Source of the DNA: Oscillospiraceae bacterium
GTDB lineage: Bacteria > Bacillota > Clostridia > Oscillospirales > Ruminococcaceae
Reading direction: 5' to 3'
NCBI GenBank assembly: GCA_017435565.1
Contig: JAFSEU010000012.1
Coordinates: 38,155 to 102,154 of the forward strand
DNA: 64,000 bases
Under the pieces are notes generated by a model, which saw only the letters and a list, made by a program, of their open reading frames with translations, did no database searches and was not told where the DNA came from. A program made the position numbers and the translations under genes. This document shows positions 1-64,000 of the stretch, in pieces (position 1 is the first letter of the stretch; the number at the start of each line of letters is the position of its first letter).

Positions 1-891
1 ATTTACTACTGTATTTGCAATGTTAAGCCCCGCAACTACATCAATTCCTCTTACGGAGTAGCATTGCACAAGTGCTGAGGTTCCTGCAGACCACAGAAAT
101 TCGTTGCACATAAGAGGTATCAGACCTTTTGTTGTGATTCTTGCGCTAAGCTCCTTCGGGATTGAAAACGAAGAGTAAAGCTTTGAGGCGAACACAGCTT
201 TTTTTCTGCTGAGATGTGTCCACGCAACCACGATTCCCGTCTGTGCAAATCTTGAAATCACAGTAGCAATTGCAGCACCCTGTACACCGAGCTTCGGAAA
301 AATACCGATTCCGAATATCAGAAAGTAGTTCAGAACAGTATTGATGATTACGGCACAAATGCCTGCGGCCATCGGCGTTGTGGGCATTTCACCCTCTCTT
401 AAGGTGCTTGAATAGGCCTGTTCGATTGAAAATGGAATCAATCCGATAATCATAATAGACATATACTGTTTTGCAAATTCGAATGTTTTTTCAAGGTCGA
501 TTCCCTTTTCGGCGTCGTGCAGAAAAAGTGTAATGAGATTGTCACCGAAAATTGAGAATATCGATGTTCCGATTGCTGTTATTACAATTGCTGCAACGAT
601 TTTGTATCTGAATGTGTCCCTTACGCCATTGTAATCCTTTTTGCCGAAAAACTGCGCACAGAATATTCCCGCACCCGATATCGCACCGAAAATCGTCAGA
701 TTGTACACAAACAGTATCTGGTTGACTATCGCGACTCCCGACATTTGCTCCGTTCCGACCTGACCTACCATTATATTGTCCACCAGCGCAACAATATTTG
801 TGATGAGATTCTGCACCATAATCGGAACGGCAATCGTCAGTGTTTTTTTATAAAAGCTCCATGAGCCTAAAAGTTTGCTCAAATAAATCAT
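1..891 (-). CDS. MATE family multidrug/Na+ antiporter, 5' part (partial)
   Basis: The gene runs off the left edge of the window, so only the N-terminal ~297 residues are visible. The translation starts MIYLSKLLGSWSFYKK and has alternating hydrophobic helices with the MATE N-half pattern (NLITNIVALVDNIMVGQ, then a conserved GAGIFCAQFFGKKD). Family knowledge: MATE proteins export cationic drugs or metabolites using Na+ or H+ gradients, with 12 helices in ~450 residues, so about a third is missing here. Start choice: the ATG at 891 touches the AAAAGGA ribosome site, while the in-frame TTG at 882 lies 8 nt behind it, so TTG may be the true start. No neighbour suggests a substrate. The family is well supported; the specificity is unknown. 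Confidence 0.85.
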   Translation of the reverse strand, partial: MIYLSKLLGSWSFYKKTLTIAVPIMVQNLITNIVALVDNIMVGQVGTEQMSGVAIVNQILFVYNLTIFGAISGAGIFCAQFFGKKDYNGVRDTFRYKIVAAIVITAIGTSIFSIFGDNLITLFLHDAEKGIDLEKTFEFAKQYMSIMIIGLIPFSIEQAYSSTLREGEMPTTPMAAGICAVIINTVLNYFLIFGIGIFPKLGVQGAAIATVISRFAQTGIVVAWTHLSRKKAVFASKLYSSFSIPKELSARITTKGLIPLMCNEFLWSAGTSALVQCYSVRGIDVVAGLNIANTVVN

Positions 892-1222
892 TCCTTTTGA
901 TATAGCGATATAGTTTGGTTATATATTTTTTGCATTCGAGGTATCATTATACTATTGCAATCCTATTTTGTCAATTTATAAAATTCGCATTAAGAATGCG
1001 CGTTGTTCTGCTTATTTGTGTAAACGATTGCACAAAAAACCGATTATAATTATTCGAATATTTTACATTTTGTACATATCAAAGCCTTTAATATTTAAGA
1101 TGAAATATGGATACTTAGCAGTAACAGTATTTTTATTTCAAAATATTGTTGCACTTTGCACAATTTAATCAAAATTTATATGTGTAATATGTTGGAAATG
1201 CGTATAAATAATTCCATTTCCC
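892..1222. other. AT-rich intergenic region, no gene supported
   Basis: The stretch separates the MATE gene (minus) from the pilus operon (plus). A 66-codon open frame at 968-1168 begins at a TTG without a ribosome binding site and encodes an Ile/Lys-rich peptide typical of AT-rich non-coding DNA. I see no RNA motif. The operon promoter follows at 1223. Confidence 0.5.
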
Positions 1223-1251
1223 TTGACTTATTTGCAAAACAGAGGTATAAT
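1223..1251 (+). promoter_or_regulatory. SigA-type promoter of the pilus operon
   Basis: TTGACT (1223-1228), 17-bp spacer, TATAAT (1246-1251). It points to the small ORF at 1343 and probably drives signal peptidase, adhesin, pilin and sortase. The transcript would carry a leader of about 85 nt. Confidence 0.75.
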
Positions 1252-1342
1252 TATTACTATAAAAGATATCCGTTAGAATCACCGTTGCAGGGATTGAGTC
1301 GGATCAGATAAAATTTTTGCATTTATAACGAGGTATTCGGCA

Positions 1343-1603
1343 ATGACGGATAAGGAACTGAGAAAACTAAAAAAGCCTGAGCTTTTGGAGATTCTGTTTT
1401 ATCTTCAAAAGGAAGTGGAAGCGCTTAAGGCTGAAAATGACAAGCTGAGCCAGAGGCTTGACAATGCCGCAAAAATCGGCTTGACCGATGATGATATCAA
1501 CAGAATCACGGCGGCTTTTAAAACAACTATGGGCGATACATTAAAGGTCAAGGTTGTCCGCAACGCTGATAAACCCAAGGAGCAAGGCGAAGATGGAACA
1601 TGA
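1343..1603 (+). CDS. Small coiled-coil protein, first gene of pilus operon
   Basis: An 86-residue charged soluble protein. Residues ~5-45 (for example LLEILFYLQKEVEALKAENDKL, shown here in part) form a heptad-like amphipathic helix with regular Leu/Ile spacing, so a coiled coil is likely. The tail (residues ~47-86) is basic and then acidic. GAGGT lies 8-9 nt before the ATG. It overlaps the signal peptidase start by 11 bp, which implies translational coupling. I do not recognise a named family. Its position suggests an accessory role in secretion or expression of the adhesin locus; that is inference only. Confidence 0.75.
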   Translation: MTDKELRKLKKPELLEILFYLQKEVEALKAENDKLSQRLDNAAKIGLTDDDINRITAAFKTTMGDTLKVKVVRNADKPKEQGEDGT

Positions 1604-2180
1604 GACCAGGCGTGATTTGCCCACTGCCGAGCAGCTTGATTCGGCACTGAAAAAGATAAGATACAGAAAAAAGTTTGTAAAAACAATGTTTGATACGGTA
1701 GGTTCGCTTCTCGTTGTTGCGGCAATTGCGGTATTGGTTTCGATGCTGTTTCTGCCTGTTTTGAGAGTAACGGGAACGAGTATGACCCCGACCATGCAGA
1801 ATGACGAGCTTGTAATATGCAGCAAACGAAGCAATTTTGAATGCGGAGACATAATTGCCTTCTATTACAACAACAAAATTCTTCTCAAGCGTGTCATTGG
1901 TGTTGCGGGCGACTGGATAGACATTAAGGAAGACGGAACCGTATATGTAAACGGTGAAGAGCTTATCGAACCTTATGTTGAAAGCAAGGCACTCGGCGAG
2001 TGTGACATTGAATTTCCGTATCAGGTGCCCGATAACAGAATTTTTGTTATGGGTGACCACAGAGAAACCTCAATCGACAGCCGTTCGACTACCGTCGGAT
2101 GCATTGCGGATGAATACATAATCGGCAAGGTTATTTTCAGACTTTGGCCGTGGGAAAGCATAGGAATTATCAAAACTTAG
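1593..2180 (+). CDS. lepB: Signal peptidase I, pilus-locus linked
   Basis: Type I signal peptidase (S26), which cleaves Sec signal peptides at the outer membrane face. The protein is 195 aa from the ATG at 1593, chosen because AAGGAG lies 10 nt upstream; a longer in-frame TTG at 1554 has no such site. One transmembrane helix spans residues ~36-55. Catalytic Ser63 is in GTSMTPT and the general-base Lys99 in LLKRVIGVAGD; the C-terminal GDHRETSIDSRS box is intact. It lies directly upstream of the giant adhesin and pilin. Some streptococcal pilus islands carry a signal-peptidase-like chaperone that has lost catalysis; here the Ser/Lys dyad is kept, so it is probably an active, dedicated processing enzyme. 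Confidence 0.93.
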   Translation: MEHETRRDLPTAEQLDSALKKIRYRKKFVKTMFDTVGSLLVVAAIAVLVSMLFLPVLRVTGTSMTPTMQNDELVICSKRSNFECGDIIAFYYNNKILLKRVIGVAGDWIDIKEDGTVYVNGEELIEPYVESKALGECDIEFPYQVPDNRIFVMGDHRETSIDSRSTTVGCIADEYIIGKVIFRLWPWESIGIIKT

Positions 2181-2246
2181 AATGGGATATTTAATCGTGT
2201 TTGTTTATGTTGAATACGTTCATAAATCTACAAAGGGGGCGGGAAT

Positions 2247-5200
2247 GTGAAAGAAGTACGCGGTGTAATTGAAAACTATATTTTGAACCACGACAGGAAC
2301 AAGAGGCTCTTGGCGTTGTTTTTGGCGCTTGCAATTCTTGTTTCTTTTGCTGTGCCCGCAAGCCTGATTCAGCCTGCCAACAGTATGACTGCCAACAGCG
2401 ACGGCGGTGCTACTCTGCTTAGTGACGACACAGACAGGCCGACACCAACTGTTTCGGAAACAATAACTGCTCCGAACGCAAGCGGAAAGCCTTTTACAAG
2501 TGCCTGTACATATATTCCGCTGAAGTCTGAGAGCATTGAAGGCTATATCTCAACAGTTACGGTAGTTTACAGTGAGCCTTCCGATGATGCTGAACCTATA
2601 TATGATGAGATAACAAATGAGATTATCGGATATACATATCCTCCCGTGGATACCGACGGAGATGGAATAGCTGACAGTATTTCTATTCCGGCAGGTGCCG
2701 ATGAAAGCACTGAATTTGAGTTGAAAATCACTTACAAGCTTCCGCCTTCTTATACTGCGAACAGTCTTAGCACAAACGATCCTTGTATGTACTATATTCT
2801 TCCTGAGAACTTTACTGTTCTGGAAGACTTGTATGGCAGCTTGGTATATGTACTTGATGAAGAGTACAACAGAGACTTGCCTGCAGCATATTTTTCTGTT
2901 GATGACGATACCGGTCTTGTTGTAATTCAGTTTACAGATGAATATATTCAATATCTCAAGGACAACGGTACAACCGCTACAGGTACGCTTGTTATCAGCG
3001 GTTCAATGGGACGTGCCGATACTGCTGACGGCGACAGTAGTATTGAACTCGGCGGCTTTACAATTACATCTGAATTTGAGGATAAACCCAACAGCGTTAC
3101 GAAATCTCAGGGTACGGTAGCTCCCAACGCAAACGGCGGTGCAGATGTTACATGGTCTGTAACTGTATATGATGGAGGCTACGGCTTTACGGGCTGGTCG
3201 GTTAAGGACGCTAATTTCGTTGGCGCTTCTGTTATTATGAATCCCGAGGGTCAGTTCGGAACCTGGAACGGTGATACATATACATTTACAAGTGAGCCCG
3301 GTGTTTCCAGCGTTACATTTACATATACCAAGACATTGAGCGTTGCTGAAATTGAAGCTCTTTATGATGCAAATAATCTTACCGTAACCAACCGTGTTGA
3401 CATTACAAATCCTGATGGCCTTACAGATAGTGCTGAAAGCTCAGCTTCTCTTGAAAGACCTTCGGTTGAAAAGGTCGGTACTGCCGACTATGAAACGGGT
3501 TCGTACGGAAACGTAATCAACTGGGAAATCACAGTTACAAATCCTTACGGCGGTCCGCTTAACGAATATGTTGTATCCGATACTTATCTTTCTCAGCAGT
3601 CAGCTACACTTGTTGTAAAGGATGCTCAGGGTAATGTATTGACAAGCGGTACCGATTACACTTATAACAGTGGAAATGACCTTACTTTGACAACTAATAA
3701 GTCTGAGGTTATTATCTCTTATCAGACACAGGGTTGGGGCGGCAATACTTATACAAACAATGCTGTTTTAAAAGATGGCAGCACTCAGATCTCCAACGAC
3801 AGTGAAACTGTCACTTATGAAAATGCGACACATCTGGGCAAGCAGGGTGTTTATGATCCCGAAACAAATACAATTGTATGGTTTGTTACAGCTGAATCGC
3901 ATATAGGCTTTTTGGACGGATATAAAATATATGACCGTGGTGTATTCGGTCCGGGCTTTGCCATTACATCTTTAGAACAGATTGATATTATTTCTGTTGA
4001 CGGAATGAACGGAACTACTGTTTATTCTGACCTTACGGCAGTCGAAAACAGTGACGGCAGTATTACTTATAAAGATTCCAACGGAACTGTATACGGCACT
4101 GTTTCGTTTGTTGCAGATGATACATCAAACAGCGTTGTTCAGATTGTAAGTGCCGACAGCACTAATAAGGTTGGTATCACAAAGGTAGAATTCTCATTCT
4201 CTACACCTGTAGTAGAAGGACAAACGGAATATTCCAACACTGTAGAACCTGAAAGCGGACAAGGCGACACAGCCAAGGTAACCCCTTCGTGTCAGTATAA
4301 TATCGACAAGTCGGGTTCATACAATGCCGCAAACGGAACTATTGAATGGACAATATCTGTCAAGAATAATACTGCTCTTGACACAGCTTCGCTTAACGAC
4401 GTTACACTTACCGATGCTGCGCTTGTAGGTATGAGCGCTTCTGATCTGGCTCTTTCATGGGCTATGGATACAAGCGGTAATTATGACTTTACATTGTCAT
4501 CAAGTGGCAATGTTGTTACAATAACCGATGCAAACGGAAATGCAGTTGCAACTCTGACGATTGACAGTGCTGCAGGTACAATCACTTTCAGCAGTGTCAC
4601 AGCAGGCTTTAACGATATTGGCTTGAAATATACAAAGACTGTCAGCCAAGAACTTATCAAGCAGGCTGCAAGCCAGACTACCACTGTCAGCAATACGCTT
4701 TCAGCTGAGGTTCCCGGAGATAACCCGACTGATGTCAGCGAGACAGTAACTGTTACGAATCCTTATTCAATCACCAAAACAGGTTCGTATGATGCTTCCA
4801 CAGGCAATATCATCTGGACTGTAGAGGTTCAGAATACTTCCGGCACGCTTAGCGATATCGAGCTTACCGATGACGCGTTCGGCAATCTTGCTTCGGGTAC
4901 CGGTATTGAGATTTCTCAGGCTCATGGATATTACAATGTGTGGAATGTCACAGCACAAGGCTCTGACAACAGCTTTACCTTCACAAATAACGGTACCTCA
5001 TATGGTACAATGGCGCTTTCCGACGGTAAAATTACTTTTACCGACAGTGGCGACAATGGTCTTCAGTATGTAAAATTTACATATCAGACAAAGGCAACTG
5101 CCGGCAACAACGAGAGCGAAACAAATACAATCAGCTCCAATAAGCTTCCCGATGTTACAAGTGACCCTGTAACTGTTACAAATCCTTATACCATGAGCAA

Positions 5201-8200
5201 GAGTGCCGTGGGCGAATATAACCCCGAAACAGGTCTGGTAACATGGTCGGTAGTTGTAAAGGATACAAGTTGGAATTCGTTGGACGGCGTTGTTTTGGCT
5301 GACACGCAATTCAATAATCTTGTATCTGTCTGGGGTGATTATGCATATTTTTACTATTCTTGGGGTGAGTCTGTAAGCCTTAGTTCGAAGACGCAGGATA
5401 ACGTTATTACAATATACAAATCTCAGAATTGTTCTTATAATGGAAGTTGGGGCACTTATGATGTTCCTTACGCAACTCTTACATTCGCTGACGGAAAAGT
5501 CGCAATAGATGTAATTGATGCCAAAGCGTTGGGATATGGTGTTGATACTGATTTGGATGAAGTTAAGTTCTCCTATCAGACAAAGGTTACACAAGAAGAT
5601 ATCGCTAATGGTTATGTAACCAACACAATCGGCACGCACGGAACGGGCGTCGGACCTTCCGAAGGCTCAAGCGCAACACATCAGATTACAAACCGTGAGG
5701 TTTTATTTGATAAATATTCAACAACAAATGACGTTGAAACACACGGCGACGGTGAAGCTACTTATACCCCCGCATGGACGATCAATATCCGCAAGGACGA
5801 CGGATATTCCTCCGATGAGCCGATTCTGGTTGACGTACTTTCAGCCGATAACGGCGGCAAGCATTATATAACAGCTGCACAGCTCAGTGCTATCAAGGTT
5901 TCTGCTAAGCAATATGAAGCTGATTCAAGTTATACTTTGCTTGAAAGCGGCTACACGATAGTGGGAACAGGTGAGGTTACCGATGATAACGGAACCGTTC
6001 TCGGATACAGCGGATTTACCGTAACGTTCAATGATAGTGTTGATACAGCAAATTACCGTTATTTGCAGATTACTTATAATACCAGCGCAAATACATCAGG
6101 CGTTGTAGGGCAGGGAAGCGGAACAACTGCTACCTTTACAAACAGCGCGACATTTGATTCAGACAAATCCGACGGAGATAACTTCACTTACACTGAAATT
6201 CCTGAGGATTATGTTGAAACAATCAGCCTTAATGTCAATAAGACTTGGTCTGACGGTGGTAGTACAGCTTTAAGAACTGACGTTCAGTTTAAGTTGTTGC
6301 AGAAAATCGGAAGCAACGGCGAATGGACTTATTATGACAGTGATGATGAAGGCGATGAAGCTGATATCTTCACCATTTCATCAAACGGTTCTGACACATG
6401 GACGTACACAATCAACAATCTGCCTAAGACCACACCTTATAGTGAATACGGTCAGGAGAATATATACTACAAGGTTGAAGAAATTACAGAAATCAGTGGT
6501 TATAAAACCACCTACGTCGGTAATTATGATAATGGCACTAACTCCAACGGCGCTGTAATTCAGATTATCAATACTCTCGTATCCGTTGAGGTTGAAAAGA
6601 AATGGGTAAATAACAACCCTGACGGAACTCTTAATCCTGTCAGCGTTACCTTGCAGTACAGTGCTGATAACGGCTCGACATGGAATGACTATACAAACGG
6701 CACGATTGAACTTTCCGGCAGTAATAACTGGACATATAAGTGGACCGCGCTTGATCCCGACTATATTTACAGAGTCAACGAGCTTGCTGTTGACGGCTAT
6801 ACAACTACATACAGTGCTACGAGCGTTGACGGCGTAAATAATCAGAAAATCACAATTACAAATACGTCGAACAATATTACCGTAAACAAGAACTGGGTTG
6901 ACGTTGATGGATACAGACCCGCAAGCGGAACAGTAACCGTTGGTCTTTATAAGATAGTCGGCGATAGCGAAGAGCTTGTCGGCGAGCTCAAGCCTCTTGA
7001 CGGTAGCGACTATCAGACCCTTACCTGGTATGGGCTTGAATCGGGCGCTGAATATTTTGTAGAAGAAATCGGAGCAGACGGCTACGTTGTAACTTACAAG
7101 AACGCAAGCGGTCAGGAAACACAGAACGTCAAATCAGGCGGAACAATCAACATAACAAACACGCTTGTTTCGGTTTATGTTGAAAAGTCATGGTCGGGAT
7201 ATCAAAGCGGCACAACTCCTCCCGATGTTGAAGTTAAGCTTCAATACAAGGCAAAGGATGCCGAAAATATTGAAGCAAACTGGAATGATTATACCGTAGA
7301 CGGCACTGTTTGCACAGCAACACTTTCTTATGCCAATAGCAGCCTTAAAGCGGCATGGCACAACCTTAACCCCGATTATGTGTACAGAGTTGTTGAAGTA
7401 AATACGCTTAGCGGTTATACCGTTTCATACAGCGAAGACTATATCGACGGCGTAACAGACCAGTATTTCAACATTTACAATACGTCAAATAATATAAGCG
7501 TTTATAAGCTTTGGTCGGATGACCAGACAAACCGACCTACAAATGTCGAAGTCGGACTCTATAAGATAGTTGACGGCGAAGAGGAGTTGGTTTCGACTCA
7601 AATACTTACCGGTACATATGGTCAGACTCTTACATGGTACGGTCTTGAACCGAATTATCAGTATATTGTGCGTGAAGCTGATATTGAGGGATATGTAACA
7701 ACATACAAGAACAGTAGCGGCACTGCAACGCAGAACGCTACAATCGGCGACACAATTACAATAACAAATACCAAGAATAACATCAAAATCAGCAAGGTCT
7801 GGAAGGATCTTAACGGCAACACCATTACCCCTGATATCGACAGTATCAAGCTTGATGTTTATCAGTCGCAAAGCGGCGTTCCTGCAATTTCTGACAGCGT
7901 TACTGACAGAACCACTTATACGGGCGAAGATGGTAGCGTGACAGGTGCGTTTGCACTTCCTGATTTGCAGGCGGGTGATAAACTGACGCTGAGAATCAAT
8001 TCCAATCAGGGATATATACAGTATTGCAATGGATGTATTGGTGCAAATGATGCCGCCGGAAACTGGGTTCAACTTGAATGGAATGGAACAATTAACAGCT
8101 ATTATTTGGATCTGACATTCGATGTCACACAGGATCTTACCAATGTTGTTTTCCAGACGTGGTATAACGGCTCCTCTCAGAACGGCTCACCTGATTATAT

Positions 8201-11200
8201 CGATTCTGTTGATTATTCAATTCAGAGTTGGACGCTGTACGATACAATTACCGTTACTCCCGATGATAACGGAAATTGGACATATAACCTTACAAATCTG
8301 CCGACGGGCACTGCGCCGGGCGAATATATTTACAAGTTCGTTGAGCAGACTGTTGACGGTTATTACGCAACCTACACCAACAATGACGGCGTAACTCCCA
8401 CGAGCAATTCGCAGGTTACGATTACCAATAACGAAGCTGAGACAGTCGATAAGGTTGCTTATGATAAGGACGGAAACGCTATTGTAAGCGGCTCACTTAT
8501 CAAGCCCAACAGCTTAGAAAAAGCAACGATTGACGGTGTTGAGTGTTATGTAATTCATTATCAAATTACACCTTGCAAGTCCGGTTTGAAAATAATTGAT
8601 ACTTTGCCGACAGGTTGGTCATTCTGTACGAGTGCTCCGTATAATCCTGTAGGTTATTGGGATCAGTGGAACATTTATTCATTGAGTTCAGGTACAGGCG
8701 AAAATAATTACCAGTATGATAACACAAGCACACCGCATACTGTAACATTCTACAATGCTAAATGGTCACATGTTGACTATTACATCAGTATTCCGGTTGA
8801 AACTCTTGATAATAAAATCAAGGAAAGCAATAGCGTTCTGGTTGAGAACACCGCTGCTCTGGAAAGCGAAAACTCTCAGCCGACGACGAACAGAATTGTT
8901 GTTTCAAATTCAACATCGGGCAATAACGATGACAGTCTGATCGATAAGACAGCGAGTATCAATAAGGCAGGAGACCTCAAGTATACCGTTGTTTTCAATC
9001 CTGAAGGTAAAAACCTTGCTAACGGTGATGAAGTACATCTTACCGACGATTTCAACCTTCTTGATTGTGTCAATGCAAACGGCGTCGCGTTCTTAGATCA
9101 GGCCGATGTCAAGCTTTCTTCGTTTACTGTTGAAAGAGCAGACAGTATCACTTATGACAGCAACGGCAATCTGGTTTTCGACGAGAATGGCATTCTGGAT
9201 TATGAAGGCACGGTGATTAATGCATACTACACGCCTACATACGAGCCGACGGAGACTACGGTTACTGTTTTAGAGTTTGCAACCTCTACATACTATGAAT
9301 ATAATATGTGGGAGACAAGTGATTTTGAAATTGGTGACCAAATTACTTTTGTAGTTAGTGCTACTGACAAGGCTAACTCAAGTTGGGGCGAAACCGGTCC
9401 ATATATTATGGCAGACGAATGGAATAATGGTTATTATACCAAGTTAGTGGATTTTACTGAAAAAGCATCCTATAATTCTGAAACCAAGCAATGGACCTAT
9501 ACGTATACTGTTGATAAGGATTATGCAAAATTAGCTATTGGCAGTTACAATTATAATAGCGGTGAATACAATTGGGCAAATAGTTATGTTACTGATGTTT
9601 CAGCTACAACATCTACGACCACTCAGCTCTCAACAGTAACACTTGATATAACTGTTCCTGATGAGACTCCTATTGTAATTACCTATTACTACACAATCAG
9701 CCCTCTTCCAAACGGAAGTACTGTTACAGCGAGCAACAGCATTTCGTTTGACACAGGCAACTACAACGGAAGCGACACGAACGATGCGACAGAGTTCCTT
9801 GTAAACAAAACTTCATCTACTATCAGCGTAGCTACTGCACCGACCATTAAAAAGGTCAGCATCAGCGACTACAGTGTTAAGGTTGACGCTGAATTTAAAA
9901 TGGCATATTGGGATGGAGTTAACAATTGTTGGGTATTCGCAGTGGCTCAGGAAAAAGGCGAAGGCAACATTGTGAAGCCCGTGTGGACAACGACTGACGG
10001 AGCGACAGCCACCGCAACAGATAATACCATTCCGAGTAATGCGCATTCCTTCGAGCTTGGTACGATTGATATCAGCCTTGAAGACGGAAAGCTTTATAAG
10101 CTTATTGAAACCAGCATGCCCTTCGGTTATCACGGCTATAATCTTGCTGCTGATTTTAATGCAACTTATAATTACACCGGAAGTGAAACCGATTATGACG
10201 GAAACATGGAAGGCAAACCGAATTATGCTGCTTATATCACAGCAGTAAAAGATTCAATGGCTGCAGCGGCGAGAACGGAAGCAATATTCGAAGATTTGCT
10301 TCAGGGATATCTTGCAGGTTACGCAAATCCGTATTCAGCATTCTTCACGGAATTTGAGCCTGTATATTATTTCGCTTATGAAGATGCAGACTATGCTACG
10401 CCAAGTGGCTTTGCCGAACAAGTTACAACTGTTGCGACTACGGGCGAGCTTATTCTCAACAACAGCGAAATGATTGAAATCACAATCGACAAAACCTGGG
10501 ATCAAACTGCTATTGATGAAGTTGGCGTTGAAGTAACAGATGTTAAGTCAATTGTTAAGCTTTACTGGTCAACGGTAAAGAAATCGACTGGCTTCCCTGA
10601 GCAGCTTTACGAAGTTAACGACACCTATTTCAGCAGCCTTAAGGATGTTGAAGGCTTCCAGAATCCGCAGGTGGTCGGAACAGCTGATGATCCTAATACC
10701 GAGGAGATTGAGTCTGTAACTGCCAAGTGGGGACTTCTTCCCAGCGGTTATATGGGACAACCGATTTACTATTACGTTAAGGAAATCGGCTACATGGTAG
10801 GCACCAAGACATATTATTATCTGGAAAGCGCAGATGAATATGTATACGCAAGGTTGGATGATCAGGGCAATATAATTCCTCTTGCAGAAGACGGAACAGA
10901 TCTTAGCGGTACTGATTATGTAACTGTTGGAATCAAGCCGATTTATACAGGCAACGGCACAAATAACAATCCCAATTGGGTTGACACTTCAAAGAACAAG
11001 CAGGTTGAAATTGATATTCAGAACACTGCGGGTCTTAAGATCGAAAAGCTCTGGAGAACTTCCGATAACAAGGATTTCTTTGACCCTGAGGTCAATATGA
11101 AACCTCCGCTTGATTCGGTTCCGATTATTCTTTACGGAACGCTTGCTTCTACGGGAATCGAACAGATGATTGGTTCATTCACCGTTGGAACAGCAAATGA

Positions 11201-14200
11201 CTGGCATCTTATAATCGATGAAAAGGAATATAACTTAAGCGCATACAAATCGTTCCGCGTTGAAGAAAATGTTCCTGCTGACCAGCAGCATCTGATTTAC
11301 GGATATGCAGTCAGCTACGGTTACAACGTAAATGGTACTTCGGGTACGATTACTGTTACCAACAAGGACAATACCCCGACTGAAATTGACGTAACAGTCA
11401 ATAAGGTCTGGTCCGATTCGGCTGACCACACCAACGACAGCGTTACATTGCAGCTCTATCAGACAACAAGGAAGGAAGCTTTAACTTACGAAGAGGGTGA
11501 CACTCTGATAATAGAAGAGATTACTCTCAGCCAAACCAATAACTGGACGTATACAACGACTGAAAAGCTTCCCTATAAGGATTCTGTTTCGGGACTGCGC
11601 TATTACTACTACGTTGTTGAAAAGTCATATAATGTCGAAAATGGTGAAACGTATAAGACTAATTACACCAGAAGTGACATTGCAAATCGCCAGACGCTTA
11701 CTGTTACAAACTACGTTCCCGGAAGTATCAATATTGAGAAAAACTGGATTGATACAAACAACGCTACGATACCGAGCAATAGCCTGCTTCTTCCTGATGG
11801 TATTCAGGTAGATATCTACCGCAGACCAGACGAGGTGATGTATGGCGAAGGCGGCGCAACGTTGGATCCCGGTATTCAGGTTTACGCCGATGGCGACTCA
11901 ATAACAAATGGCTTTTGGACGGGCGCCGATCCTTATCCGAATGTTTTGGAAGGAAAGCTACCAAGCACAACTGATGAACCTGCAAATGTAGTGAACAGTG
12001 GCGTAAGTAGCCAGTTGATTGATACTGTGTTTACTACATATAACGATAAAGATTTGAGTGACGCTGATATTAAATTTTCAACAGGTTATAATTTCTATAC
12101 AGTAATTGCAGGTACAAATGATATCAACTATGGTCACTCGATAGATGAAATTGTCGAAGATTATACCACGCTGATACTCGACAAGGTAAAGGCTGTTGAT
12201 TCGAATGTCGTAGTACTTGTCGGTGGTATCCCTCATGAAGATTTCTGGGATGAAGCAGAATCTGAAACGACTACTGGTTTTTCTTATACTGGAGCCTTAC
12301 AGTATGTAGTAGACAATTATCCTACTGATACCTCAAATCAAACTCAGGTAGAAGCCTATGAAAAAACGGTCAACAAGAGAATAGATGATGCAAACGCAAG
12401 AATCAAAGCTCTTGTTGAAAGCTATCAAGGCTTGAAAATCTACTATGTGGATATTCCCGCCGTTTTGGATGCTCTTGTAGAAGAGGGCAAAGAACCGTTG
12501 CACGACGGATGTCATCCTTCTCAGGCTGGCTACAATGCTATCGCTCTGGCTTTCTATGATGCCATCAACACCTACTACGGCGTTGGCACAATGGAAACCC
12601 CTAAGAATATGGAGTCGGGATATCCCGAAGACATAACCGATACCACAAAGTATGAATACGTCGGCACATATACAATCGATAAGCCTGACACCGAGGATGG
12701 CACTTGGACGACAAGCATCGAGCTGCCCACAATGAATGACAGCAACGTAAACTACGTTTACTACGTTGTTGAAAAGACAACAGGTTATACAGTTGCTTAT
12801 AATTCAAACGGTCAGGTTATCGGCGACAATGACGGCGATACAATTTCCGTAACAAACACAGTAGATACGGAAAAAACCTCGATTACAGTCGAAAAACTCT
12901 GGCGCGATAATGACAGCGGCAACAGACCTTCAAGCGTAGAGCTGCAGCTGCAGCGAAAGCTTGAAAACGCAAGCGGCTGGACAGATATCGGCGAGAAATT
13001 CACACTTACCTCTGAAGGTGGGTGGACAACAACAATTACCGACCTTGATGTTACCAATAATAACGGCGTAAAATACCACTATCAGGTGGTTGAAACGGTT
13101 CCTGACGGCTACATAGTAACCTACGGCGATACAAACGGTGATGCGGCCGCAGTTGCAGGAACAACAATCACGGTCACAAATACAAAGACTTTTGACCTCA
13201 CAGTCAAGAAAGTTTGGTCCGACCCCGACCATGTTCTTAACGAAGGCGTTCAGGTTGAAATTTACAGAGATATTGTAAATAACACGGGTGGCAACGGACT
13301 TAACATTATGCCGCTTCAGCTTGCACTTGTTACCCCTGCGGATGGTAATCTCGCTATCACAACGGGCAAGACGGCAACAGTTGAAGTAAACAAGGCAAAC
13401 ACTACGGTTTCGTTTAGTGAAGACCTTGCAACAGCGGTGGTGAATGATAAAACAATTACCGTAACTGCAAGGGATACAACAGGCAACACCGTAATGACGA
13501 TTACCGACGCAGACGGACAGACGGTGAAGGTTAACATTACAGTTACCGACAAGCCCACGTTGACCCTTGCGTTATCACAAAGCTCGATTCTTGCCGGTGA
13601 AACCTCTACGATTTCTGCAGAGCTTTCAGACGGAACAGCAATTGAAAGCATATCTTATGAAATCACAGGCACAGCCGCAACGCTCAGCGGAAACACTTTA
13701 ACAGGTGTAAACGCAGGTACTGTTACTGTCAAGGCTACAGCTACTGTTGGTGATGATACCTACGAAGCAACTACCACACTTACGGTAAATCTTACCGACA
13801 GCTTCACGCTTACGGCAACAGAAAATGCCGACGGCACATTTACAGTAACGCCCAGCCCGTCATACGGCACGTTTGTTTACACATCAAGTAATGATTCAAT
13901 CGCAACGGTTGATAAGAATACAGGTGTTGTAACAATCCACGGCGCAGGCACTGTAACAATCACAGCTACACGAAACGGCGAAGATACAGCTTCGGTTGAT
14001 ATTAAAGTTCCTCTGACAGTATCACCTGAATCTGTTACAATGTCAACAAGTGGTTCGACTTCGACGCAGGAGCTTACCGTAAACAGCACCGATGTTACTT
14101 ACGAATCAAGTGACGAAACGGTCGCAACAGTTAGTGACGACGGCGTGATTACAGCAAAAGGTGATGGCAGTGCTACAATTACTGTATATTACCATAAGGG

Positions 14201-15800
14201 TCAGGCTGATGAGCAGTCTAAGACAGTTAATGTTACTGTTTCATCAGGACCTCTTGCGACGGTAGGTTCAAGTGGATATACGTTGAATCTTGATTCAAGT
14301 AAGACTGTTGAGAGCGTATCTGTTACATTTGGTGATATGGGAAGCGATTTGTCTGCTAATATGTACCAGGGAGGTACTGAAAAGGCCTATGCTTGGTTGG
14401 ATTATGATAATGGTACTTTGTCATATACAACATGGGGAAATACATTCCATTATTCGCAATCAGTAAGTGGAAATACTCTGTTGTTTGAAAGAGGAAGTAA
14501 CGAAGCTATTGCGTTGGACAAATTACAAATATCACTTCAAAACGGAAGTTCATCTTGGGAAATCGAAACCATTGTCGTCACCTACAGCGATGGTACAGTA
14601 GTTACCCACTCAGCGGCTGGCTCTACGTCATCAGGCGGCGGAGGTTCAGGCGGCGAGGTAGTTGAAGAAACCTTCCCCATTACCTTAGGCACTGTTAACA
14701 AGGGCGATACAGTTAAAGTTGTTTTAACAGGTCCTGCCTCCAAATACGTCAACGGTGCATTGTCAGGAAATGTTAATGGAACCTGGACAAATCAGTCCTG
14801 GGAGTCTACATTTGACAGCAGTGGTAATCTCGTGCTTGAGATCGTCAGCGAATATGACTTTACTGATGCACAGCTTCAGAAGTGGTGGTGTTCCAGTGAC
14901 GGAAGTACTTCAGATTTGATTGATGAAGTTCAGGCAGTCAGCTATGAGATAATACCTGCTGGTAATTCGGGTAACACAGGTGGCGGAGATGAACCTGTTG
15001 GAGATACGGTTACAGGAAATGATTTGAATGTCGGCACAAATCCGAGTGTTGCTATCGATTCAAGTAAAACTGTAACCACACTTACGCTTACATTATCTGA
15101 CGATACAGTGAATGGCAGCTATTCGAATTTTGCTGTATATATTGGAAATTATCTTGCTGGAGCAAACATCGCCTCGCAAAACGGTACTATTACAGTAAGT
15201 CAAGAATGGGGTGGATGCACATATACAGTGACTGGAAATACCGTTACGTTGACTCTTAATAAATCAGCGGATGCAATTATCTTTGCTAATTACGGAGGTA
15301 GTAATGTAGTATCATCCTACACCATCACTTACGCATCAACCGCAGCCGCGTCATACTCCCTTCTCAATCGCGTATCATACGCACCGCCTTCAAGGGCATA
15401 TGCGTTGCTTGCAGATGCAACCTACCCCGAGCTGGTAGATACAGTTCTGATAACTTCGACTGAGGATTGGACGTACATTTACGAAAACCTCCCCGTATAT
15501 GATTCAAATGGTAATCCGTATTACTACTGGATAGTCGAGGTTGGCGCAAACGGCTTCACGCCGAGCTACAGCTTCTCAGACGGTGACGATGTCGCAATTG
15601 ACGCAGACTACTGCATAAACGCAGAAAATGCAGGCAACGCGACCGCAACCGTTAAGAATACACCAAATGACACTTCAACCTCCCTGCCTTCAACCGGCGG
15701 TCAGGGAACGCAAAGGTACTATGTAACAGGCATAGCAATTATGCTCTGTGCATTAGCCGGAATCTATGGATTTAAGCGGAGGCAGAGAAGCCAAAGCTAA
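2247..15800 (+). CDS. Giant LPSTG-anchored Cna_B-repeat adhesin with embedded SGNH hydrolase
   Basis: A 4517-residue cell-wall protein. The GTG start follows AAAGGGGG by 7 nt. Residues ~19-40 are a Lys/Arg plus hydrophobic signal segment. Residues ~280-1320 hold about six related beta domains of ~120-160 aa, with repeated starts like KSGSYNAANGTIEW and KTGSYDASTGNIIW. About 12 Cna_B-type domains follow; their first strands (pattern V-x-K-x-W) lie near nt 6230, 6585, 6880, 7166, 7494, 7785, 10480, 11035, 11392, 11728, 12881 and 13198. Three of these Cna_B folds carry insertions: a beta module (~7915-8230), an SGNH/GDSL hydrolase (~11840-12620; Ser3218, Asn3291, Asp3420, His3423), and Ig-like plus carbohydrate-binding-like modules (~13275-15400). 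The C-terminus is LPSTG (4480-4484), a hydrophobic helix and a KRRQR tail, the sortase substrate pattern. Likely a pilus tip or stalk adhesin attached by the adjacent sortase. The ligand is unknown. Confidence 0.92.
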   Translation: MKEVRGVIENYILNHDRNKRLLALFLALAILVSFAVPASLIQPANSMTANSDGGATLLSDDTDRPTPTVSETITAPNASGKPFTSACTYIPLKSESIEGYISTVTVVYSEPSDDAEPIYDEITNEIIGYTYPPVDTDGDGIADSISIPAGADESTEFELKITYKLPPSYTANSLSTNDPCMYYILPENFTVLEDLYGSLVYVLDEEYNRDLPAAYFSVDDDTGLVVIQFTDEYIQYLKDNGTTATGTLVISGSMGRADTADGDSSIELGGFTITSEFEDKPNSVTKSQGTVAPNANGGADVTWSVTVYDGGYGFTGWSVKDANFVGASVIMNPEGQFGTWNGDTYTFTSEPGVSSVTFTYTKTLSVAEIEALYDANNLTVTNRVDITNPDGLTDSAESSASLERPSVEKVGTADYETGSYGNVINWEITVTNPYGGPLNEYVVSDTYLSQQSATLVVKDAQGNVLTSGTDYTYNSGNDLTLTTNKSEVIISYQTQGWGGNTYTNNAVLKDGSTQISNDSETVTYENATHLGKQGVYDPETNTIVWFVTAESHIGFLDGYKIYDRGVFGPGFAITSLEQIDIISVDGMNGTTVYSDLTAVENSDGSITYKDSNGTVYGTVSFVADDTSNSVVQIVSADSTNKVGITKVEFSFSTPVVEGQTEYSNTVEPESGQGDTAKVTPSCQYNIDKSGSYNAANGTIEWTISVKNNTALDTASLNDVTLTDAALVGMSASDLALSWAMDTSGNYDFTLSSSGNVVTITDANGNAVATLTIDSAAGTITFSSVTAGFNDIGLKYTKTVSQELIKQAASQTTTVSNTLSAEVPGDNPTDVSETVTVTNPYSITKTGSYDASTGNIIWTVEVQNTSGTLSDIELTDDAFGNLASGTGIEISQAHGYYNVWNVTAQGSDNSFTFTNNGTSYGTMALSDGKITFTDSGDNGLQYVKFTYQTKATAGNNESETNTISSNKLPDVTSDPVTVTNPYTMSKSAVGEYNPETGLVTWSVVVKDTSWNSLDGVVLADTQFNNLVSVWGDYAYFYYSWGESVSLSSKTQDNVITIYKSQNCSYNGSWGTYDVPYATLTFADGKVAIDVIDAKALGYGVDTDLDEVKFSYQTKVTQEDIANGYVTNTIGTHGTGVGPSEGSSATHQITNREVLFDKYSTTNDVETHGDGEATYTPAWTINIRKDDGYSSDEPILVDVLSADNGGKHYITAAQLSAIKVSAKQYEADSSYTLLESGYTIVGTGEVTDDNGTVLGYSGFTVTFNDSVDTANYRYLQITYNTSANTSGVVGQGSGTTATFTNSATFDSDKSDGDNFTYTEIPEDYVETISLNVNKTWSDGGSTALRTDVQFKLLQKIGSNGEWTYYDSDDEGDEADIFTISSNGSDTWTYTINNLPKTTPYSEYGQENIYYKVEEITEISGYKTTYVGNYDNGTNSNGAVIQIINTLVSVEVEKKWVNNNPDGTLNPVSVTLQYSADNGSTWNDYTNGTIELSGSNNWTYKWTALDPDYIYRVNELAVDGYTTTYSATSVDGVNNQKITITNTSNNITVNKNWVDVDGYRPASGTVTVGLYKIVGDSEELVGELKPLDGSDYQTLTWYGLESGAEYFVEEIGADGYVVTYKNASGQETQNVKSGGTINITNTLVSVYVEKSWSGYQSGTTPPDVEVKLQYKAKDAENIEANWNDYTVDGTVCTATLSYANSSLKAAWHNLNPDYVYRVVEVNTLSGYTVSYSEDYIDGVTDQYFNIYNTSNNISVYKLWSDDQTNRPTNVEVGLYKIVDGEEELVSTQILTGTYGQTLTWYGLEPNYQYIVREADIEGYVTTYKNSSGTATQNATIGDTITITNTKNNIKISKVWKDLNGNTITPDIDSIKLDVYQSQSGVPAISDSVTDRTTYTGEDGSVTGAFALPDLQAGDKLTLRINSNQGYIQYCNGCIGANDAAGNWVQLEWNGTINSYYLDLTFDVTQDLTNVVFQTWYNGSSQNGSPDYIDSVDYSIQSWTLYDTITVTPDDNGNWTYNLTNLPTGTAPGEYIYKFVEQTVDGYYATYTNNDGVTPTSNSQVTITNNEAETVDKVAYDKDGNAIVSGSLIKPNSLEKATIDGVECYVIHYQITPCKSGLKIIDTLPTGWSFCTSAPYNPVGYWDQWNIYSLSSGTGENNYQYDNTSTPHTVTFYNAKWSHVDYYISIPVETLDNKIKESNSVLVENTAALESENSQPTTNRIVVSNSTSGNNDDSLIDKTASINKAGDLKYTVVFNPEGKNLANGDEVHLTDDFNLLDCVNANGVAFLDQADVKLSSFTVERADSITYDSNGNLVFDENGILDYEGTVINAYYTPTYEPTETTVTVLEFATSTYYEYNMWETSDFEIGDQITFVVSATDKANSSWGETGPYIMADEWNNGYYTKLVDFTEKASYNSETKQWTYTYTVDKDYAKLAIGSYNYNSGEYNWANSYVTDVSATTSTTTQLSTVTLDITVPDETPIVITYYYTISPLPNGSTVTASNSISFDTGNYNGSDTNDATEFLVNKTSSTISVATAPTIKKVSISDYSVKVDAEFKMAYWDGVNNCWVFAVAQEKGEGNIVKPVWTTTDGATATATDNTIPSNAHSFELGTIDISLEDGKLYKLIETSMPFGYHGYNLAADFNATYNYTGSETDYDGNMEGKPNYAAYITAVKDSMAAAARTEAIFEDLLQGYLAGYANPYSAFFTEFEPVYYFAYEDADYATPSGFAEQVTTVATTGELILNNSEMIEITIDKTWDQTAIDEVGVEVTDVKSIVKLYWSTVKKSTGFPEQLYEVNDTYFSSLKDVEGFQNPQVVGTADDPNTEEIESVTAKWGLLPSGYMGQPIYYYVKEIGYMVGTKTYYYLESADEYVYARLDDQGNIIPLAEDGTDLSGTDYVTVGIKPIYTGNGTNNNPNWVDTSKNKQVEIDIQNTAGLKIEKLWRTSDNKDFFDPEVNMKPPLDSVPIILYGTLASTGIEQMIGSFTVGTANDWHLIIDEKEYNLSAYKSFRVEENVPADQQHLIYGYAVSYGYNVNGTSGTITVTNKDNTPTEIDVTVNKVWSDSADHTNDSVTLQLYQTTRKEALTYEEGDTLIIEEITLSQTNNWTYTTTEKLPYKDSVSGLRYYYYVVEKSYNVENGETYKTNYTRSDIANRQTLTVTNYVPGSINIEKNWIDTNNATIPSNSLLLPDGIQVDIYRRPDEVMYGEGGATLDPGIQVYADGDSITNGFWTGADPYPNVLEGKLPSTTDEPANVVNSGVSSQLIDTVFTTYNDKDLSDADIKFSTGYNFYTVIAGTNDINYGHSIDEIVEDYTTLILDKVKAVDSNVVVLVGGIPHEDFWDEAESETTTGFSYTGALQYVVDNYPTDTSNQTQVEAYEKTVNKRIDDANARIKALVESYQGLKIYYVDIPAVLDALVEEGKEPLHDGCHPSQAGYNAIALAFYDAINTYYGVGTMETPKNMESGYPEDITDTTKYEYVGTYTIDKPDTEDGTWTTSIELPTMNDSNVNYVYYVVEKTTGYTVAYNSNGQVIGDNDGDTISVTNTVDTEKTSITVEKLWRDNDSGNRPSSVELQLQRKLENASGWTDIGEKFTLTSEGGWTTTITDLDVTNNNGVKYHYQVVETVPDGYIVTYGDTNGDAAAVAGTTITVTNTKTFDLTVKKVWSDPDHVLNEGVQVEIYRDIVNNTGGNGLNIMPLQLALVTPADGNLAITTGKTATVEVNKANTTVSFSEDLATAVVNDKTITVTARDTTGNTVMTITDADGQTVKVNITVTDKPTLTLALSQSSILAGETSTISAELSDGTAIESISYEITGTAATLSGNTLTGVNAGTVTVKATATVGDDTYEATTTLTVNLTDSFTLTATENADGTFTVTPSPSYGTFVYTSSNDSIATVDKNTGVVTIHGAGTVTITATRNGEDTASVDIKVPLTVSPESVTMSTSGSTSTQELTVNSTDVTYESSDETVATVSDDGVITAKGDGSATITVYYHKGQADEQSKTVNVTVSSGPLATVGSSGYTLNLDSSKTVESVSVTFGDMGSDLSANMYQGGTEKAYAWLDYDNGTLSYTTWGNTFHYSQSVSGNTLLFERGSNEAIALDKLQISLQNGSSSWEIETIVVTYSDGTVVTHSAAGSTSSGGGGSGGEVVEETFPITLGTVNKGDTVKVVLTGPASKYVNGALSGNVNGTWTNQSWESTFDSSGNLVLEIVSEYDFTDAQLQKWWCSSDGSTSDLIDEVQAVSYEIIPAGNSGNTGGGDEPVGDTVTGNDLNVGTNPSVAIDSSKTVTTLTLTLSDDTVNGSYSNFAVYIGNYLAGANIASQNGTITVSQEWGGCTYTVTGNTVTLTLNKSADAIIFANYGGSNVVSSYTITYASTAAASYSLLNRVSYAPPSRAYALLADATYPELVDTVLITSTEDWTYIYENLPVYDSNGNPYYYWIVEVGANGFTPSYSFSDGDDVAIDADYCINAENAGNATATVKNTPNDTSTSLPSTGGQGTQRYYVTGIAIMLCALAGIYGFKRRQRSQS
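11840..12620 (+). other. SGNH/GDSL hydrolase domain inserted inside a Cna_B domain
   Basis: This is a domain within the giant adhesin, not a separate gene. Block I is YADGDSITN (Ser3218), block II is a Gly in NSGVSSQ, block III is AGTNDIN (Asn3291), and block V is DGCHPS (Asp3420, His3423). All four SGNH landmarks are present in order with normal spacing, so the domain is probably catalytic, for example an esterase or deacetylase. It interrupts the Cna_B domain that starts at nt ~11728 after VQVDIYRRP; the fold resumes at YVGTYTIDKP (nt ~12657). Confidence 0.85.
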
Positions 15801-15828
15801 ATTATAAATCTAAGGTAATTAAACGTTC

Positions 15829-15869
15829 GCAAGGGTAAAGCGGCGAGTAGCTTTACGCCGCACCCTTGC
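15829..15869 (+). promoter_or_regulatory. Intercistronic hairpin between giant adhesin and major pilin
   Basis: GCAAGGGT pairs with ACCCTTGC and the inner GCGGCG pairs with CGCCGC, with an AAA bulge and a 10-nt loop. No U-tract follows directly, so it is not a standard terminator. It may protect or mark the 5' end of a processed pilin mRNA. Confidence 0.6.
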
Positions 15870-15900
15870 ACAACCACAATATTTTTAAAGGAGAAGAATT

Positions 15901-17409
15901 ATGAAAAACACAACAATGAGAAAACTCGCAGGTATCGCAGCAATCGTAACACTCGCTTCCTGCATGATGGCACCCATGGGCATGACTGCTTTTGCAGTAG
16001 CCGCTGACACAAGTGATATTACAATTTCCGGAGCTGTCACAGGCTCAGAGTATGTAGGTTATAAGTTGATGACCTTGACTCAGAACGGCACTTCTTTTTC
16101 TTACACGATCAACTCAAAATATTCGGAAATTTTGCAGGCAGCTGCAGACGTTGATTCTGATGACGCTGTACTTGAATATCTTGAAAGTGACGATGTTGAT
16201 ATTAGAGCATTTGCAGATGCAGTTTATATGGGAATTCTTGCTGACGGTACAATTGAATCTGATGAAGTGCTTTCAGCAACAGAAGCAACAACTGTAGAAC
16301 AGGGTTATTACCTTGTTGTAGAAACAAAGACAGGTAATTCCGATCCTGATGATACATATTCACTCGCAATGCTTGATACCGCTGGTGATGATAATGTAAC
16401 TATCACAACAAAGGAAAGCACACCTACTCTCTTTAAAAAGATTAAGGATAAAAACGATACTGAAAATACAACATCGGATTGGCAGGATAGTGCTGACCAT
16501 GATATCGGAGATTCGATTGATTTCCAGTTGACTGGTACAGTTTCCAGCAAGTACGATGATTATAAAGAATACTACTATGCGTTCCACGATACACTCTCTC
16601 CTGGTCTGACATTTAATAATGACGTTCAGGTTTATGTTGGTGGAGTAGAAATCACAGAAGGCTTCGAAGTTGTTACCTCTACAACAGATGGCTGCACATT
16701 TGAAGTAGTGTTTGAAGATCTTAAGGATATTGATTCTGTAACAGCTACAAGCAAGATTGTAGTTGAATATTCTGCTACATTGAATGAAAATGCTGAAATC
16801 GGTTCAACAGGCAACCCCAACGTTGCTGACCTTGAGTACAACGTAAATCCCTACTTTACCGATGCTAATAACGATGGTAAAGATGATACAACAGGTGAAG
16901 AAGAGGAAACAGGTTACACTCCCGAAGATAAGGTAATTGCTTTTACTTATAAGGTAGAAGTAAACAAAACAGATGGTACTAACGCCTTGGATGGTGCTAC
17001 ATTTACGCTTGAAAAGAATGTCAATGGTACTTGGACAGCACTTGAACTTGTTGAAGCTGATAACGGTTCGACATTCACATTTACAGGACTTGATGACGGC
17101 GATTACAGATTGACAGAAACCGAAGCTCCTCAGAATTACAATAAACTGACAGATCCGATTGAATTTACTGTATCTGCTGAACATGATGTAGAAGAAGCAA
17201 ATCCTCAGCTCACAGCTCTTACTGGCGATACATTTACAGGTAATGTAACTACTGGTATATTGTCTACAGAAATTGTGAACGAATCCGGTTCTAAGCTCCC
17301 CTCAACCGGTGGTATCGGTACAACTCTCTTCTACGTAATCGGTGGCACAATGGCAGCAGGCGCCGGCGTTTACCTCATCTCCAAGAAGAGAATGAACAAG
17401 GAAGACTAA
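15901..17409 (+). CDS. Major pilin, isopeptide-forming LPSTG fimbrial protein
   Basis: A 502-aa secreted pilin subunit. The signal peptide ends near AFAVAA (residues ~30-35). After an N-terminal domain, a middle beta domain (~170-345) opens with LFKKIKDKND, the usual place of an isopeptide lysine, and ends around EYNVNPYF. A C-terminal SpaA/Cna_B-type domain (~347-440) starts VEVNKTDG and has the E-box-like YRLTETEAP. The cell-wall sorting signal is LPSTG (466-470), a hydrophobic helix and KKRMNKED. Family knowledge: such subunits are polymerised by class C sortases and stabilised by Lys-Asn bonds. I do not see a clear YPK pilin motif, so the linking lysine is not assigned. AAAGGAG lies before the ATG. 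The next gene is the sortase. Confidence 0.9.
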   Translation: MKNTTMRKLAGIAAIVTLASCMMAPMGMTAFAVAADTSDITISGAVTGSEYVGYKLMTLTQNGTSFSYTINSKYSEILQAAADVDSDDAVLEYLESDDVDIRAFADAVYMGILADGTIESDEVLSATEATTVEQGYYLVVETKTGNSDPDDTYSLAMLDTAGDDNVTITTKESTPTLFKKIKDKNDTENTTSDWQDSADHDIGDSIDFQLTGTVSSKYDDYKEYYYAFHDTLSPGLTFNNDVQVYVGGVEITEGFEVVTSTTDGCTFEVVFEDLKDIDSVTATSKIVVEYSATLNENAEIGSTGNPNVADLEYNVNPYFTDANNDGKDDTTGEEEETGYTPEDKVIAFTYKVEVNKTDGTNALDGATFTLEKNVNGTWTALELVEADNGSTFTFTGLDDGDYRLTETEAPQNYNKLTDPIEFTVSAEHDVEEANPQLTALTGDTFTGNVTTGILSTEIVNESGSKLPSTGGIGTTLFYVIGGTMAAGAGVYLISKKRMNKED

Positions 17410-17477
17410 TTAAGTCTTAACGCAATAAATTATTATTTAAACCCAAAAGCGATTAACTACTAATTAAAACACAAAAC

Positions 17478-17512
17478 AAACCGCCGATGGCATAAAATGT
17501 CATCGGCGGTTT
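17478..17512 (+). terminator. Intercistronic hairpin, partial terminator between pilin and sortase
   Basis: AAACCGCCGATG pairs perfectly with CATCGGCGGTTT around an 11-nt loop. The following TTTATCG is a weak U-tract. It could reduce sortase transcription relative to pilin. Confidence 0.6.
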
Positions 17513-17540
17513 ATCGTAAAACATTACAGGAGGGTCGGAA

Positions 17541-18416
17541 TTGAAAAAAAAATCAGGCGTAATTTCAACAATAATCTTTACATTGATTTTCATTATCGGC
17601 CTTGCTATAATGCTTTATCCCATTGTCAGCGACTGGTGGAACTCAAAGGTACAAAGCCGTGCGGTAGCAAGCTATGACCAAACGGTTGCCGAAATGGACG
17701 AAACCGAATATGAGCTGATTCTGCAAAAGGCGCGCGATTATAACGCAAAAGTCGCAAAGCTTAACGCTCCGCTTGCCGAGGCAGACTCACTCCCCGAATA
17801 CTATGAAATTCTTGATGTTTCGGGAACGGGTATTATGGGATATATCACCATCCCGTTGATTAAGGTTGAGATTCCGATATATCACGGAACGAGCGAATCG
17901 GTTCTCAACATTGCCGCCGGACATCTTCAAGGCACGGCATTTCCAATCGGAGGAGAAAACACACACGCTGTAATTTCAGCGCACAGAGGTCTTCCTACTT
18001 CAAAACTGTTCAGCGACCTTGACAAGCTTGTTGTCGGAGATACGTTTACAGTAACGATTCTCAATGAGGTTTATACCTACGAGGTTGAGGATATATTCAT
18101 TGTTGAGCCTCACGAGGTTGAAAAGCTTGCGGTAATTCCTAATGGCGATTATGTCACTCTGATGACTTGTACACCCTACGGCGTAAACAGTCACCGTTTA
18201 CTTCTGCGCTCAAAACGAATTGAAACCGTTTATCAGAGCACGGTCAGAGTTGTGTCGGATGCCGTTCAGGTTGACCCGCTGCTGGTTGTTCCGCTTCTGT
18301 CAACTCCGCTGCTCATCGGGTTGATTATTTTCTGGATTTTCAGCGGCAGGAAGAAAAAATCTCTGCCTTACAGAAATCCGCTTTATACTTTGCCGCCAAG
18401 AAAATATGATGAATAA
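17541..18416 (+). CDS. Class C sortase (pilus polymerase)
   Basis: A 291-aa transpeptidase that joins pilin subunits and cleaves LPxTG motifs outside the membrane. It has an N-terminal helix (residues ~8-27) and a C-terminal helix (~250-272), the two-anchor topology of class C. His148 is in SAHRG, Cys210 in TLMTCTPYG and Arg219 in NSHRLLLRS, giving the full catalytic set. The canonical DPW/DPF lid before the catalytic domain is not evident; the corresponding stretch reads NAPLAEADSLPEYY. The start is TTG, chosen because AGGAGGG lies 6 nt upstream. It closes the operon with the two LPSTG substrates and is followed by a strong terminator. Confidence 0.92.
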   Translation: MKKKSGVISTIIFTLIFIIGLAIMLYPIVSDWWNSKVQSRAVASYDQTVAEMDETEYELILQKARDYNAKVAKLNAPLAEADSLPEYYEILDVSGTGIMGYITIPLIKVEIPIYHGTSESVLNIAAGHLQGTAFPIGGENTHAVISAHRGLPTSKLFSDLDKLVVGDTFTVTILNEVYTYEVEDIFIVEPHEVEKLAVIPNGDYVTLMTCTPYGVNSHRLLLRSKRIETVYQSTVRVVSDAVQVDPLLVVPLLSTPLLIGLIIFWIFSGRKKKSLPYRNPLYTLPPRKYDE

Positions 18417-18423
18417 ACAAACA

Positions 18424-18459
18424 AAAGCCCTTTCGGATATGAAAGGGCTTTGCGTTTTT
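18424..18459. terminator. Bidirectional terminator after sortase / sigma factor
   Basis: AAAGCCCTTTC pairs with GAAAGGGCTTT around a 6-nt loop, followed by GCGTTTTT. It sits between convergent genes. Confidence 0.85.
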
Positions 18460-18465
18460 CAGGGT

Positions 18466-20457
18466 TTAATCAATTGTATAATCATACAGATATCCGTTTG
18501 AAAGTAGAACATTTCCGCAGTCGGTAATTCTAACAATCTTGTCTGCAACATTGTTCAAAGCGTCACACGGATAGAACGCTGTGTCAACTTCTTCTGTGTC
18601 CCATCTTGATGCAATTGCAGCTGTGTAATATCCTGTGTCGGTCTTTACAGTCATCAAATTGTTGGACATCCATACATTTTCAAGCGTACCTTCAGGACAA
18701 TCCTCTTCAAAAACAACTGTTCCGTTTTCGGTAAGTGCAACAATCTTGTTGTCATCGGTAAGACCCAATGCTGTAATGTAATAGAAATGAGTGCAGTTAT
18801 CGAAAACATCAACAAAAACATAATCTTCGCTGTTTTCGATGATATCTTCTTCTGCAGCGTTGTTTACTTCGTGAATCTGTCCCTTGTCAGAAAGCGCAAA
18901 GTATGTATCAACCATATCCACAACCTCAATACCAAAATGCTCAAGATTTGCAAATGTATCAAGCGCATTATGATAGAAGCCCAAGCCGCCGTCAACAGGA
19001 TTAGGGTAGTTTGTTTCGGTATATGCGTGTGCCGCATGCCAGAATCCGCTTGAATCCATAGCATAAAGCTCAAAGCCATTTTTGCTGATTTTTATAGATT
19101 CAAGGTCCTCAACATCCTCATATAAGGTTCCTTCGCCTTCAAGGATTACTGTGGGTTCGTCGTAGTTCCATGTTTCAGTTTCGCTAATCACCTTTGCATA
19201 AACTTTTCTTCCGTCAATAGCTACAAAACGCTCCTGATTATAGCTGAAAGCAATATCATCAAATTTTGTAATTGACGTGTTTTCACCGATGGTTTTAATA
19301 TCATATGCCAATCTGGAGTAGGGATAGTAATAATAAATGTTGCCCTCATTATCAAGAAGAATAAAGCTGTTGTCAACCGAGGTGACTTCGTTGTAAACAT
19401 CAACAATTTTACCCGAAATCAAATCGGCGCCTTCGCCGTCTTCTGTGTGCTGGGCAAGTTTGATAACCTCAAGCCCTTCAAATTCGGGGTACTCGCTTTC
19501 TTCGTTATCGGAAGAGTTGTTGTCATCAGAGTCAGATTCTTTGCTTGACTCGTCATCTTCCGATTCGCTGCTTTCTTGGATTGATGAATCCTCTTTATTA
19601 TATTCGGATTCTTCATTGTCTTTGTCATCATCATCGTCTGAAGATTTGCTGTCATCTTCATCGTCCTCGTCAATTTCGACAGAGATTGTCTTGTCGTCAT
19701 CATCGTCATTGCCGCGGCGTCTGTCGCTGTCATCGTCAGATGAGATAATCACCCCTGCTGTAATGGCGCCGCCTACAATAACCAGCGCTGAAACGCCTGC
19801 AATAATTTTTCCTTTTAATGTGCTAAGCATTGTTTTTCCTCCTGTTTTTACAGCTTTTGCTGTATTGTTAATTGTTTTTTGACTGCACGTTCCTGCTTTT
19901 GCGGCGGCAAATTCAGCAAAATTCATTTTCGGAAGTGTAATTTTTTGTTCCTCCGTTTTGAATATCAGTCCGATAATACCGATTGGCATAACAGAGTGCA
20001 ATTTGTCGTTATTCTCTTTCTCGTAAATAAGCACAGCCTCCCGTAATTTTTTTCGTGAGCTGTTCAGTCGTGACAAGACGGTTCCTTCGGGACAGTCCAT
20101 TATGTTGCTGATTTCTGCTACGCTCATATTATTGTAATAATAAAGAATTACCGTTTGCCTTTGCGATAATGTCAGATTGTTGTCGATGATGTCCATAATG
20201 ATTTGTCTTTTTGCATCATTTTCCACGTAGTCTGCCGGTATCAGCCCATCATCGGGTATGCTTTCGGCAAATTCTTCATCAAGCTGCTGCGAATTTGATA
20301 TTTGTGCAAAAAAAGATTTGCAGTCGTTTATCGCAATTCTGTTTATCCAAGCAAGAAAATTTTCAGGATATGCAAGCGAACCGAGCTTTTCAAAAGCCTT
20401 GAGATATGTGCTTTGCAGAATATCACGGGCGGCCTGATCATCCTGTGTGAGCTTCAA
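18466..20457 (-). CDS. Membrane-tethered ECF sigma factor with extracellular sensor domain; N-terminus frameshifted
   Basis: The protein joins a sigma factor to a membrane sensor. Residues 1-55 match region 2 (QAARDILQSTYLKAF, FLAWINRIAIND) and ~85-145 match region 4 (LTLSQRQTVILYYYNNMSVAEIS, shown in part by LSQRQTVILYY). A transmembrane helix lies at ~215-238, then an Asp/Glu/Ser-rich linker (~240-335), then a ~325-residue extracellular domain with repeated short beta motifs (VVDMVDTYFALSDKGQIHEV type), like a propeller. Only a TTG start is available in this frame. A better start, ATG at 20565-20567 with AGGGAG upstream, encodes MNKEELVFLIKKSQSGDR, the expected beginning, but in another frame. 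See the 20458-20567 entry. No separate anti-sigma gene is adjacent, so the sensor domain may hold the sigma at the membrane. Confidence 0.8.
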   Translation of the reverse strand: MKLTQDDQAARDILQSTYLKAFEKLGSLAYPENFLAWINRIAINDCKSFFAQISNSQQLDEEFAESIPDDGLIPADYVENDAKRQIIMDIIDNNLTLSQRQTVILYYYNNMSVAEISNIMDCPEGTVLSRLNSSRKKLREAVLIYEKENNDKLHSVMPIGIIGLIFKTEEQKITLPKMNFAEFAAAKAGTCSQKTINNTAKAVKTGGKTMLSTLKGKIIAGVSALVIVGGAITAGVIISSDDDSDRRRGNDDDDDKTISVEIDEDDEDDSKSSDDDDDKDNEESEYNKEDSSIQESSESEDDESSKESDSDDNNSSDNEESEYPEFEGLEVIKLAQHTEDGEGADLISGKIVDVYNEVTSVDNSFILLDNEGNIYYYYPYSRLAYDIKTIGENTSITKFDDIAFSYNQERFVAIDGRKVYAKVISETETWNYDEPTVILEGEGTLYEDVEDLESIKISKNGFELYAMDSSGFWHAAHAYTETNYPNPVDGGLGFYHNALDTFANLEHFGIEVVDMVDTYFALSDKGQIHEVNNAAEEDIIENSEDYVFVDVFDNCTHFYYITALGLTDDNKIVALTENGTVVFEEDCPEGTLENVWMSNNLMTVKTDTGYYTAAIASRWDTEEVDTAFYPCDALNNVADKIVRITDCGNVLLSNGYLYDYTID

Positions 20458-20567
20458 ACAATTGAAATATACCGATTTCCCGGTTTCCTCATAAATTTTC
20501 CCGAAAGCGTCTCCCTGTCACCACTCTGTGATTTTTTGATTAAAAACACAAGTTCTTCTTTGTTCAT
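20458..20567 (-). pseudogene. Displaced N-terminus of the tethered sigma factor (frameshift)
   Basis: From the ATG at 20567 the frame reads MNKEELVFLIKKSQSGDRE and then leaves the conserved sequence, ending at a TGA near 20454. In the downstream frame, codons from ~20508 read AFGKIYEETGKSVYFNCLK, the normal continuation of sigma region 2, and join the main ORF. One missing base near 20509-20515 would restore one protein. This is a sequencing error, a real mutation or programmed shifting; the sequence alone cannot decide. Confidence 0.7.
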
Positions 20568-20833
20568 CCTTTTCTCCCTTTTTCAAAATTTAAGCTTTGT
20601 CATTTTTGACATAAGTTAGATTGTCAAAAGCATTCAAAAATTCATAATAAGACAAAATTTAAACTATTATTTACATAAAGTTATTAAATTTGATTTTCAT
20701 AATGATTATACAACATAATTTTATACGATTTATCAACGTAAAGGGCAATATCGATAAATCTTTTATGAATACGAATATCAAAAAACACAGAGTTGTGTCC
20801 CAAAATTTGTGAGTTTTGTATGTCTGCACCGCC
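20568..20833. other. AT-rich region upstream of the tethered sigma gene
   Basis: This holds the start region of the minus-strand sigma gene. A short dyad TGTCATTTTTGACA occurs near 20597-20611, and a TATAAT-like element faces the sigma gene near 20707-20712 without a well-spaced -35. No gene is supported. Confidence 0.4.
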
Positions 20834-20862
20834 TTGACAATGTCTTGTATTTATGGTATATT
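20834..20862 (+). promoter_or_regulatory. SigA-type promoter for polysaccharide genes
   Basis: TTGACA (20834-20839), 17-bp spacer, TATATT (20857-20862). It lies ~120 nt upstream of the nucleotide-sugar dehydrogenase. Confidence 0.75.
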
Positions 20863-20985
20863 TATATCGGTAAATTAAATAAAATTATCTGTTGGTATTT
20901 GTGAAAAACACCGATATTTAAATTGGATGATTTCTTTACGGATTCGTCACTTTAACAGCTTGTTGAAAGGTATTTTATCGGCATT

Positions 20986-22236
20986 ATGAAAAAGGATATA
21001 AAAATAGCCGTAGCCGGAACGGGCTATGTTGGGCTTTCTATGGCAGTGCTTTTGTCGCAGCACAATGAAGTTTATGCTGTTGATATTATTCCTGAAAAGG
21101 TTGAGATGATCAATAACAAAAAGTCTCCTATTCAGGATAATGAAATTGAAGAGTATCTTGCAAACAAGGAGCTTAAGCTTACTGCAACGCTTGACGCTGA
21201 AAGAGCATACGAGGATGCAGATTTTGTTATAATTGCGGCGCCTACAAATTATGACACAGTTAAGAATTATTTTGACACGTCGGCAGTTGAAGCTGTAATT
21301 GAGCTTGTAATGAAGTATAACCCTGACGCAATAATGGTTATAAAATCGACTGTTCCGGTGGGATATACAAAATCTATACGCGAAAAGACGGGCAGTAGAA
21401 ATATAATATTCAGTCCCGAATTTTTGAGAGAATCAAAGGCGTTGTATGATAATCTTTATCCTTCAAGAATTATTGTAGGAACGGATATGGATGACGAGCG
21501 CCTTGTTGAAGCTGCGCACACATTTGCCGGGCTTTTGCAGCAGGGTGCCATAAAAGAAAATGTGGACACGTTGTTTATGGGCTTTACAGAAGCTGAAGCA
21601 GTCAAACTGTTTGCAAATACCTATCTTGCTCTGCGAGTCAGCTATTTCAATGAGCTTGATACCTATGCGGAGATGAAGGGTCTTGATACTGAGCAGATTA
21701 TCAACGGTGTATGTCTTGACCCTCGAATCGGAACGCATTATAACAATCCGTCTTTTGGCTACGGCGGATATTGTCTTCCGAAGGATACAAAGCAGCTTTT
21801 GGCAAATTACAGGGATGTTCCCGAAAATCTGATTGAAGCAATTGTTGAGAGTAACCGCACCAGAAAGGGCTTTATTGCAGACAGAGTCCTTGCAAAAGCG
21901 GGATATTACAGCTATTACGATCAGAACAGCTACAAGGCTTCGCAGGAAAAACAGTGCGTCATCGGTGTATACCGCCTTACAATGAAGAGCAACAGCGATA
22001 ATTTCCGTCAGAGCTCGATTCAGGGTGTTATGAAACGCATCAAGGCAAAGGGTGCATCGGTTATTATTTATGAACCTACGCTTGAAAATGGGACGACCTT
22101 CTTCGGAAGCAAAGTTGTAAATGATCTTGATGAATTTAAAAAATGCAGTGATGCTATTATAGCAAATCGTTACGACAGCTGCCTTGAAGACGTAGAAGAC
22201 AAGGTTTATACAAGGGATATTTTCAGAAGAGATTGA
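20986..22236 (+). CDS. ugd: UDP-glucose 6-dehydrogenase family protein
   Basis: A 416-aa NAD-dependent nucleotide-sugar dehydrogenase; the family oxidises UDP-glucose to UDP-glucuronate for capsule or cell-wall polymers. The N-terminal Rossmann motif is [10 protein letters not shown] (residues ~9-18). The middle has [18 protein letters not shown], the conserved substrate loop. The catalytic Cys263 is in [14 protein letters not shown]. The C-terminal UDP-binding domain follows. UDP-ManNAc dehydrogenases share this fold, so the exact sugar is not certain. It sits 67 bp before an initiating sugar-phosphate transferase, with which it is probably co-transcribed. Confidence 0.9.
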
Positions 22237-22303
22237 TTATTGTGAATCGGTTTCTTTTGAGGCTTTGCTGCAAAGCAAAATATTGTAGGGGGAGAGAGTT
22301 TGG

Positions 22304-23020
22304 ATGGAAGCTATGGATGCGGTAATGAATCCGGTGACTCAAAGTGATTCGCAGTTTACACGAATTAATAAAAAACCGGTTCTCACAAGGGAAGAGGCAA
22401 ACAGCAGCTCGCTGCGTGCATATCTTATCTTAAAGCGTGCACAAGACATTTTCTTTTCGCTGCTGGCTTTAATAGTTTTGTGCATTCCAATGCTCATTGT
22501 TGCGTTGATTATATATATTGACAGTCCCGGCGCGTCGCCGTTCTTTGCACAGAGCAGAGTTGGCAAGGATGGAAAGATTTTCCGCTTCTGGAAATTTCGT
22601 TCTATGATTCCGAATGCTGAAAGCAAGCTTGACGATCTTATGCATAAAAATGAGATGGACGGTCCTGTTTTTAAAATTAAGGACGACCCTCGCATTACAC
22701 GTGTAGGAAAGTTTATCCGTAAAACAAGCATTGATGAACTGCCGCAGCTGTGGAATATTCTTAAGGGTGATATGAGCATTGTCGGTCCCAGACCTGCACT
22801 GCCCAGAGAGGTTGAGCAATATGGCGAATATGAAAAGCAAAGGCTTTATATAACGCCCGGTCTTACCTGTTATTGGCAGACGCAGAAGAATCGTAATGAC
22901 ATAAGCTTTGAGCAGTGGCTTGAGCTTGACATTAAATACATAAAAGAGCGCAGCTTTTTGGTTGACTGGAAAATTATCTTTGCAACTTTTGGCATTGTTC
23001 TGCGCGGCAACGGTGAATAA
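22304..23020 (+). CDS. Initiating sugar transferase (polyprenyl-phosphate glycosyl-1-P transferase)
   Basis: A 238-aa bacterial sugar transferase (PF02397 type) that loads the first sugar phosphate onto undecaprenyl phosphate in exopolysaccharide or capsule synthesis. One membrane helix lies at residues ~50-72, followed by the cytosolic core: KFRSMIPNAE, DDPRITRVGKFIRKTSIDELPQ in part, and SIVGPRPALP, the conserved catalytic and binding blocks. The length equals the minimal one-helix class, not the longer WbaP class. GGGGGAGAG precedes the ATG at 22304. No Wzx, Wzy or further glycosyltransferases follow, so the rest of the pathway must lie elsewhere. Confidence 0.92.
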   Translation: MEAMDAVMNPVTQSDSQFTRINKKPVLTREEANSSSLRAYLILKRAQDIFFSLLALIVLCIPMLIVALIIYIDSPGASPFFAQSRVGKDGKIFRFWKFRSMIPNAESKLDDLMHKNEMDGPVFKIKDDPRITRVGKFIRKTSIDELPQLWNILKGDMSIVGPRPALPREVEQYGEYEKQRLYITPGLTCYWQTQKNRNDISFEQWLELDIKYIKERSFLVDWKIIFATFGIVLRGNGE

Positions 23021-23043
23021 GAAATAAACAAAAATATAAATCG

Positions 23044-23090
23044 GCAAGGGCGTTTTCTGATACTTTTTTCAGAAAACGGCTTGCTTTTTT
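23044..23090 (+). terminator. Rho-independent terminator after sugar transferase
   Basis: GCAAG and CGTTTTCTG pair with CAGAAAACG and CTTGC around an AT-rich loop; TTTTTT follows. It ends only a few bases before the purB ribosome site. Confidence 0.8.
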
Positions 23091-23112
23091 AAAGCAATGG
23101 AGGAATTGTTTT

Positions 23113-24543
23113 ATGCATAACAGTTATGAAAGCCCGTTTTGCACAAGATATGCAAGCAAGGAAATGCAGTATATTTTTTCCGCAGACAAAAAATTCACAA
23201 CATGGAGACGGCTTTGGGTAGCGCTCGCAAGGGCCGAACACGAACTGGGTCTTCCCGTAAGTGCTGAGCAGGTTGCCGAGCTTGAAGCAAATATTGAGAA
23301 TATTGATTATGAAGCTGTCAAAGAGCGTGAAAAGCTTGTAAGGCACGATGTAATGGCACACGTTCATACCTATGGCCTCTGCTGTCCGAATGCAAAGGGA
23401 ATTATCCATTTGGGCGCAACATCATGCTATGTTGGTGACAATACCGATATAATCGTTATGCGTGACGCTTTGAAAATCGTTCGCAGAAAGCTTATATGCG
23501 TGCTTGCAAATCTTGCAAAATTTGCAAAAGAATATAAGGATATGCCGGCGCTTGCATATACACATCTTCAGCCTGCACAACTGACAACAGTCGGCAAGCG
23601 TGCAACACTTTGGATGAACGAGCTTTTGATGGATTTGCAGGAGGTTGAATATCGCATTGCAAGCTTAAAGCTTCTCGGTCAGAAGGGCACAACAGGCACG
23701 CAGGCTTCGTTTGTTGAGCTTTTTGACGGTGATGATGAAAAAGTAAAGGCGCTTGAAGCCAAAATTGCAAAAGAAATGGGCTTTGATTCTGTCGTTCCTG
23801 TTTCGGGTCAGACCTATTCAAGAAAGGTTGATGCGCAGGTTCTTGCGGCATTAAGCGGAATTGCTCAGTCTGCGAGCAAATTTTCATATGATATGCGTAT
23901 TCTGCAGAGCTTCAAGGAAATGGAAGAACCTTTTGAGGCTAAGCAAATCGGTTCTTCGGCAATGCCCTACAAGCGTAATCCGATGCGAAGCGAACGCATA
24001 ACCGCACTTTCACGTTATGTAATGTGTGATGTAACCAACGCAGCATTCACCGCAGGCACTCAGTGGTTTGAGCGCACGCTTGATGATTCGGCAAACAAGC
24101 GCATTTCTGTTGCGGAAGGCTTTTTGGCTGTGGATGCAATTCTGAATCTTATGATGAATGTCACAAGCGCAATTGTTGTTTATCCAAAAATGATAAACCG
24201 CCGTATTATGAATGAGCTTCCCTTTATGGCAAGCGAAAATATAATGATGAACGCTGTGAAAAAAGGCGGCGACAGACAGGTGCTTCACGAAAAAATCCGT
24301 GAATATTCTGTAATTGCAGGAAAGCGCGTAAAGGAAGAGGGGCTTGACAACAATCTCTGCGAGTTGATTCTGGCAGATGAAGAGTTTAAAATCACACGTG
24401 ATGAGCTTGAATCTATTCTCAAGCCCGAGGCATTTACAGGAAGAAGCAGTGCACAGGTTGATGAATTCTTAGCTGAGTTTATAAATCCCATTCTTATTGC
24501 TAATAAGGATATATTGGGAGAAACGGCTGAAATCAGCGTCTGA
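23113..24543 (+). CDS. purB: Adenylosuccinate lyase
   Basis: A 476-aa enzyme that removes fumarate from SAICAR and adenylosuccinate in purine synthesis. Landmarks: HDVMAHVHTYG (residues ~78-88), GATSCYVGDNTD (~98-109), and the fumarase/aspartase superfamily signature GSSAMPYKRNP (~279-289), whose flexible loop carries the catalytic Ser. The length matches the longer clade of the family. ATGGAGG precedes the start. It stands between two terminators, so it is probably monocistronic, although no promoter was identified between the upstream terminator and the ATG. Confidence 0.96.
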   Translation: MHNSYESPFCTRYASKEMQYIFSADKKFTTWRRLWVALARAEHELGLPVSAEQVAELEANIENIDYEAVKEREKLVRHDVMAHVHTYGLCCPNAKGIIHLGATSCYVGDNTDIIVMRDALKIVRRKLICVLANLAKFAKEYKDMPALAYTHLQPAQLTTVGKRATLWMNELLMDLQEVEYRIASLKLLGQKGTTGTQASFVELFDGDDEKVKALEAKIAKEMGFDSVVPVSGQTYSRKVDAQVLAALSGIAQSASKFSYDMRILQSFKEMEEPFEAKQIGSSAMPYKRNPMRSERITALSRYVMCDVTNAAFTAGTQWFERTLDDSANKRISVAEGFLAVDAILNLMMNVTSAIVVYPKMINRRIMNELPFMASENIMMNAVKKGGDRQVLHEKIREYSVIAGKRVKEEGLDNNLCELILADEEFKITRDELESILKPEAFTGRSSAQVDEFLAEFINPILIANKDILGETAEISV

Positions 24544-24562
24544 GCAATAATTTGATAAATAT

Positions 24563-24600
24563 CACACCGGCGAAACAGTTGTTTTGTCGGTGTGTTTTAT
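24563..24600 (+). terminator. Rho-independent terminator after purB
   Basis: CACACCG and CGAAACA pair with TGTTTTG and CGGTGTG (one G-T pair); TTTT follows. Confidence 0.88.
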
Positions 24601-24648
24601 ATAATAGCGGTATAAGTGAAATACGATGCCAAAACTGTAAATATATAC

Positions 24649-24677
24649 TTGAAATTTGCAGACAAAAGGTATATAAT
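24649..24677 (+). promoter_or_regulatory. SigA-type promoter for diacylglycerol kinase
   Basis: TTGAAA (24649-24654), 17-bp spacer, TATAAT (24672-24677). Confidence 0.75.
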
Positions 24678-24748
24678 ATCGTTTAGGAAATAAAGAACAA
24701 TAATGTGTGAACAAGGATAATATAATATTATGAAAGAGGTGGATTACA

Positions 24749-25672
24749 ACGAAACGAGCATATTATATAATTAACCCGACATCGGGCAAGGGCGCAATCA
24801 GAGGCAAGCTCATCTCGATTTTAGAGCCGCTTCAGGCAGCAGGCTATGAGGTTACCACGCATATTACCCAAGGGCGGCTTGACGCAACAAACGCTGCAAA
24901 ATCAGCTTGCGACGAGGAAAGATATGATCTTTTGATGTGTTCGGGCGGCGACGGAACCCTGAACGAGGTTGTAAACGGCATTATGAGCGCTCAGAAGCGT
25001 TTGCCGATTGGATATATACCGTGCGGTACGATGAACGATTTTGCCAAATGTCTGAAGATTCCCCGCAATTGTGAAAAGGCTGCGGAAGCAATCGCTACAG
25101 GAAAAAGGTTCGGTTGTGATATCGGCAAAATTGACGGAAAGCATTTTACTTATGTTGCCTGCTTCGGAGCGTTTACCGACGTTTCGTATTCAACACCGCA
25201 GCAGACCAAGAATATTTTGGGAAACGCGGCGTATTTTCTTGAATGCTTTAAAAGCACGCTTGGTATCAAAAGCTATCATATGCAGATTGAATATGACGGG
25301 GTGCTTATCGAGAATGATTATATTCTCGGTATGGTTGCCAATTCGACATCCGTTGCGGGTATGAAGCTGCCGGGAGACATCTCTCTTGAGGATGGTGCCT
25401 TCGAGGTTGTTCTTATCAAAAAACCGAATGATATTCTGGAATTGCAGAAGATTATTACAAAGCTTATTGCTCAGGATGTGAGCACGGAATATATTCAGTA
25501 TTTCAAGGCCGGTGAAATAAAAATAACCAGTCTTACACCTGTGGCATGGTGCATTGACGGTGAATATGGCGGAGAATCTGTAAGTGTGCACATAGAGAAT
25601 ATAAATAAGGCAATAGATATTATAATTCCCGAAAACGGTGAATATAGCGAAGAGATTGCCGAATCAAACTGA
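24749..25672 (+). CDS. Diacylglycerol/lipid kinase (DagK/YegS family), apparent ACG start
   Basis: The frame reads KRAYYIINPTSGKG from its first codons, the conserved N-terminal motif of the family, then CSGGDGTLNEVVNG (residues ~63-76) and IPCGTMNDFAK. These make the nucleotide-binding cleft of the catalytic domain; the C-terminal beta domain follows. The family phosphorylates diacylglycerol or related lipids for phospholipid recycling. No ATG, GTG or TTG lies in frame between the TGA at 24731 and 24929, so a standard start would delete ~60 essential residues. GAGGTGG (24736-24742) is followed after 6 nt by ACG (24749), giving MKRAYYIINP. An ATT at 24743 is the other option. Length from ACG is 307 aa, normal for the family. 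Confidence 0.85.
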   Translation, partial: TKRAYYIINPTSGKGAIRGKLISILEPLQAAGYEVTTHITQGRLDATNAAKSACDEERYDLLMCSGGDGTLNEVVNGIMSAQKRLPIGYIPCGTMNDFAKCLKIPRNCEKAAEAIATGKRFGCDIGKIDGKHFTYVACFGAFTDVSYSTPQQTKNILGNAAYFLECFKSTLGIKSYHMQIEYDGVLIENDYILGMVANSTSVAGMKLPGDISLEDGAFEVVLIKKPNDILELQKIITKLIAQDVSTEYIQYFKAGEIKITSLTPVAWCIDGEYGGESVSVHIENINKAIDIIIPENGEYSEEIAESN

Positions 25673-25687
25673 TGGGTGATTTTGAAT

Positions 25688-26335
25688 ATGAAAAAGCTTG
25701 TGATTTTTGATTTGGACGGAACGCTTGTCAATTCTCTTGAGGATTTGGCACAGGCCGTAAATTTCGGTTTGCAGTCGATGGGATATGATATCCACGATGT
25801 AGAAAGATACCGCTATTTTGTAGGCAACGGAGCAATGAAGCTTTGTGAAAGAGCATTGTTGGAAGACAAGCGTTCACAGGAAAATATCGATGCCCTGTAT
25901 AAGCTTTTTGCCGAGCATTATGCCGTTCATTTCTGTGATAAGACTGTGCTTTACAGCGGTATATCCGAGCTGCTTTGTGATTTGAAGCACAGAGGTATTA
26001 TGATTGCCATAGCCTCAAACAAGCCCCATGGTGACTGTCTGAGAATTGTCTCAAGGCTTATTGATGACGGCATTGTTGATATTGTTTCGGGCGGAGATAA
26101 CGGTTTTGAAAAAAAACCTGCACCCGATATAGTTTTTGATATAATGCAGAGGCTTGCTGTTTTGCCTGAGGACACATTGTTTGTCGGCGACAGCGATGTG
26201 GATATTCATACTGCGAAGAATGCTTCGGTTGAATCGGTCGGATGCCTTTGGGGATTCCGTACAGAGCGAGAGCTTACAGCAGCAGGCGCAGATTATATCG
26301 CAAAGCACCCTTCGGATATTTTAAAGTATATATAA
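25688..26335 (+). CDS. HAD-family phosphatase, phosphoglycolate phosphatase-like
   Basis: A 215-aa haloacid dehalogenase-type phosphatase. Motif I is FDLDGTLVNS (nucleophile Asp8 and Asp10), motif II is IASNKP, the motif III lysine is in FEKKPAPD, and motif IV is GDSDVDIHTA. The helical cap (residues ~16-80) is that of the Gph/PGP subgroup. The substrate could be 2-phosphoglycolate or another small phosphate ester. I chose the ATG at 25688, with GGGTGA 8 nt upstream, over the in-frame GTG at 25676. It begins 15 bp after the lipid kinase and ends at a shared terminator. Confidence 0.88.
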   Translation: MKKLVIFDLDGTLVNSLEDLAQAVNFGLQSMGYDIHDVERYRYFVGNGAMKLCERALLEDKRSQENIDALYKLFAEHYAVHFCDKTVLYSGISELLCDLKHRGIMIAIASNKPHGDCLRIVSRLIDDGIVDIVSGGDNGFEKKPAPDIVFDIMQRLAVLPEDTLFVGDSDVDIHTAKNASVESVGCLWGFRTERELTAAGADYIAKHPSDILKYI

Positions 26336-26340
26336 AAAAT

Positions 26341-26381
26341 AAAGCATTAACCGTGAAAAAATCATACGGTTAATGCTTTTG
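26341..26381. terminator. Bidirectional terminator between phosphatase and potD
   Basis: AAAGCATTAACCGT pairs with ACGGTTAATGCTTT. T-runs occur on both sides between convergent genes. Confidence 0.85.
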
Positions 26382-26398
26382 TGTTTACAAGTTTAATT

Positions 26399-27514
26399 TT
26401 ATGAAAGCTTGAGGCTTTCCCAGAGTGCTTCATAATAGCTTCTTGTTTCGGTGTCAATATCTGTGAATACCTGAGTATTTGCCTTCACCTCGTCGGAAGG
26501 ATAGAGATATTCATTGTCCTTGAGTGAATATTCCTCGTTTTCGAGAACAGCCGAGTGCGGTGAGGAATAGCAGATATATTCTGCGTTTGCAAGTGCAATT
26601 TCAGGCTCAAGCATAAAGTTGATGTACATAAGTGCGGCTTCATAGTTCTGAGCGCTTGAAGGGATGCACATAGCGTCAACAAACAGGTTTGTGCCCTCCT
26701 GCGGGTAAACAAATGCAAGGTCGGGGTTATTTTCCTGCATTGTCAGAAAATCGCCTGCGTAATAGGGCGCAATGGCAGCATTTGAGCCTTCCATTTTATT
26801 GAAGACCTCGTCCATTACATATTTCTGAATCAGAGGCTTCTGCTCCTTAAGAAGAGCTGCTGCTGCATCCCAGTCAGCCGTATTTGTTGTGTTGATATCC
26901 TGACCGAGAATGAATTGTGCAATCGCAAATGCGTCACGTGAGTTGTTGAACATAAGGATATTATCCTTATACTGTTCGTCCCACATAACATTCCAGCTTG
27001 TAGGGGCTTCGCTTACCATTTTTGTATTGTAGATGAGACCTACCATACCGCCTGTGTACGCCACGGAATATTTGTCATCGGGGTCGTATGCAAGCCCTTT
27101 ATATTCATCGGTAATGTATTTGTAATTGTCAATTTTGGACAAATCGATTTCCTGAACCATATTTTCGCTTATAAGGCGGTCAATCATATAATCCGAAGGA
27201 ATGATGATGTCGTATGAAACCGAGCCGCTTTTAAGCTTGACGTACATATCCTCGTTGCTTTCGAAGGTTGTGTAATTTACCTTGATGCCGGTAAGCTCTT
27301 CAAAAGCGCGGTTTACATCAAGCGAATCTTCACTGCCGTCTGAAATGTATTCGCCCCAGTTGAACACGTCAATAGTCGTGCCTTCAAGGTCTTTTGAATA
27401 CTCAGCAACATATTCGATATCGGCAAATTCATCATCCTTTCCGCAGGATGTAAAGACTGCACTGCCCGAAACGCTGAGTGCAGCGATAATTAAAAGTGAA
27501 ATATATTTTTTCAT
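26399..27514 (-). CDS. potD: Polyamine ABC transporter, substrate-binding lipoprotein
   Basis: A 371-aa extracellular binding protein. The lipobox is FTSC (lipidated Cys24). The mature part has the PotD/PotF order of motifs: DVFNWGEYIS (~50-59), YDIIIPSDYMIDRL (~103-116), a hinge around GGMVGLIYNTKMV, and DRAFEELTGI near the N-lobe. The family binds spermidine or putrescine. It is the last gene of potABCD, 40 bp after potC, as in related Firmicutes. Residues that separate spermidine from putrescine binding cannot be read with certainty here. Confidence 0.92.
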   Translation of the reverse strand: MKKYISLLIIAALSVSGSAVFTSCGKDDEFADIEYVAEYSKDLEGTTIDVFNWGEYISDGSEDSLDVNRAFEELTGIKVNYTTFESNEDMYVKLKSGSVSYDIIIPSDYMIDRLISENMVQEIDLSKIDNYKYITDEYKGLAYDPDDKYSVAYTGGMVGLIYNTKMVSEAPTSWNVMWDEQYKDNILMFNNSRDAFAIAQFILGQDINTTNTADWDAAAALLKEQKPLIQKYVMDEVFNKMEGSNAAIAPYYAGDFLTMQENNPDLAFVYPQEGTNLFVDAMCIPSSAQNYEAALMYINFMLEPEIALANAEYICYSSPHSAVLENEEYSLKDNEYLYPSDEVKANTQVFTDIDTETRSYYEALWESLKLS

Positions 27515-27554
27515 TTATCAATCTCCGTTTCAAAAAATGTATTTTAAGTAATCG

Positions 27555-28364
27555 TTATGAGTTTTTCCTTGCGTTTTTTCTGTCCGATTTTGCCTGCATA
27601 ACATTCATCAAGACAAGCATAAGCAGAATTACAAAGAAAATTATGCTGAAAAGCGCGTATATATACGGCTTTACAGGTTTTTTGGTTATGGAATAAATCA
27701 GCGTGGGAAGGGTCTGAAAATCAGAACCGGTTGTGTAATAGCTGATTACGAAATCATCCAATGACAATGTAAATGCCATTATAAGCCCCGAAACGATGCC
27801 TGAAGATATCGCAGGGAGCACTACCTTGATAAACGCTTTTACGGGTGTGCAGCCTAAATCAAGAGCCGCTTCGAGAAGATGAGGGTCAGTCTGGCGCAAT
27901 TTCGGCAGTACGTTGAGTATGACGTACGGGATATTGAACGTAATGTGTGCAATAAGCAATGTGCCAAAGCCGAGTGAATCCTGCATACCAAGCGTTTTTC
28001 CGACGAAAACGAAAAGCAGCATCAGCGAAACGCCTGTGATAATATCGGGGTTCATCATAGGAATATTCGTCACGGTCATATATGCCTTGACGACGGCCTT
28101 TTTCTTCATATGATATATTCCGAGCGCCGCCAGAGTGCCGATAAGCGTAGCGGTTATCGATGAGAGCGACGCAAGGATGAGAGTGTTCTGCAATGCCTCG
28201 CCAATCTGACGCTTGTTAAGAAGCTCGCCGTACCAATGCAGTGAGAAGCCTGTAAACACCGATGTGCTCGCAGCCTCATTGAATGAAAAAATTATCATTA
28301 CAAGCAAGGGCGCATACAGAAAAAGATAAACCAAAAATGTAAATAATTTTCCGAAGGTCTTCAT
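27555..28364 (-). CDS. potC: Polyamine ABC transporter permease PotC
   Basis: A 269-aa inner-membrane permease with about six helices. The cytoplasmic EAA loop is EAALDLGCTPVKAFIKVVLP (residues ~163-182), which contacts the PotA ATPase. The N-terminal helix and FNEAASTSVFTGFSLHWY match PotC. It overlaps potB by 4 bp (ATGA), so the two are translationally coupled. Confidence 0.93.
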   Translation of the reverse strand: MKTFGKLFTFLVYLFLYAPLLVMIIFSFNEAASTSVFTGFSLHWYGELLNKRQIGEALQNTLILASLSSITATLIGTLAALGIYHMKKKAVVKAYMTVTNIPMMNPDIITGVSLMLLFVFVGKTLGMQDSLGFGTLLIAHITFNIPYVILNVLPKLRQTDPHLLEAALDLGCTPVKAFIKVVLPAISSGIVSGLIMAFTLSLDDFVISYYTTGSDFQTLPTLIYSITKKPVKPYIYALFSIIFFVILLMLVLMNVMQAKSDRKNARKNS

Positions 28365-29191
28365 ACTATCATACCTCCGTCGCTTGAATCGGCAAATCTG
28401 TTCATAATTGCCATACTTGCAAGAATGATTATCATAAGCACAAGTGAAAGTGCGGCGGCGACATTCATACCGTCCGTCGTGGATTTTATGAGATATTCAA
28501 TGTTGTCACCTATGAGCCATTCGGACTCGCTGCCCAATTTCTGTGAAATGTAAAAGGTGCTGACAGAAGGTACAAACACCATAACAATTCCCGAAACGAC
28601 TCCGCTTATGCTAAGCGGAAGCACAACTCTGCGGAATTTGTTGAAGCTGTTGCAGCCCAGATCTTCGGCGGCCTCGAGGATTGATACATCAATCTTTGAA
28701 AGCACGGTATAAATCGGCAGAATCATATAGGGGAGATAATTATATATCATACCCAATATAACCGCACCGGGGGTTCCGATAAGCTTTAGAGGCTCAATTC
28801 CGAAAAGCTCTAAAAAGTTGTTGATAATGCCGTTTCGCTCTAAAATCAATGTCCATGAATATGTTCTTATCAGAAGATTCATCCACATCGGGAGCATTAC
28901 AAGCATCATCTGCACGCGCTGGACATTTGCGCTTCGCTTGCTCATAAAATAAGCAAAGGGATAGGCGATAAATAGCGTGATTATTGTCGCAATTACCGAG
29001 TAAAGAAGCGACTTTTTGAAAACATTTGCATATCTGCTTAAGTTCGACAGGTTTTCTAAGGTGAAATTACCGCCTGAATCTGTGAAGGCGTAATATGCTA
29101 CAAACAGAAGCGGAACCACTACAAAAATGGCTGCCCACAGAGTATAGGGAGCATTGAGAAGAACCTGCCTTATGTTGGCTTTTCTGTTCAT
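28361..29191 (-). CDS. potB: Polyamine ABC transporter permease PotB
   Basis: A 276-aa permease with about six helices. The EAA loop is [20 protein letters not shown] (residues ~171-190). [12 protein letters not shown] is typical of the PotB-like half. It overlaps potA and potC by 4 bp each, a tight single operon. Confidence 0.93.
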
Positions 29192-30315
29192 TCCTCGTCT
29201 TCCTCCGTAATCTCGCTCAAAGCGTCCATCTCATCGCTGTAGGTGCTGTAGTCGCCGAACTGTCCGGAGTATTTCGATTTTTTCATTATATGTATAGCGT
29301 CGGGGTCGATTTTCAAATCAACCTCCTGACCTTCTTTGTATTCGTCCGTTGTCTGAATCATCCACATAAAATCCTGTACGTCAATAAGAATTTCAAAATG
29401 GACTCCCCTGAACGTTACCGATTTTATAACGCCGCGCAGCATACCTTGGCCTGCGGGTACAATGTCAACATCCTCGGGCCTTATTACAACGTCAACAGGC
29501 TCGCCCTTGGCAAAGCCCTTGTCAAGACATTCAAAGCTCTTGCCGTCGAGTTTTACCTTAAAGTCGTCCTCCATAACGCCGTCGATAATGTTGCTTTCGC
29601 CGATAAAATCAGCTACAAATGCGTTTTTTGGCTCGTTGTAGATATCGACAGGCTTGCCTATCTGCTGGATTTTACCCTCGTGCATAACAACAACCGTATC
29701 CGACATCGAAAGTGCTTCTTCCTGGTCGTGCGTTACATAAATAAATGTAATTCCCAATTGACGCTGAATGTTCTTAAGCTCCTTCTGCATATCCTTGCGC
29801 AGTTTTAAATCAAGCGCCGCCAAAGGCTCGTCAAGAAGCAGAACCTTCGGTCTGTTGATAACAGCTCTTGCTATTGCAACGCGCTGCTGCTGGCCGCCGG
29901 AAAGCTTTGTTATGCTTCGTTTTTCAAAGCCCTGCAAGTTCACAAGCTTGAGCATTTCGGAAACTCTCTGTTCAATTTCCTTTTCGGGAACCTTGTTAAC
30001 TCTCAATCCGAATGCGATGTTGTCATAAACATTATAATTCGGGAAAAGGGCATAACGTTGAAAAATGGTGTTAACCGACCTCTTGTAAGGCGGAACACCA
30101 TTGATGTTTTTTGAATCAAAAAACACCTCTCCGCTCTGAGGCTGAATAAAACCTGCGATGACCCTCAGGGTAGTCGTTTTGCCACAGCCCGAACATCCGA
30201 GCAGTGTGACAAATTCGCCGTCACCGATATAAAGGCTCATATCGTCAATGACCCTTTCTCCATCAAATTCGACAACGATGTTTTTCAATTCAATAAGCTT
30301 ATTATTTTTTTCCAT
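29188..30315 (-). CDS. potA: Polyamine ABC transporter ATP-binding protein
   Basis: A 375-aa ATPase that powers polyamine uptake. Walker A is GCSGCGKTT (residues ~40-48), the ABC signature is LSGGQQQR (~139-146), Walker B is [12 protein letters not shown], and the switch His is in VTHDQEEAL. The C-terminal TOBE regulatory domain (~240-345) includes [11 protein letters not shown]. The first gene of potABCD, it has a strong AAAGGGGG ribosome site partly folded into a leader stem. The transcript starts ~350 nt upstream. Confidence 0.94.
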
Positions 30316-30668
30316 ATTTTTGCATCCCCCTTTGCGGCTTGAAAAGACCGCGTATTGCCGTCATAGCAGCTCTGCGCGAACCCAACAATCGGACTAACCG
30401 CAGCCTCCGCAAAGAGTTGTTACATATCGGCAAAATATAAAGCCTTGCCGACTGCAGCATACGGTTTCTCAAGTGCCTTTTTGTCAAAAAAGACACAACG
30501 GTTCCTGCTATATTGAAAAATCAATATATGAGAACTGTCCGTTGTTTACATCTCGATATTAAATTTTGATGATGTTGGCACAGATGCAAAAAGCATAAAG
30601 TATATTAACCGCAAGCCATGCCTATACTCACGGTCAAAATACTGCGCCTATATTTCGACACAGTATCA
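30316..30668 (-). promoter_or_regulatory. Long structured 5' leader of potABCD, possible riboswitch
   Basis: The promoter at 30675-30703 predicts a ~350-nt untranslated leader. Visible pairings: CTTTGCGG (30407-30414) with CCGCAAAG (30330-30337), whose last AAAG overlaps the potA Shine-Dalgarno AAAGGGGG; and ATATTGA/TCAATAT inside a longer hairpin at ~30492-30540. It matches no riboswitch class I can recognise. A role in polyamine feedback is inference. Confidence 0.5.
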
Positions 30669-30674
30669 ACACTA

Positions 30675-30703
30675 ATTATATCCAAACTAAAGGTTATAGT
30701 CAA
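30675..30703 (-). promoter_or_regulatory. SigA-type promoter of potABCD
   Basis: On the minus strand TTGACT (30703-30698), 17-bp spacer, TATAAT (30680-30675). An exact 0A-box-like TGTCGAA lies at 30660-30654, about +9 to +15. Confidence 0.78.
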
Positions 30704-30785
30704 TAGCTATTTGAAAAAAATTTTATTTCATTATTTTGCACTATAACTTATGCTGAAAATCCAAGTTTTTATACAAAAAAATCCA

Positions 30786-30828
30786 CAAAAAAGCACCTGC
30801 GGAAGACTGTCAGTCCTCCGCAGGTGTT
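30786..30828 (-). terminator. Terminator of the FakA-domain protein gene
   Basis: On the minus strand CACCTGCGGAGGACTG pairs with CAGTCTTCCGCAGGTG, followed by CTTTTTT. Confidence 0.85.
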
Positions 30829-30839
30829 GAAATATTGCT

Positions 30840-31091
30840 TTAGCCGTGCAGATCCTCGCTCTGGCGCTGCATATTTTCGATAACAATATCGTGAATATCG
30901 CCTAAAGATGCGCAATATTCAAGCACCTTCCAGGGCTCGTTTGTGTGGTAGTGGATTTTTATTAAATCCTCATCACCCACAGCCAGAAGACAATCGCCCT
31001 TGAAGTTTTTTTCAAAATAATCGTTTATTGCATCCTCGTCAAGGTCGTGGCCCTCGATTAAAAGCTGTGTGTCAAATTTAAAATCAATCAT
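30840..31091 (-). CDS. Small stand-alone FakA/DAK2-family middle-domain-like protein
   Basis: An 83-residue protein. The pattern FDTQLLIEG, then LLAVGDEDLIKIHYHTNEP and VLEYCASLGDIHDIVIENM, matches from memory the ~80-residue middle segment of fatty acid kinase FakA (YloV), where VGDDELVKVHVHT-like text occurs. Full FakA is ~550 aa with an N-terminal DAK2 kinase domain, and none is here. AAGGAG precedes the ATG, and the gene has its own promoter and terminator, so it is a real unit and not a decayed end. Its function is unknown; regulation of, or binding to, lipid-kinase partners is a guess. Confidence 0.7.
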   Translation of the reverse strand: MIDFKFDTQLLIEGHDLDEDAINDYFEKNFKGDCLLAVGDEDLIKIHYHTNEPWKVLEYCASLGDIHDIVIENMQRQSEDLHG

Positions 31092-31132
31092 GTGTAAAAT
31101 CTCCTTATACCTTATAATGGAATTATAATGTT

Positions 31133-31162
31133 ATTATACAGCGTAAACAGGGGATTTGTCAA
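31133..31162 (-). promoter_or_regulatory. Promoter of the FakA-domain protein gene
   Basis: On the minus strand TTGACA (31162-31157), 18-bp spacer, TATAAT (31138-31133). Confidence 0.72.
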
Positions 31163-31182
31163 ATGTTTTATTATTGCAAAAT

Positions 31183-31213
31183 TAAAAAGGGCAGGATTGG
31201 AATCCTGCCCTTT
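31183..31213 (-). terminator. Terminator after the beta-propeller gene
   Basis: AAAGGGCAGGAT pairs with ATCCTGCCCTTT around a 4-nt loop; on the minus strand TTTTTAATTTT follows. Confidence 0.85.
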
Positions 31214-31225
31214 AGTAACTAAAAC

Positions 31226-33463
31226 TTATTCGCTGAAATTCTCAAAAGTATCAACAATACTCATATCAGCAAAATTTACTGAGAAGAGGTGATTGGCACT
31301 TAAAACATAAAGGTATTCGCCGATTCGCACTGCCCTTTCATATTCTGTATAATCAATAGCTATATGACCATCGCTTTCGGGATGGATTGTGGTAATGTCC
31401 TCATATTCAAACATCTGCTCAAATTTTCCGTTTTCAAAGGTGAATATGAAATAGGATTTGCCGAAGGTTTCTTTCCATTCGCTTTCGTCAGAATAATATC
31501 CGTATTCAAAAATCGGCACACCGATAAGGTTTCTTTCCTCGTCGATAAACAGAGCCTTTTCGTCATACATTGCGCTTGAATCATAATAAATGTAATTATC
31601 ATAATAAACATATTTGCCGTCAATGAAATCATCCACTATTTCTTCGACGTTTTCCCATACATAAGAATCAAGCAGAACAAGGTTTTCAGGGTCGGTAGTA
31701 TCATACATCATAATCTTGATTCCTGTTGTCCAGCCTGTTTCTTCATCGGCTTCAACACCGAATGAGAACATCAGGTTATCCTTGTAAGGGTGCAGATATG
31801 TGCTGTAGCCTGATACCTTGAACTCATCGAGCATTGCAGGGTTTGCAGGGTCTGAAAGGTCGATTGCATAGAGAGGGTCTGTCTGCATAAAGGTTACAAC
31901 ATAAGCCATTGTGCCTTCAAAACGTACGGAACGGATTGTTTCGCCGATTCCCAAATCTTCGCATTTTCCCACTTCATTCAGCGTCAAATCAAGTACAAAC
32001 ACAGCATTTTCTTCTTCGTAGGTTTCACTGTCGTAAAATTGTGTTGCAATTCTGAAATAGCCTTCATATTCGTCCATAGAATACTGGTTGAGAACCGTGC
32101 CGACAACCATACCCTGTGATGCGATTTCAAGGTTATTTGAAAGGTCAAGCCTTGTGATTTTTGTGTAAGCCATATAATCTTCATAATCATAGGTATAGCC
32201 TGTGACGTAAAGATTATCAGCAGAGCAGTAAACCTCGCCTGATGAGCCTGCAAATGCCTTTATTGCTGAAGGTGCTTCGGGTGCTGTTACATCAATAGCG
32301 GCTGCGATGCAATAATCAAGGCTGGTGATATCTTCGGCAACGACAATATCCTCAGCGGCAACAAATTCTTCTTCGCCGTTGCAGTAATAAGAGGGGATGT
32401 ACGAGGGTTTGTTGTGCGGGTCAATATTTCCGAGATTTCTGCTGTCATCGTTTGTTACAAGCAAAAGTGTGTTGTCAATCATACGCGAGCTGATATAAGC
32501 GCCGCTCTGAGTATAGGTGTTTTCGCTGCCGCTTTCAGTATCAAGAATATAAACATTAGTGTCACTGTTGTTGTAGTAATAATAATCATCATATACTATC
32601 ATATCATCAGATACTACATCATCTGAGTATATTATACAGTCGCTGCCTTCGAAGGTTTCGGTAATAAGCACAAGGCTGTTCTCTGCAAGGTACATATCGA
32701 TGATGTCTTCATTATTTTCAAGACTTTCGCCGAAGAGAACCTGCTTTTCGCCGAAGATACCGTTTTCAACGGGTATTCTGTATACAACGCTGTTTGCAAT
32801 ATAGAAAATATCGTCGCCGTTGGTTTTTACAATGTCGGCTTCGTCAATGCCCTCAACTTGGGTGATTGTTTCGGAAAAATCCTTGTCGTTTGTATCAAGG
32901 TTGTCATCAGTTGAGTCAAAATCTTCTTCAGGCATTTCCATCTCCTCATCTGTAACCATATCGTCTGTCGCACTGTTTTCCATATCAGCAGCGCCGCTGT
33001 TGATAACGCCGTCTGTCTTGTTGCCGCCAAACAATAAATCGCCGAAAAGTTCAAAAAACCCTTTGCCTTCATCATCTGCACTGTATACATTGTTTTTGGC
33101 AATTTTAAGCGTATCATATACATCATCATAGCTTGCCTTGGGCGTATCGATGATATTTTCGCCATAGCTTATGCTGTTGTCATTTCTTGAAGAAGAATTA
33201 TTATTATCATCATTCTTCAAAGGCTCAGAATCAAACATACCTGCGTTTTTAGCGGCAAAAACTCCGCCCGTTGCAACTACTGCAAATGCGGTTGCACCTG
33301 CGGCAAAACGCAAAGCGGCATTTCTCTTTGGTGTTTTGACAGCCTTTGCTGCCTTTTTCTCTTTGAGCATAACTGAAATGTTCTGCGGCTCAAGCTCATT
33401 GGGAACCTTAATCATATCTGCATTCTCCCTGATCATCTTTTCAATATTATCATTATGTTTCAT
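31226..33463 (-). CDS. Membrane-anchored beta-propeller protein, putative anti-sigma factor
   Basis: A 745-aa protein. The cytosolic N-terminus (residues ~1-50) is charged with a long Lys-rich helix (MLKEKKAAKAVKTPKR); a transmembrane helix lies at ~53-72 (FAAGATAFAVVATGGVFAA); an acidic Ser/Asp linker follows to ~200. The extracellular ~540 residues match the secreted C-terminal beta-propeller family (ITQVEGIDEADIVKTNGDDI is its typical opening, followed by ISSRMIDNTLLLVTND-type blades). It overlaps the ECF sigma gene by 11 bp, the usual sigma/anti-sigma arrangement, so the cytosolic part probably holds the sigma while the propeller senses an outside signal. There is no recognisable zinc anti-sigma motif. 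Confidence 0.85.
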   Translation of the reverse strand: MKHNDNIEKMIRENADMIKVPNELEPQNISVMLKEKKAAKAVKTPKRNAALRFAAGATAFAVVATGGVFAAKNAGMFDSEPLKNDDNNNSSSRNDNSISYGENIIDTPKASYDDVYDTLKIAKNNVYSADDEGKGFFELFGDLLFGGNKTDGVINSGAADMENSATDDMVTDEEMEMPEEDFDSTDDNLDTNDKDFSETITQVEGIDEADIVKTNGDDIFYIANSVVYRIPVENGIFGEKQVLFGESLENNEDIIDMYLAENSLVLITETFEGSDCIIYSDDVVSDDMIVYDDYYYYNNSDTNVYILDTESGSENTYTQSGAYISSRMIDNTLLLVTNDDSRNLGNIDPHNKPSYIPSYYCNGEEEFVAAEDIVVAEDITSLDYCIAAAIDVTAPEAPSAIKAFAGSSGEVYCSADNLYVTGYTYDYEDYMAYTKITRLDLSNNLEIASQGMVVGTVLNQYSMDEYEGYFRIATQFYDSETYEEENAVFVLDLTLNEVGKCEDLGIGETIRSVRFEGTMAYVVTFMQTDPLYAIDLSDPANPAMLDEFKVSGYSTYLHPYKDNLMFSFGVEADEETGWTTGIKIMMYDTTDPENLVLLDSYVWENVEEIVDDFIDGKYVYYDNYIYYDSSAMYDEKALFIDEERNLIGVPIFEYGYYSDESEWKETFGKSYFIFTFENGKFEQMFEYEDITTIHPESDGHIAIDYTEYERAVRIGEYLYVLSANHLFSVNFADMSIVDTFENFSE

Positions 33464-33986
33464 TTAAAGCACTCCTCTCATCAATCTGCAAAATGTTTGC
33501 AAGCTTCTGTTTTGCTCTTGAAATTTTCGAGCGTACCGTTGCGTCTTTCATTTTACACATTTTTGCAATTTCCTTCGATTTGTAGCCGCCGATTGCCGAA
33601 AGTGAAAGCACGAGCCTTTCTTCTTCGCCGAGAAGCTTCATAGCCTGTTGAAGCTCAATGCTTTCAAATTCGGAGCAAATCGCGGCAATATCGTCGCTGT
33701 TCTCCACATATTGCGGCATATTGGCGTATTCTTTTTGTTTTCTCTTGATTTTTGCAGAGAGTATTCTGAAAAACCACGCCTTGAATGCCTGCTCATCTCT
33801 TAATCTTTTTATTCCTGCAAATGCGTCGATTACTGCGTCGCTTACAGCATCCTGTGCATCTGCTTCATTCCGCAGACTGTAAAGCGCAAAGGCGTACAGC
33901 TCTTTATATATAACCGCATACAGTCTTGCAAAGGCGTCGCAGTCGCCGTTTACGGCCAATGCGATATCTTCCTTATAGCTGTTCAT
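33453..33986 (-). CDS. ECF-type RNA polymerase sigma factor
   Basis: A 177-aa sigma factor from the ATG at 33986; AAAGGA lies 9 nt upstream, better than the in-frame TTG at 34004. Region 2 covers residues ~5-70 (DAFARLYAVIYKELYAFAL, DAQDAVSDAVIDAF, AFKAWFFRI) and region 4 ~105-165 (LGEEERLVLSLSAIGGYKSKEIA shown in part, then ATVRSKISRAKQKL). It directs RNA polymerase to a small regulon. It is translationally coupled to the beta-propeller protein. No clear self-type promoter was identified upstream. Confidence 0.9.
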   Translation of the reverse strand: MNSYKEDIALAVNGDCDAFARLYAVIYKELYAFALYSLRNEADAQDAVSDAVIDAFAGIKRLRDEQAFKAWFFRILSAKIKRKQKEYANMPQYVENSDDIAAICSEFESIELQQAMKLLGEEERLVLSLSAIGGYKSKEIAKMCKMKDATVRSKISRAKQKLANILQIDERSALNET

Positions 33987-34099
33987 ATTTTCGTTTCCTT
34001 TCAAAAGGTTTATGTTTTAAAACATTGCAAATTTCCAGCGATAAAGCCTATCTGTAAAATAAGTGTCATAAAAGATGCATTTTGTTGCAAGTGCTTTAA

Positions 34100-34147
34100 A
34101 AAAATTTTTGGGAAAGTATTTTTTGTTATAAAAACGCTTTCCCAAAT
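34100..34147 (-). terminator. Terminator of queA-tgt operon
   Basis: On the minus strand TTTGGGAAAG plus TTTTT pair with AAAAA plus CTTTCCCAAA, followed by a T-rich tail. Confidence 0.8.
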
Positions 34148-34157
34148 GATAATATTG

Positions 34158-35288
34158 TCAGATTCTTTTTGCTAATATTTCTCTGTATTCGTTGTAAAAA
34201 TCTTCATAAGCATCGTTTTCGATAGCTTCTCTGATTTTTTCTGTAAGTGTGTTGTAGAACCACAGGTTGTGCAACACTGCAAGTCTGCCCGAAAGCTGTT
34301 CATTTGCCTTAAACAAATGGCGCAGATAAGACCTTGAAAAATTCTTGCAACAAGGGCACTGACAGCCTTCTTCAATCGGTCTGTCATCATACATATATGC
34401 CTGATTCTTCAGGTGCATAATTCCGTTCATGGTAAAAACGGTTGCGTGCCTTGCGTCACGGCTGGGCATAACGCAGTCGAACATATCGATTCCTCTGTAT
34501 ACAGCCTCAACAATGTTTGCGGGTGTTCCCACGCCCATCAAATATCGGGGCTTGTCCTTGGGCATATGCGGCTCAACCGCGTCTATAATGCTGTACATTT
34601 CAGGGATGGGCTCACCAACGGCAAGTCCGCCGATTGCATATCCGTCAAGGTCAAGCTTTGCGATTTCTTCCATATGCTTGATTCTCAAATCCGCAAAGGT
34701 GCATCCCTGGTTGATGCCGAAAAGCATCTGGTTGGGGTTGATAGTATCTTCAAGTGAATTAAGGCGCTTCATTTCGGCCTGACAGCGCTTAAGCCAGCGT
34801 GTGGTGCGCTCGCACGATTGCTTTGCGTATTTGTAGGTTGCCGGATTCTCAACGCACTCATCAAATGCCATTGCAATTGTTGAGCCTAAGTTCGACTGAA
34901 TGCGCATACTCTCTTCGGGACCCATAAAAATTTTCTTTCCGTCAACGTGTGAGTTGAAATAAACGCCTTCTTCCTTGATTTTGCGCAGTTTCGAAAGTGA
35001 GAATACCTGAAATCCGCCGCTGTCTGTAAGAACGGGTCTTTGCCAGTTCATAAATTTATGCAGACCGCCCATTTTTCTTATAAGCTCATCACCCGGGCGA
35101 ACGTGCAGGTGATATGTGTTACATAATTCAACCTGACATTTTACTTCCTTCAGATCAAGTGATGAAACGCCGCCCTTTATGGCTGCACTTGTCGCAACAT
35201 TCATAAATACAGGGGTCTGAACCTCACCGTGAACGGTTGAAAGAACACCTCTTCTGGCACGCTTTTCTGTGTGTATAACCTTAAACAT
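34158..35288 (-). CDS. tgt: Queuine tRNA-ribosyltransferase (tRNA-guanine transglycosylase)
   Basis: A 376-aa enzyme that exchanges guanine-34 for preQ1 in tRNAs for Asp, Asn, His and Tyr. Motifs: LTDSGGFQVFSL (nucleophile-side Asp and substrate pocket), GGLAVGEP (~226-233), RYLMGVGTP, the catalytic-Asp region FDCVMPSRDARH, and the zinc site CQCPCCKNFSRSYLRHLF. The length is typical of bacterial Tgt. It lies 23 bp after queA, in the same operon. The preQ1 transporter queT at 49106 serves the same pathway. Confidence 0.97.
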   Translation of the reverse strand: MFKVIHTEKRARRGVLSTVHGEVQTPVFMNVATSAAIKGGVSSLDLKEVKCQVELCNTYHLHVRPGDELIRKMGGLHKFMNWQRPVLTDSGGFQVFSLSKLRKIKEEGVYFNSHVDGKKIFMGPEESMRIQSNLGSTIAMAFDECVENPATYKYAKQSCERTTRWLKRCQAEMKRLNSLEDTINPNQMLFGINQGCTFADLRIKHMEEIAKLDLDGYAIGGLAVGEPIPEMYSIIDAVEPHMPKDKPRYLMGVGTPANIVEAVYRGIDMFDCVMPSRDARHATVFTMNGIMHLKNQAYMYDDRPIEEGCQCPCCKNFSRSYLRHLFKANEQLSGRLAVLHNLWFYNTLTEKIREAIENDAYEDFYNEYREILAKRI

Positions 35289-35311
35289 ATTTTGTTTTCC
35301 TTTCGTTTTTT

Positions 35312-36346
35312 CTATATAATCAGCATAGAATCGCCGAATGAGAAAAATCTGTATTTTTCATCAACGGCGCATTTGTAAGCATTCATTGTGCTGTCATATC
35401 CCGCAAAAGCGGAAACCAGCATAATAAGCGTGCTTTCGGGCAGATGAAAATTCGTTACAAGTCCATCGAGAACCTTAAATTCATACGGCGGATAAATAAA
35501 AATATCGGTATATCCGCTTTGTGCGCAAAGCTTGTTTTCACAGCGCAATGCGGCGCTTTCAAGCGTGCGGCAGGTGGTGGTACCCACGGCAATAACCTTG
35601 TTTCCCCGCGCTTTCGTTTCGTTAATAAGCTCGGCTGTTTTTTGCGAAAGTTCAAAGTGTTCGGAATGCATTTTGTGATTTAAAACATTGTCTTCCTTCA
35701 CGGGGCGAAAGGTTCCCAATCCTACGTGAAGCGTTACAAATGCAGTATTAACGCCCATTTTTCGTATATCTTCAAGCATCTCCTGCGTAAAGTGCAAGCC
35801 CGCTGTGGGCGCCGCGGCAGAGCCTAAATGCTGTGAATAAACAGTCTGATAACGTTCGTTATCCTCTAATTTTTCGGTAATATACGGCGGCAGAGGCATC
35901 ATTCCGATTTTTTCCAGAACGGGGAAAATGCTTCCTTCGCATTCAAACTGCACAATGCGGTTGCCGTCGTCCTTTACTTCGATAACTTCAGCCTTTAAAA
36001 TGCCTTCGCCGAAAACAAAGCGTTTGCCCACCTTGCATTTTTTGCCGGGCTTGCAGATGATTTCCCATTGCTTGTCACTTTTTTGCTCAAGAAGCAGAAA
36101 CTCTACATCCGAGAGCGTGTCCTCACGCTTGCCGTAAAGCCTTGCGGGAATAACTCTCGAATCATTCATAACAAGCAAGTCACCTTCTTGCAGATAATCG
36201 CATAAATTGTAGAAATGACGGTGCGAGATTTTGCCGCTTTCTCTGCCTATAACCATCATGCGTGAATGATTTCTCGGTTCAATCGGCGTCTGTGCGATAA
36301 GCTCATCGGGCAGATTATAAAAAAAGTCTGATTTTAAAAGCTCCAT
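35312..36346 (-). CDS. queA: S-adenosylmethionine:tRNA ribosyltransferase-isomerase
   Basis: A 344-aa enzyme that moves the ribosyl part of S-adenosylmethionine to preQ1-tRNA, forming epoxyqueuosine. Typical text: FFYNLPDELIAQTPIEPR (~8-25), VMNDSRVIPARL, AAPTAGLHFT, VTLHVGLGTFRPV and NFHLPESTLIMLVSAF. All family blocks are present. It is upstream of tgt, and its 5' region is shared with the divergent lysine-riboswitch leader. Confidence 0.97.
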   Translation of the reverse strand: MELLKSDFFYNLPDELIAQTPIEPRNHSRMMVIGRESGKISHRHFYNLCDYLQEGDLLVMNDSRVIPARLYGKREDTLSDVEFLLLEQKSDKQWEIICKPGKKCKVGKRFVFGEGILKAEVIEVKDDGNRIVQFECEGSIFPVLEKIGMMPLPPYITEKLEDNERYQTVYSQHLGSAAAPTAGLHFTQEMLEDIRKMGVNTAFVTLHVGLGTFRPVKEDNVLNHKMHSEHFELSQKTAELINETKARGNKVIAVGTTTCRTLESAALRCENKLCAQSGYTDIFIYPPYEFKVLDGLVTNFHLPESTLIMLVSAFAGYDSTMNAYKCAVDEKYRFFSFGDSMLII

Positions 36347-36455
36347 AGTGATTGTTTAGTCCTTTTTGTGGTATATTTTTGTTACATATTCAATAATAAA
36401 AGCCTTTTCATGGCTTGCTAATTAAGTAAAATAGGCAGAAAATGAAAAAATGCTA

Positions 36456-36483
36456 TTGACAAAACTGTTTTTAATGCTATAAT
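36456..36483 (+). promoter_or_regulatory. Promoter of the asd-dapA-dapB operon
   Basis: TTGACA (36456-36461), 16-bp spacer, TATAAT (36478-36483), with TGC before the -10 (extended -10). Confidence 0.8.
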
Positions 36484-36489
36484 AAAGTT

Positions 36490-36690
36490 AACAAGATAGA
36501 GGCGCGGTTGATATCAGTAGCTTTTGTGTTAAAAATGCCGTAAATTTGCAAAAGCGAAAGGAGATACCGCCGAAGAGATTGTTCATCGGCATATGCACAT
36601 TCTCTGGGCGCATATTTAACAGATATGCGACTGTCATCAGGTTCCGTTATGGATAATTGATGGAGTGCTATCGGCATAATGCATTCAAGA
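36490..36690 (+). ncRNA. Lysine riboswitch (L-box)
   Basis: The conserved L-box blocks occur in order: AGATAGAGGCGCGG, GAAAGGAGATACCGCCGAAG, CTCTGGGCGC, AGATATGCGACTGTCATCAG and TGGAGTGCTATC. Known biology: lysine binding favours the downstream terminator and shuts off lysine synthesis genes. It is followed by the terminator at 36728 and then asd-dapA-dapB, exactly the expected regulon. Confidence 0.95.
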
Positions 36691-36727
36691 TGCAAAATGT
36701 GTCAGTATTTCTATTATATTTCATGAC

Positions 36728-36750
36728 GAGCCGGTTTTCAACCGGTTTTT
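36728..36750 (+). terminator. Regulatory terminator of the lysine riboswitch
   Basis: GCCGGTT pairs with AACCGG(T) around a short loop, followed by TTTTTT. It is the expression platform of the L-box, ~50 nt before asd. Confidence 0.88.
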
Positions 36751-36798
36751 TGTTTATTTACAAATATTTTATAAAAACATTTGAAAGGAAGATTTTTT

Positions 36799-37878
36799 AT
36801 GAGACAGTACAAAGTTGGAATTATCGGAGCTACAGGCATGGTGGGACAGCGCTTTTTGCTGCTGCTTGAAAACCATCCCTGGTTCAATGTTGTTGCAGTT
36901 GCAGCCTCTCCCCGTTCAAAGGGCAAGCGTCTTGAAGATGCAATCGGCGCAAAATGGGCTTTTGAAACACCCATTCCCGAAAAATATAAGGATATGATTG
37001 TTTTTGACGCAACAGCTGATAAGGAAGAAATCGCTTCTATGGTAGATTTTGTTTTCTGCGCTGTTGATATGAAAAAGGATGAAATCAAGGCTTTGGAAGA
37101 GGCTTATGCTAAGCTTGAATGCCCTGTTTGCTCAAACAACTCAGCAAACAGACTTGTTGAAGATGTTCCCATGATTGTTCCCGAGCTTAACCCCGAACAC
37201 CTTGAGGTTATCGAGGCTCAGAAAAAGCGTCTTGGCACAAAGCGTGGCTTTATCGCCGTAAAATCCAACTGCTCAATCCAGAGCTATGTTCCCGCACTTC
37301 ACCCTCTGCGCAAGTTCGGCATCACAGATGTTCTGGCTTGCACATATCAGGCAATTTCGGGGGCTGGCAAAACATTTGAAACATGGCCTGAAATGGTTGA
37401 TAACCTTATTCCCTTTATCGGCGGCGAGGAAGAAAAATCCGAAGTTGAGCCTATGAAGGTTTGGGGTAGCGTTGAAGATGGCAAAATCGTTAAGGCTGTA
37501 ACACCCCTAATTACAACACAGTGCCTCAGAGTTCCTGTTTCCGATGGACATACAGCAGCTGTATTTGTAAAGTTTGAAAACAAGCCTGAAAGGGACGAAA
37601 TTCTCAAAATCTGGGAAGAATTTGCAGGTGAGCCTCAGACACTCAATCTGCCCAGCGCACCCAAGCAGTTTATTCACTATTTTGAAGAAGACAACAGACC
37701 CCAGGCACAGCTTGACCGCAATCTTGAAGGCGGTATGGCAGTTTCTGTCGGCCGACTCAGAGAAGATGTTATGTTTGATTACAAGTTTGTTTGCCTCTCT
37801 CACAACACACTCAGAGGCGCAGCAGGCGGCGGCGTTTTAATGGCTGAGCTTCTTGCTGCAAAGGGCTATTTTGACTGA
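36799..37878 (+). CDS. asd: Aspartate-semialdehyde dehydrogenase (archaeal/fungal-type)
   Basis: A 359-aa NADPH enzyme making aspartate semialdehyde for lysine, threonine and methionine. Start at the ATG at 36799; the in-frame TTG at 36781 overlaps the ribosome site GAAAGGAAG. The NADP motif is GIIGATGMVGQRF (residues ~8-20), the catalytic Cys is in KSNCSIQSYVP, and the catalytic His is in RVPVSDGHTAAV. The WPEMVDNLIPFIGGEEEK-type stretch and overall pattern fit the archaeal/fungal ASADH branch rather than the classic E. coli type. First gene after the lysine riboswitch. Confidence 0.95.
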   Translation: MRQYKVGIIGATGMVGQRFLLLLENHPWFNVVAVAASPRSKGKRLEDAIGAKWAFETPIPEKYKDMIVFDATADKEEIASMVDFVFCAVDMKKDEIKALEEAYAKLECPVCSNNSANRLVEDVPMIVPELNPEHLEVIEAQKKRLGTKRGFIAVKSNCSIQSYVPALHPLRKFGITDVLACTYQAISGAGKTFETWPEMVDNLIPFIGGEEEKSEVEPMKVWGSVEDGKIVKAVTPLITTQCLRVPVSDGHTAAVFVKFENKPERDEILKIWEEFAGEPQTLNLPSAPKQFIHYFEEDNRPQAQLDRNLEGGMAVSVGRLREDVMFDYKFVCLSHNTLRGAAGGGVLMAELLAAKGYFD

Positions 37879-37921
37879 TTATTTGATTTTGATGATATAA
37901 ACTGACAAAGGAGGATATTTT

Positions 37922-38803
37922 ATGAGTAATACTATTTTTACCGGTGCAGGCGTTGCTATTGTAACACCTATGAATCCTGATTTGAGCGTGAATTATGAAA
38001 AGCTCGGCGAATTGATTGATTTTCAGATTGAAAACGGCACCGATGCTATTATAATCTGCGGCACAACTGGCGAAAGCTCCACGCTCACCAACGAGGAGCA
38101 CAGCGAATGCATCCGTTATTGCGTAAATCGTGTTGCAAAGCGTGTTCCTGTAATTGCAGGCACAGGCTCAAATGATACAGCTTTTGCAATTGAGCTTTCG
38201 AAGCAGGCACAGGAAGACGGCGCAGATGCACTTTTACTTGTTACCCCTTATTATAATAAGACATCTCAGCGTGGTCTTGTTGCACATTTCAGCGCAATTG
38301 CCGATGCTGTTGATATTCCCTGCATTCTCTACAATGTTCCCTCAAGAACAGGACTTTCCATCTCTATCGATTCTTATATTGCACTTGCAAAGCATAAGAA
38401 TATAGTAGCAACAAAGGAAGCAAGCGGCAACTTCTCGCTTATGGCTCAGATTGCTGCTCATACCGATCTTGATATATATTCAGGAAACGATGACCAGCTT
38501 CTTCCTGCACTTGCACTTGGTGCAAAGGGCGTAATTTCGGTTTCTTCCAACATTATTCCTAAGCAGAAGCACGATATGGTTGCGCTTTATATGGAAGGCA
38601 AGACAGCTCAGGCACTTGAACTTCAGAACAAGTATCTTGATGTTGAAAATGCAATGTTTATGGATGTAAATCCCATTCCCGTAAAGGAAGCATGCAATAT
38701 TATGGGAATGAACGTCGGCGAATGCCGTCTGCCCCTTTACAAGATGAGCGATGCACAGATTGAAGCGCTTACAAACGAAATGAAGGCTGCAGGACTTATC
38801 TGA
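37922..38803 (+). CDS. dapA: 4-hydroxy-tetrahydrodipicolinate synthase
   Basis: A 293-aa TIM-barrel aldolase that condenses pyruvate with aspartate semialdehyde, the first step specific to DAP/lysine. The Schiff-base Lys is in IVATKEASG (~164), the catalytic Tyr in TPYYNKTS (~135), and the Thr pair in CGTTGESSTL (~44-53). AAAGGAGG precedes the ATG. The enzyme acts right after Asd, the gene before it, and supplies DapB, the gene after it. Confidence 0.97.
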   Translation: MSNTIFTGAGVAIVTPMNPDLSVNYEKLGELIDFQIENGTDAIIICGTTGESSTLTNEEHSECIRYCVNRVAKRVPVIAGTGSNDTAFAIELSKQAQEDGADALLLVTPYYNKTSQRGLVAHFSAIADAVDIPCILYNVPSRTGLSISIDSYIALAKHKNIVATKEASGNFSLMAQIAAHTDLDIYSGNDDQLLPALALGAKGVISVSSNIIPKQKHDMVALYMEGKTAQALELQNKYLDVENAMFMDVNPIPVKEACNIMGMNVGECRLPLYKMSDAQIEALTNEMKAAGLI

Positions 38804-38848
38804 AGCAAAATGCACACTGAAAATGTGCGGAATTGGAGCTGATAAAAG

Positions 38849-39598
38849 ATGGTTAATATTGCAATATGCGGCGCAAACGGAAAAATGGGCAGGATGGTCT
38901 ATTCCTGCGCTCTCGAAAGAGATGACATAAATGTTGTTTGCGGCGTTGATGTGAATACAAATACTTATGCGGATTTTCCGATTTACGAAAAGCCCTCGAT
39001 GATTAACGAAAAGGTTGACGTAATTGTTGATTATTCGCATCCGTCGGCGCTTTCCGATGTGCTCAGCTACGCCCTTACAAATGGGATTGCTGTGATTTTT
39101 GCAACAACGGGTTATTCTGAGCAGCAGATTGCCGAAATCAAAAAGGCTTCTGAGCAGATTCCGATTTTCTTTACATTCAATATGTCACTCGGAATAAATC
39201 TGCTTTGCGCATTGGCTAAGAAGGCGACCGAAGTTTTGGGAAATCAGTTTGATATTGAGATTATTGAGAAGCATCACAATCTTAAAATCGATGCGCCTAG
39301 CGGAACGGCAATTATGCTTGCAAATGCGATTAATGAAACGCTTGATAACCGTATGAATTATGAATATGACAGGCATTCAAGGCGTGAAAAGCGTAAATCC
39401 AACGAAATCGGAATGCACTCTGTCAGGGGTGGCACAATCGTCGGTGAGCATGAGATTATTTTTGCCGGCAAGGACGAGGTGATAAGCCTCAAGCACGAGG
39501 CACACTCAAAACAGGTTTTTGCGGTAGGCTCTCTTAATGCCGCAAGCTTTTTGAAGGGCAAACCGGCAGGGCTTTATGATATGAGCAGCGTGGTTTAG
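38849..39598 (+). CDS. dapB: 4-hydroxy-tetrahydrodipicolinate reductase
   Basis: A 249-aa NAD(P)H reductase. The nucleotide motif is ICGANGKMGRMV (residues ~5-16), the catalytic block is EKHHNLKIDAPSGTA (~143-157), and the substrate Arg/Lys region is SVRGGTIVGEHEI. Its product leads to meso-DAP for peptidoglycan and to lysine. It is the last gene of the riboswitch-controlled operon; the later dap genes are not in this window. Confidence 0.97.
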   Translation: MVNIAICGANGKMGRMVYSCALERDDINVVCGVDVNTNTYADFPIYEKPSMINEKVDVIVDYSHPSALSDVLSYALTNGIAVIFATTGYSEQQIAEIKKASEQIPIFFTFNMSLGINLLCALAKKATEVLGNQFDIEIIEKHHNLKIDAPSGTAIMLANAINETLDNRMNYEYDRHSRREKRKSNEIGMHSVRGGTIVGEHEIIFAGKDEVISLKHEAHSKQVFAVGSLNAASFLKGKPAGLYDMSSVV

Positions 39599-39605
39599 AA
39601 TCAAT

Positions 39606-39646
39606 ATTCCTCTCAGAGCATAGAAATGCCCCGGGAGGAATTTTTC
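39606..39646 (+). terminator. Probable terminator of the asd-dapA-dapB operon
   Basis: ATTCCTC pairs with GAGGAAT around an imperfect inner stem, followed by TTTTTC. Confidence 0.65.
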
Positions 39647-39654
39647 TTTATGTA

Positions 39655-39683
39655 TTGATTTTTGGACGTTTTGGTGATATAAT
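39655..39683 (+). promoter_or_regulatory. Promoter of the membrane protein before spo0A
   Basis: TTGATT (39655-39660), 17-bp spacer, TATAAT (39678-39683). Confidence 0.72.
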
Positions 39684-39731
39684 TGCTTTTGTGCGCAATA
39701 TGCGTATTAAACTTAAAGGATATGTGTAAAA

Positions 39732-40385
39732 ATGAGCAAGAAAAATAAATATAAGAGAAAGACAACGACGAAAAAATCTCCGGTTGTGATTGAAGGCATA
39801 GATAAGTCGGCTTTTGATGAGGAAGCGTACAGCAGCTTTATGTCGGGAAGCAGGCGTATCGAGCCGCCCAGAATGATTACGGACAAACAGGCAAGGCGTG
39901 GTAAAATCATTCGCACACTTCTTAAAATCGCAATGATAGTCTGCACCTGCTACTGGGCGGTTTTCAATAATATCCTTGCGGGAATCGGCATGGTTATAAA
40001 GCCCGAGAGTCAGATTCATCAATATGGCGTTCCGATGCTGATTGCAACAGGAATTGTGATTCTGGCTTCTGTTTTGGTTCTTAAAAATAAGAATATTCCT
40101 TCGATAATTACAGGCGCTGTGGGAATGGCAGCGGTGCTTGTTATTGTTGGTAATATGTGCGATGTGGTTGACGCACTTGCACTTTCAGATGAGAATTTTC
40201 AGATGATGTCGGACATTTATAAAAAACGACATAATCCGACAATGATTGTAGCGCTGTTTCAAGTGATATTGGCCGTTGTTCAGTATTTTAGCTATGAAGA
40301 ATCGGTAAAAAGGGCGAAACGCCGTCAGAAGAAGCTTGACGAGAAATATGCCGAGGCACCTAAAATTCTGGATGATAATGATTGA
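39732..40385 (+). CDS. Unknown membrane protein upstream of spo0A
   Basis: A 217-aa protein of no family I recognise. The first ~60 residues are cytosolic and strongly basic (KKNKYKRKTTTKK). About four hydrophobic helices follow (near residues 63-85, 96-113, 119-140 and 168-185). The tail is charged (RAKRRQKKLDEKYAEAPK) and cytosolic. AAAGGA precedes the ATG, and a good promoter lies 50 nt upstream. It is 161 bp before spo0A, which has its own promoter, so the two may be independently expressed. Confidence 0.72.
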   Translation: MSKKNKYKRKTTTKKSPVVIEGIDKSAFDEEAYSSFMSGSRRIEPPRMITDKQARRGKIIRTLLKIAMIVCTCYWAVFNNILAGIGMVIKPESQIHQYGVPMLIATGIVILASVLVLKNKNIPSIITGAVGMAAVLVIVGNMCDVVDALALSDENFQMMSDIYKKRHNPTMIVALFQVILAVVQYFSYEESVKRAKRRQKKLDEKYAEAPKILDDND

Positions 40386-40418
40386 TTAAGCTGATTTCAG
40401 TCAGCAGACTTTGCTTTG

Positions 40419-40435
40419 TGTCGAATAATGTCGAA
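40419..40435 (+). promoter_or_regulatory. Two tandem 0A boxes upstream of spo0A
   Basis: TGTCGAA occurs exactly at 40419-40425 and again at 40429-40435, 10 bp apart (one helical turn). A third near match (TATCGAA on the minus strand) lies at 40450-40456. The known 0A-box core is TGNCGAA. The position ~50 bp before the promoter suggests Spo0A autoregulation. Confidence 0.8.
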
Positions 40436-40483
40436 TTTTGTAATAAATATTCGATAAAAAGACAAAATTTATTCAAAAACCTC

Positions 40484-40512
40484 TTGCAAAATGTAGAAAC
40501 ATATGTTATTAT
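40484..40512 (+). promoter_or_regulatory. Promoter of spo0A
   Basis: TTGCAA (40484-40489), 17-bp spacer, TATTAT (40507-40512). An overlapping TATAAT at 40510-40515 has a 20-bp spacer. Confidence 0.6.
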
Positions 40513-40546
40513 AATGCTACAACAAAGCTAAGGGGGACATTAAAAA

Positions 40547-41326
40547 ATGGTCACAGAAAAAGCAAAGGTAATGATTGGCGACGATTCAATTGAATTTGGT
40601 ATTGCGTGCGCAAGCAAGCTGAGGAAAATGGGACTTTTTGCCGTAACACGTCCGAAGGATGGAACAAAGATTTTTGAAGAAATCCGCAAGGAAACGCCGG
40701 ATGTTGTCGTAATAGACGCAGTTCTTCCGAATATGGATGCCATAGAAATCATCAAGAAGGTCAGCACTCTCAGAATCAAAAAGCCTGAATTTGTTGTTGT
40801 ATCCGCATATGACAACAGCTTTCTGCAAAGCGAGGTCATAGCATCGGGTGCAGCATATTTTATGCTCAAGCCAATTGATTTTGACGTGCTTGCCGACAGG
40901 GTTTATTCTCTGGCACAGAAGGAAAAGCTCAGCGAGGAAAAGACCTTGCAGGATGTGGAGATCGTTGTAACCGACGTGATTCATCAGCTTGGTGTACCTG
41001 CACACATCAAGGGCTATCATTATTTGCGTGCGGCTATTATTGCATCGCTTGAGGACAGAGAATTGCTTGAAAGCATTACAAAGGCGCTGTATCCGACAGT
41101 TGCCGAGAAGTATAACACAACATCATCAAGGGTTGAAAGGGCAATCCGTCATGCAATTGAAATTGCGTGGGACAGGGGAGATATCGAAACCCTCAACTCA
41201 TATTTCGGATATACGGTAAATACAGGTAAGGGTAAGCCGACAAACAGCGAGTTTATTGCTTTGATAACTGATAAGCTGAGGCTGCAGTTCAAATCATCGT
41301 CTGTCCTTACTGTAAATAATAAATAA
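40547..41326 (+). CDS. spo0A: Sporulation master response regulator Spo0A
   Basis: A 259-aa regulator. Receiver domain (residues ~5-120): acidic pair Asp12-Asp13, phosphoacceptor Asp57 in [10 protein letters not shown], Lys108 in MLKPIDFD. The C-terminal DNA-binding domain (~150-255) has the Spo0A-specific text [37 protein letters not shown] and [20 protein letters not shown], shown here in parts; the recognition helix [12 protein letters not shown] is intact. It switches on sporulation genes when phosphorylated. AAGGGGG precedes the ATG; two 0A boxes lie upstream. This is strong evidence for a spore-forming lineage. Confidence 0.97.
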
Positions 41327-41342
41327 AGGCAGGATATTTTAT

Positions 41343-41846
41343 ATGTCAATGGTCGAAATCGCAAAGAACGATTTACAGCTCAATCCTTTCACAAAGCTCG
41401 ACAAGCAATGGTTTTTGCTGACAGCGGGCGATATCAGCTCATACAACACGATGACGGCTTCGTGGGGCGCACTTGGCACAATATGGAATAAAAGTGCAGT
41501 CACAGCTTATGTGCGTCATTCAAGAAAAACCTTTGAATTTATGGAAACTTGCGATTATTTTACCGTTTCGTTTTTTGGTGAGGAATATCGCAGCGCTTTA
41601 AGCTTTTGCGGAAAATATTCGGGACGTGATTATGATAAGGCAAAGGAAACAGGACTTACGCCGATTGAGATGGATGGCAGCGTTTCTTTTGAGCAAGCTG
41701 AACTTGTAATAGTTTGCAGAAAGTTGTATTCTCAGGATTTTGACCTTGCAAATATGGATAAAAACTGCGCCGGCACATTCTATGCGGGCGATTCGATTCA
41801 CCGTGCATACATCGGCGAGGTTGTAAAGATTTATAAAAAAGTATAA
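41343..41846 (+). CDS. Flavin reductase-like FMN-binding protein
   Basis: A 167-aa protein of the flavin reductase-like split-barrel family. Seen: NTMTASWGALGTIWNKS (residues ~36-52), the FMN-phosphate loop equivalent, and YVRHSRKTFEFMETCDYF and SFCGKYSGRDYDK further on. Related proteins bind FMN and act as small reductases or electron-transfer proteins; the partner is unknown. It starts 16 bp after spo0A, so it is probably co-transcribed from the spo0A promoter. Confidence 0.82.
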   Translation: MSMVEIAKNDLQLNPFTKLDKQWFLLTAGDISSYNTMTASWGALGTIWNKSAVTAYVRHSRKTFEFMETCDYFTVSFFGEEYRSALSFCGKYSGRDYDKAKETGLTPIEMDGSVSFEQAELVIVCRKLYSQDFDLANMDKNCAGTFYAGDSIHRAYIGEVVKIYKKV

Positions 41847-41870
41847 AGAAAAGCTTGTGTCGAACAAAGA

Positions 41871-41908
41871 TTTAACCCCTTGCATTTTTGATATGCAAGG
41901 GGTTTTCT
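41871..41908. terminator. Bidirectional terminator
   Basis: AACCCCTTGCAT pairs with ATGCAAGGGGTT, T-rich on both sides, between convergent genes. Confidence 0.85.
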
Positions 41909-41921
41909 GATTTAAAAAATA

Positions 41922-44204
41922 TCAATTGTCGGCTTTTCTGATTTCGGCACGCTTGATTTTTCCGCTGCCGACTGTTTTGGGAAGCTCATCAAAGAACTCA
42001 ACAATTCTGGGATATTTATAAGGAGCAGTATGGCTCTTGACATAGCTCTGGATTTCCTTCTTGAGTTCCTCGGAAGGCTCTTTGTCCTTTACAAGAACGA
42101 TGTTTGCCTTGACAACCTGACCTCTTATCGGGTCGGGAGCGCCTGTTACAGCACACTCAAGAACATATGGAAGCTCCATTATGATGCTTTCGATTTCAAA
42201 CGGCCCGATGCGGTAGCCCGATGACTTGATAAGGTCATCGACTCTGCCGACGTACCAGAAATATCCGTCCTCATCGCGCCAAGCGGTGTCGCCTGTGTGG
42301 TAAACATCGTCGTGCCATGCCTCTTTTGTCTTTTCCTCGTCGCGGTAATATCCACAGTAAAGACCGCAGGGGATTTCCTTATCTGTGCGGATGACAATTT
42401 CGCCGGTTTCGCCGACAGCGGCGCTTTTTCCATCAGGAAGAATGATGTCAACATCAAAAAGGGGAGAAGGTTTGCCCATTGAGCCGGGCTTGGGTTCCAT
42501 TCCCACAAAGTTTGCAACAGCAAGAGTTGTTTCTGTCTGACCGAAGCCTTCCATAAGCTTCAAGCCGGTTGCGTTATAGAACTGCTGGAACACCTCGGGG
42601 TTGAGCGCTTCGCCTGCGATTGTTGCATATTTGAGTGAAGAAAGGTCATATTTTGAGAGATCTTCCTTGATGAAGAAACGATACATCGTGGGAGGTGCGC
42701 AGAATGTTGTGATGTTATATTTTTTGAAAAGGGGAAGAATATCGTCTGCGCTGAACTTATCAAAGTCATATACAAATACTGCGCCTTCGCACATCCACTG
42801 ACCGTAAAGCTTGCCCCAGAGAGCCTTGCCCCAGCCTGTATCGGAAATGGTCAGGTGAATTCCCTCGGGGTCAACGTTGTGCCACTGATTTGCAGTAAGA
42901 TAATGGCCGAGTGCGTATTTATAATTATGTGCAGCAATTTTGGGATTGCCGGTTGTGCCCGAGGTGAAGAACATCAGCATTTTGTCGCTTCCGCAGGGCG
43001 AATCGGCTTTGCGCTCGTAAACATCGGAGAAATTGAGATATTCTTCGTCGAAGCAATGCCATTTTTCACGCTTGCCGTTGGCAATTACCATAACCTTAAG
43101 ATCCTTTGAATTTTCGGCCGCTAATTCTGCCTGATGAGCTGTGTCGCCGTCAGAGGTGCAGATGATAGCCTTAACGCTGGCTGAATCAAAACGATATTCA
43201 AAGTCATGTTTCTGCAAAAGGTTTGTTGCGGGAATTGCAATTGCGCCGATTTTGTGCAAAGCGAGAATTGAGAACCAGAACTGATAATGCCTCTTGAGAA
43301 CCAGCATTACGGTGTCACCCTTCTGGATTCCGAGTGATTCAAAATAGTTTGCGGTTCTGTTCACGTTCTTTGCCATTTCTGAGAAGGAGAAGATACGTTC
43401 GTTCTTTTCGCGGTCAAGGTGAACCATTGCGGTCTTATCCGGACATTTTTCTGCCAGAGCATCCACAACGTCAAATGCAAAGTTAAAGCTTTCCTCGTTT
43501 GTATATTTTATGCTGTTTACAATGCCGTTTTCGTCAAAGCCGGTCTGAACGAATTTGTCGATGACGCGGTTCTGCTTTACAACCTGTGTTTTTTCAGCTT
43601 CAAAGAACTCACTCGGCTCGCTGTATTCAGCACCGTTTTCATCGCTGAGAACGATTGAAATAAATTCACAGTCGGCACCGTTTGCGGCAACCATTCCGTG
43701 TGCGCATGAGCTGGAATAATATGCAGTATCGCCTTCATTGAGGATTTCGGTATGTCCGTCAACAACCAGCTTCAGTGAGCCTTTAAGGATTATATTGATT
43801 TCCTGTCCCTTATGGCGGCTGAGCATAATGGGTTTTGTTTCGTCTTCGGCATTGTAGGGAACTTTTACATAAAAGGGCTCAGCGAGTCTGTCTTTGAACA
43901 TAGGAGCAAGATTGCGGTATGAAAAGCCCTTTCTTCTTGCAATCGGCAGACCGTCGCCGCTTCTGACAATGCTGTATGTGTTGAGCGTAGGGCTTGTGCC
44001 TTTGAGAAGGTCAGTAACGTCAACGCCGAAACGCTGTGCGCATTTGAAAATGAAGGTGAAGCTATAATCGCGGCTTCCGCTTTCGTATTCAACATAATCA
44101 TTTACGGAAACTTCTGTGCACTGTGCCATTTCTTCAACGGAAATTTCAAGAATTTCGCGCAGACCCTTTATACGTTGTGCAATTTCTTTGATTCTCTGTT
44201 CCAT
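41922..44204 (-). CDS. HTH-cupin-acyl-CoA synthetase (AMP-forming) fusion
   Basis: A 760-aa three-part protein. Residues ~5-70 form an XRE-type helix-turn-helix (LREILEISVEEMAQCTEVSVN). Residues ~105-190 form a cupin sensor (HKGQEINIILKGSLKLVVDG in part, LNEGDTAYY). Residues ~225-757 are an adenylate-forming ligase: P-loop FFTSGTTGNPK (~414-424), EGFGQTETT, YHTGDTAWRDEDGYFWYVGR in part, and the catalytic Lys in GSGKIKRAEIR. It looks closest to medium-chain or aromatic acyl-CoA synthetases. XRE-cupin proteins without a ligase are common regulators, and the fusion suggests one protein that both senses and activates an acid. The gene lies behind a T-box leader. Confidence 0.9.
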   Translation of the reverse strand: MEQRIKEIAQRIKGLREILEISVEEMAQCTEVSVNDYVEYESGSRDYSFTFIFKCAQRFGVDVTDLLKGTSPTLNTYSIVRSGDGLPIARRKGFSYRNLAPMFKDRLAEPFYVKVPYNAEDETKPIMLSRHKGQEINIILKGSLKLVVDGHTEILNEGDTAYYSSSCAHGMVAANGADCEFISIVLSDENGAEYSEPSEFFEAEKTQVVKQNRVIDKFVQTGFDENGIVNSIKYTNEESFNFAFDVVDALAEKCPDKTAMVHLDREKNERIFSFSEMAKNVNRTANYFESLGIQKGDTVMLVLKRHYQFWFSILALHKIGAIAIPATNLLQKHDFEYRFDSASVKAIICTSDGDTAHQAELAAENSKDLKVMVIANGKREKWHCFDEEYLNFSDVYERKADSPCGSDKMLMFFTSGTTGNPKIAAHNYKYALGHYLTANQWHNVDPEGIHLTISDTGWGKALWGKLYGQWMCEGAVFVYDFDKFSADDILPLFKKYNITTFCAPPTMYRFFIKEDLSKYDLSSLKYATIAGEALNPEVFQQFYNATGLKLMEGFGQTETTLAVANFVGMEPKPGSMGKPSPLFDVDIILPDGKSAAVGETGEIVIRTDKEIPCGLYCGYYRDEEKTKEAWHDDVYHTGDTAWRDEDGYFWYVGRVDDLIKSSGYRIGPFEIESIIMELPYVLECAVTGAPDPIRGQVVKANIVLVKDKEPSEELKKEIQSYVKSHTAPYKYPRIVEFFDELPKTVGSGKIKRAEIRKADN

Positions 44205-44220
44205 AATCCGGATTCTCCTT

Positions 44221-44540
44221 TAAATTTTAGTATTAGAAAAGTCGCATCAAAAACAAAAAACGTCTCAAGCAACTTATGCTTGAGACGAGATAAACACCCG
44301 CGGTACCACTCAAATTGCACGATTGTTTATGTATCGTGCCACTTAAAGGATTCAATCAAATCCCGCACCTTAACGCGGCATACGGAAGGCATCTACTGAA
44401 GACTTTAAGCCTTTTTCGGACCTTCAGCTCGGAAGTGATGGGCATATGAATACTCAAAAGCGCCGCCTTTCAGCATAATGGCAGGCTCTCTGTCAGCTTT
44501 TTTGTAATCAGCCGTCTTCGTCACAGCTTTTCTATGCGAT
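44221..44540 (-). ncRNA. T-box leader, probably tRNA-Phe responsive
   Basis: On the minus strand the T-box element TGAGTGGTACCGCG (44312-44299) precedes a terminator. Stem I is visible: GCCTGCC/GGCGGC and AAAAAGC/GCTTTT arms around a specifier loop reading GAGTA-TTC-A, which fits the usual pattern of specifier codon followed by A; TTC means Phe. TAT (Tyr) is the alternative. The variable T-box base is T, matching a tRNA with A73. Uncharged tRNA should open the terminator and switch on the fusion ligase. Confidence 0.88.
44255..44287 (-). terminator. T-box regulatory terminator
   Basis: CGTCTCAAGC pairs with GCTTGAGACG around a 7-nt loop, followed by TTTTTTG on the minus strand. Confidence 0.9.
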
Positions 44541-44541
44541 T

Positions 44542-44570
44542 ATGATATCACATTGATTTATTTTTGTCAA
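44542..44570 (-). promoter_or_regulatory. Promoter of the T-box transcript
   Basis: On the minus strand TTGACA (44570-44565), 17-bp spacer, TATCAT (44547-44542). Confidence 0.78.
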
Positions 44571-44593
44571 GAGGTAATTTTAAAAAAATTCTC

Positions 44594-45079
44594 TTAGTTG
44601 TTATTTGTTTGTCTTGAGCTTCTCTTGCCCTTTGACGAATCGTTGATAGCCTGTCTTGTGCGTTTGACGTCCGCAAGACCTGTTGTAAGATACACCTCAG
44701 TCTGGTTGAGGATATTGTCGATATATTCATTTGCGGCATTGCGCATTTCCTTTGCTCTTGACTGAGCCTGAGCCAGAACGTCGTTTGCACGCTGCTTTGC
44801 TTCCTTCAATATTTCTTCCTGTGAAACTATGACCTTTGCACGCTCTTCGGCGCGGCGCACGATGTTTTCAGCCTTGTTCTCGGCCTCTTTCATAATTCTT
44901 TCGCAGTCAAAATCGATAAGCTTTGCACGTTTTATTTCCTGCGGAAGGTTGAGTCTGATTTCGTTGATGAGGTCACGCATTCTTTCAGCGTCGACAATAC
45001 ATTTCTGCGAAGAAAAGGGGACTGTGGGAGCTTTGTCAATCTGCTCGTCCATCATTTCAAGGATGTCATCGATGTTCAT
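44594..45079 (-). CDS. Coiled-coil ATP-synthase-B-like protein
   Basis: A 161-aa soluble protein with one long Ala/Glu/Arg-rich coiled coil at residues ~55-125 (ENKAENIVRRAEERAKVI, LAQAQSRAKEMRNAANEY), like subunit b/H stalk proteins but without a membrane helix. The C-terminal tail is basic and Asn-rich. Proteins of this type are commonly found after coaD in Clostridia and remain uncharacterised. It is the last gene of the rsmD-coaD group, ending next to the T-box promoter. Confidence 0.78.
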   Translation of the reverse strand: MNIDDILEMMDEQIDKAPTVPFSSQKCIVDAERMRDLINEIRLNLPQEIKRAKLIDFDCERIMKEAENKAENIVRRAEERAKVIVSQEEILKEAKQRANDVLAQAQSRAKEMRNAANEYIDNILNQTEVYLTTGLADVKRTRQAINDSSKGKRSSRQTNNN

Positions 45080-45141
45080 AAATTTCTCCGTTTCCGCTGC
45101 TTGTTGCAGCTTTTTGTATTTTGATGTATATTTTTGTTATG

Positions 45142-45645
45142 TTAATCTGTTTTTACCTGTTTTGTAAGTCTGTCCTTTATATCATAAAGGATACTGGGCG
45201 AAACAAAATGGCTTATGTCGCCCCCGAAGCTTGCAATCTGCTTGACAACGCTTGAGCTCAAGTACATATTTTCGGCGCTGGTTGTCAGAAAGACGGTTTC
45301 GGCGTCAGCATAAAGCTTTTTGTTGGCGAGTGCCATCTGAAATTCATATTCAAAGTCGCTGACCGCACGCAGACCCTTGACAATTGCAATCGCTTTCTTT
45401 TCACGGACATAATCGGCAAGCAGACCTTCAAGCACGTCGATTTCAACATTGGGTATGCCTTTTGTGACGGTTTCAAGCATTTTTACACGTTCGGCTGTCG
45501 TAAAGCTGTAGGTCTTTGCGGCGTTGATTGAAACAAGAACAATAACCCTGTCAAACAGCTTTGAGGCACGGTTTATGATGTCGATATGTCCTAAGGTTAC
45601 AGGGTCAAAGCTTCCAGGACATACCGCAAGCTTTTCTGTTGTCAT
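45142..45645 (-). CDS. coaD: Phosphopantetheine adenylyltransferase
   Basis: A 167-aa nucleotidyltransferase that makes dephospho-CoA. Motifs: PGSFDPVTLGHIDII (residues ~9-23) with the HxGH-type site TLGH, KGLRAVSDFEYEFQMA (~89-104) and the C-terminal LSSSVVKQIASFGGD. It starts 5 bp after rsmD, the standard pairing in Firmicutes. Confidence 0.97.
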   Translation of the reverse strand: MTTEKLAVCPGSFDPVTLGHIDIINRASKLFDRVIVLVSINAAKTYSFTTAERVKMLETVTKGIPNVEIDVLEGLLADYVREKKAIAIVKGLRAVSDFEYEFQMALANKKLYADAETVFLTTSAENMYLSSSVVKQIASFGGDISHFVSPSILYDIKDRLTKQVKTD

Positions 45646-45650
45646 AATGT

Positions 45651-46196
45651 TCAGTCCTTTATCTGCGTCTTGTATATGCTTACGGAAATTTTTCCGTATT
45701 TATAGCGTTTTTTAATAACAATTGAGTTGTAGCTGTCGCAAAGCTCACATTTTGGGTCATGCTCACATATTACCAATGCATTTTCGCTGCACAGCTTTGA
45801 TATATCGGGCAAAAGCTTTTGCAAAGCCTCTTCGCTGTATGGCGGGTCGAGAAGAATAATATCAAATTTATCGCTTTGCGAGCGTACATATGCAAACGAA
45901 TCAATCGGAAAAACCTTTGAGTTTGCTTCAAAGCCCGTTGTTTTGATATTTTGCCTTATGCAATTGAGCGCTGCGGCGGAATTGTCCACAAAGACGCATT
46001 CGCTTGCTCCTCTGCTGAGCGCTTCGATGCCGAGTTGTCCACTACCTGCAAAAAGGTCAAGAACCTTTGCACCGGGCAGTTCAAACTGAATTGCGGAAAA
46101 AATTGCTTCCTTGACCATATCGGTCGTGGGTCGTGTGTCAAACCCTTCGGGGGTTACAAGCTTGCGCCCTCTGGCGCTTCCGGTTATAACTCTCAT
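45651..46196 (-). CDS. rsmD: 16S rRNA (guanine966-N2)-methyltransferase
   Basis: A 181-aa methyltransferase. It opens MRVITGSARGRKLVTP, the usual start. The SAM motif is VLDLFAGSGQLGIEALSRGA (residues ~45-64), and the catalytic motif is LLDPPYSEEAL. It acts on the small ribosomal subunit. AAGGATTATT precedes the ATG. Confidence 0.96.
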   Translation of the reverse strand: MRVITGSARGRKLVTPEGFDTRPTTDMVKEAIFSAIQFELPGAKVLDLFAGSGQLGIEALSRGASECVFVDNSAAALNCIRQNIKTTGFEANSKVFPIDSFAYVRSQSDKFDIILLDPPYSEEALQKLLPDISKLCSENALVICEHDPKCELCDSYNSIVIKKRYKYGKISVSIYKTQIKD

Positions 46197-46259
46197 AATA
46201 ATCCTTTCAAGATGGTATCTTATATATTATATCACAGCACATTCCATTTGTCCACATTT

Positions 46260-48086
46260 TCAGCTCATATTTTCAATAATTTTTGCAAGCTCTGCTGCTG
46301 TTTCCTTATTTATCGCGGCAACCTGTGCCAGCTCTTCGACAGAAGCATTTGCGAGAGCCTGCCTTGTTTTGAAATGCAGAATAATCTTTTGAGCCTTTTT
46401 TGGTCCGATTCCTCTTACGGATGTCAGCAATGGCTCAAGGCTTTCCTTTGCGTGCTTTTTGCGCTGAAAGGTAATTGCAAATCTGTGCATTTCATCCTGA
46501 ATTCGGGTTATCATCATAAATGCATTGCTTTTGGACGAAATTTCAATTTCGCCGCCGCTGTGTGAAATTGCACGGGTTCTGTGTTTTGAGTTTTTGACAA
46601 TGCCGAATACGGGCACGTCAATTCCCATTTTCCGCAGAATCGGCTCAACGGCGTTTACCTGCCCCTTGCCGCCGTCAACAAAAATCAAGTCGGGAAGGTG
46701 CTTAAAGCCCATGTCATCTTCGTTTTCGTCGCAGTAATGCAGAAATCGCCTTTCGAGAACCTCACGCATACTTGCGTAATCGTTTTGTATATCAATTGAT
46801 TTTATCGAAAACTTTTTATATGCATTTTTCAGCGGTCTGCCGTTTTCAAAAACGACCATTCCCGCAACCATTGAAGATGACGAAAGGTTTGAAATATCAT
46901 ACGCTTCGATATAAAGCGGAGTTTTTTCAAGACCGAGTGCGGATTGAAGCTCCTCAAGCGCTGTGATTTCTGAGCTTGAGCGCCTTTTCTTGAGCGAAAG
47001 CTCTTCGTATGCGTTGTTCTTGCACATGGAGAGAAGGGCTTTTCCCTGACCCTTTTGGGGAATGGTAAAATATACGGCGTGACATGATTTTTCACGCAGC
47101 ATCTGCTGGCAAAGCTCAATTCCGTCAAAGCTGTTCTCGATAATGATGCTTTTCGGAATATCGGATGATGTGGCATAAAAGCTTGCGATGAACTCGCACA
47201 TTGAGTCGTCAGAAATAGCGTTTGAAAAGAAGAATGTGTTTTTATTAAAAAGCCTGCCGTTGCGATATGAAAGAACGGAAATGCAGAAGTCGTCAACATT
47301 GTGCGCCTGTGCAAACACATCGGTGTCACGCAGTGATTCTTCAATAATAAGCTGGCTGTCGCCGGCCTTTTCGATTGCGTAAATCCTGTCGCGAAGTGAA
47401 GCGGCAAGCTCAAAATCCAGATTCTCCGCAGCCTGCTCCATGGCATCCTTTAGCTTTTTAATGGTTTCCTTGCTGCCGCCTTTGATAAAATCAACAGCCT
47501 GTTCGATGATAGCCGCATATTCTTTGGGCGAAATCTTTCCTGTGCAAACGCCCATACATCTTTTGATATGATAGTTAAGGCAGGGCCTTGCACGGTCGCT
47601 TTTTGAAAACCTTCTGTTGCAGACGGGCAGCATAAAAATTCGGTTGACCTCTTCAACGGTGTTTTTTGTAACAAATCCACTGATGTACGGCCCGAGATAT
47701 GTGGCAGAATCGTTTTCATACTGCAATGCGGTTTTGATTCGCGGATAATCGCCGTTTGTGATTTTAATATAGTGGTAGCCCTTATCGTCCTTAAGCAGAA
47801 TGTTGTACTTGGGCATATGCTGTTTTATCAGGCTGCATTCGAGCAGCAAGGCTTCGTATTCACTGTTTGTTACAATGAATTCAAAATCTTCAACAAGGCT
47901 GACCATTTTTGCAACCTTCGGCGTGTGATCGGGATTCTCTCTGAAATAGCTTGAAACACGGTTGTGAAGATTTTTTGCCTTGCCGATATAGATAATATCC
48001 TTTGCGGAATTTTTCATTATATAAACGCCTGGTGATTTTGTCAAGTGGCTTGCCTTATCACGCAGTGCGGGCAGATTTTTATTCAT
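46260..48086 (-). CDS. uvrC: UvrABC nuclease subunit C
   Basis: A 608-aa nucleotide excision repair nuclease. Domains: N-terminal GIY-YIG nuclease (GVYIMKNSAKDIIYIGKAKN, residues ~20-39), Cys-rich block (CNRRFSKSDRARPCLNYHIK, with MGVCTGKIS) at ~155-185, UVR motif (~200-235), RNase H-like nuclease (DLIFVDGGKGQVNA, ~470-483) and helix-hairpin-helix pair (~550-605). It cuts DNA on both sides of lesions. The length is standard. It is 15 bp after the WG-repeat gene and probably shares its transcript. Confidence 0.97.
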   Translation of the reverse strand: MNKNLPALRDKASHLTKSPGVYIMKNSAKDIIYIGKAKNLHNRVSSYFRENPDHTPKVAKMVSLVEDFEFIVTNSEYEALLLECSLIKQHMPKYNILLKDDKGYHYIKITNGDYPRIKTALQYENDSATYLGPYISGFVTKNTVEEVNRIFMLPVCNRRFSKSDRARPCLNYHIKRCMGVCTGKISPKEYAAIIEQAVDFIKGGSKETIKKLKDAMEQAAENLDFELAASLRDRIYAIEKAGDSQLIIEESLRDTDVFAQAHNVDDFCISVLSYRNGRLFNKNTFFFSNAISDDSMCEFIASFYATSSDIPKSIIIENSFDGIELCQQMLREKSCHAVYFTIPQKGQGKALLSMCKNNAYEELSLKKRRSSSEITALEELQSALGLEKTPLYIEAYDISNLSSSSMVAGMVVFENGRPLKNAYKKFSIKSIDIQNDYASMREVLERRFLHYCDENEDDMGFKHLPDLIFVDGGKGQVNAVEPILRKMGIDVPVFGIVKNSKHRTRAISHSGGEIEISSKSNAFMMITRIQDEMHRFAITFQRKKHAKESLEPLLTSVRGIGPKKAQKIILHFKTRQALANASVEELAQVAAINKETAAELAKIIENMS

Positions 48087-48101
48087 ATATATACCTTTGT
48101 G

Positions 48102-49079
48102 TTATGAGTTGGAAAATGTACACGAAACAATATCAAAATTGCCTTCAAAGTCTTTTTGAAAGGTTAGGTATGCGTTTACCTCGTATCTGTTGTCGATAAA
48201 TTCCCCTGTATTTTGGGTGTCGTCAACGGGCACACCGTAGGCGAACCCGACGCAGCATTCATATTTTATGCCGCTTTCATCGTTTGTAATGCTGGGGATA
48301 ATTGATTTGAGAGAATAAAAGTTTTTCTGCGCATTCGGGTTTTCGCCGAGCAGAACCGAGTCATCAAGAAGCGAATATGAATATTTGCCTTTCGAATTTC
48401 CAAAGAAGAGGGCCTCAATAAAATCCGAGGATTCAAATGCCATCTGTATATAATCCTTTGCGTCTTCATAGGTTATATTAGAATTGGGAATGATATCTAT
48501 ATATTTTGATGTTGTATCGACGTTACAGTTTACAGACAGCTTCTCAATGTATATTTTTCTGTTTGACACAACTGTGGTGTAGATTATGTTTTTTGCCGAA
48601 AATTCGTAGCTTCCGTCGCTGTTTTCATTGATTTCAAAGAATTCTTCGTCAGAGAAGGCGTCCAGTTCCGTATTGTATATAGCAAATTTGCCTTCAAAGG
48701 TTTCGGCACAGAGAAGCTCACTGTTGAGCACATCTATTCCTGCATATAACACGGGAATAGATGTGTTTCCGTTTTCGTCGACGGCACCGTAATACATTAT
48801 GCCTCGTTTTGTCTCTCCTACAATAAACTTACCGTTTCTCGGAGAATATATATAGTCCCATACGGCTTCGATGATAATTTCATCTTCACTGTTTACAACA
48901 CCGTAAAGGCCGTTCTTCTGGAACACCTTGTAGCTTCCTGACGCTGAAACTCCGGAAATTTCAGGCTTGTCGGGAGAAATGGCGCGGCTGTTTGATTTCA
49001 GCGTATACACTACGACAAGTGCAGCGATAAGTGCAATAAAAAAAAGAGCTGCTGTGACAATCCTAATTTTTGAATCCAC
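48102..49079 (-). CDS. WG-repeat-containing membrane-anchored protein
   Basis: A 325-aa protein with an N-terminal anchor (residues ~6-27) and an extracellular part. Near residues 50-75 KNGLYGVVNSEDEIIIEAVWDYI is a clear WG repeat (GLYGVVN, then an IIEAVWDYI strand; only part quoted as motif), with weaker repeats around GKFAIYN. The C-terminal ~150 residues are unlike anything I recognise. GTG start, CGGAG 8-9 nt upstream. WG-repeat proteins are widespread in Clostridia without a common function. Confidence 0.78.
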   Translation of the reverse strand: MDSKIRIVTAALFFIALIAALVVVYTLKSNSRAISPDKPEISGVSASGSYKVFQKNGLYGVVNSEDEIIIEAVWDYIYSPRNGKFIVGETKRGIMYYGAVDENGNTSIPVLYAGIDVLNSELLCAETFEGKFAIYNTELDAFSDEEFFEINENSDGSYEFSAKNIIYTTVVSNRKIYIEKLSVNCNVDTTSKYIDIIPNSNITYEDAKDYIQMAFESSDFIEALFFGNSKGKYSYSLLDDSVLLGENPNAQKNFYSLKSIIPSITNDESGIKYECCVGFAYGVPVDDTQNTGEFIDNRYEVNAYLTFQKDFEGNFDIVSCTFSNS

Positions 49080-49105
49080 ACAATCAGCTCCGTTTCGTTT
49101 AATTG

Positions 49106-49621
49106 TTAATTGTTTTTTGTTATTTTTGTTTTTCTTACTCCGATATATTGTTTAAATACGGTTTTGTTTTCAATTCTTTTAAAAATTGCAGCACCGATTA
49201 TGAAAACAACAACAAATTGTCCGAGGAAAACGCTTGATGCCGAAATGAAAAAAGGTTCGTTAAAGACGAATGTCAGTTCAAAGCCTACGAGAACGGCATT
49301 CACAATGCTGCATATCAGCGCTGAAATGTAAAGGTTTTTGCATTTATACATAAGTACGGCTGAGATGACGGTTGCTGCAGTTCCGATCGGAACATCAAAA
49401 ACGGCGGTCGGGCTGAATAAATTCGAGATGAAGCATCCAAGCGAAAGAGCAATGCAAAAATCAGGCTTGTAGCAGCACAGAAGCATTAAGACTTCAGAGA
49501 ACCGAAACTGTACAATACCGTATGAAAGCGGCGATATCAGAACGGTGGCAACGATGTAGACTGCTGCGATTACACCGACCTTTGTCAAGGTGTAGACTTT
49601 GTTTTTTGCAGTTGATTTCAT
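49106..49621 (-). CDS. queT: Queuosine precursor ECF transporter S component
   Basis: A 171-aa membrane protein with about five to six helices. Family text: LTKVGVIAAVYIVATVLI and GIVQFRFSEVLMLLCCY, the QueT substrate-binding N-terminus, then SPTAVFDVPIGTAATVISA. QueT proteins bind preQ1 or queuine and work with a shared ECF energy module encoded elsewhere. A preQ1-I riboswitch lies directly before the gene, which makes the substrate assignment strong. It complements queA-tgt at 34158-36346. Confidence 0.92.
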   Translation of the reverse strand: MKSTAKNKVYTLTKVGVIAAVYIVATVLISPLSYGIVQFRFSEVLMLLCCYKPDFCIALSLGCFISNLFSPTAVFDVPIGTAATVISAVLMYKCKNLYISALICSIVNAVLVGFELTFVFNEPFFISASSVFLGQFVVVFIIGAAIFKRIENKTVFKQYIGVRKTKITKNN

Positions 49622-49630
49622 AGAAAAACA

Positions 49631-49668
49631 CTCCTTGTTTTACACGCTGGTTATCAAGGAAACAGCGA
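49631..49668 (-). ncRNA. preQ1-I riboswitch controlling queT
   Basis: On the minus strand P1 is CGCTG/CAGCG. The loop contains CCTTG, which can pair with CAAGG in the A-rich 3' tail (TGTAAAACAAGGAG), forming the H-type pseudoknot. That CAAGGAG is also the queT ribosome site, so bound preQ1 should block translation. Size and topology match the smallest known riboswitch class. Confidence 0.88.
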
Positions 49669-49689
49669 TGTATTGAATTTTTTATATGA

Positions 49690-50640
49690 TTATCTTACGT
49701 CTTCTTCAGTTTCTCTTGCCAGATATATAGGTCTCGATTTCGATTCGAGATATGTCTTTGAAAGGTACTGACCCAGAATGCCGTTGCAGAAAAGCTGAAG
49801 ACCGCCAAGCATAAACATAACACACATAATGGTCGGGAAGCCTGCGACATCTTCGCCCCAGATAAGTGTTTTAAGAATGATAACCACTATCATTATGAGC
49901 GATATGAGGCAGAATAAAACGCCCAAGAGTGAGGAAATTGCAAGCGGTGCGGTTGAAAATGCGAAAATTCCCTCAAGCGAATACAAAAACAGCTTCCAGA
50001 ATGACCATGCAGTCGTACCTGCGGCACGCTCGACATTTTCGTATTCGATATATTTTGTTTTGAATCCGACCCAACTGAAAATGCCCTTGGAAAAACGATT
50101 GTATTCGGGCATTGAAAGAATAGCGTCAACCATTTTGCGTTTCATAAAGCGGAAGTCCTGTGCTCCGTCAACAATTTCAGTCTGTGAGATTTTGTTCATA
50201 ATCTTATAGAACTTTCTCGCAAACCACGAGCGAACCTTTGATTCGCCCTTTCGGCTGACTCTGCGTGTTGTTGCACAGTCATAGTCTTCCTTTGTGACGA
50301 TTTCATACATTTGCGGAATGAACTGCGGCGGATGCTGCAAATCAGCGTCGATTACAACAACATAATCGCCCTTGGAATTTTCAAGCCCTGCATAAATGCC
50401 TGCTTCTTTTCCGAAGTTTCTCGAAAAAGATATATAGCGCACTCTGTTATCGCCTTTGGCGTATTCACGCAGAATCTGAAGAGTTTTATCCTTTGAGCCG
50501 TCGTCTATAAACAAAAGCTCGTAATCGATTCCGTAATTGTTTATCATATCGCCCATAACTTCACGGATTTTATCATAAAACAGGGGAAGAACCTCCTGCT
50601 CGTTGTAGCATGGAACAACTACTGTTATAAGTTCTGACAT
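49690..50640 (-). CDS. Family 2 glycosyltransferase, bactoprenol glucosyltransferase-like
   Basis: A 316-aa enzyme from the ATG at 50640 (GGAAGG upstream; the in-frame TTG at 50658 is less likely). GT2 core: VVVPCYNEQEVLP (residues ~6-18), DYVVVIDADLQHPPQ (DxD-like motif) and DFRFMKRKMVDA. Two C-terminal membrane helices (~235-255 and ~268-290) give the DPM1/GtrB/CsbB arrangement, which moves a sugar from UDP or GDP to polyprenyl phosphate. The acceptor and the later glycosyltransferase are not in this window. Confidence 0.9.
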   Translation of the reverse strand: MSELITVVVPCYNEQEVLPLFYDKIREVMGDMINNYGIDYELLFIDDGSKDKTLQILREYAKGDNRVRYISFSRNFGKEAGIYAGLENSKGDYVVVIDADLQHPPQFIPQMYEIVTKEDYDCATTRRVSRKGESKVRSWFARKFYKIMNKISQTEIVDGAQDFRFMKRKMVDAILSMPEYNRFSKGIFSWVGFKTKYIEYENVERAAGTTAWSFWKLFLYSLEGIFAFSTAPLAISSLLGVLFCLISLIMIVVIILKTLIWGEDVAGFPTIMCVMFMLGGLQLFCNGILGQYLSKTYLESKSRPIYLARETEEDVR

Positions 50641-50739
50641 AATTTTTAATCCTTCCAAGAAATACGAAATATCAATACATAATATATTTTACTACATAAC
50701 TTTCTTAATTTCAAGTGTTTTCACGATATTTCTGACAAC

Positions 50740-50768
50740 AAAAAACTGCCTTTAAAGATAAAAGCAGT
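50740..50768 (-). terminator. Terminator of the XRE gene
   Basis: On the minus strand ACTGCTTT pairs with AAAGGCAGT, followed by TTTTTTG. Confidence 0.72.
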
Positions 50769-50776
50769 ATTGTGGT

Positions 50777-51052
50777 TTATTTGTTCAAATCCTTAATTAT
50801 GCATTGCAAGTGAAAAACCTGCTGAGAGCTCAATCCTGTTATATCGAGAGTTTTTCTGTCGTCCAAGCCAAGCAGATAGTCGGTGCTTACCTGATAGCTT
50901 TTTGCAATTTTCACCAGCATATCTATCGAGGGCTGGATATTACCGTTTTCCCAATTGCTTACGCTCTGTTTCGTTACATTCAATTGTTTGCCGAATTCCA
51001 CTTGATTCAACCCCAATGAGAGCCTGAGCTCTTTTATTCTTTCGCCAAACAT
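50777..51052 (-). CDS. XRE-family transcriptional regulator
   Basis: A 91-aa regulator from the ATG at 51052 (GGTGGTG upstream), reading MFGERIKELRLSLGLNQVEF. The HTH spans residues ~5-60, with the turn and recognition helix in LNVTKQSVSNWENGNIQPS. The C-terminal ~25 residues (ITGLSSQQVFHLQCIIKDL) may dimerise. An imperfect palindrome built on AATATTG/CAATATT lies just upstream (51073-51114) and may be its own operator. Confidence 0.88.
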   Translation of the reverse strand: MFGERIKELRLSLGLNQVEFGKQLNVTKQSVSNWENGNIQPSIDMLVKIAKSYQVSTDYLLGLDDRKTLDITGLSSQQVFHLQCIIKDLNK

Positions 51053-51072
51053 ATTCAACACCACCACATAAA

Positions 51073-51130
51073 ATATTGCAATACTATTATACAAATAATA
51101 CTTGACAATATTAAAATACTTTGGTATACT
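51073..51130 (+). promoter_or_regulatory. Palindromic operator-like region and rightward promoter
   Basis: AATATTG (near 51074) and CAATATT (near 51107) are arms of an imperfect dyad. On the plus strand TTGACA (51102-51107), 17-bp spacer, TATACT (51125-51130) is a near-perfect promoter; it points into the antisense strand of the small RHH gene and towards the SLOG gene. Confidence 0.6.
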
Positions 51131-51166
51131 GATATTTGACCCGGATGTTTGTTATTATACTTTAAA

Positions 51167-51352
51167 TCACTTCAATTCATCCGGCATGATAATTTCGCCC
51201 TCGGCTGCTTCAAATTCCTTGATGCATTTTCTTATCAGATAAAGTATCTGACCGTTTGCGGAACGTCCCTCGTATTTTGAAATATAATGCAGCTTGTAGT
51301 GAAGCTCTTTATCAACTTCAATTCCAAGGTGTTTGTTGTTTTTATTGCGCAT
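51167..51352 (-). CDS. Ribbon-helix-helix (Arc-like) DNA-binding protein
   Basis: A 61-aa protein. Residues ~5-50 fit the Arc/MetJ pattern: a short strand (HLGIEVDKELHYKLHYI in part), then a helix-turn-helix with GRSANGQILYLIRKCIKEF. GAGAGGT lies 8 nt before the ATG. It is divergent from the SLOG gene, and a 12-bp perfect inverted repeat sits between them, likely its binding site. Small RHH proteins are often regulators of their own locus or antitoxins. Confidence 0.82.
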   Translation of the reverse strand: MRNKNNKHLGIEVDKELHYKLHYISKYEGRSANGQILYLIRKCIKEFEAAEGEIIMPDELK

Positions 51353-51377
51353 AATTAAAAACCTCTCAAATTATCTT

Positions 51378-51434
51378 GATTTAAGTATATTTTAAGATGA
51401 TTTTGTGCTATAATGGTGTTTGTATACTTAAATC
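51378..51434. promoter_or_regulatory. 12-bp perfect inverted repeat around a divergent promoter
   Basis: GATTTAAGTATA (51378-51389) and TATACTTAAATC (51423-51434) are exact inverted copies, centres 45 bp apart. Between them an extended -10 (TGCTATAAT, -10 at 51409-51414) faces the SLOG gene. The right arm would overlap its transcription start, so binding by the RHH protein should repress. Confidence 0.75.
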
Positions 51435-51446
51435 GAGTATACTTTT

Positions 51447-51797
51447 TTGGAGGTGGTTATTATAAAAGTAGCTGTAATAGGGTCAAGAAGTCTGATAATT
51501 GAAGACTGTGAAAAATATATTCCCGATTCTGTGACAGAGATAGTTTCAGGAGGTGCGAAAGGAGTTGATATGTGTGCAAGAAAATTCGCTGTGGAAAACG
51601 GCATAAAACTCAAAGAGTTTCCTCCTGACTATAAAAAATACGGGAAAGGAGCACCGCTCAGGAGAAACCTGCAGATAATTGAATATGCTGATATAATTAT
51701 AATTTTCTGGGACGGAAAATCCAGAGGAACGAAATATGTTATAGACAATGCAAAGAGGCTCGGAAAAGAATACATCGTTTATAAAACAGACACATAA
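51447..51797 (+). CDS. SLOG-family (YspA/DprA-like) nucleotide-binding protein
   Basis: A ~111-116-aa Rossmann-like protein of the SLOG superfamily: VAVIGSRSL near the start, IVSGGAKGVDMCARKFA (residues ~32-48), GAPLRRNLQIIEYAD and FWDGKSRGTKYVID. Family knowledge: SLOG domains bind nucleotide-derived ligands and often occur in stress or defence loci. The start is uncertain. The frame opens at TTG 51447, but the strong GGAGGTGG (51449-51456) lies inside it; 8 nt after GGAGG comes ATA 51462, giving MKVAVIGSR, with ATT 51459 and GTG 51453 as other options. Confidence 0.85.
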   Translation: MEVVIIKVAVIGSRSLIIEDCEKYIPDSVTEIVSGGAKGVDMCARKFAVENGIKLKEFPPDYKKYGKGAPLRRNLQIIEYADIIIIFWDGKSRGTKYVIDNAKRLGKEYIVYKTDT

Positions 51798-51833
51798 AAA
51801 AATCCCCTTTCTCAAAACAGAGAAAGGGGATTG
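51796..51833. terminator. Terminator between SLOG gene and lipoprotein gene
   Basis: AATCCCCTTTCTC pairs with GAGAAAGGGGATT; a T7 run follows on the minus strand, so it mainly ends the lipoprotein operon. Confidence 0.82.
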
Positions 51834-51859
51834 ATTGCATATTGAACTATTATTATTGA

Positions 51860-52621
51860 TTAAAGAATCTCAAAGGAATCAACAAATGCGTCCATTGTAG
51901 CTGCAACCTCGCCGTCAACATAACCCATTGTAGCGATTATGCTTGCATCCTCAAGGAATATACAGTATTGAATAAGCTCCATTGATATGCCTTCCATAGC
52001 GATTGAAGCTGTATAGTAGATTGTGTCAGCTCCGTCGAGAGTTGATACCTCGTATGTGCCGCTTGTAAAGCTGTCGGAATAAATCTTCTCATACATTCCG
52101 TCAAATGTTTCCTGCGAGTATGTAGAAATATCATCAGCAGATGTTGCCTGAACATTGATGCTTTCAAGAGCGTACTCGTCTTCGGAGGTGATTTCAGCAT
52201 AGCCGTCTGTTACCTCGCAGGTAAAGCCTTCAGGAACAATAAAGGAAACGCCTGAGAATTCAACAACATCGCCTGCTGCGTATGTGCCGTCTTCGGATGA
52301 TTCATCTTCACTTTCCGAAGACTCTTCGTCTTCGGATGATTCATCTTCACTTTCAGAAGACTCTTCGTCTTCAGATGATTCATCTTCGCTTTCAGAAGAC
52401 TCTTCATCTTCAGATGACTCATCCTCGCTTTCGGAAGACTCTTCGTCATCTTCGGAGGATTCTTTGTCCTTGTCTTCGTCTTCCTCGTCCTCGTCTTCAT
52501 CTCTTTCCTTGTCGGAAACGCTCTTATCATCATCTTCTTTCTCGTCAACGCCGCAGGAAGTCAGCATAACAGAACCGCATGCGATAGAAAGAGCAAGAAG
52601 AATTGAAAGTATCTTTTTCAT
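51860..52621 (-). CDS. Acidic-repeat lipoprotein (paralogue 1)
   Basis: A 253-aa lipoprotein. Signal peptide MKKILSILLALSIACG with lipobox LTSC (Cys ~23). Residues ~25-112 are nearly all Asp, Glu, Ser and Lys, including four copies of a 13-residue repeat EESSESEDESSED. The C-terminal ~140 residues are a folded domain starting AGDVVEFSGVSFIVPEGF. The same signal peptide and C-terminal domain occur in the next gene, so the pair arose by duplication. No known family is recognised. A long acidic tether carrying a small surface domain is the visible design. Confidence 0.82.
   Translation of the reverse strand: MKKILSILLALSIACGSVMLTSCGVDEKEDDDKSVSDKERDEDEDEEDEDKDKESSEDDEESSESEDESSEDEESSESEDESSEDEESSESEDESSEDEESSESEDESSEDGTYAAGDVVEFSGVSFIVPEGFTCEVTDGYAEITSEDEYALESINVQATSADDISTYSQETFDGMYEKIYSDSFTSGTYEVSTLDGADTIYYTASIAMEGISMELIQYCIFLEDASIIATMGYVDGEVAATMDAFVDSFEIL
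52290..52445. repeat. Four 39-bp tandem repeats in lipoprotein 1
   Basis: Units at 52290-52328, 52329-52367, 52368-52406 and 52407-52445, differing at a few third positions. They encode EESSESEDESSED. Unit number is likely to vary between strains. Confidence 0.9.
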
Positions 52622-52647
52622 TGTTTGATCTCCTTTTTGTATTATTA

Positions 52648-53859
52648 TTAGTTAAGCTCAATAGAAGCGATGAGATCATCCATATATGCTGTTTCAATAC
52701 CGTAGCTGTAGCCGGAGAATGCATAGTCGTCGCCGTCTGTGAAGATGATGTAGAACATCATATCCATCTCCATACCTTCTGCGGAAAGTACAGCGGAGTA
52801 GTAGATTGTTTCTGCATCGCCGAGTGTAGAAACTTCATATGCAGTAGTTGTTACATTGTCGGTAATTGAACTCATTTCTTCCTCAAACCATTCCTGAGGA
52901 TAGTCAGCAGCGCTTTCTTCTTCGTTTGTTGCAGCCATTTCGATTGCACCGAATCCGCTTTCATCGTAAAGAGAAGCATAATCGGAGCCTGCCTCGCCTT
53001 CAAATCCTTCGGGAACAGTAAAGCTTACATCGCCCACTGTGATTGTGTCGCCTGCTACATATGCAGCTTCCTCGCCGCCTTCGTCTTCTTCATCAGAGGA
53101 GAAGTATGAATCATCAACGTAAACACCGAGATAGGTTACTGTGCCGTCTTCAACTGTAAAGGTAATGCTGTTCCAGTATTCTTCATCGTTGATATCAAGC
53201 TCGCCGTCAGTAAGGGTAAATTCAGTTCCGAATGCGTCGTTAATTTCGTCAAGGCTTGAGCCCACGCCCACACCGTTGATTGTAAATTCAAATACATCGG
53301 CGGGCTCTTCTGTGCTTACATAATCTACATAGCAGTCTGCGATTGCTGTTTCAGCGTCAGCGCTGGGGTTGTAGAAGTCAACCTCTACAGTGTAATCATC
53401 ATTGTATGCCCAATCCCAGTCGTCTGCTTCGACCATTTCATCAGCATCAAGTCCGAAATAATCACAGAAAGGTGCTGCCTGGAAGGGCCATGAGCAAGTT
53501 TCACCGAATATTTCAACGGTTACATCATCAAAGCTGAGCTGTTCATATTCGTAGTCGGTGCTGAGTGATTCATCCTCATCGTCGGAAGATTCGTCATCGT
53601 CCTTTGAAGACTCGTCCTCGTCGTCCTTTGAAGACTCATCCTCATCGTCCTTTGAAGATTCATCATCGTCGTCCTTGGAGGATTCATCCTCGTCGTCCTT
53701 TGAAGACTCGTCCTCGTCCTCATCTTCGTCTTCATCTTTTTCTTCGTCGGAAGCTCTCTTGTCATCATCGTCTTCTTTTTCATCATCACTGCAGGAAGTC
53801 AACATAATTGAACCGCAGGCGATCGAAAGAGCCAGAAGAATGCTAAGTATCTTTTTCAT
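52648..53859 (-). CDS. Acidic-repeat lipoprotein (paralogue 2, with extra domain)
   Basis: A 403-aa lipoprotein. The N-terminus MKKILSILLALSIACGSIML and lipobox LTSC are almost identical to its neighbour. Residues ~25-100 are an acidic tether with five 8-residue units of the type ESSKDDED. A first folded domain (~105-265, LSFDDVTVEIFGETCSWPF in part) is absent from the paralogue. The second (~280-403, AGDTITVGDVSFTVPEGFEG) is shared with it. It is upstream of paralogue 1 and has a consensus promoter; the 26-bp gap implies one transcript. Confidence 0.82.
   Translation of the reverse strand: MKKILSILLALSIACGSIMLTSCSDDEKEDDDDKRASDEEKDEDEDEDEDESSKDDEDESSKDDDDESSKDDEDESSKDDEDESSKDDDESSDDEDESLSTDYEYEQLSFDDVTVEIFGETCSWPFQAAPFCDYFGLDADEMVEADDWDWAYNDDYTVEVDFYNPSADAETAIADCYVDYVSTEEPADVFEFTINGVGVGSSLDEINDAFGTEFTLTDGELDINDEEYWNSITFTVEDGTVTYLGVYVDDSYFSSDEEDEGGEEAAYVAGDTITVGDVSFTVPEGFEGEAGSDYASLYDESGFGAIEMAATNEEESAADYPQEWFEEEMSSITDNVTTTAYEVSTLGDAETIYYSAVLSAEGMEMDMMFYIIFTDGDDYAFSGYSYGIETAYMDDLIASIELN
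53601..53720. repeat. Five 24-bp tandem repeats in lipoprotein 2
   Basis: Five consecutive 24-bp units from 53601, each of the form CCTTTGAAGACTCGTCCTCG plus TCGT, with silent variants. Confidence 0.88.
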
Positions 53860-53930
53860 TGTTGTTTTTCTCCATTCATAAATATTGCATCGGTAAGAAC
53901 TGTATAAAAATACAGAAGATGCTACATTAT

Positions 53931-53959
53931 ATTATATTTTTATACAGAATTTTTGTCAA
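53931..53959 (-). promoter_or_regulatory. Promoter of the lipoprotein pair
   Basis: On the minus strand TTGACA (53959-53954), 17-bp spacer, TATAAT (53936-53931). A short hairpin CTGTAT/ATACAG at 53900-53915 lies in the leader. Confidence 0.8.
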
Positions 53960-54110
53960 CGGTATATATGACAAAAATTCACAATAAAACTCGTTAGCTT
54001 TCGGTTGAAATTGCTATCGGACAGCTGTTTTTGTGAATACGGCGATATTACGCAGGATAATATAAGCGGATTCTCTTTGATAAAATTAGCGGATTGTTCA
54101 TTTTTTTCGG
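53960..54110. other. Intergenic region between divergent promoters, nothing further seen
   Basis: The region between the lipoprotein promoter and the zinc-ribbon gene promoter is AT-rich and has no supported gene or RNA fold. Confidence 0.4.
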
Positions 54111-54139
54111 TTGACAGAAGCTTAAAGCTGTGATATTAT
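54111..54139 (+). promoter_or_regulatory. Promoter of the zinc-ribbon membrane protein
   Basis: TTGACA (54111-54116), 17-bp spacer, TATTAT (54134-54139), TGA just before the -10. Confidence 0.75.
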
Positions 54140-54214
54140 TTATTAAAATAAATGTGCACTGCACAGTTTATCAAAATTAAAAATACATAAGAATAATTTC
54201 AGGAGGTCATTATT

Positions 54215-54763
54215 ATGGCATTTTGCGGTAAATGCGGTACACAGCTTGAAGAAGGAAAGGCATTCTGCCCCACCTGCGGTGCTCAGGCAGGAGCTCCTGC
54301 TCAGCAGCAAGCACCCCAGCAGGCACCTAATCAGCAGCAGGCTCCCAATCAGCAGAACGCAACCGAGCAGTCTTCATTCTCGGCTGAAAAGCTTGAAGAA
54401 ACATTCAAGAATCTCAACAACACACCCGACACAACCTCGGAGTTTGACCCTGCAGACATTGAGGCAAACAAGGTAATGGCAGTTCTTGCCTATATCGGAA
54501 TTCTCGTTCTTATTCCTCTTCTGGCAGCTCCCAACTCCAAGTTTGCAAAATATCACACCAACCAGGGCTTCACACTCTTCCTTATCGGAATTGTAGTAAG
54601 CATCGTCGGAGCAATCCTCGGTTTGATCCCTGTGCTTGGAGCTATCGTCGGATTCCTTCTCGGTCTTTGCGTACTTGCCTTTGCGATTGTCGGTATTATC
54701 AATGCTGTAAATGGCAAGGCTAAAGAGCTTCCCATTATCGGAAAGTATACATTCCTTAAGTGA
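54215..54763 (+). CDS. Zinc-ribbon membrane protein
   Basis: A 182-aa protein. Residues 1-25 form a zinc ribbon (FCGKCGTQLEEGKAFCPTCG, two CxxC pairs). A Gln/Pro/Ala-rich linker (~28-55) follows, then three hydrophobic helices (~87-103, ~118-140, ~143-168) of the DUF4870/Tic20-like type, including NSKFAKYHTNQGFTLFLIG. The N-terminus should be cytosolic. Such proteins are common in Firmicutes and have no settled role. AGGAGG precedes the ATG. A strong terminator follows. Confidence 0.82.
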   Translation: MAFCGKCGTQLEEGKAFCPTCGAQAGAPAQQQAPQQAPNQQQAPNQQNATEQSSFSAEKLEETFKNLNNTPDTTSEFDPADIEANKVMAVLAYIGILVLIPLLAAPNSKFAKYHTNQGFTLFLIGIVVSIVGAILGLIPVLGAIVGFLLGLCVLAFAIVGIINAVNGKAKELPIIGKYTFLK

Positions 54764-54790
54764 TTTTCTGCTTTTTAAGGCAAATCTGCG

Positions 54791-54826
54791 GCGGACAGCA
54801 ATGCGTTGCTGTCCGCTTTGTTTTGT
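54791..54826 (+). terminator. Terminator of the zinc-ribbon gene
   Basis: GCGGACAGCAA pairs with TTGCTGTCCGC around TGCG, followed by TTTGTTTTG. Confidence 0.88.
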
Positions 54827-54916
54827 TGCACGCATCTTAATCAACAATATTATGTTTGAATTTTTGTGCATATACAACAGAAATTATGGAATTTGTTTCA
54901 AAAAAATTTATCGGGC

Positions 54917-54945
54917 TTGACTTTTTTGATGGATAGTGATAAAAT
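54917..54945 (+). promoter_or_regulatory. Promoter of the second pilin-sortase pair
   Basis: TTGACT (54917-54922), 17-bp spacer, TAAAAT (54940-54945). Confidence 0.72.
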
Positions 54946-55018
54946 AACCTTGATAAGATGCGGATATTGTACGCATAGGCTTACCGACTAATAAATTGCG
55001 CTTGGGAGGCGTCGGGTA

Positions 55019-55969
55019 ATGAACAAAAGACCTAATCTTTTCACATATATATTTACACTTATAACAGCATTGGTTTGCTTTATATGCCCTTTGGCGGCTT
55101 CGGCGGCTGATTTGTCAGTACCCGGTTCGCTGACTCTTGTTTGCGTGTCGGACGGAGTTTCACTTCCGGGAATGGAGTGGAGCATTTTCAGAGTCGGAAC
55201 ACATTCACCCTACGGTGAGTTTTATCTCGATGGTGATTTTGCCGATTACCCTGTGACATTTGATGATTTGTCTGTTTCGGCAATGACTTCTGCTGCAGAA
55301 ACTCTTGAAATGTACACAAAGACCGACAGCATTTCTCCTTTGGCAACTCTTGCAACCGATGCGGGCGGAAAAGCTGTTTTTGAAAACCTTGAGCTTGGCA
55401 TTTACCTTCTTTCGGGAAGCTCTGTTCAGGTAGAAGGCAGTATTTATACGCCTAATGCGTTTCTTGTTGAAATTGCGGATGATTCCGACGAAGTATACAA
55501 TATGACATCATACCCTAAGTTTTCCGTTGAAGAAATTCCCGGATACGGCGAGTCGGAATATTCAATTGAAAAAATCTGGCGCAACGATGAGGGATACTCT
55601 GTTCGCCCTGATTCGGTAACTATTGAAATTTATGCTGATTCCGTGCTTTATGATACGGTCGTTCTTGATGAAAGCAACAATTGGTCATATGCCTGGACCG
55701 GAAAGGTCGAGTGTGAATGGTCGGTTAAAGAAATCAATATTGACAAGGATTATACCGTTGCATATACATCGGCGGGAAAAGCATTTTCAATTGTAAACTC
55801 AATGACCGCATCCACTGTTACTACGGTAACAACCACAGGCACCACAACACCCCCTAATCAGGATATTCCGCAGACAGGTCTTTTGTGGTGGCCCGTGCCC
55901 GTGCTTGCGTTTGCAGGCATTGTGCTTGTTGTAATAGGAATTAAGGTTGGTGCAAAGGAAAAGGAATAA
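55019..55969 (+). CDS. Cna_B-containing surface protein with IPQTG sorting motif
   Basis: A 316-aa secreted protein. The signal peptide spans residues ~1-29 (AASA-A). An N-terminal pilin-like domain (~30-165) includes AVFENLELGIYLLSGS, similar to pilin Cna-type ends. A Cna_B domain (~180-262) runs from YSIEKIWRNDEGYSVRPDS to WSVKEIN. A short Thr-rich stalk follows, then IPQTG (~286-290), a helix and KVGAKEKE. The sorting motif is IPQTG, not LPxTG. It is 2 bp from a sortase, which is probably specific for it. GGGAGG lies 9 nt before the ATG. Confidence 0.85.
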   Translation: MNKRPNLFTYIFTLITALVCFICPLAASAADLSVPGSLTLVCVSDGVSLPGMEWSIFRVGTHSPYGEFYLDGDFADYPVTFDDLSVSAMTSAAETLEMYTKTDSISPLATLATDAGGKAVFENLELGIYLLSGSSVQVEGSIYTPNAFLVEIADDSDEVYNMTSYPKFSVEEIPGYGESEYSIEKIWRNDEGYSVRPDSVTIEIYADSVLYDTVVLDESNNWSYAWTGKVECEWSVKEINIDKDYTVAYTSAGKAFSIVNSMTASTVTTVTTTGTTTPPNQDIPQTGLLWWPVPVLAFAGIVLVVIGIKVGAKEKE

Positions 55970-55971
55970 TA

Positions 55972-56652
55972 ATGACCGATAAAAAAAGTAAAAAAGGTCG
56001 TTTGCTGATAATTGCGGGGACAGTGCTTCTTTTGGCGGCGTTGTCCCTTGTTTTATGGAATAATCATCGTCAGCAGGCGAGCAGTAAGGAAATGAATTCG
56101 ATTCTGTCGTCACTACGTCTGCAAATGCCGCAGTCTGATGAAAGCTCTAAAAGCGAAGATAATCATAAAGATGATTTTGGCTCGGTTGGTTTTGAGGGCG
56201 AGAGCATAGGCGGCTCATCAGATAACTATGGTGATAGCTCTCAGACTGAAGAAACCTATATTGAAGTTGAACAAAAACGTTATATCGGGATTCTGCAGAT
56301 TCCGTCGCTCAATCTTGAATTGCCGATAATGGCTGATTACAGCTACGATGAGCTCTATAATTCGCCCTGCCGCTATTCCGGAAGCGTTGCTACATCCGAC
56401 ATTATCATTGCGGCGCATAATTACAGGTATTTTTTTGGGCCGATTGACAACCTCAACAGCGGCGACAAACTGATTTTTACATCGGCTGACGGTCAGATTT
56501 ACAGCTACAGCGTTGTTCAGTCCGAGCTTATTGACGGAGATGATGCAAACTCACTGCGGGCAAATTCCGATGACTGGGATATGACGCTGTTTACCTGCAC
56601 ATGGTCCGGAACAAGCCGTCTTGTTGTCAGAGCACAACTTGATGTACAGTAA
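55972..56652 (+). CDS. Sortase (second locus)
   Basis: A 226-aa sortase with one N-terminal helix (residues ~11-29), a Ser/Asp-rich linker to ~95 and a C-terminal catalytic domain: YIGILQIPSLNLELPI (~103-118), catalytic His in IAAHNYRYFFG, catalytic Cys in LFTCTWSGTSRLVVRAQ, with the Arg in the same motif. A single anchor and short length suggest class D or B rather than the class C type at 17541. It starts 2 bp after the IPQTG protein, so the pair is one unit. Confidence 0.88.
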   Translation: MTDKKSKKGRLLIIAGTVLLLAALSLVLWNNHRQQASSKEMNSILSSLRLQMPQSDESSKSEDNHKDDFGSVGFEGESIGGSSDNYGDSSQTEETYIEVEQKRYIGILQIPSLNLELPIMADYSYDELYNSPCRYSGSVATSDIIIAAHNYRYFFGPIDNLNSGDKLIFTSADGQIYSYSVVQSELIDGDDANSLRANSDDWDMTLFTCTWSGTSRLVVRAQLDVQ

Positions 56653-56663
56653 ATAAAAAGGAA

Positions 56664-56706
56664 AAGCACAGCTTCGAAGAAATAAACGAAGCTGTGCATT
56701 TTGTTG
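56664..56706. terminator. Bidirectional terminator after sortase 2
   Basis: GCACAGCTTCG pairs with CGAAGCTGTGC, T-rich in both directions, between convergent genes. Confidence 0.85.
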
Positions 56707-56708
56707 TT

Positions 56709-57227
56709 TTATGCTCTGTTTACGGCAAAATTGATGTATCTGACGATTGTGTTCCAAGTCTGCATATCGACAAAGCCGGTTGGCTCAAGCAAAAACAGAG
56801 CTTGTGCTGCACGGACGCAGTTTTGCGTCTGTGCGTCATATATGCCGTTTATGATACTGCATTTCGGGAAGTTTTCAAAGCTGTCTGAAAAAAATACAAG
56901 CATTGACTGCAATATTTCAATTGTGATTTTGGGTGACGATGCGTTTATAACATAATCAGGGTCAGGGAATATGTCAATCATCGTCGGCATTGTTACCGCA
57001 ATGTCCGAATATACCGCAACAATTGCGTCCCAGGTTGTGCTGTCAACCTGCCCTGTGACAGGCAGTCCGTAAATTGCCTGAAAAGCGCTTACCGCTTCGG
57101 ATGTGCGCCTGTCAAAGAGTCCGCTTGGAATTGTTACCGGCATTCTTTCGTCATTTTGCGAGATTCTGTGAAGATAATTCTGAAGCTCTCTGATGTGGGA
57201 GATTCTTTGTGTTTCGCTAAATGGCAT
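56709..57227 (-). CDS. Peptidoglycan-binding-domain protein
   Basis: A 172-aa protein of two peptidoglycan-binding_1 repeats. Repeat 1 (~10-75): LQNYLHRISQ, SGLFDRRTSEAVSAFQAIYG, TGQVDSTTWDAI. Repeat 2 (~100-168): GIYDAQTQNCVRAAQ, TGFVDMQTWNTI. No signal peptide or catalytic domain is seen. It starts 10 bp after the SpoIID-like gene and resembles its repeats. Location inside the developing spore or export by a non-Sec route is a guess. Confidence 0.85.
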   Translation of the reverse strand: MPFSETQRISHIRELQNYLHRISQNDERMPVTIPSGLFDRRTSEAVSAFQAIYGLPVTGQVDSTTWDAIVAVYSDIAVTMPTMIDIFPDPDYVINASSPKITIEILQSMLVFFSDSFENFPKCSIINGIYDAQTQNCVRAAQALFLLEPTGFVDMQTWNTIVRYINFAVNRA

Positions 57228-57237
57228 TTTGGCCTCC

Positions 57238-58638
57238 TTATGTTGCAGTTATAGTATATCCGGGATTCTGGAATGGCTTTTTATCAAATCCGAATTTCAA
57301 ATCCGACCACACAGATGTAATTGCATCCCAGGTCTGTGCACCGACAATTCCGCTTGGACGTAGGCCGAACTGATTCTGGAAGGCGATGACGGACTCCCTT
57401 GTCAGCGGCCCGAAATAGCCTGTTGTGCTGACTGCGGGAATTGCGGGATATGTATTGTGGATTTCTGTCAGATAATTCTGCAATACCCGTACATATTCGC
57501 TTGTTATACCTTCTCTGAGAACAGTTCCGGGATAAAGTACAACATCGTCTTCTTCAAGCGGAACGGACTCGACAATTCCGGCATATGCGCTGTAAATGCT
57601 GTCCCATGTGCTTTCGTCAACTACGCCCGTTTCGGGCAAGCCGAAGGTTCTTTGGAATGAGCGTACGCTGGTTTCCGTTGCAGCATCGTAAAGTCCCGTT
57701 ATCTGCGCCGGCTGTATGCTTTGGTAATATGCGCCGATTACCGCGAGATGATATTGAAGTATACGCACGGCCTCGCCCTCGCTTCCGGCAGAGAGCCTGT
57801 CGGGAATCGGTACGAATGCTTCCTCAATTGAAAGTCCTTCCGAATTCAGCTCTGCAAGCTTCTTTACGCTTATGTAGATGTAGGCGATCTGATACCACGT
57901 TGCTTCATCAACTATTCCTGTCTGGGGAAGATTGAATATACTCTGGAATGTTCTCACGGAGTTTGCCGTATCCTCTCCGTAGAAGCCGTCAACAGCAGCA
58001 ATTTTCGGAATCAGCGGATAGTTGCGCGATATTCTGTTGAGCTGGGTTTGTAATGTGAAAATCTCGGTGCGGCGATCGCCGATTTCTATCGGGCTTCCCG
58101 GATATGACGGGGTATTGGTTGCCACAGGTACGTTTGTCACAATTTCGATGTCATCTCCGTAGTATTCTTTTAAAATCTGCAGCGGTGTCAGCCCCTGATT
58201 TGCAAGGTCAACGGTTCCGAACTGTGAAAGTCCGTTGCAGGTTGTGGTGGTTCCGTTGCAGAACGCTGCAAACAGCGGTTCGATTGCTCCCTGACGTCTG
58301 ATGTAGCTGTTGAAGATTTCGTCTACAATATTGTTTACCGAATCGAATATATTTCGCCCTTCAAAAAACGCCTGGTCGTACTGCGTGCTGTTTGTAATGT
58401 CGAAATCATAACCCCTTGCTCTGTACCACTCTGTATAAATGCGGTTCAGCGCAAAAGTGATGATCGCATAGATGTTGGCACGCAGAGCGCTGTCGGGCCA
58501 TGTCGGATATATCTCGCTTGAAGCAACGTTTTTTATGTAATCGGGAAAGTCGAGAGTTATATTTGAAGCGTTTGAATCGGGTGTTCCGAGATGTACCGTA
58601 ATGCGTTCGGGTATGAACGGTTCGCCTGTCATATTCAA
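57238..58638 (-). CDS. SpoIID-like domain plus peptidoglycan-binding repeats
   Basis: A 466-aa protein without a signal peptide. Residues ~10-150 resemble the SpoIID/LytB domain (PERITVHLG, YIKNVASSEIYPTWPDSALR, ANIYAIITFALNRI), whose members act on spore peptidoglycan. Three peptidoglycan-binding repeats follow, each with G-x-Y/F-G/D and FQ...G...V-D/G...TW marks (near residues ~195-260, ~285-350 and ~375-440; for example GFYGEDTANSVRTFQSIF). The catalytic state of the SpoIID part is not clear from sequence. Together with its neighbours it looks like a sporulation or cell-wall operon. Confidence 0.8.
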   Translation of the reverse strand: MNMTGEPFIPERITVHLGTPDSNASNITLDFPDYIKNVASSEIYPTWPDSALRANIYAIITFALNRIYTEWYRARGYDFDITNSTQYDQAFFEGRNIFDSVNNIVDEIFNSYIRRQGAIEPLFAAFCNGTTTTCNGLSQFGTVDLANQGLTPLQILKEYYGDDIEIVTNVPVATNTPSYPGSPIEIGDRRTEIFTLQTQLNRISRNYPLIPKIAAVDGFYGEDTANSVRTFQSIFNLPQTGIVDEATWYQIAYIYISVKKLAELNSEGLSIEEAFVPIPDRLSAGSEGEAVRILQYHLAVIGAYYQSIQPAQITGLYDAATETSVRSFQRTFGLPETGVVDESTWDSIYSAYAGIVESVPLEEDDVVLYPGTVLREGITSEYVRVLQNYLTEIHNTYPAIPAVSTTGYFGPLTRESVIAFQNQFGLRPSGIVGAQTWDAITSVWSDLKFGFDKKPFQNPGYTITAT

Positions 58639-58647
58639 AACCTCCTG

Positions 58648-59268
58648 TCAGAACTGCGGTTCATTGCTGTAAAATGTAATTTCACGTCGGTTTGTCGCAT
58701 TTGTAGGCAATGGCACCATATTCACGGGCAGTATTGAGGTTATTCCCGAAAATATCGGAACATTTTCGTTGATTACCGTGTGGTACCCTTTGAGGAATAT
58801 TTCTGCCGTATATGATGCAAACGGTGTGTTTGCGTCATTATTTTCGCCGATGTCGGGTGCGGGTAGTGTGATGATCGGTGTTCTGCCGCTTTTGTCAGTT
58901 GCGTTAATGCTGATTGCAGTTTGCCCGAGAGGGCTTTTCTGCGTTATAACTACAACAGCGTTTTCAAGCGGAAATGCTTTTTCACCCGCTGTAACATTGA
59001 CCTGAAGAAAACCTGTTTCGGTATAGCTTTCGTTCGCAGGCAGATTTTCGGGGATGGCTTCAATCAACTCTACCGGTGTAATCGGCAAAAGCTCAGGCTT
59101 CGTATTTGTTGCAGGTTCGGGTACAGGTTCTGGTGCGGGCAGTGGTGTAATTTGTTGATTTTGAGGTGTGTTGCTTTGCGGCGGCAGAGTTATATCCGCC
59201 TTGTTGTTTTGACTGTAAAGACGCATCATTTCATCAATATATTTCTGCATATCTTCCTTGCTCTGCAT
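58648..59268 (-). CDS. Pro-rich protein with carboxypeptidase-regulatory-like domain
   Basis: A 206-aa protein, first in its operon. Residues 1-20 are a helix (MQSKEDMQKYIDEMMRLYSQ), 25-75 a Pro/Gln/Glu-rich linker, and ~85-190 a beta domain (GFLQVNVTAGEKAFPLENAVV in part, ITQKSPLGQTAISINATDKSG, YTAEIFLKGYHTV) like transthyretin-type regulatory domains. No signal peptide. The gene ends 9 bp before the SpoIID-like gene. Function unknown. Confidence 0.72.
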   Translation of the reverse strand: MQSKEDMQKYIDEMMRLYSQNNKADITLPPQSNTPQNQQITPLPAPEPVPEPATNTKPELLPITPVELIEAIPENLPANESYTETGFLQVNVTAGEKAFPLENAVVVITQKSPLGQTAISINATDKSGRTPIITLPAPDIGENNDANTPFASYTAEIFLKGYHTVINENVPIFSGITSILPVNMVPLPTNATNRREITFYSNEPQF

Positions 59269-59296
59269 AAGGCTATTCGCTCCTTTGTTTGTCTGT

Positions 59297-59325
59297 TATT
59301 TATAATTCTATTCAATGGAAGTCAA
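59297..59325 (-). promoter_or_regulatory. Promoter of the peptidoglycan-binding operon
   Basis: On the minus strand TTGACT (59325-59320), 17-bp spacer, TAAATA (59302-59297). Its -35 is 4 bp from the -35 of the divergent promoter. Confidence 0.65.
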
Positions 59326-59329
59326 AAAG

Positions 59330-59358
59330 TTGACTAATCATCAAAAATCTGATAAAAT
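59330..59358 (+). promoter_or_regulatory. Promoter of the CPBP protease gene
   Basis: TTGACT (59330-59335), 17-bp spacer, TAAAAT (59353-59358). Confidence 0.7.
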
Positions 59359-59397
59359 ATATGCACTATAATGTGATTTTGTAAGGAGCATTAAAAT

Positions 59398-60390
59398 ATG
59401 AAAATGCTGCATTTGAATTTTTCTCTGCTCAGAGAGGCCGAAAAGGGTGAACTTGCGAAGACCTATTTCGGTCAGCTGCTGACTTTTCTGGGCGTTTTTC
59501 TCGTTTCGACGCTTTTGCAGTCAATAATTCCCTGTATATATGTCTGGGATGATATGATGACTGCGATGAGTCAGGCAAACATAAATACTGCCGATTCAAA
59601 TGAGATATACTCGTTTTATACAAATTACAGCTTCGGCGTCGGCTTTCTCGTGCTCAGCCTGTTTTGTACCGCTGTCGGCATTGTTGTGACTTTTCTGTAT
59701 TGCCGCGGGTTTGAAAGGCGAAAAATATCCTCACTCGGATTTGTAAGAAAAAATGCGGCAAAGAGCTATCTTTTCGGAGCGCTTGCAGGTTTTGTGATGT
59801 TTGCGGTCTGCATTTGTCTGTGCGTTTTGTTTGGCGGCGGACAGCTTAATGTTCAGAATAATATAAATTTCGGAATAATTCTTGCATATTTAGGAGGGTT
59901 TATTGTTCAGGGTATGTACGAGGAGGTAATCTTCAGAGGATATTTCTTCGTGTCAACGGCGTCGGTAAAGCCCATAGGCTATGCAATTATTGCAAATTCG
60001 GTATTGTTTTCATTGGCTCACGGTCTTAATACCGGTGTTACTGCTCTTGCGTTTGTTAATATTGCACTTTTCGGCGTGTTTATGTCACTTTGTATGATTT
60101 ATACAGAAAATATCTGGTTTATCGGAGCGCTTCACAGCTTCTGGAATTTTTCGCAGGGCAATATATTTGGCGTAAGCACAAGCGGAATGAATATGGATGT
60201 ATCTGTTTTAAGCTTCTCCGCAAAGAGTGGTTCCGAGCTGTTAAACGGAGGTGCTTTCGGAATGGAAGGAAGTATTATAGTTTCGGTTGTACTTACAGCG
60301 GCCATTGTTGCAATAGCTTGGCTTATAAAAGAAAAATCGGCACGGAAACAACAGGAGGGAAATCCTGAAAATCTGCGTGCCGATGCATAA
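59398..60390 (+). CDS. CPBP (CAAX-type) intramembrane protease
   Basis: A 330-aa membrane protein with about eight helices. The catalytic motifs are YEEVIFRGY (residues ~179-187), LAHGLN (~206-211) and HSFWNFSQG (~243-251), the EExxxR, FxxxH and HxxxN set of the Rce1-like family. These proteins cleave within or near membranes, and several are linked to bacteriocin immunity or surface-protein processing; the substrate here is unknown. AAGGAG precedes the ATG. It ends 8 bp before the convergent SpoIIQ-like gene. Confidence 0.9.
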   Translation: MKMLHLNFSLLREAEKGELAKTYFGQLLTFLGVFLVSTLLQSIIPCIYVWDDMMTAMSQANINTADSNEIYSFYTNYSFGVGFLVLSLFCTAVGIVVTFLYCRGFERRKISSLGFVRKNAAKSYLFGALAGFVMFAVCICLCVLFGGGQLNVQNNINFGIILAYLGGFIVQGMYEEVIFRGYFFVSTASVKPIGYAIIANSVLFSLAHGLNTGVTALAFVNIALFGVFMSLCMIYTENIWFIGALHSFWNFSQGNIFGVSTSGMNMDVSVLSFSAKSGSELLNGGAFGMEGSIIVSVVLTAAIVAIAWLIKEKSARKQQEGNPENLRADA

Positions 60391-60398
60391 AGCTTAAG

Positions 60399-61130
60399 TT
60401 AACCTAACATTTGGCAAGGGTCGGTGAAGCTGTCATGCTGCATTACCTCAAAATGAAGGTGTGAAGGCATCGAACTTTCAATGTCCGCGCTTTTGCCGAC
60501 TGTGCCGAGCACCGTTCCTGCATTGACATTTGCACCTTCGGTGACGCTTAAGCCTTCCGAAAGGTTGCAGTACCTTGCACTTATGCCGTTTCCATGGTCG
60601 ATTGTTACGCAGTATCCCCACAGCGGGTCAAGCTCAACTGCGGTTACCGTGCCCGATGTCATCGACTTTACTGCCGCTCCCTCGTCGGCGGCAATGTCAA
60701 TTCCGTTGTGAGTCTGCCAGATACCTGTTGTTGTGGATTTTACAAGCTCGCCATCGCTGAAATCGTTGATGATATCACCACTTACGGGATATACAAATGG
60801 CTGTGCGGCTGTGCTTTCTGCCTGTACCGGCGCTGTGGTTGTTGCTGCTGCGGTGGTTGTCGTTGTTGCGCGCGTTGTTGTCGCCCTTGTTGTCGTGGTT
60901 GTTTGAGCTGCGTCATCCTTTTTTACGTTGTTCTTGCCGATGCTTGCGTTGTTGATTGATTCCGACAGCGAGATGCTTGAATCAAGCTGACCTTCAAGTG
61001 AGTCTTTTGTCTGCGAATATGCAAAATATCCCGCTACTGAAAGCATCAAAACACTTGCTGCCAAAGTGATGTAAAGTCCGCTTTGACTGTGTGCTTTCTT
61101 TTTGCCCGATTGTGTGCTGTAATTTTTCAA
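60399..61130 (-). CDS. M23 (LytM) peptidase-like protein, SpoIIQ-like
   Basis: A 243-aa protein with one N-terminal helix (residues ~18-38), a Thr/Ala-rich stalk (~75-105), and a C-terminal LytM domain. The zinc ligands look intact: HNGIDIAADEG (His and Asp, ~141-151) and HLHFEV (~223-228). This order fits SpoIIQ, which bridges forespore and mother cell; in clostridia the metal site is often kept while B. subtilis has lost it. It could also be a general cell-wall endopeptidase. TTG start, AAGGGG upstream. Confidence 0.82.
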   Translation of the reverse strand: MKNYSTQSGKKKAHSQSGLYITLAASVLMLSVAGYFAYSQTKDSLEGQLDSSISLSESINNASIGKNNVKKDDAAQTTTTTRATTTRATTTTTAAATTTAPVQAESTAAQPFVYPVSGDIINDFSDGELVKSTTTGIWQTHNGIDIAADEGAAVKSMTSGTVTAVELDPLWGYCVTIDHGNGISARYCNLSEGLSVTEGANVNAGTVLGTVGKSADIESSMPSHLHFEVMQHDSFTDPCQMLG

Positions 61131-61239
61131 AATGATTTAACCCCTTTCTTTAACAGGGAAATTCCCTTTGGAGTTATTTTTGTCCGCTTTAAGCGAAATA
61201 TACCGTAAAAATTATTTTTGTTTTTTGAGATTTTAAAAT

Positions 61240-62094
61240 ATGAAAAAAAGTGATTATTTAATAAAAATCAAGCCGATTGAAATAGATAGGGAAAGAACGC
61301 GTGTTTATTATCAATGCCTGTATGAGAGCATTGATAAGGATGATGATTATGAATTGTGGCTTGAATTCTGCAGAAATCTTTCGGATGATGAAAAAACCTT
61401 TTTCGAAAGCCTTGAAATCAATCCGCAGGCATGTATGCCTTTTGCAACTGTAAAAAACGGATATGTGCATTTTGAATGTTCGTTTGCCGTGGTCGCAAGC
61501 AAGCCTGATAACGAGGACCTGAAGTTTTCTGTTGAGAGATTGGAAATAAGCATTTCCAGACATGATGATTTGGATGAAGATATGCTTTATGTTACAGTAA
61601 GATGTTCACAAAAGCAAAATTCAAAACGTAAGGGTGTAATTGCAAACATTGCATATCTGAAGGCAAAAAAACAGACGGAATATAAAATCAGGATTGATAT
61701 TCAAAAAAAACTTTTTGATATGCTCAAGGCTAAGGGTATGCAGTTTGTACCGCTGAGCAGCAGCGAAACACAGACCTATAAGCAGGTGTGGTGTGAGATT
61801 TTTTGTATGAAAAAATATAGCAAAAGTGCTGTAAAAAAATTCTTTGAAGCAAAAAATCATTCAATTACAACGGGCGTTGCCGGCGATATGGAATTTACAA
61901 AAATCCCAAAAAAAGGTGCGAATGTTCTTGTGCCGGATGTTGATGTATCTGTAAAGGTTATAAACTGTGCAAGGCTGAAACTGGAAGATTTGCGGAATTT
62001 TCCGGATATTATCATAACAGCTGATGATTTTTCTTATACCTATTATTCCAAGGCGGATGGAACATCATATTTTTATAAAAAATCAGGCGGATAG
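61240..62094 (+). CDS. Unknown cytosolic protein
   Basis: A 284-aa soluble protein with no family I recognise. It is rich in Lys, Asp and aromatic residues, with alternating strands and helices (LWLEFCRNLSDDEKTFFESL in part, FSVERLEISISRHDD). No signal peptide, membrane helix or metal motif. The ribosome site is weak (GAG only). The gene before the small ORF at 62099 and rsmE, with gaps of 4 and 29 bp, so they may form one transcript. Confidence 0.68.
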   Translation: MKKSDYLIKIKPIEIDRERTRVYYQCLYESIDKDDDYELWLEFCRNLSDDEKTFFESLEINPQACMPFATVKNGYVHFECSFAVVASKPDNEDLKFSVERLEISISRHDDLDEDMLYVTVRCSQKQNSKRKGVIANIAYLKAKKQTEYKIRIDIQKKLFDMLKAKGMQFVPLSSSETQTYKQVWCEIFCMKKYSKSAVKKFFEAKNHSITTGVAGDMEFTKIPKKGANVLVPDVDVSVKVINCARLKLEDLRNFPDIIITADDFSYTYYSKADGTSYFYKKSGG

Positions 62095-62098
62095 AATT

Positions 62099-62398
62099 GT
62101 GAATATATTCAGAAAAAGAGATGACAGCGCAAAGGTGCTTGCAAAAATCAATAAAAAGGCGATTAAATATTGCTCTGCCAGAGATGACAGTGGTGAAGAA
62201 ATTATACTCGGCAAAAAAGGCGCGATAAATGTCTTTGATAATGAAATTACCATTGTCTGTGACGGCACGCTTGTGTATCGGTGCCGCAGGAAAAACGCAA
62301 AGGCCTTTGAGTTGATGAGCCTTGGCGGTGCTGTGATTACAGGTGATGATGAAAACGGAAAAAGGGTAACCGTGACCGCATATTATACAACCCCTTGA
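62099..62398 (+). CDS. Small unknown protein
   Basis: A 99-residue protein from the GTG at 62099 (AGGCGG upstream; the longer ATG at 62024 would overlap the previous gene by 71 bp). It is basic at the start (MNIFRKRDDSAKVLAKINKK) and beta-rich afterwards (INVFDNEITIVCDGTLVYRC in part, LGGAVITGDDENGK). Not a family I recognise. Position between an unknown gene and rsmE. Confidence 0.65.
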   Translation: MNIFRKRDDSAKVLAKINKKAIKYCSARDDSGEEIILGKKGAINVFDNEITIVCDGTLVYRCRRKNAKAFELMSLGGAVITGDDENGKRVTVTAYYTTP

Positions 62399-62427
62399 GA
62401 AATCTGAATTTATGAACGGAGATTATT

Positions 62428-63147
62428 ATGCCCAGATTTTTTATAGATTATATCCCACAACAGACGGCTGAGATTACAGGCGGTGACGCAAGGCATATCG
62501 CTTTGTCGCTTCGTATGAAAATCGGTGAGGAGCTTACTCTGACGCACGGCGGAACGGATTATTTCTGCAATATAGAAAGCATAAATCCCGAAAGCGTAGT
62601 GCTTGCCGTCAAAAGCAGTGCGCCCTGTGCGGCAGAGCCTTCGGTGGAGCTGACATTGTTTCAGGCTGTGCCGAAGCTTGATAAGCTCGAAACGATTGTG
62701 CAGAAAGCCGTCGAGCTTGGGGCTTGCCGTATTGTGCCCGTATTGACAAGGCGCTGTATTTCGCGCCCGAAGGAGCATGAATTTGAAAAAAAGAGAGCAC
62801 GCCTTTCAAAAATTGCGCTCGAGGCCGCAAAACAGTCGGGCAGGGGAATTGTTCCTGAAATTGCACCGCTGACAAGCTTTAAAAAAGCGGTTGCGGAGAT
62901 GAAAAAGTCAGACGTAGCATTGATGTGTTACGAGAATGGGGGAAAGCATTTTTCCGAAATCGAACTTTGCAAAAGCGGCAGCGTTTCGCTTCTTATCGGA
63001 AGTGAAGGCGGTTTTGATTTTGAGGAGGCGGATTTTGCGGTTGAAAGCGGTGTTGTTCCCATATGGCTGGGCAGCAGAATTCTGCGCTGTGAAACTGCAC
63101 CGATTGCGGCCATTTCGGTCATTATGCATATGACAGGAAATTTTTGA
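62428..63147 (+). CDS. rsmE: 16S rRNA (uracil1498-N3)-methyltransferase
   Basis: A 239-aa SPOUT methyltransferase. The N-terminal PUA-like part opens MPRFFIDY and has the block ITGGDARHIALSLRMKIGE. The C-terminal knot carries LLIGSEGGFDFEEADFA and LGSRILRCETAPIAAIS, the SAM-binding trefoil. It methylates U1498 in 16S rRNA. GGAG precedes the ATG. Confidence 0.96.
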   Translation: MPRFFIDYIPQQTAEITGGDARHIALSLRMKIGEELTLTHGGTDYFCNIESINPESVVLAVKSSAPCAAEPSVELTLFQAVPKLDKLETIVQKAVELGACRIVPVLTRRCISRPKEHEFEKKRARLSKIALEAAKQSGRGIVPEIAPLTSFKKAVAEMKKSDVALMCYENGGKHFSEIELCKSGSVSLLIGSEGGFDFEEADFAVESGVVPIWLGSRILRCETAPIAAISVIMHMTGNF

Positions 63148-63178
63148 TGACATTTTTTTCAAAAAGTTTTTAAAAGTC

Positions 63179-63207
63179 TTGAATTTTTTGGAACTATGTG
63201 ATATAAT
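63179..63207 (+). promoter_or_regulatory. Promoter of the Cys/Asp-rich miniprotein
   Basis: TTGAAT (63179-63184), 17-bp spacer, TATAAT (63202-63207). The ~90-nt leader can pair TCCGCA (near 63247) with TGCGGA (near 63280), just before the ribosome site AAAAGGAG. Confidence 0.75.
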
Positions 63208-63304
63208 AACTAAAGCATTTAATCTTGCAGGTTGTGCACGGCGCGTCCGCAGATAGCTGTGCAGACATAAATATTCTTTATGCGGAGAAAAGGAGCGATG
63301 ACAT

Positions 63305-63574
63305 ATGAAAAAGGGTTTGACTATTTTTGCGATTTTTGCAGCAATCGGTGCTGCAGCAGTAGCATTCTTTGCAATCAAGAAGCGTCGTGATGAGGATTTC
63401 TGCGATTGCGATTGTGATTTTGATGATGATGAATTGTTCTGCGATGACGAATGTGATTGCTGTGACTGCTGTGATTGCCTTGATGAATGTGATTGTGACG
63501 ATTGCGATTGCGTTGAAGAAGCAGTTGAAGAGATTGAAGAAGCAGTTGAAGCTGCTGACGAGGCTGCTGAATGA
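63305..63574 (+). CDS. Membrane-anchored Cys/Asp-rich miniprotein
   Basis: An 89-residue protein. One helix (residues ~4-24, LTIFAIFAAIGAAAVAFFAI) with KKRR after it, then ~42 residues with 14 cysteines among Asp and Glu (patterns CDCDC, CDCCDCC, CDCDDCDC), then an acidic Glu/Ala helix (VEEAVEEIEEAVEAADEAAE). It has its own promoter, a good AAGGAG and a strong terminator, so it is a real gene. The pattern suggests metal binding; whether the tail faces in or out is unclear, since positive residues after the helix favour inside. No known family is recognised. Confidence 0.85.
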   Translation: MKKGLTIFAIFAAIGAAAVAFFAIKKRRDEDFCDCDCDFDDDELFCDDECDCCDCCDCLDECDCDDCDCVEEAVEEIEEAVEAADEAAE

Positions 63575-63613
63575 TTTTATCGGTTAATTAAACCGGAACT
63601 CATATTTTTTATT

Positions 63614-63656
63614 TAAAAAAGCGCTTTTGGTGTTGCACCAAAGGCGCTTTTGTTTG
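63614..63656 (+). terminator. Terminator of the Cys/Asp-rich gene
   Basis: AAAAGCGC-TTTGGTG pairs with CACCAAA-GCGCTTTT (one G-T pair), followed by TTTGTTTG. Confidence 0.85.
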
Positions 63657-63680
63657 TCAGCGTTGATTTTACTTGATTTC

Positions 63681-64000
63681 TATGTTATAATAACCTTGAA
63701 ACAGTTTGCTATGCGCAAACTCTTTCAAGAACATTGTAACCAGTCAGCGGAATCGCCTTGACGGCGATGCTATGTTATAATAACCTTGAAACAGTTTGCT
63801 AAGCGCAAACTCTTTCAAGAACATTGTAACCAATCAGCGGAATCGCCTTAGCGGCGATGCTATGTTATAATAACCTTGAAAAGTTTGCTAAGCGCAAACT
63901 CTTTCAAGAACATTGTAACCAATCAGCGGAATCGCCTTAGCGGCGATGCTATGTTATAATAACCTTGAAAAGTTTGCTAAGCGCAAACTCTTTCAAGAAC
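63681..64000. repeat. Tandem array of ~90-bp double-hairpin units
   Basis: Units begin at 63681, 63771, 63861 and 63950 (periods 90, 90, 89); the fourth is cut by the window end. Each unit starts TATGTTATAATAACC (TGTTATAAT is an extended -10 match). Hairpin A pairs GTTATAAT, CTTGAAA and GTTTGC with GCAAAC, TTTCAAG and ATTGTAAC around a 5-nt loop. Hairpin B pairs ATCGCC with GGCGAT. Loops and linkers vary, stems do not. There is no spacer diversity, so it is not a CRISPR array. No ORF is supported in it. Confidence 0.9.

Follow-up and report, generated by a model that had tools for sequence, protein, structure and literature searches.

This locus raises the question of whether a complete hydrolase can be carried in the interior of a Cna_B domain of a surface protein and, if so, what it might do there. 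The window, meaning the whole 64,000-nt stretch of DNA that was analysed, is taken from the forward strand of Oscillospiraceae bacterium GCA_017435565.1 (contig JAFSEU010000012.1, 38,155-102,154). An earlier note, made from the sequence, had proposed that a giant LPSTG adhesin encoded here holds a complete SGNH/GDSL hydrolase within one of its Cna_B domains, and on this point sequence, homologues and predicted fold agree. A split isopeptide triad, differing enzyme cores among relatives and two more loaded Cna_B domains are added here to what that note described.

An SGNH domain inside a Cna_B domain

A Pfam scan of the giant protein (E 1e-3) finds Cna_B in six stretches, Lipase_GDSL_2 at residues 3216-3430, and Big_2. 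The features that bear on the insert are as follows.

2247..15800, + strand: giant LPSTG protein, 4517 aa, 13.6-kb gene (ORF; translation; Pfam Cna_B, Lipase_GDSL_2 and Big_2)
11715..11825, + strand: upstream half of the interrupted Cna_B, with Lys3165 at 11739-11741 (HMM E 0.17, weak)
11859..12587, + strand: SGNH hydrolase cargo (Pfam, predicted fold, conservation), with codons for Ser3218 at 11898-11900, Gly3252 at 12000-12002, Asn3291 at 12117-12119, Asp3420 at 12504-12506 and His3423 at 12513-12515
12648..12875, + strand: downstream half of the interrupted Cna_B, with Glu3509 at 12771-12773 and Asn3537 at 12855-12857 (HMM E 1.8e-5)
15684..15698, + strand: LPSTG sorting motif, residues 4480-4484 (read in translation)

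The SGNH/GDSL family (PF13472) is defined by blocks I, II, III and V, which supply Ser in GDS, Gly, Asn in GxND, and Asp and His in DxxH. All are present in the giant protein, as Ser3218, Gly3252, Asn3291, Asp3420 and His3423, with GDSITNG at 3216-3222, GTND at 3289-3292 and DGCH at 3420-3423; the residue numbers first given for Ser, Asn, Asp and His were exact in all four cases. The Lipase_GDSL_2 match scores 55.8 bits in the whole-protein scan (cut-off 32.9, E 1.1e-14) and 62.5 bits in a scan of the domain by itself. The predicted fold of the cargo is the SGNH alpha/beta fold, and the expectation that the catalytic residues would meet in a prediction is borne out only indirectly, through fold and motif and not through distances. 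A chance motif is ruled out by the Pfam score, the fold and the conservation described below.

Single-sequence searches returned no relative among solved structures at E 1e-3, and no free-standing relative at E 1e-3 among 4107 candidates. A profile of 13 homologue rows, searched against solved structures, found 45 relatives (E 1e-3), SGNH esterases among them: 2vpt, a CE3 structure from Clostridium thermocellum, is the best by profile (E 3.1e-16, aligned over positions 50-168 and 204-264), but in the comparison of the predicted fold other SGNH esterases reach equal or higher Z. The GDS, ND and DGxH blocks of 2vpt align with those of the giant protein; 2vpt was, however, crystallised as a separate 215-residue domain, whereas the SGNH domain described here is embedded in a Cna_B. 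The same profile also matches the collagen adhesin Cna B domain 1d2p, with a whole-sequence E of 2.3e-7 and a best stretch at 293-348, no single stretch falling below 0.001.

The flanks were compared with an HMM (length 100) built from the giant protein's own seven whole Cna_B domains. The downstream half matches model positions 29-99, and the upstream half, which is weak alone, positions 3-20. The isopeptide triad is split between the two halves, with Lys3165 upstream and Glu3509 and Asn3537 downstream, and is invariant in 115 of 115 aligned homologue rows, so that the view of the flanks as two halves of one Cna_B is upheld. The insert lies within the span originally proposed (11728-12900), although the interrupted domain really covers 11715-12878 and the proposed end ran slightly into the next Cna_B.

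Conservation and distribution

A homologue search with residues 3157-3660 found 672 proteins, of which the best 120 were taken. The SGNH insert is present in 115 of these best 120, the window's own protein included. Because the interrupted Cna_B is common to 115 of 120 among the matches listed, the arrangement is more than chance, and misassembly of the insert, which the earlier note had named as a possible refutation, is ruled out by this shared layout. Ser, Asn and His are invariant in all 115 rows and Asp in 114, the exception being P0051. The rows are redundant; among 13 representatives at <80% identity, with cores that are mostly 25-52% identical, Ser, Asn and His are each preserved in 13 and Asp in 12, and Gly3252 is replaced by Ala or Ser in six.

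Within the order, a search at E 1e-8 over 394 genomes, in which up to five candidates per genome were scored, gave matches in 63, and among the matches listed socket (the Cna_B that carries an insert) and insert are whole only in the window's own genome. Within the class, a search of 391 genomes (E 1e-20, again at most five candidates per genome) gave three genomes with a match. One of these (G669) belongs to another family; its LPNTG protein, of 2861 aa, has an SGNH domain preceded by what looks like the start of a Cna_B, which the HMM scores only weakly, and followed by the end of one (E 5e-4). In the other large SGNH-bearing ORFs, L042-L048, no [L/I/M]PxTG was found by pattern in the ORFs holding the SGNH motif; the tail of L048 resembles, by eye, a variant sorting signal. 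Two of these ORFs (L042 and L043, 3345 and 3131 aa, from G076, another family of the same order) have two matches each to profile A1, about 5 kb apart.

The pilus operon

The giant gene is accompanied by the following features.

1554..2180, + strand: signal peptidase I, first gene of the pilus operon (Pfam Peptidase_S26, 115.4 bits; NCBIfam sigpep_I_bact, 120.8 bits)
15901..17409, + strand: backbone (major) pilin with LPXTG anchor (GramPos_pilinBB, 89.1 bits; RrgB_K2N_iso_D2, 84.9 bits)
17541..18416, + strand: class C (pilus) sortase (NCBIfam class_C_sortase, 263.3 bits, cut-off 160)
18424..18451, found on both strands: terminator-like hairpin 3' of the sortase gene, a 12-pair stem with a T-rich tail (consensus match only)

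The giant gene and those for signal peptidase I, backbone pilin and class C sortase form a pilus operon, and the pilus-like stalk first suggested is thereby strengthened. The giant protein has what marks an ancillary or tip pilin, namely an LPXTG anchor, together with genes for a backbone pilin and a class C sortase in the same operon, and is most simply one of these, although its tip position is inferred. A like operon, with signal peptidase, a 3257-aa giant protein containing SGNH, backbone pilin and sortase, occurs in a MAG record (L011). The contig of that record is titled Alistipes senegalensis, a Bacteroidota name that sits oddly with an LPXTG pilus operon and its sortase; the label or the binning is doubtful.

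Other loaded Cna_B domains

Two further Cna_B domains of the giant protein are also loaded.

7773..8432, + strand: loaded socket A, residues 1843-2062, with Lys1850 and Asn2061 (split HMM match; Lys and Asn positions)
7872-8246, + strand: cargo of socket A, about residues 1876-2000 (weak Cbm74 match, E 0.02)
13188..15674, + strand: loaded socket C, residues 3648-4476, with Lys3655, Glu4431 and Asn4471 (Pfam; split HMM match; triad positions)
about 13272-15425, + strand: cargo of socket C, comprising Big_2 domains and three beta-sandwich modules
14655..14969, + strand: CBM80-like carbohydrate-binding module in the cargo of socket C, residues 4137-4241

No PDB sequence match below E 0.09 was found for the cargo of socket A. 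Residues 4137-4241 match CBM80 (Pfam Cbm74, PF22579) in both the sequence and the fold of the module. In Ruminococcus flavefaciens Cel5A (5aot, 5fu2-5fu4), CBM80 is described on a cellulase/mannanase (PMC10992016), whereas here the like module belongs to a protein encoded in a pilus operon.

Different cores in near-identical sockets

Flank and core identities were counted separately over the 115-row alignment, in which ten flank clusters were distinguished. Three of the ten contain two different cores, with sockets that are 92-99% alike and cores that are only 29-39% alike. The pairs are the window protein (P0002) and P0003 (flank 93%, core 30%), P0006 and P0030 (flank 99%, core 29%), and P0050 against P0048 and P0063 (flank 92-95%, core 37-39%, the rarer core being found in three rows). 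Among row pairs with flanks at least 80% alike, which are not independent, 212 of 3096 have cores below 50%.

When P0002 and P0003 are compared in 100-residue bins, identity is 93-100% over 301-1500 and 1601-2100, is only 35% and 21% in the two bins that lie within the enzyme, and drops to 47-77% in part of the last Cna_B's cargo (4001-4300). Dips are also seen outside the loaded sockets (72-79% over 101-300, 56% over 2101-2200 and 65-69% over 2301-2500), so the variation extends beyond the cargo. The core of P0003 is closest to that of P0004 (81%), whereas its flanks are closest to those of the window protein (93%); these affinities indicate replacement and rule out point divergence for P0003. 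P0003 and P0030 each stand on one contig, so that chimeric assembly is possible for these two cases.

Cassette switching within the genome, in the manner of a shufflon, was rejected, since a search of the assembly's 33 contigs gave no second copy of socket and insert at E 1e-3; the profile matched this genome at three other places, namely two free SGNH proteins and the next Cna_B. Exchange, if real, would thus be between lineages.

A predicted isopeptide ring and its known counterparts

In CnaB-like domains the isopeptide bond joins the adjacent first and last strands (PMC12617251). The interrupted Cna_B has the residues for such a bond (a first-strand Lys, a last-strand Asn and a catalytic Glu), and a Lys3165-Asn3537 bond is accordingly predicted from the triad; the 371 residues between, enzyme included, would then be closed as a ring. 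The bond would form spontaneously and hold the intervening residues as a closed loop, pulling force on the stalk might bypass the enzyme so held, and a denatured enzyme might be helped to refold.

Several known systems are comparable in part. In SpyRing, SnoopRing and PilinRing an enzyme is placed between parts of an isopeptide-forming domain, and the bond closes a ring and gives resilience, a route described in the 2016 SpyRing paper as 'not known in nature' (PMC4748275). SpyRing-type proteins are laboratory constructs, whereas the ring layout of the giant protein is found in a natural sequence, with bond and resilience predicted; the enclosing Cna_B would be a natural counterpart of SpyRing. 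A precedent among pilins is Cpa, or Spy0125, a minor pilin of Streptococcus pyogenes, in which a thioester domain is the cargo inside an isopeptide domain (PMC6194298), the host domain being termed CnaB-like (PMC12617251). Here, in contrast, the cargo is an SGNH hydrolase, it varies between close relatives, and two other Cna_B are loaded as well; no thioester domain appears in the giant protein's Pfam scan at E 1e-3. In pilins of the RrgA and GBS104 type, the tip carries a VWA domain that contains a MIDAS and lies between inserted arms (PMC5536039), and the CnaA-like domain of RrgA has a large insertion between its bond residues (PMC12617251). That cargo is an adhesive VWA and not an enzyme, and none of the four Pfam families found in the giant protein at E 1e-3 is VWA. 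In the open-licence literature, as far as titles and abstract openings extend, no paper was recognised that describes a Cna_B pilin with an enzyme inside it. Within the literature searched, the new elements are the enzyme cargo, the different cores in near-identical sockets, the several loaded sockets per protein and the cellulosomal host.

Substrate and alternative explanations

SGNH enzymes act on many esters, and the fold alone therefore leaves the substrate unnamed. The window's genome contains 52 dockerin, eight cohesin and two dockerin-linked GH10 matches, and the host bacterium is likely a plant-fibre digester. A cellulosomal enzyme carries a dockerin in the same protein; none is present in the giant protein, and none of the 52 dockerin places is on the window's contig (C8). 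Elsewhere in the genome (G000:C24:32418-34730), a 1019-aa ORF combines a dockerin match with two matches to SGNH, at 43.7 and 47.2 bits. Mucin and hemicellulose had both been suggested as targets; hemicellulose is the likelier, given the CBM80-like cargo, CE3 as the best solved relative and the cellulosomal genome, and mucin has fared less well.

The explanation that we consider probable starts from the complete SGNH esterase-type domain within one Cna_B of the giant LPSTG protein in this pilus operon: it is likely a carbohydrate O-acetyl-esterase that can be exchanged, would be kept in a ring by the predicted Lys-Asn isopeptide bond, and would deacetylate hemicellulose where pilus and plant fibre meet. 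On this view the giant protein would be attached by the class C sortase at the tip of a fibre of backbone pilin; beta-glucan or xyloglucan would be the ligand of the CBM80-like cargo, and the SGNH cargo would strip O-acetyl groups from hemicellulose nearby, so that the pilus would likely grip plant fibre as well as trim it. Replacement of cargo with the socket kept could retune the choice of substrate and leave the stalk untouched.

An active esterase could instead serve host glycans, such as the O-acetylated sialic acid of mucin, on a pilus used for host attachment. The relatives that support this rank no higher than plant-type esterases (CE3 at 18.5 and Axe2 at 18.1 in the same list), and the dockerin, cohesin and GH10 matches of the genome and the CBM80-like character of another cargo also count against it; we judge it unlikely. 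Likewise improbable is a pseudo-enzyme that has been retained as a lectin-like adhesin, with variation that serves binding or phage escape. Inserts in such folds, as in RrgA and Spy0125, are usually isopeptide or adhesion domains (PMC12617251), the cores vary strongly between relatives, and P0051 lacks the Asp, but a pure binding domain needs none of Ser, Asn and His, and the invariance of these three across all rows and divergent representatives speaks against one. Least credible is an esterase whose substrates are surface polymers of the bacterium itself, such as capsule or O-acetylated peptidoglycan, with the giant protein as a wall-anchored processing factor and not a pilus tip: the LPSTG motif could in principle anchor directly to the wall, and a UDP-glucose/GDP-mannose dehydrogenase and a sugar transferase are encoded downstream, but the backbone pilin and pilus sortase of the operon and the CBM80-like module in the cargo make this quite improbable.

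The deacetylating pilus enzyme thus preferred can be extended, tentatively and at somewhat less than an even chance, to nature's own SpyRing: the pili of cellulosomal gut bacteria would carry interchangeable enzyme cartridges in isopeptide-locked Cna_B sockets, as a second, covalent enzyme display beside the cellulosome, and the cartridges would cross lineages by recombination at the socket edges. Sortase pili are known as grips; if the reading is true, a hydrolase and a fibre-binding module on a pilus protein would make the pilus a working tool, and evolution would have reached the enzyme-in-isopeptide-ring design that engineers built. Different cores in a near-constant socket would offer engineers natural insertion points, and microbiologists would gain a directly testable account of how fibre degraders could retune their surface enzymes.

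Neighbouring genes

Adjoining the pilus operon is a 663-aa ORF (18466-20457, - strand) whose start matches sigma-70 region 4 and, below cut-off, region 2. Beyond these, inspection by eye shows a hydrophobic segment, then acidic sequence of low complexity and a long C-terminal part. The ORF reads as an ECF-like sigma factor joined to a possible surface part, and might regulate the pilus. The window also contains a large beta-propeller domain protein of 745 aa (31226-33463, - strand; PF09826, 383 bits) and a lysine riboswitch (36489-36678, + strand; 117 bits).
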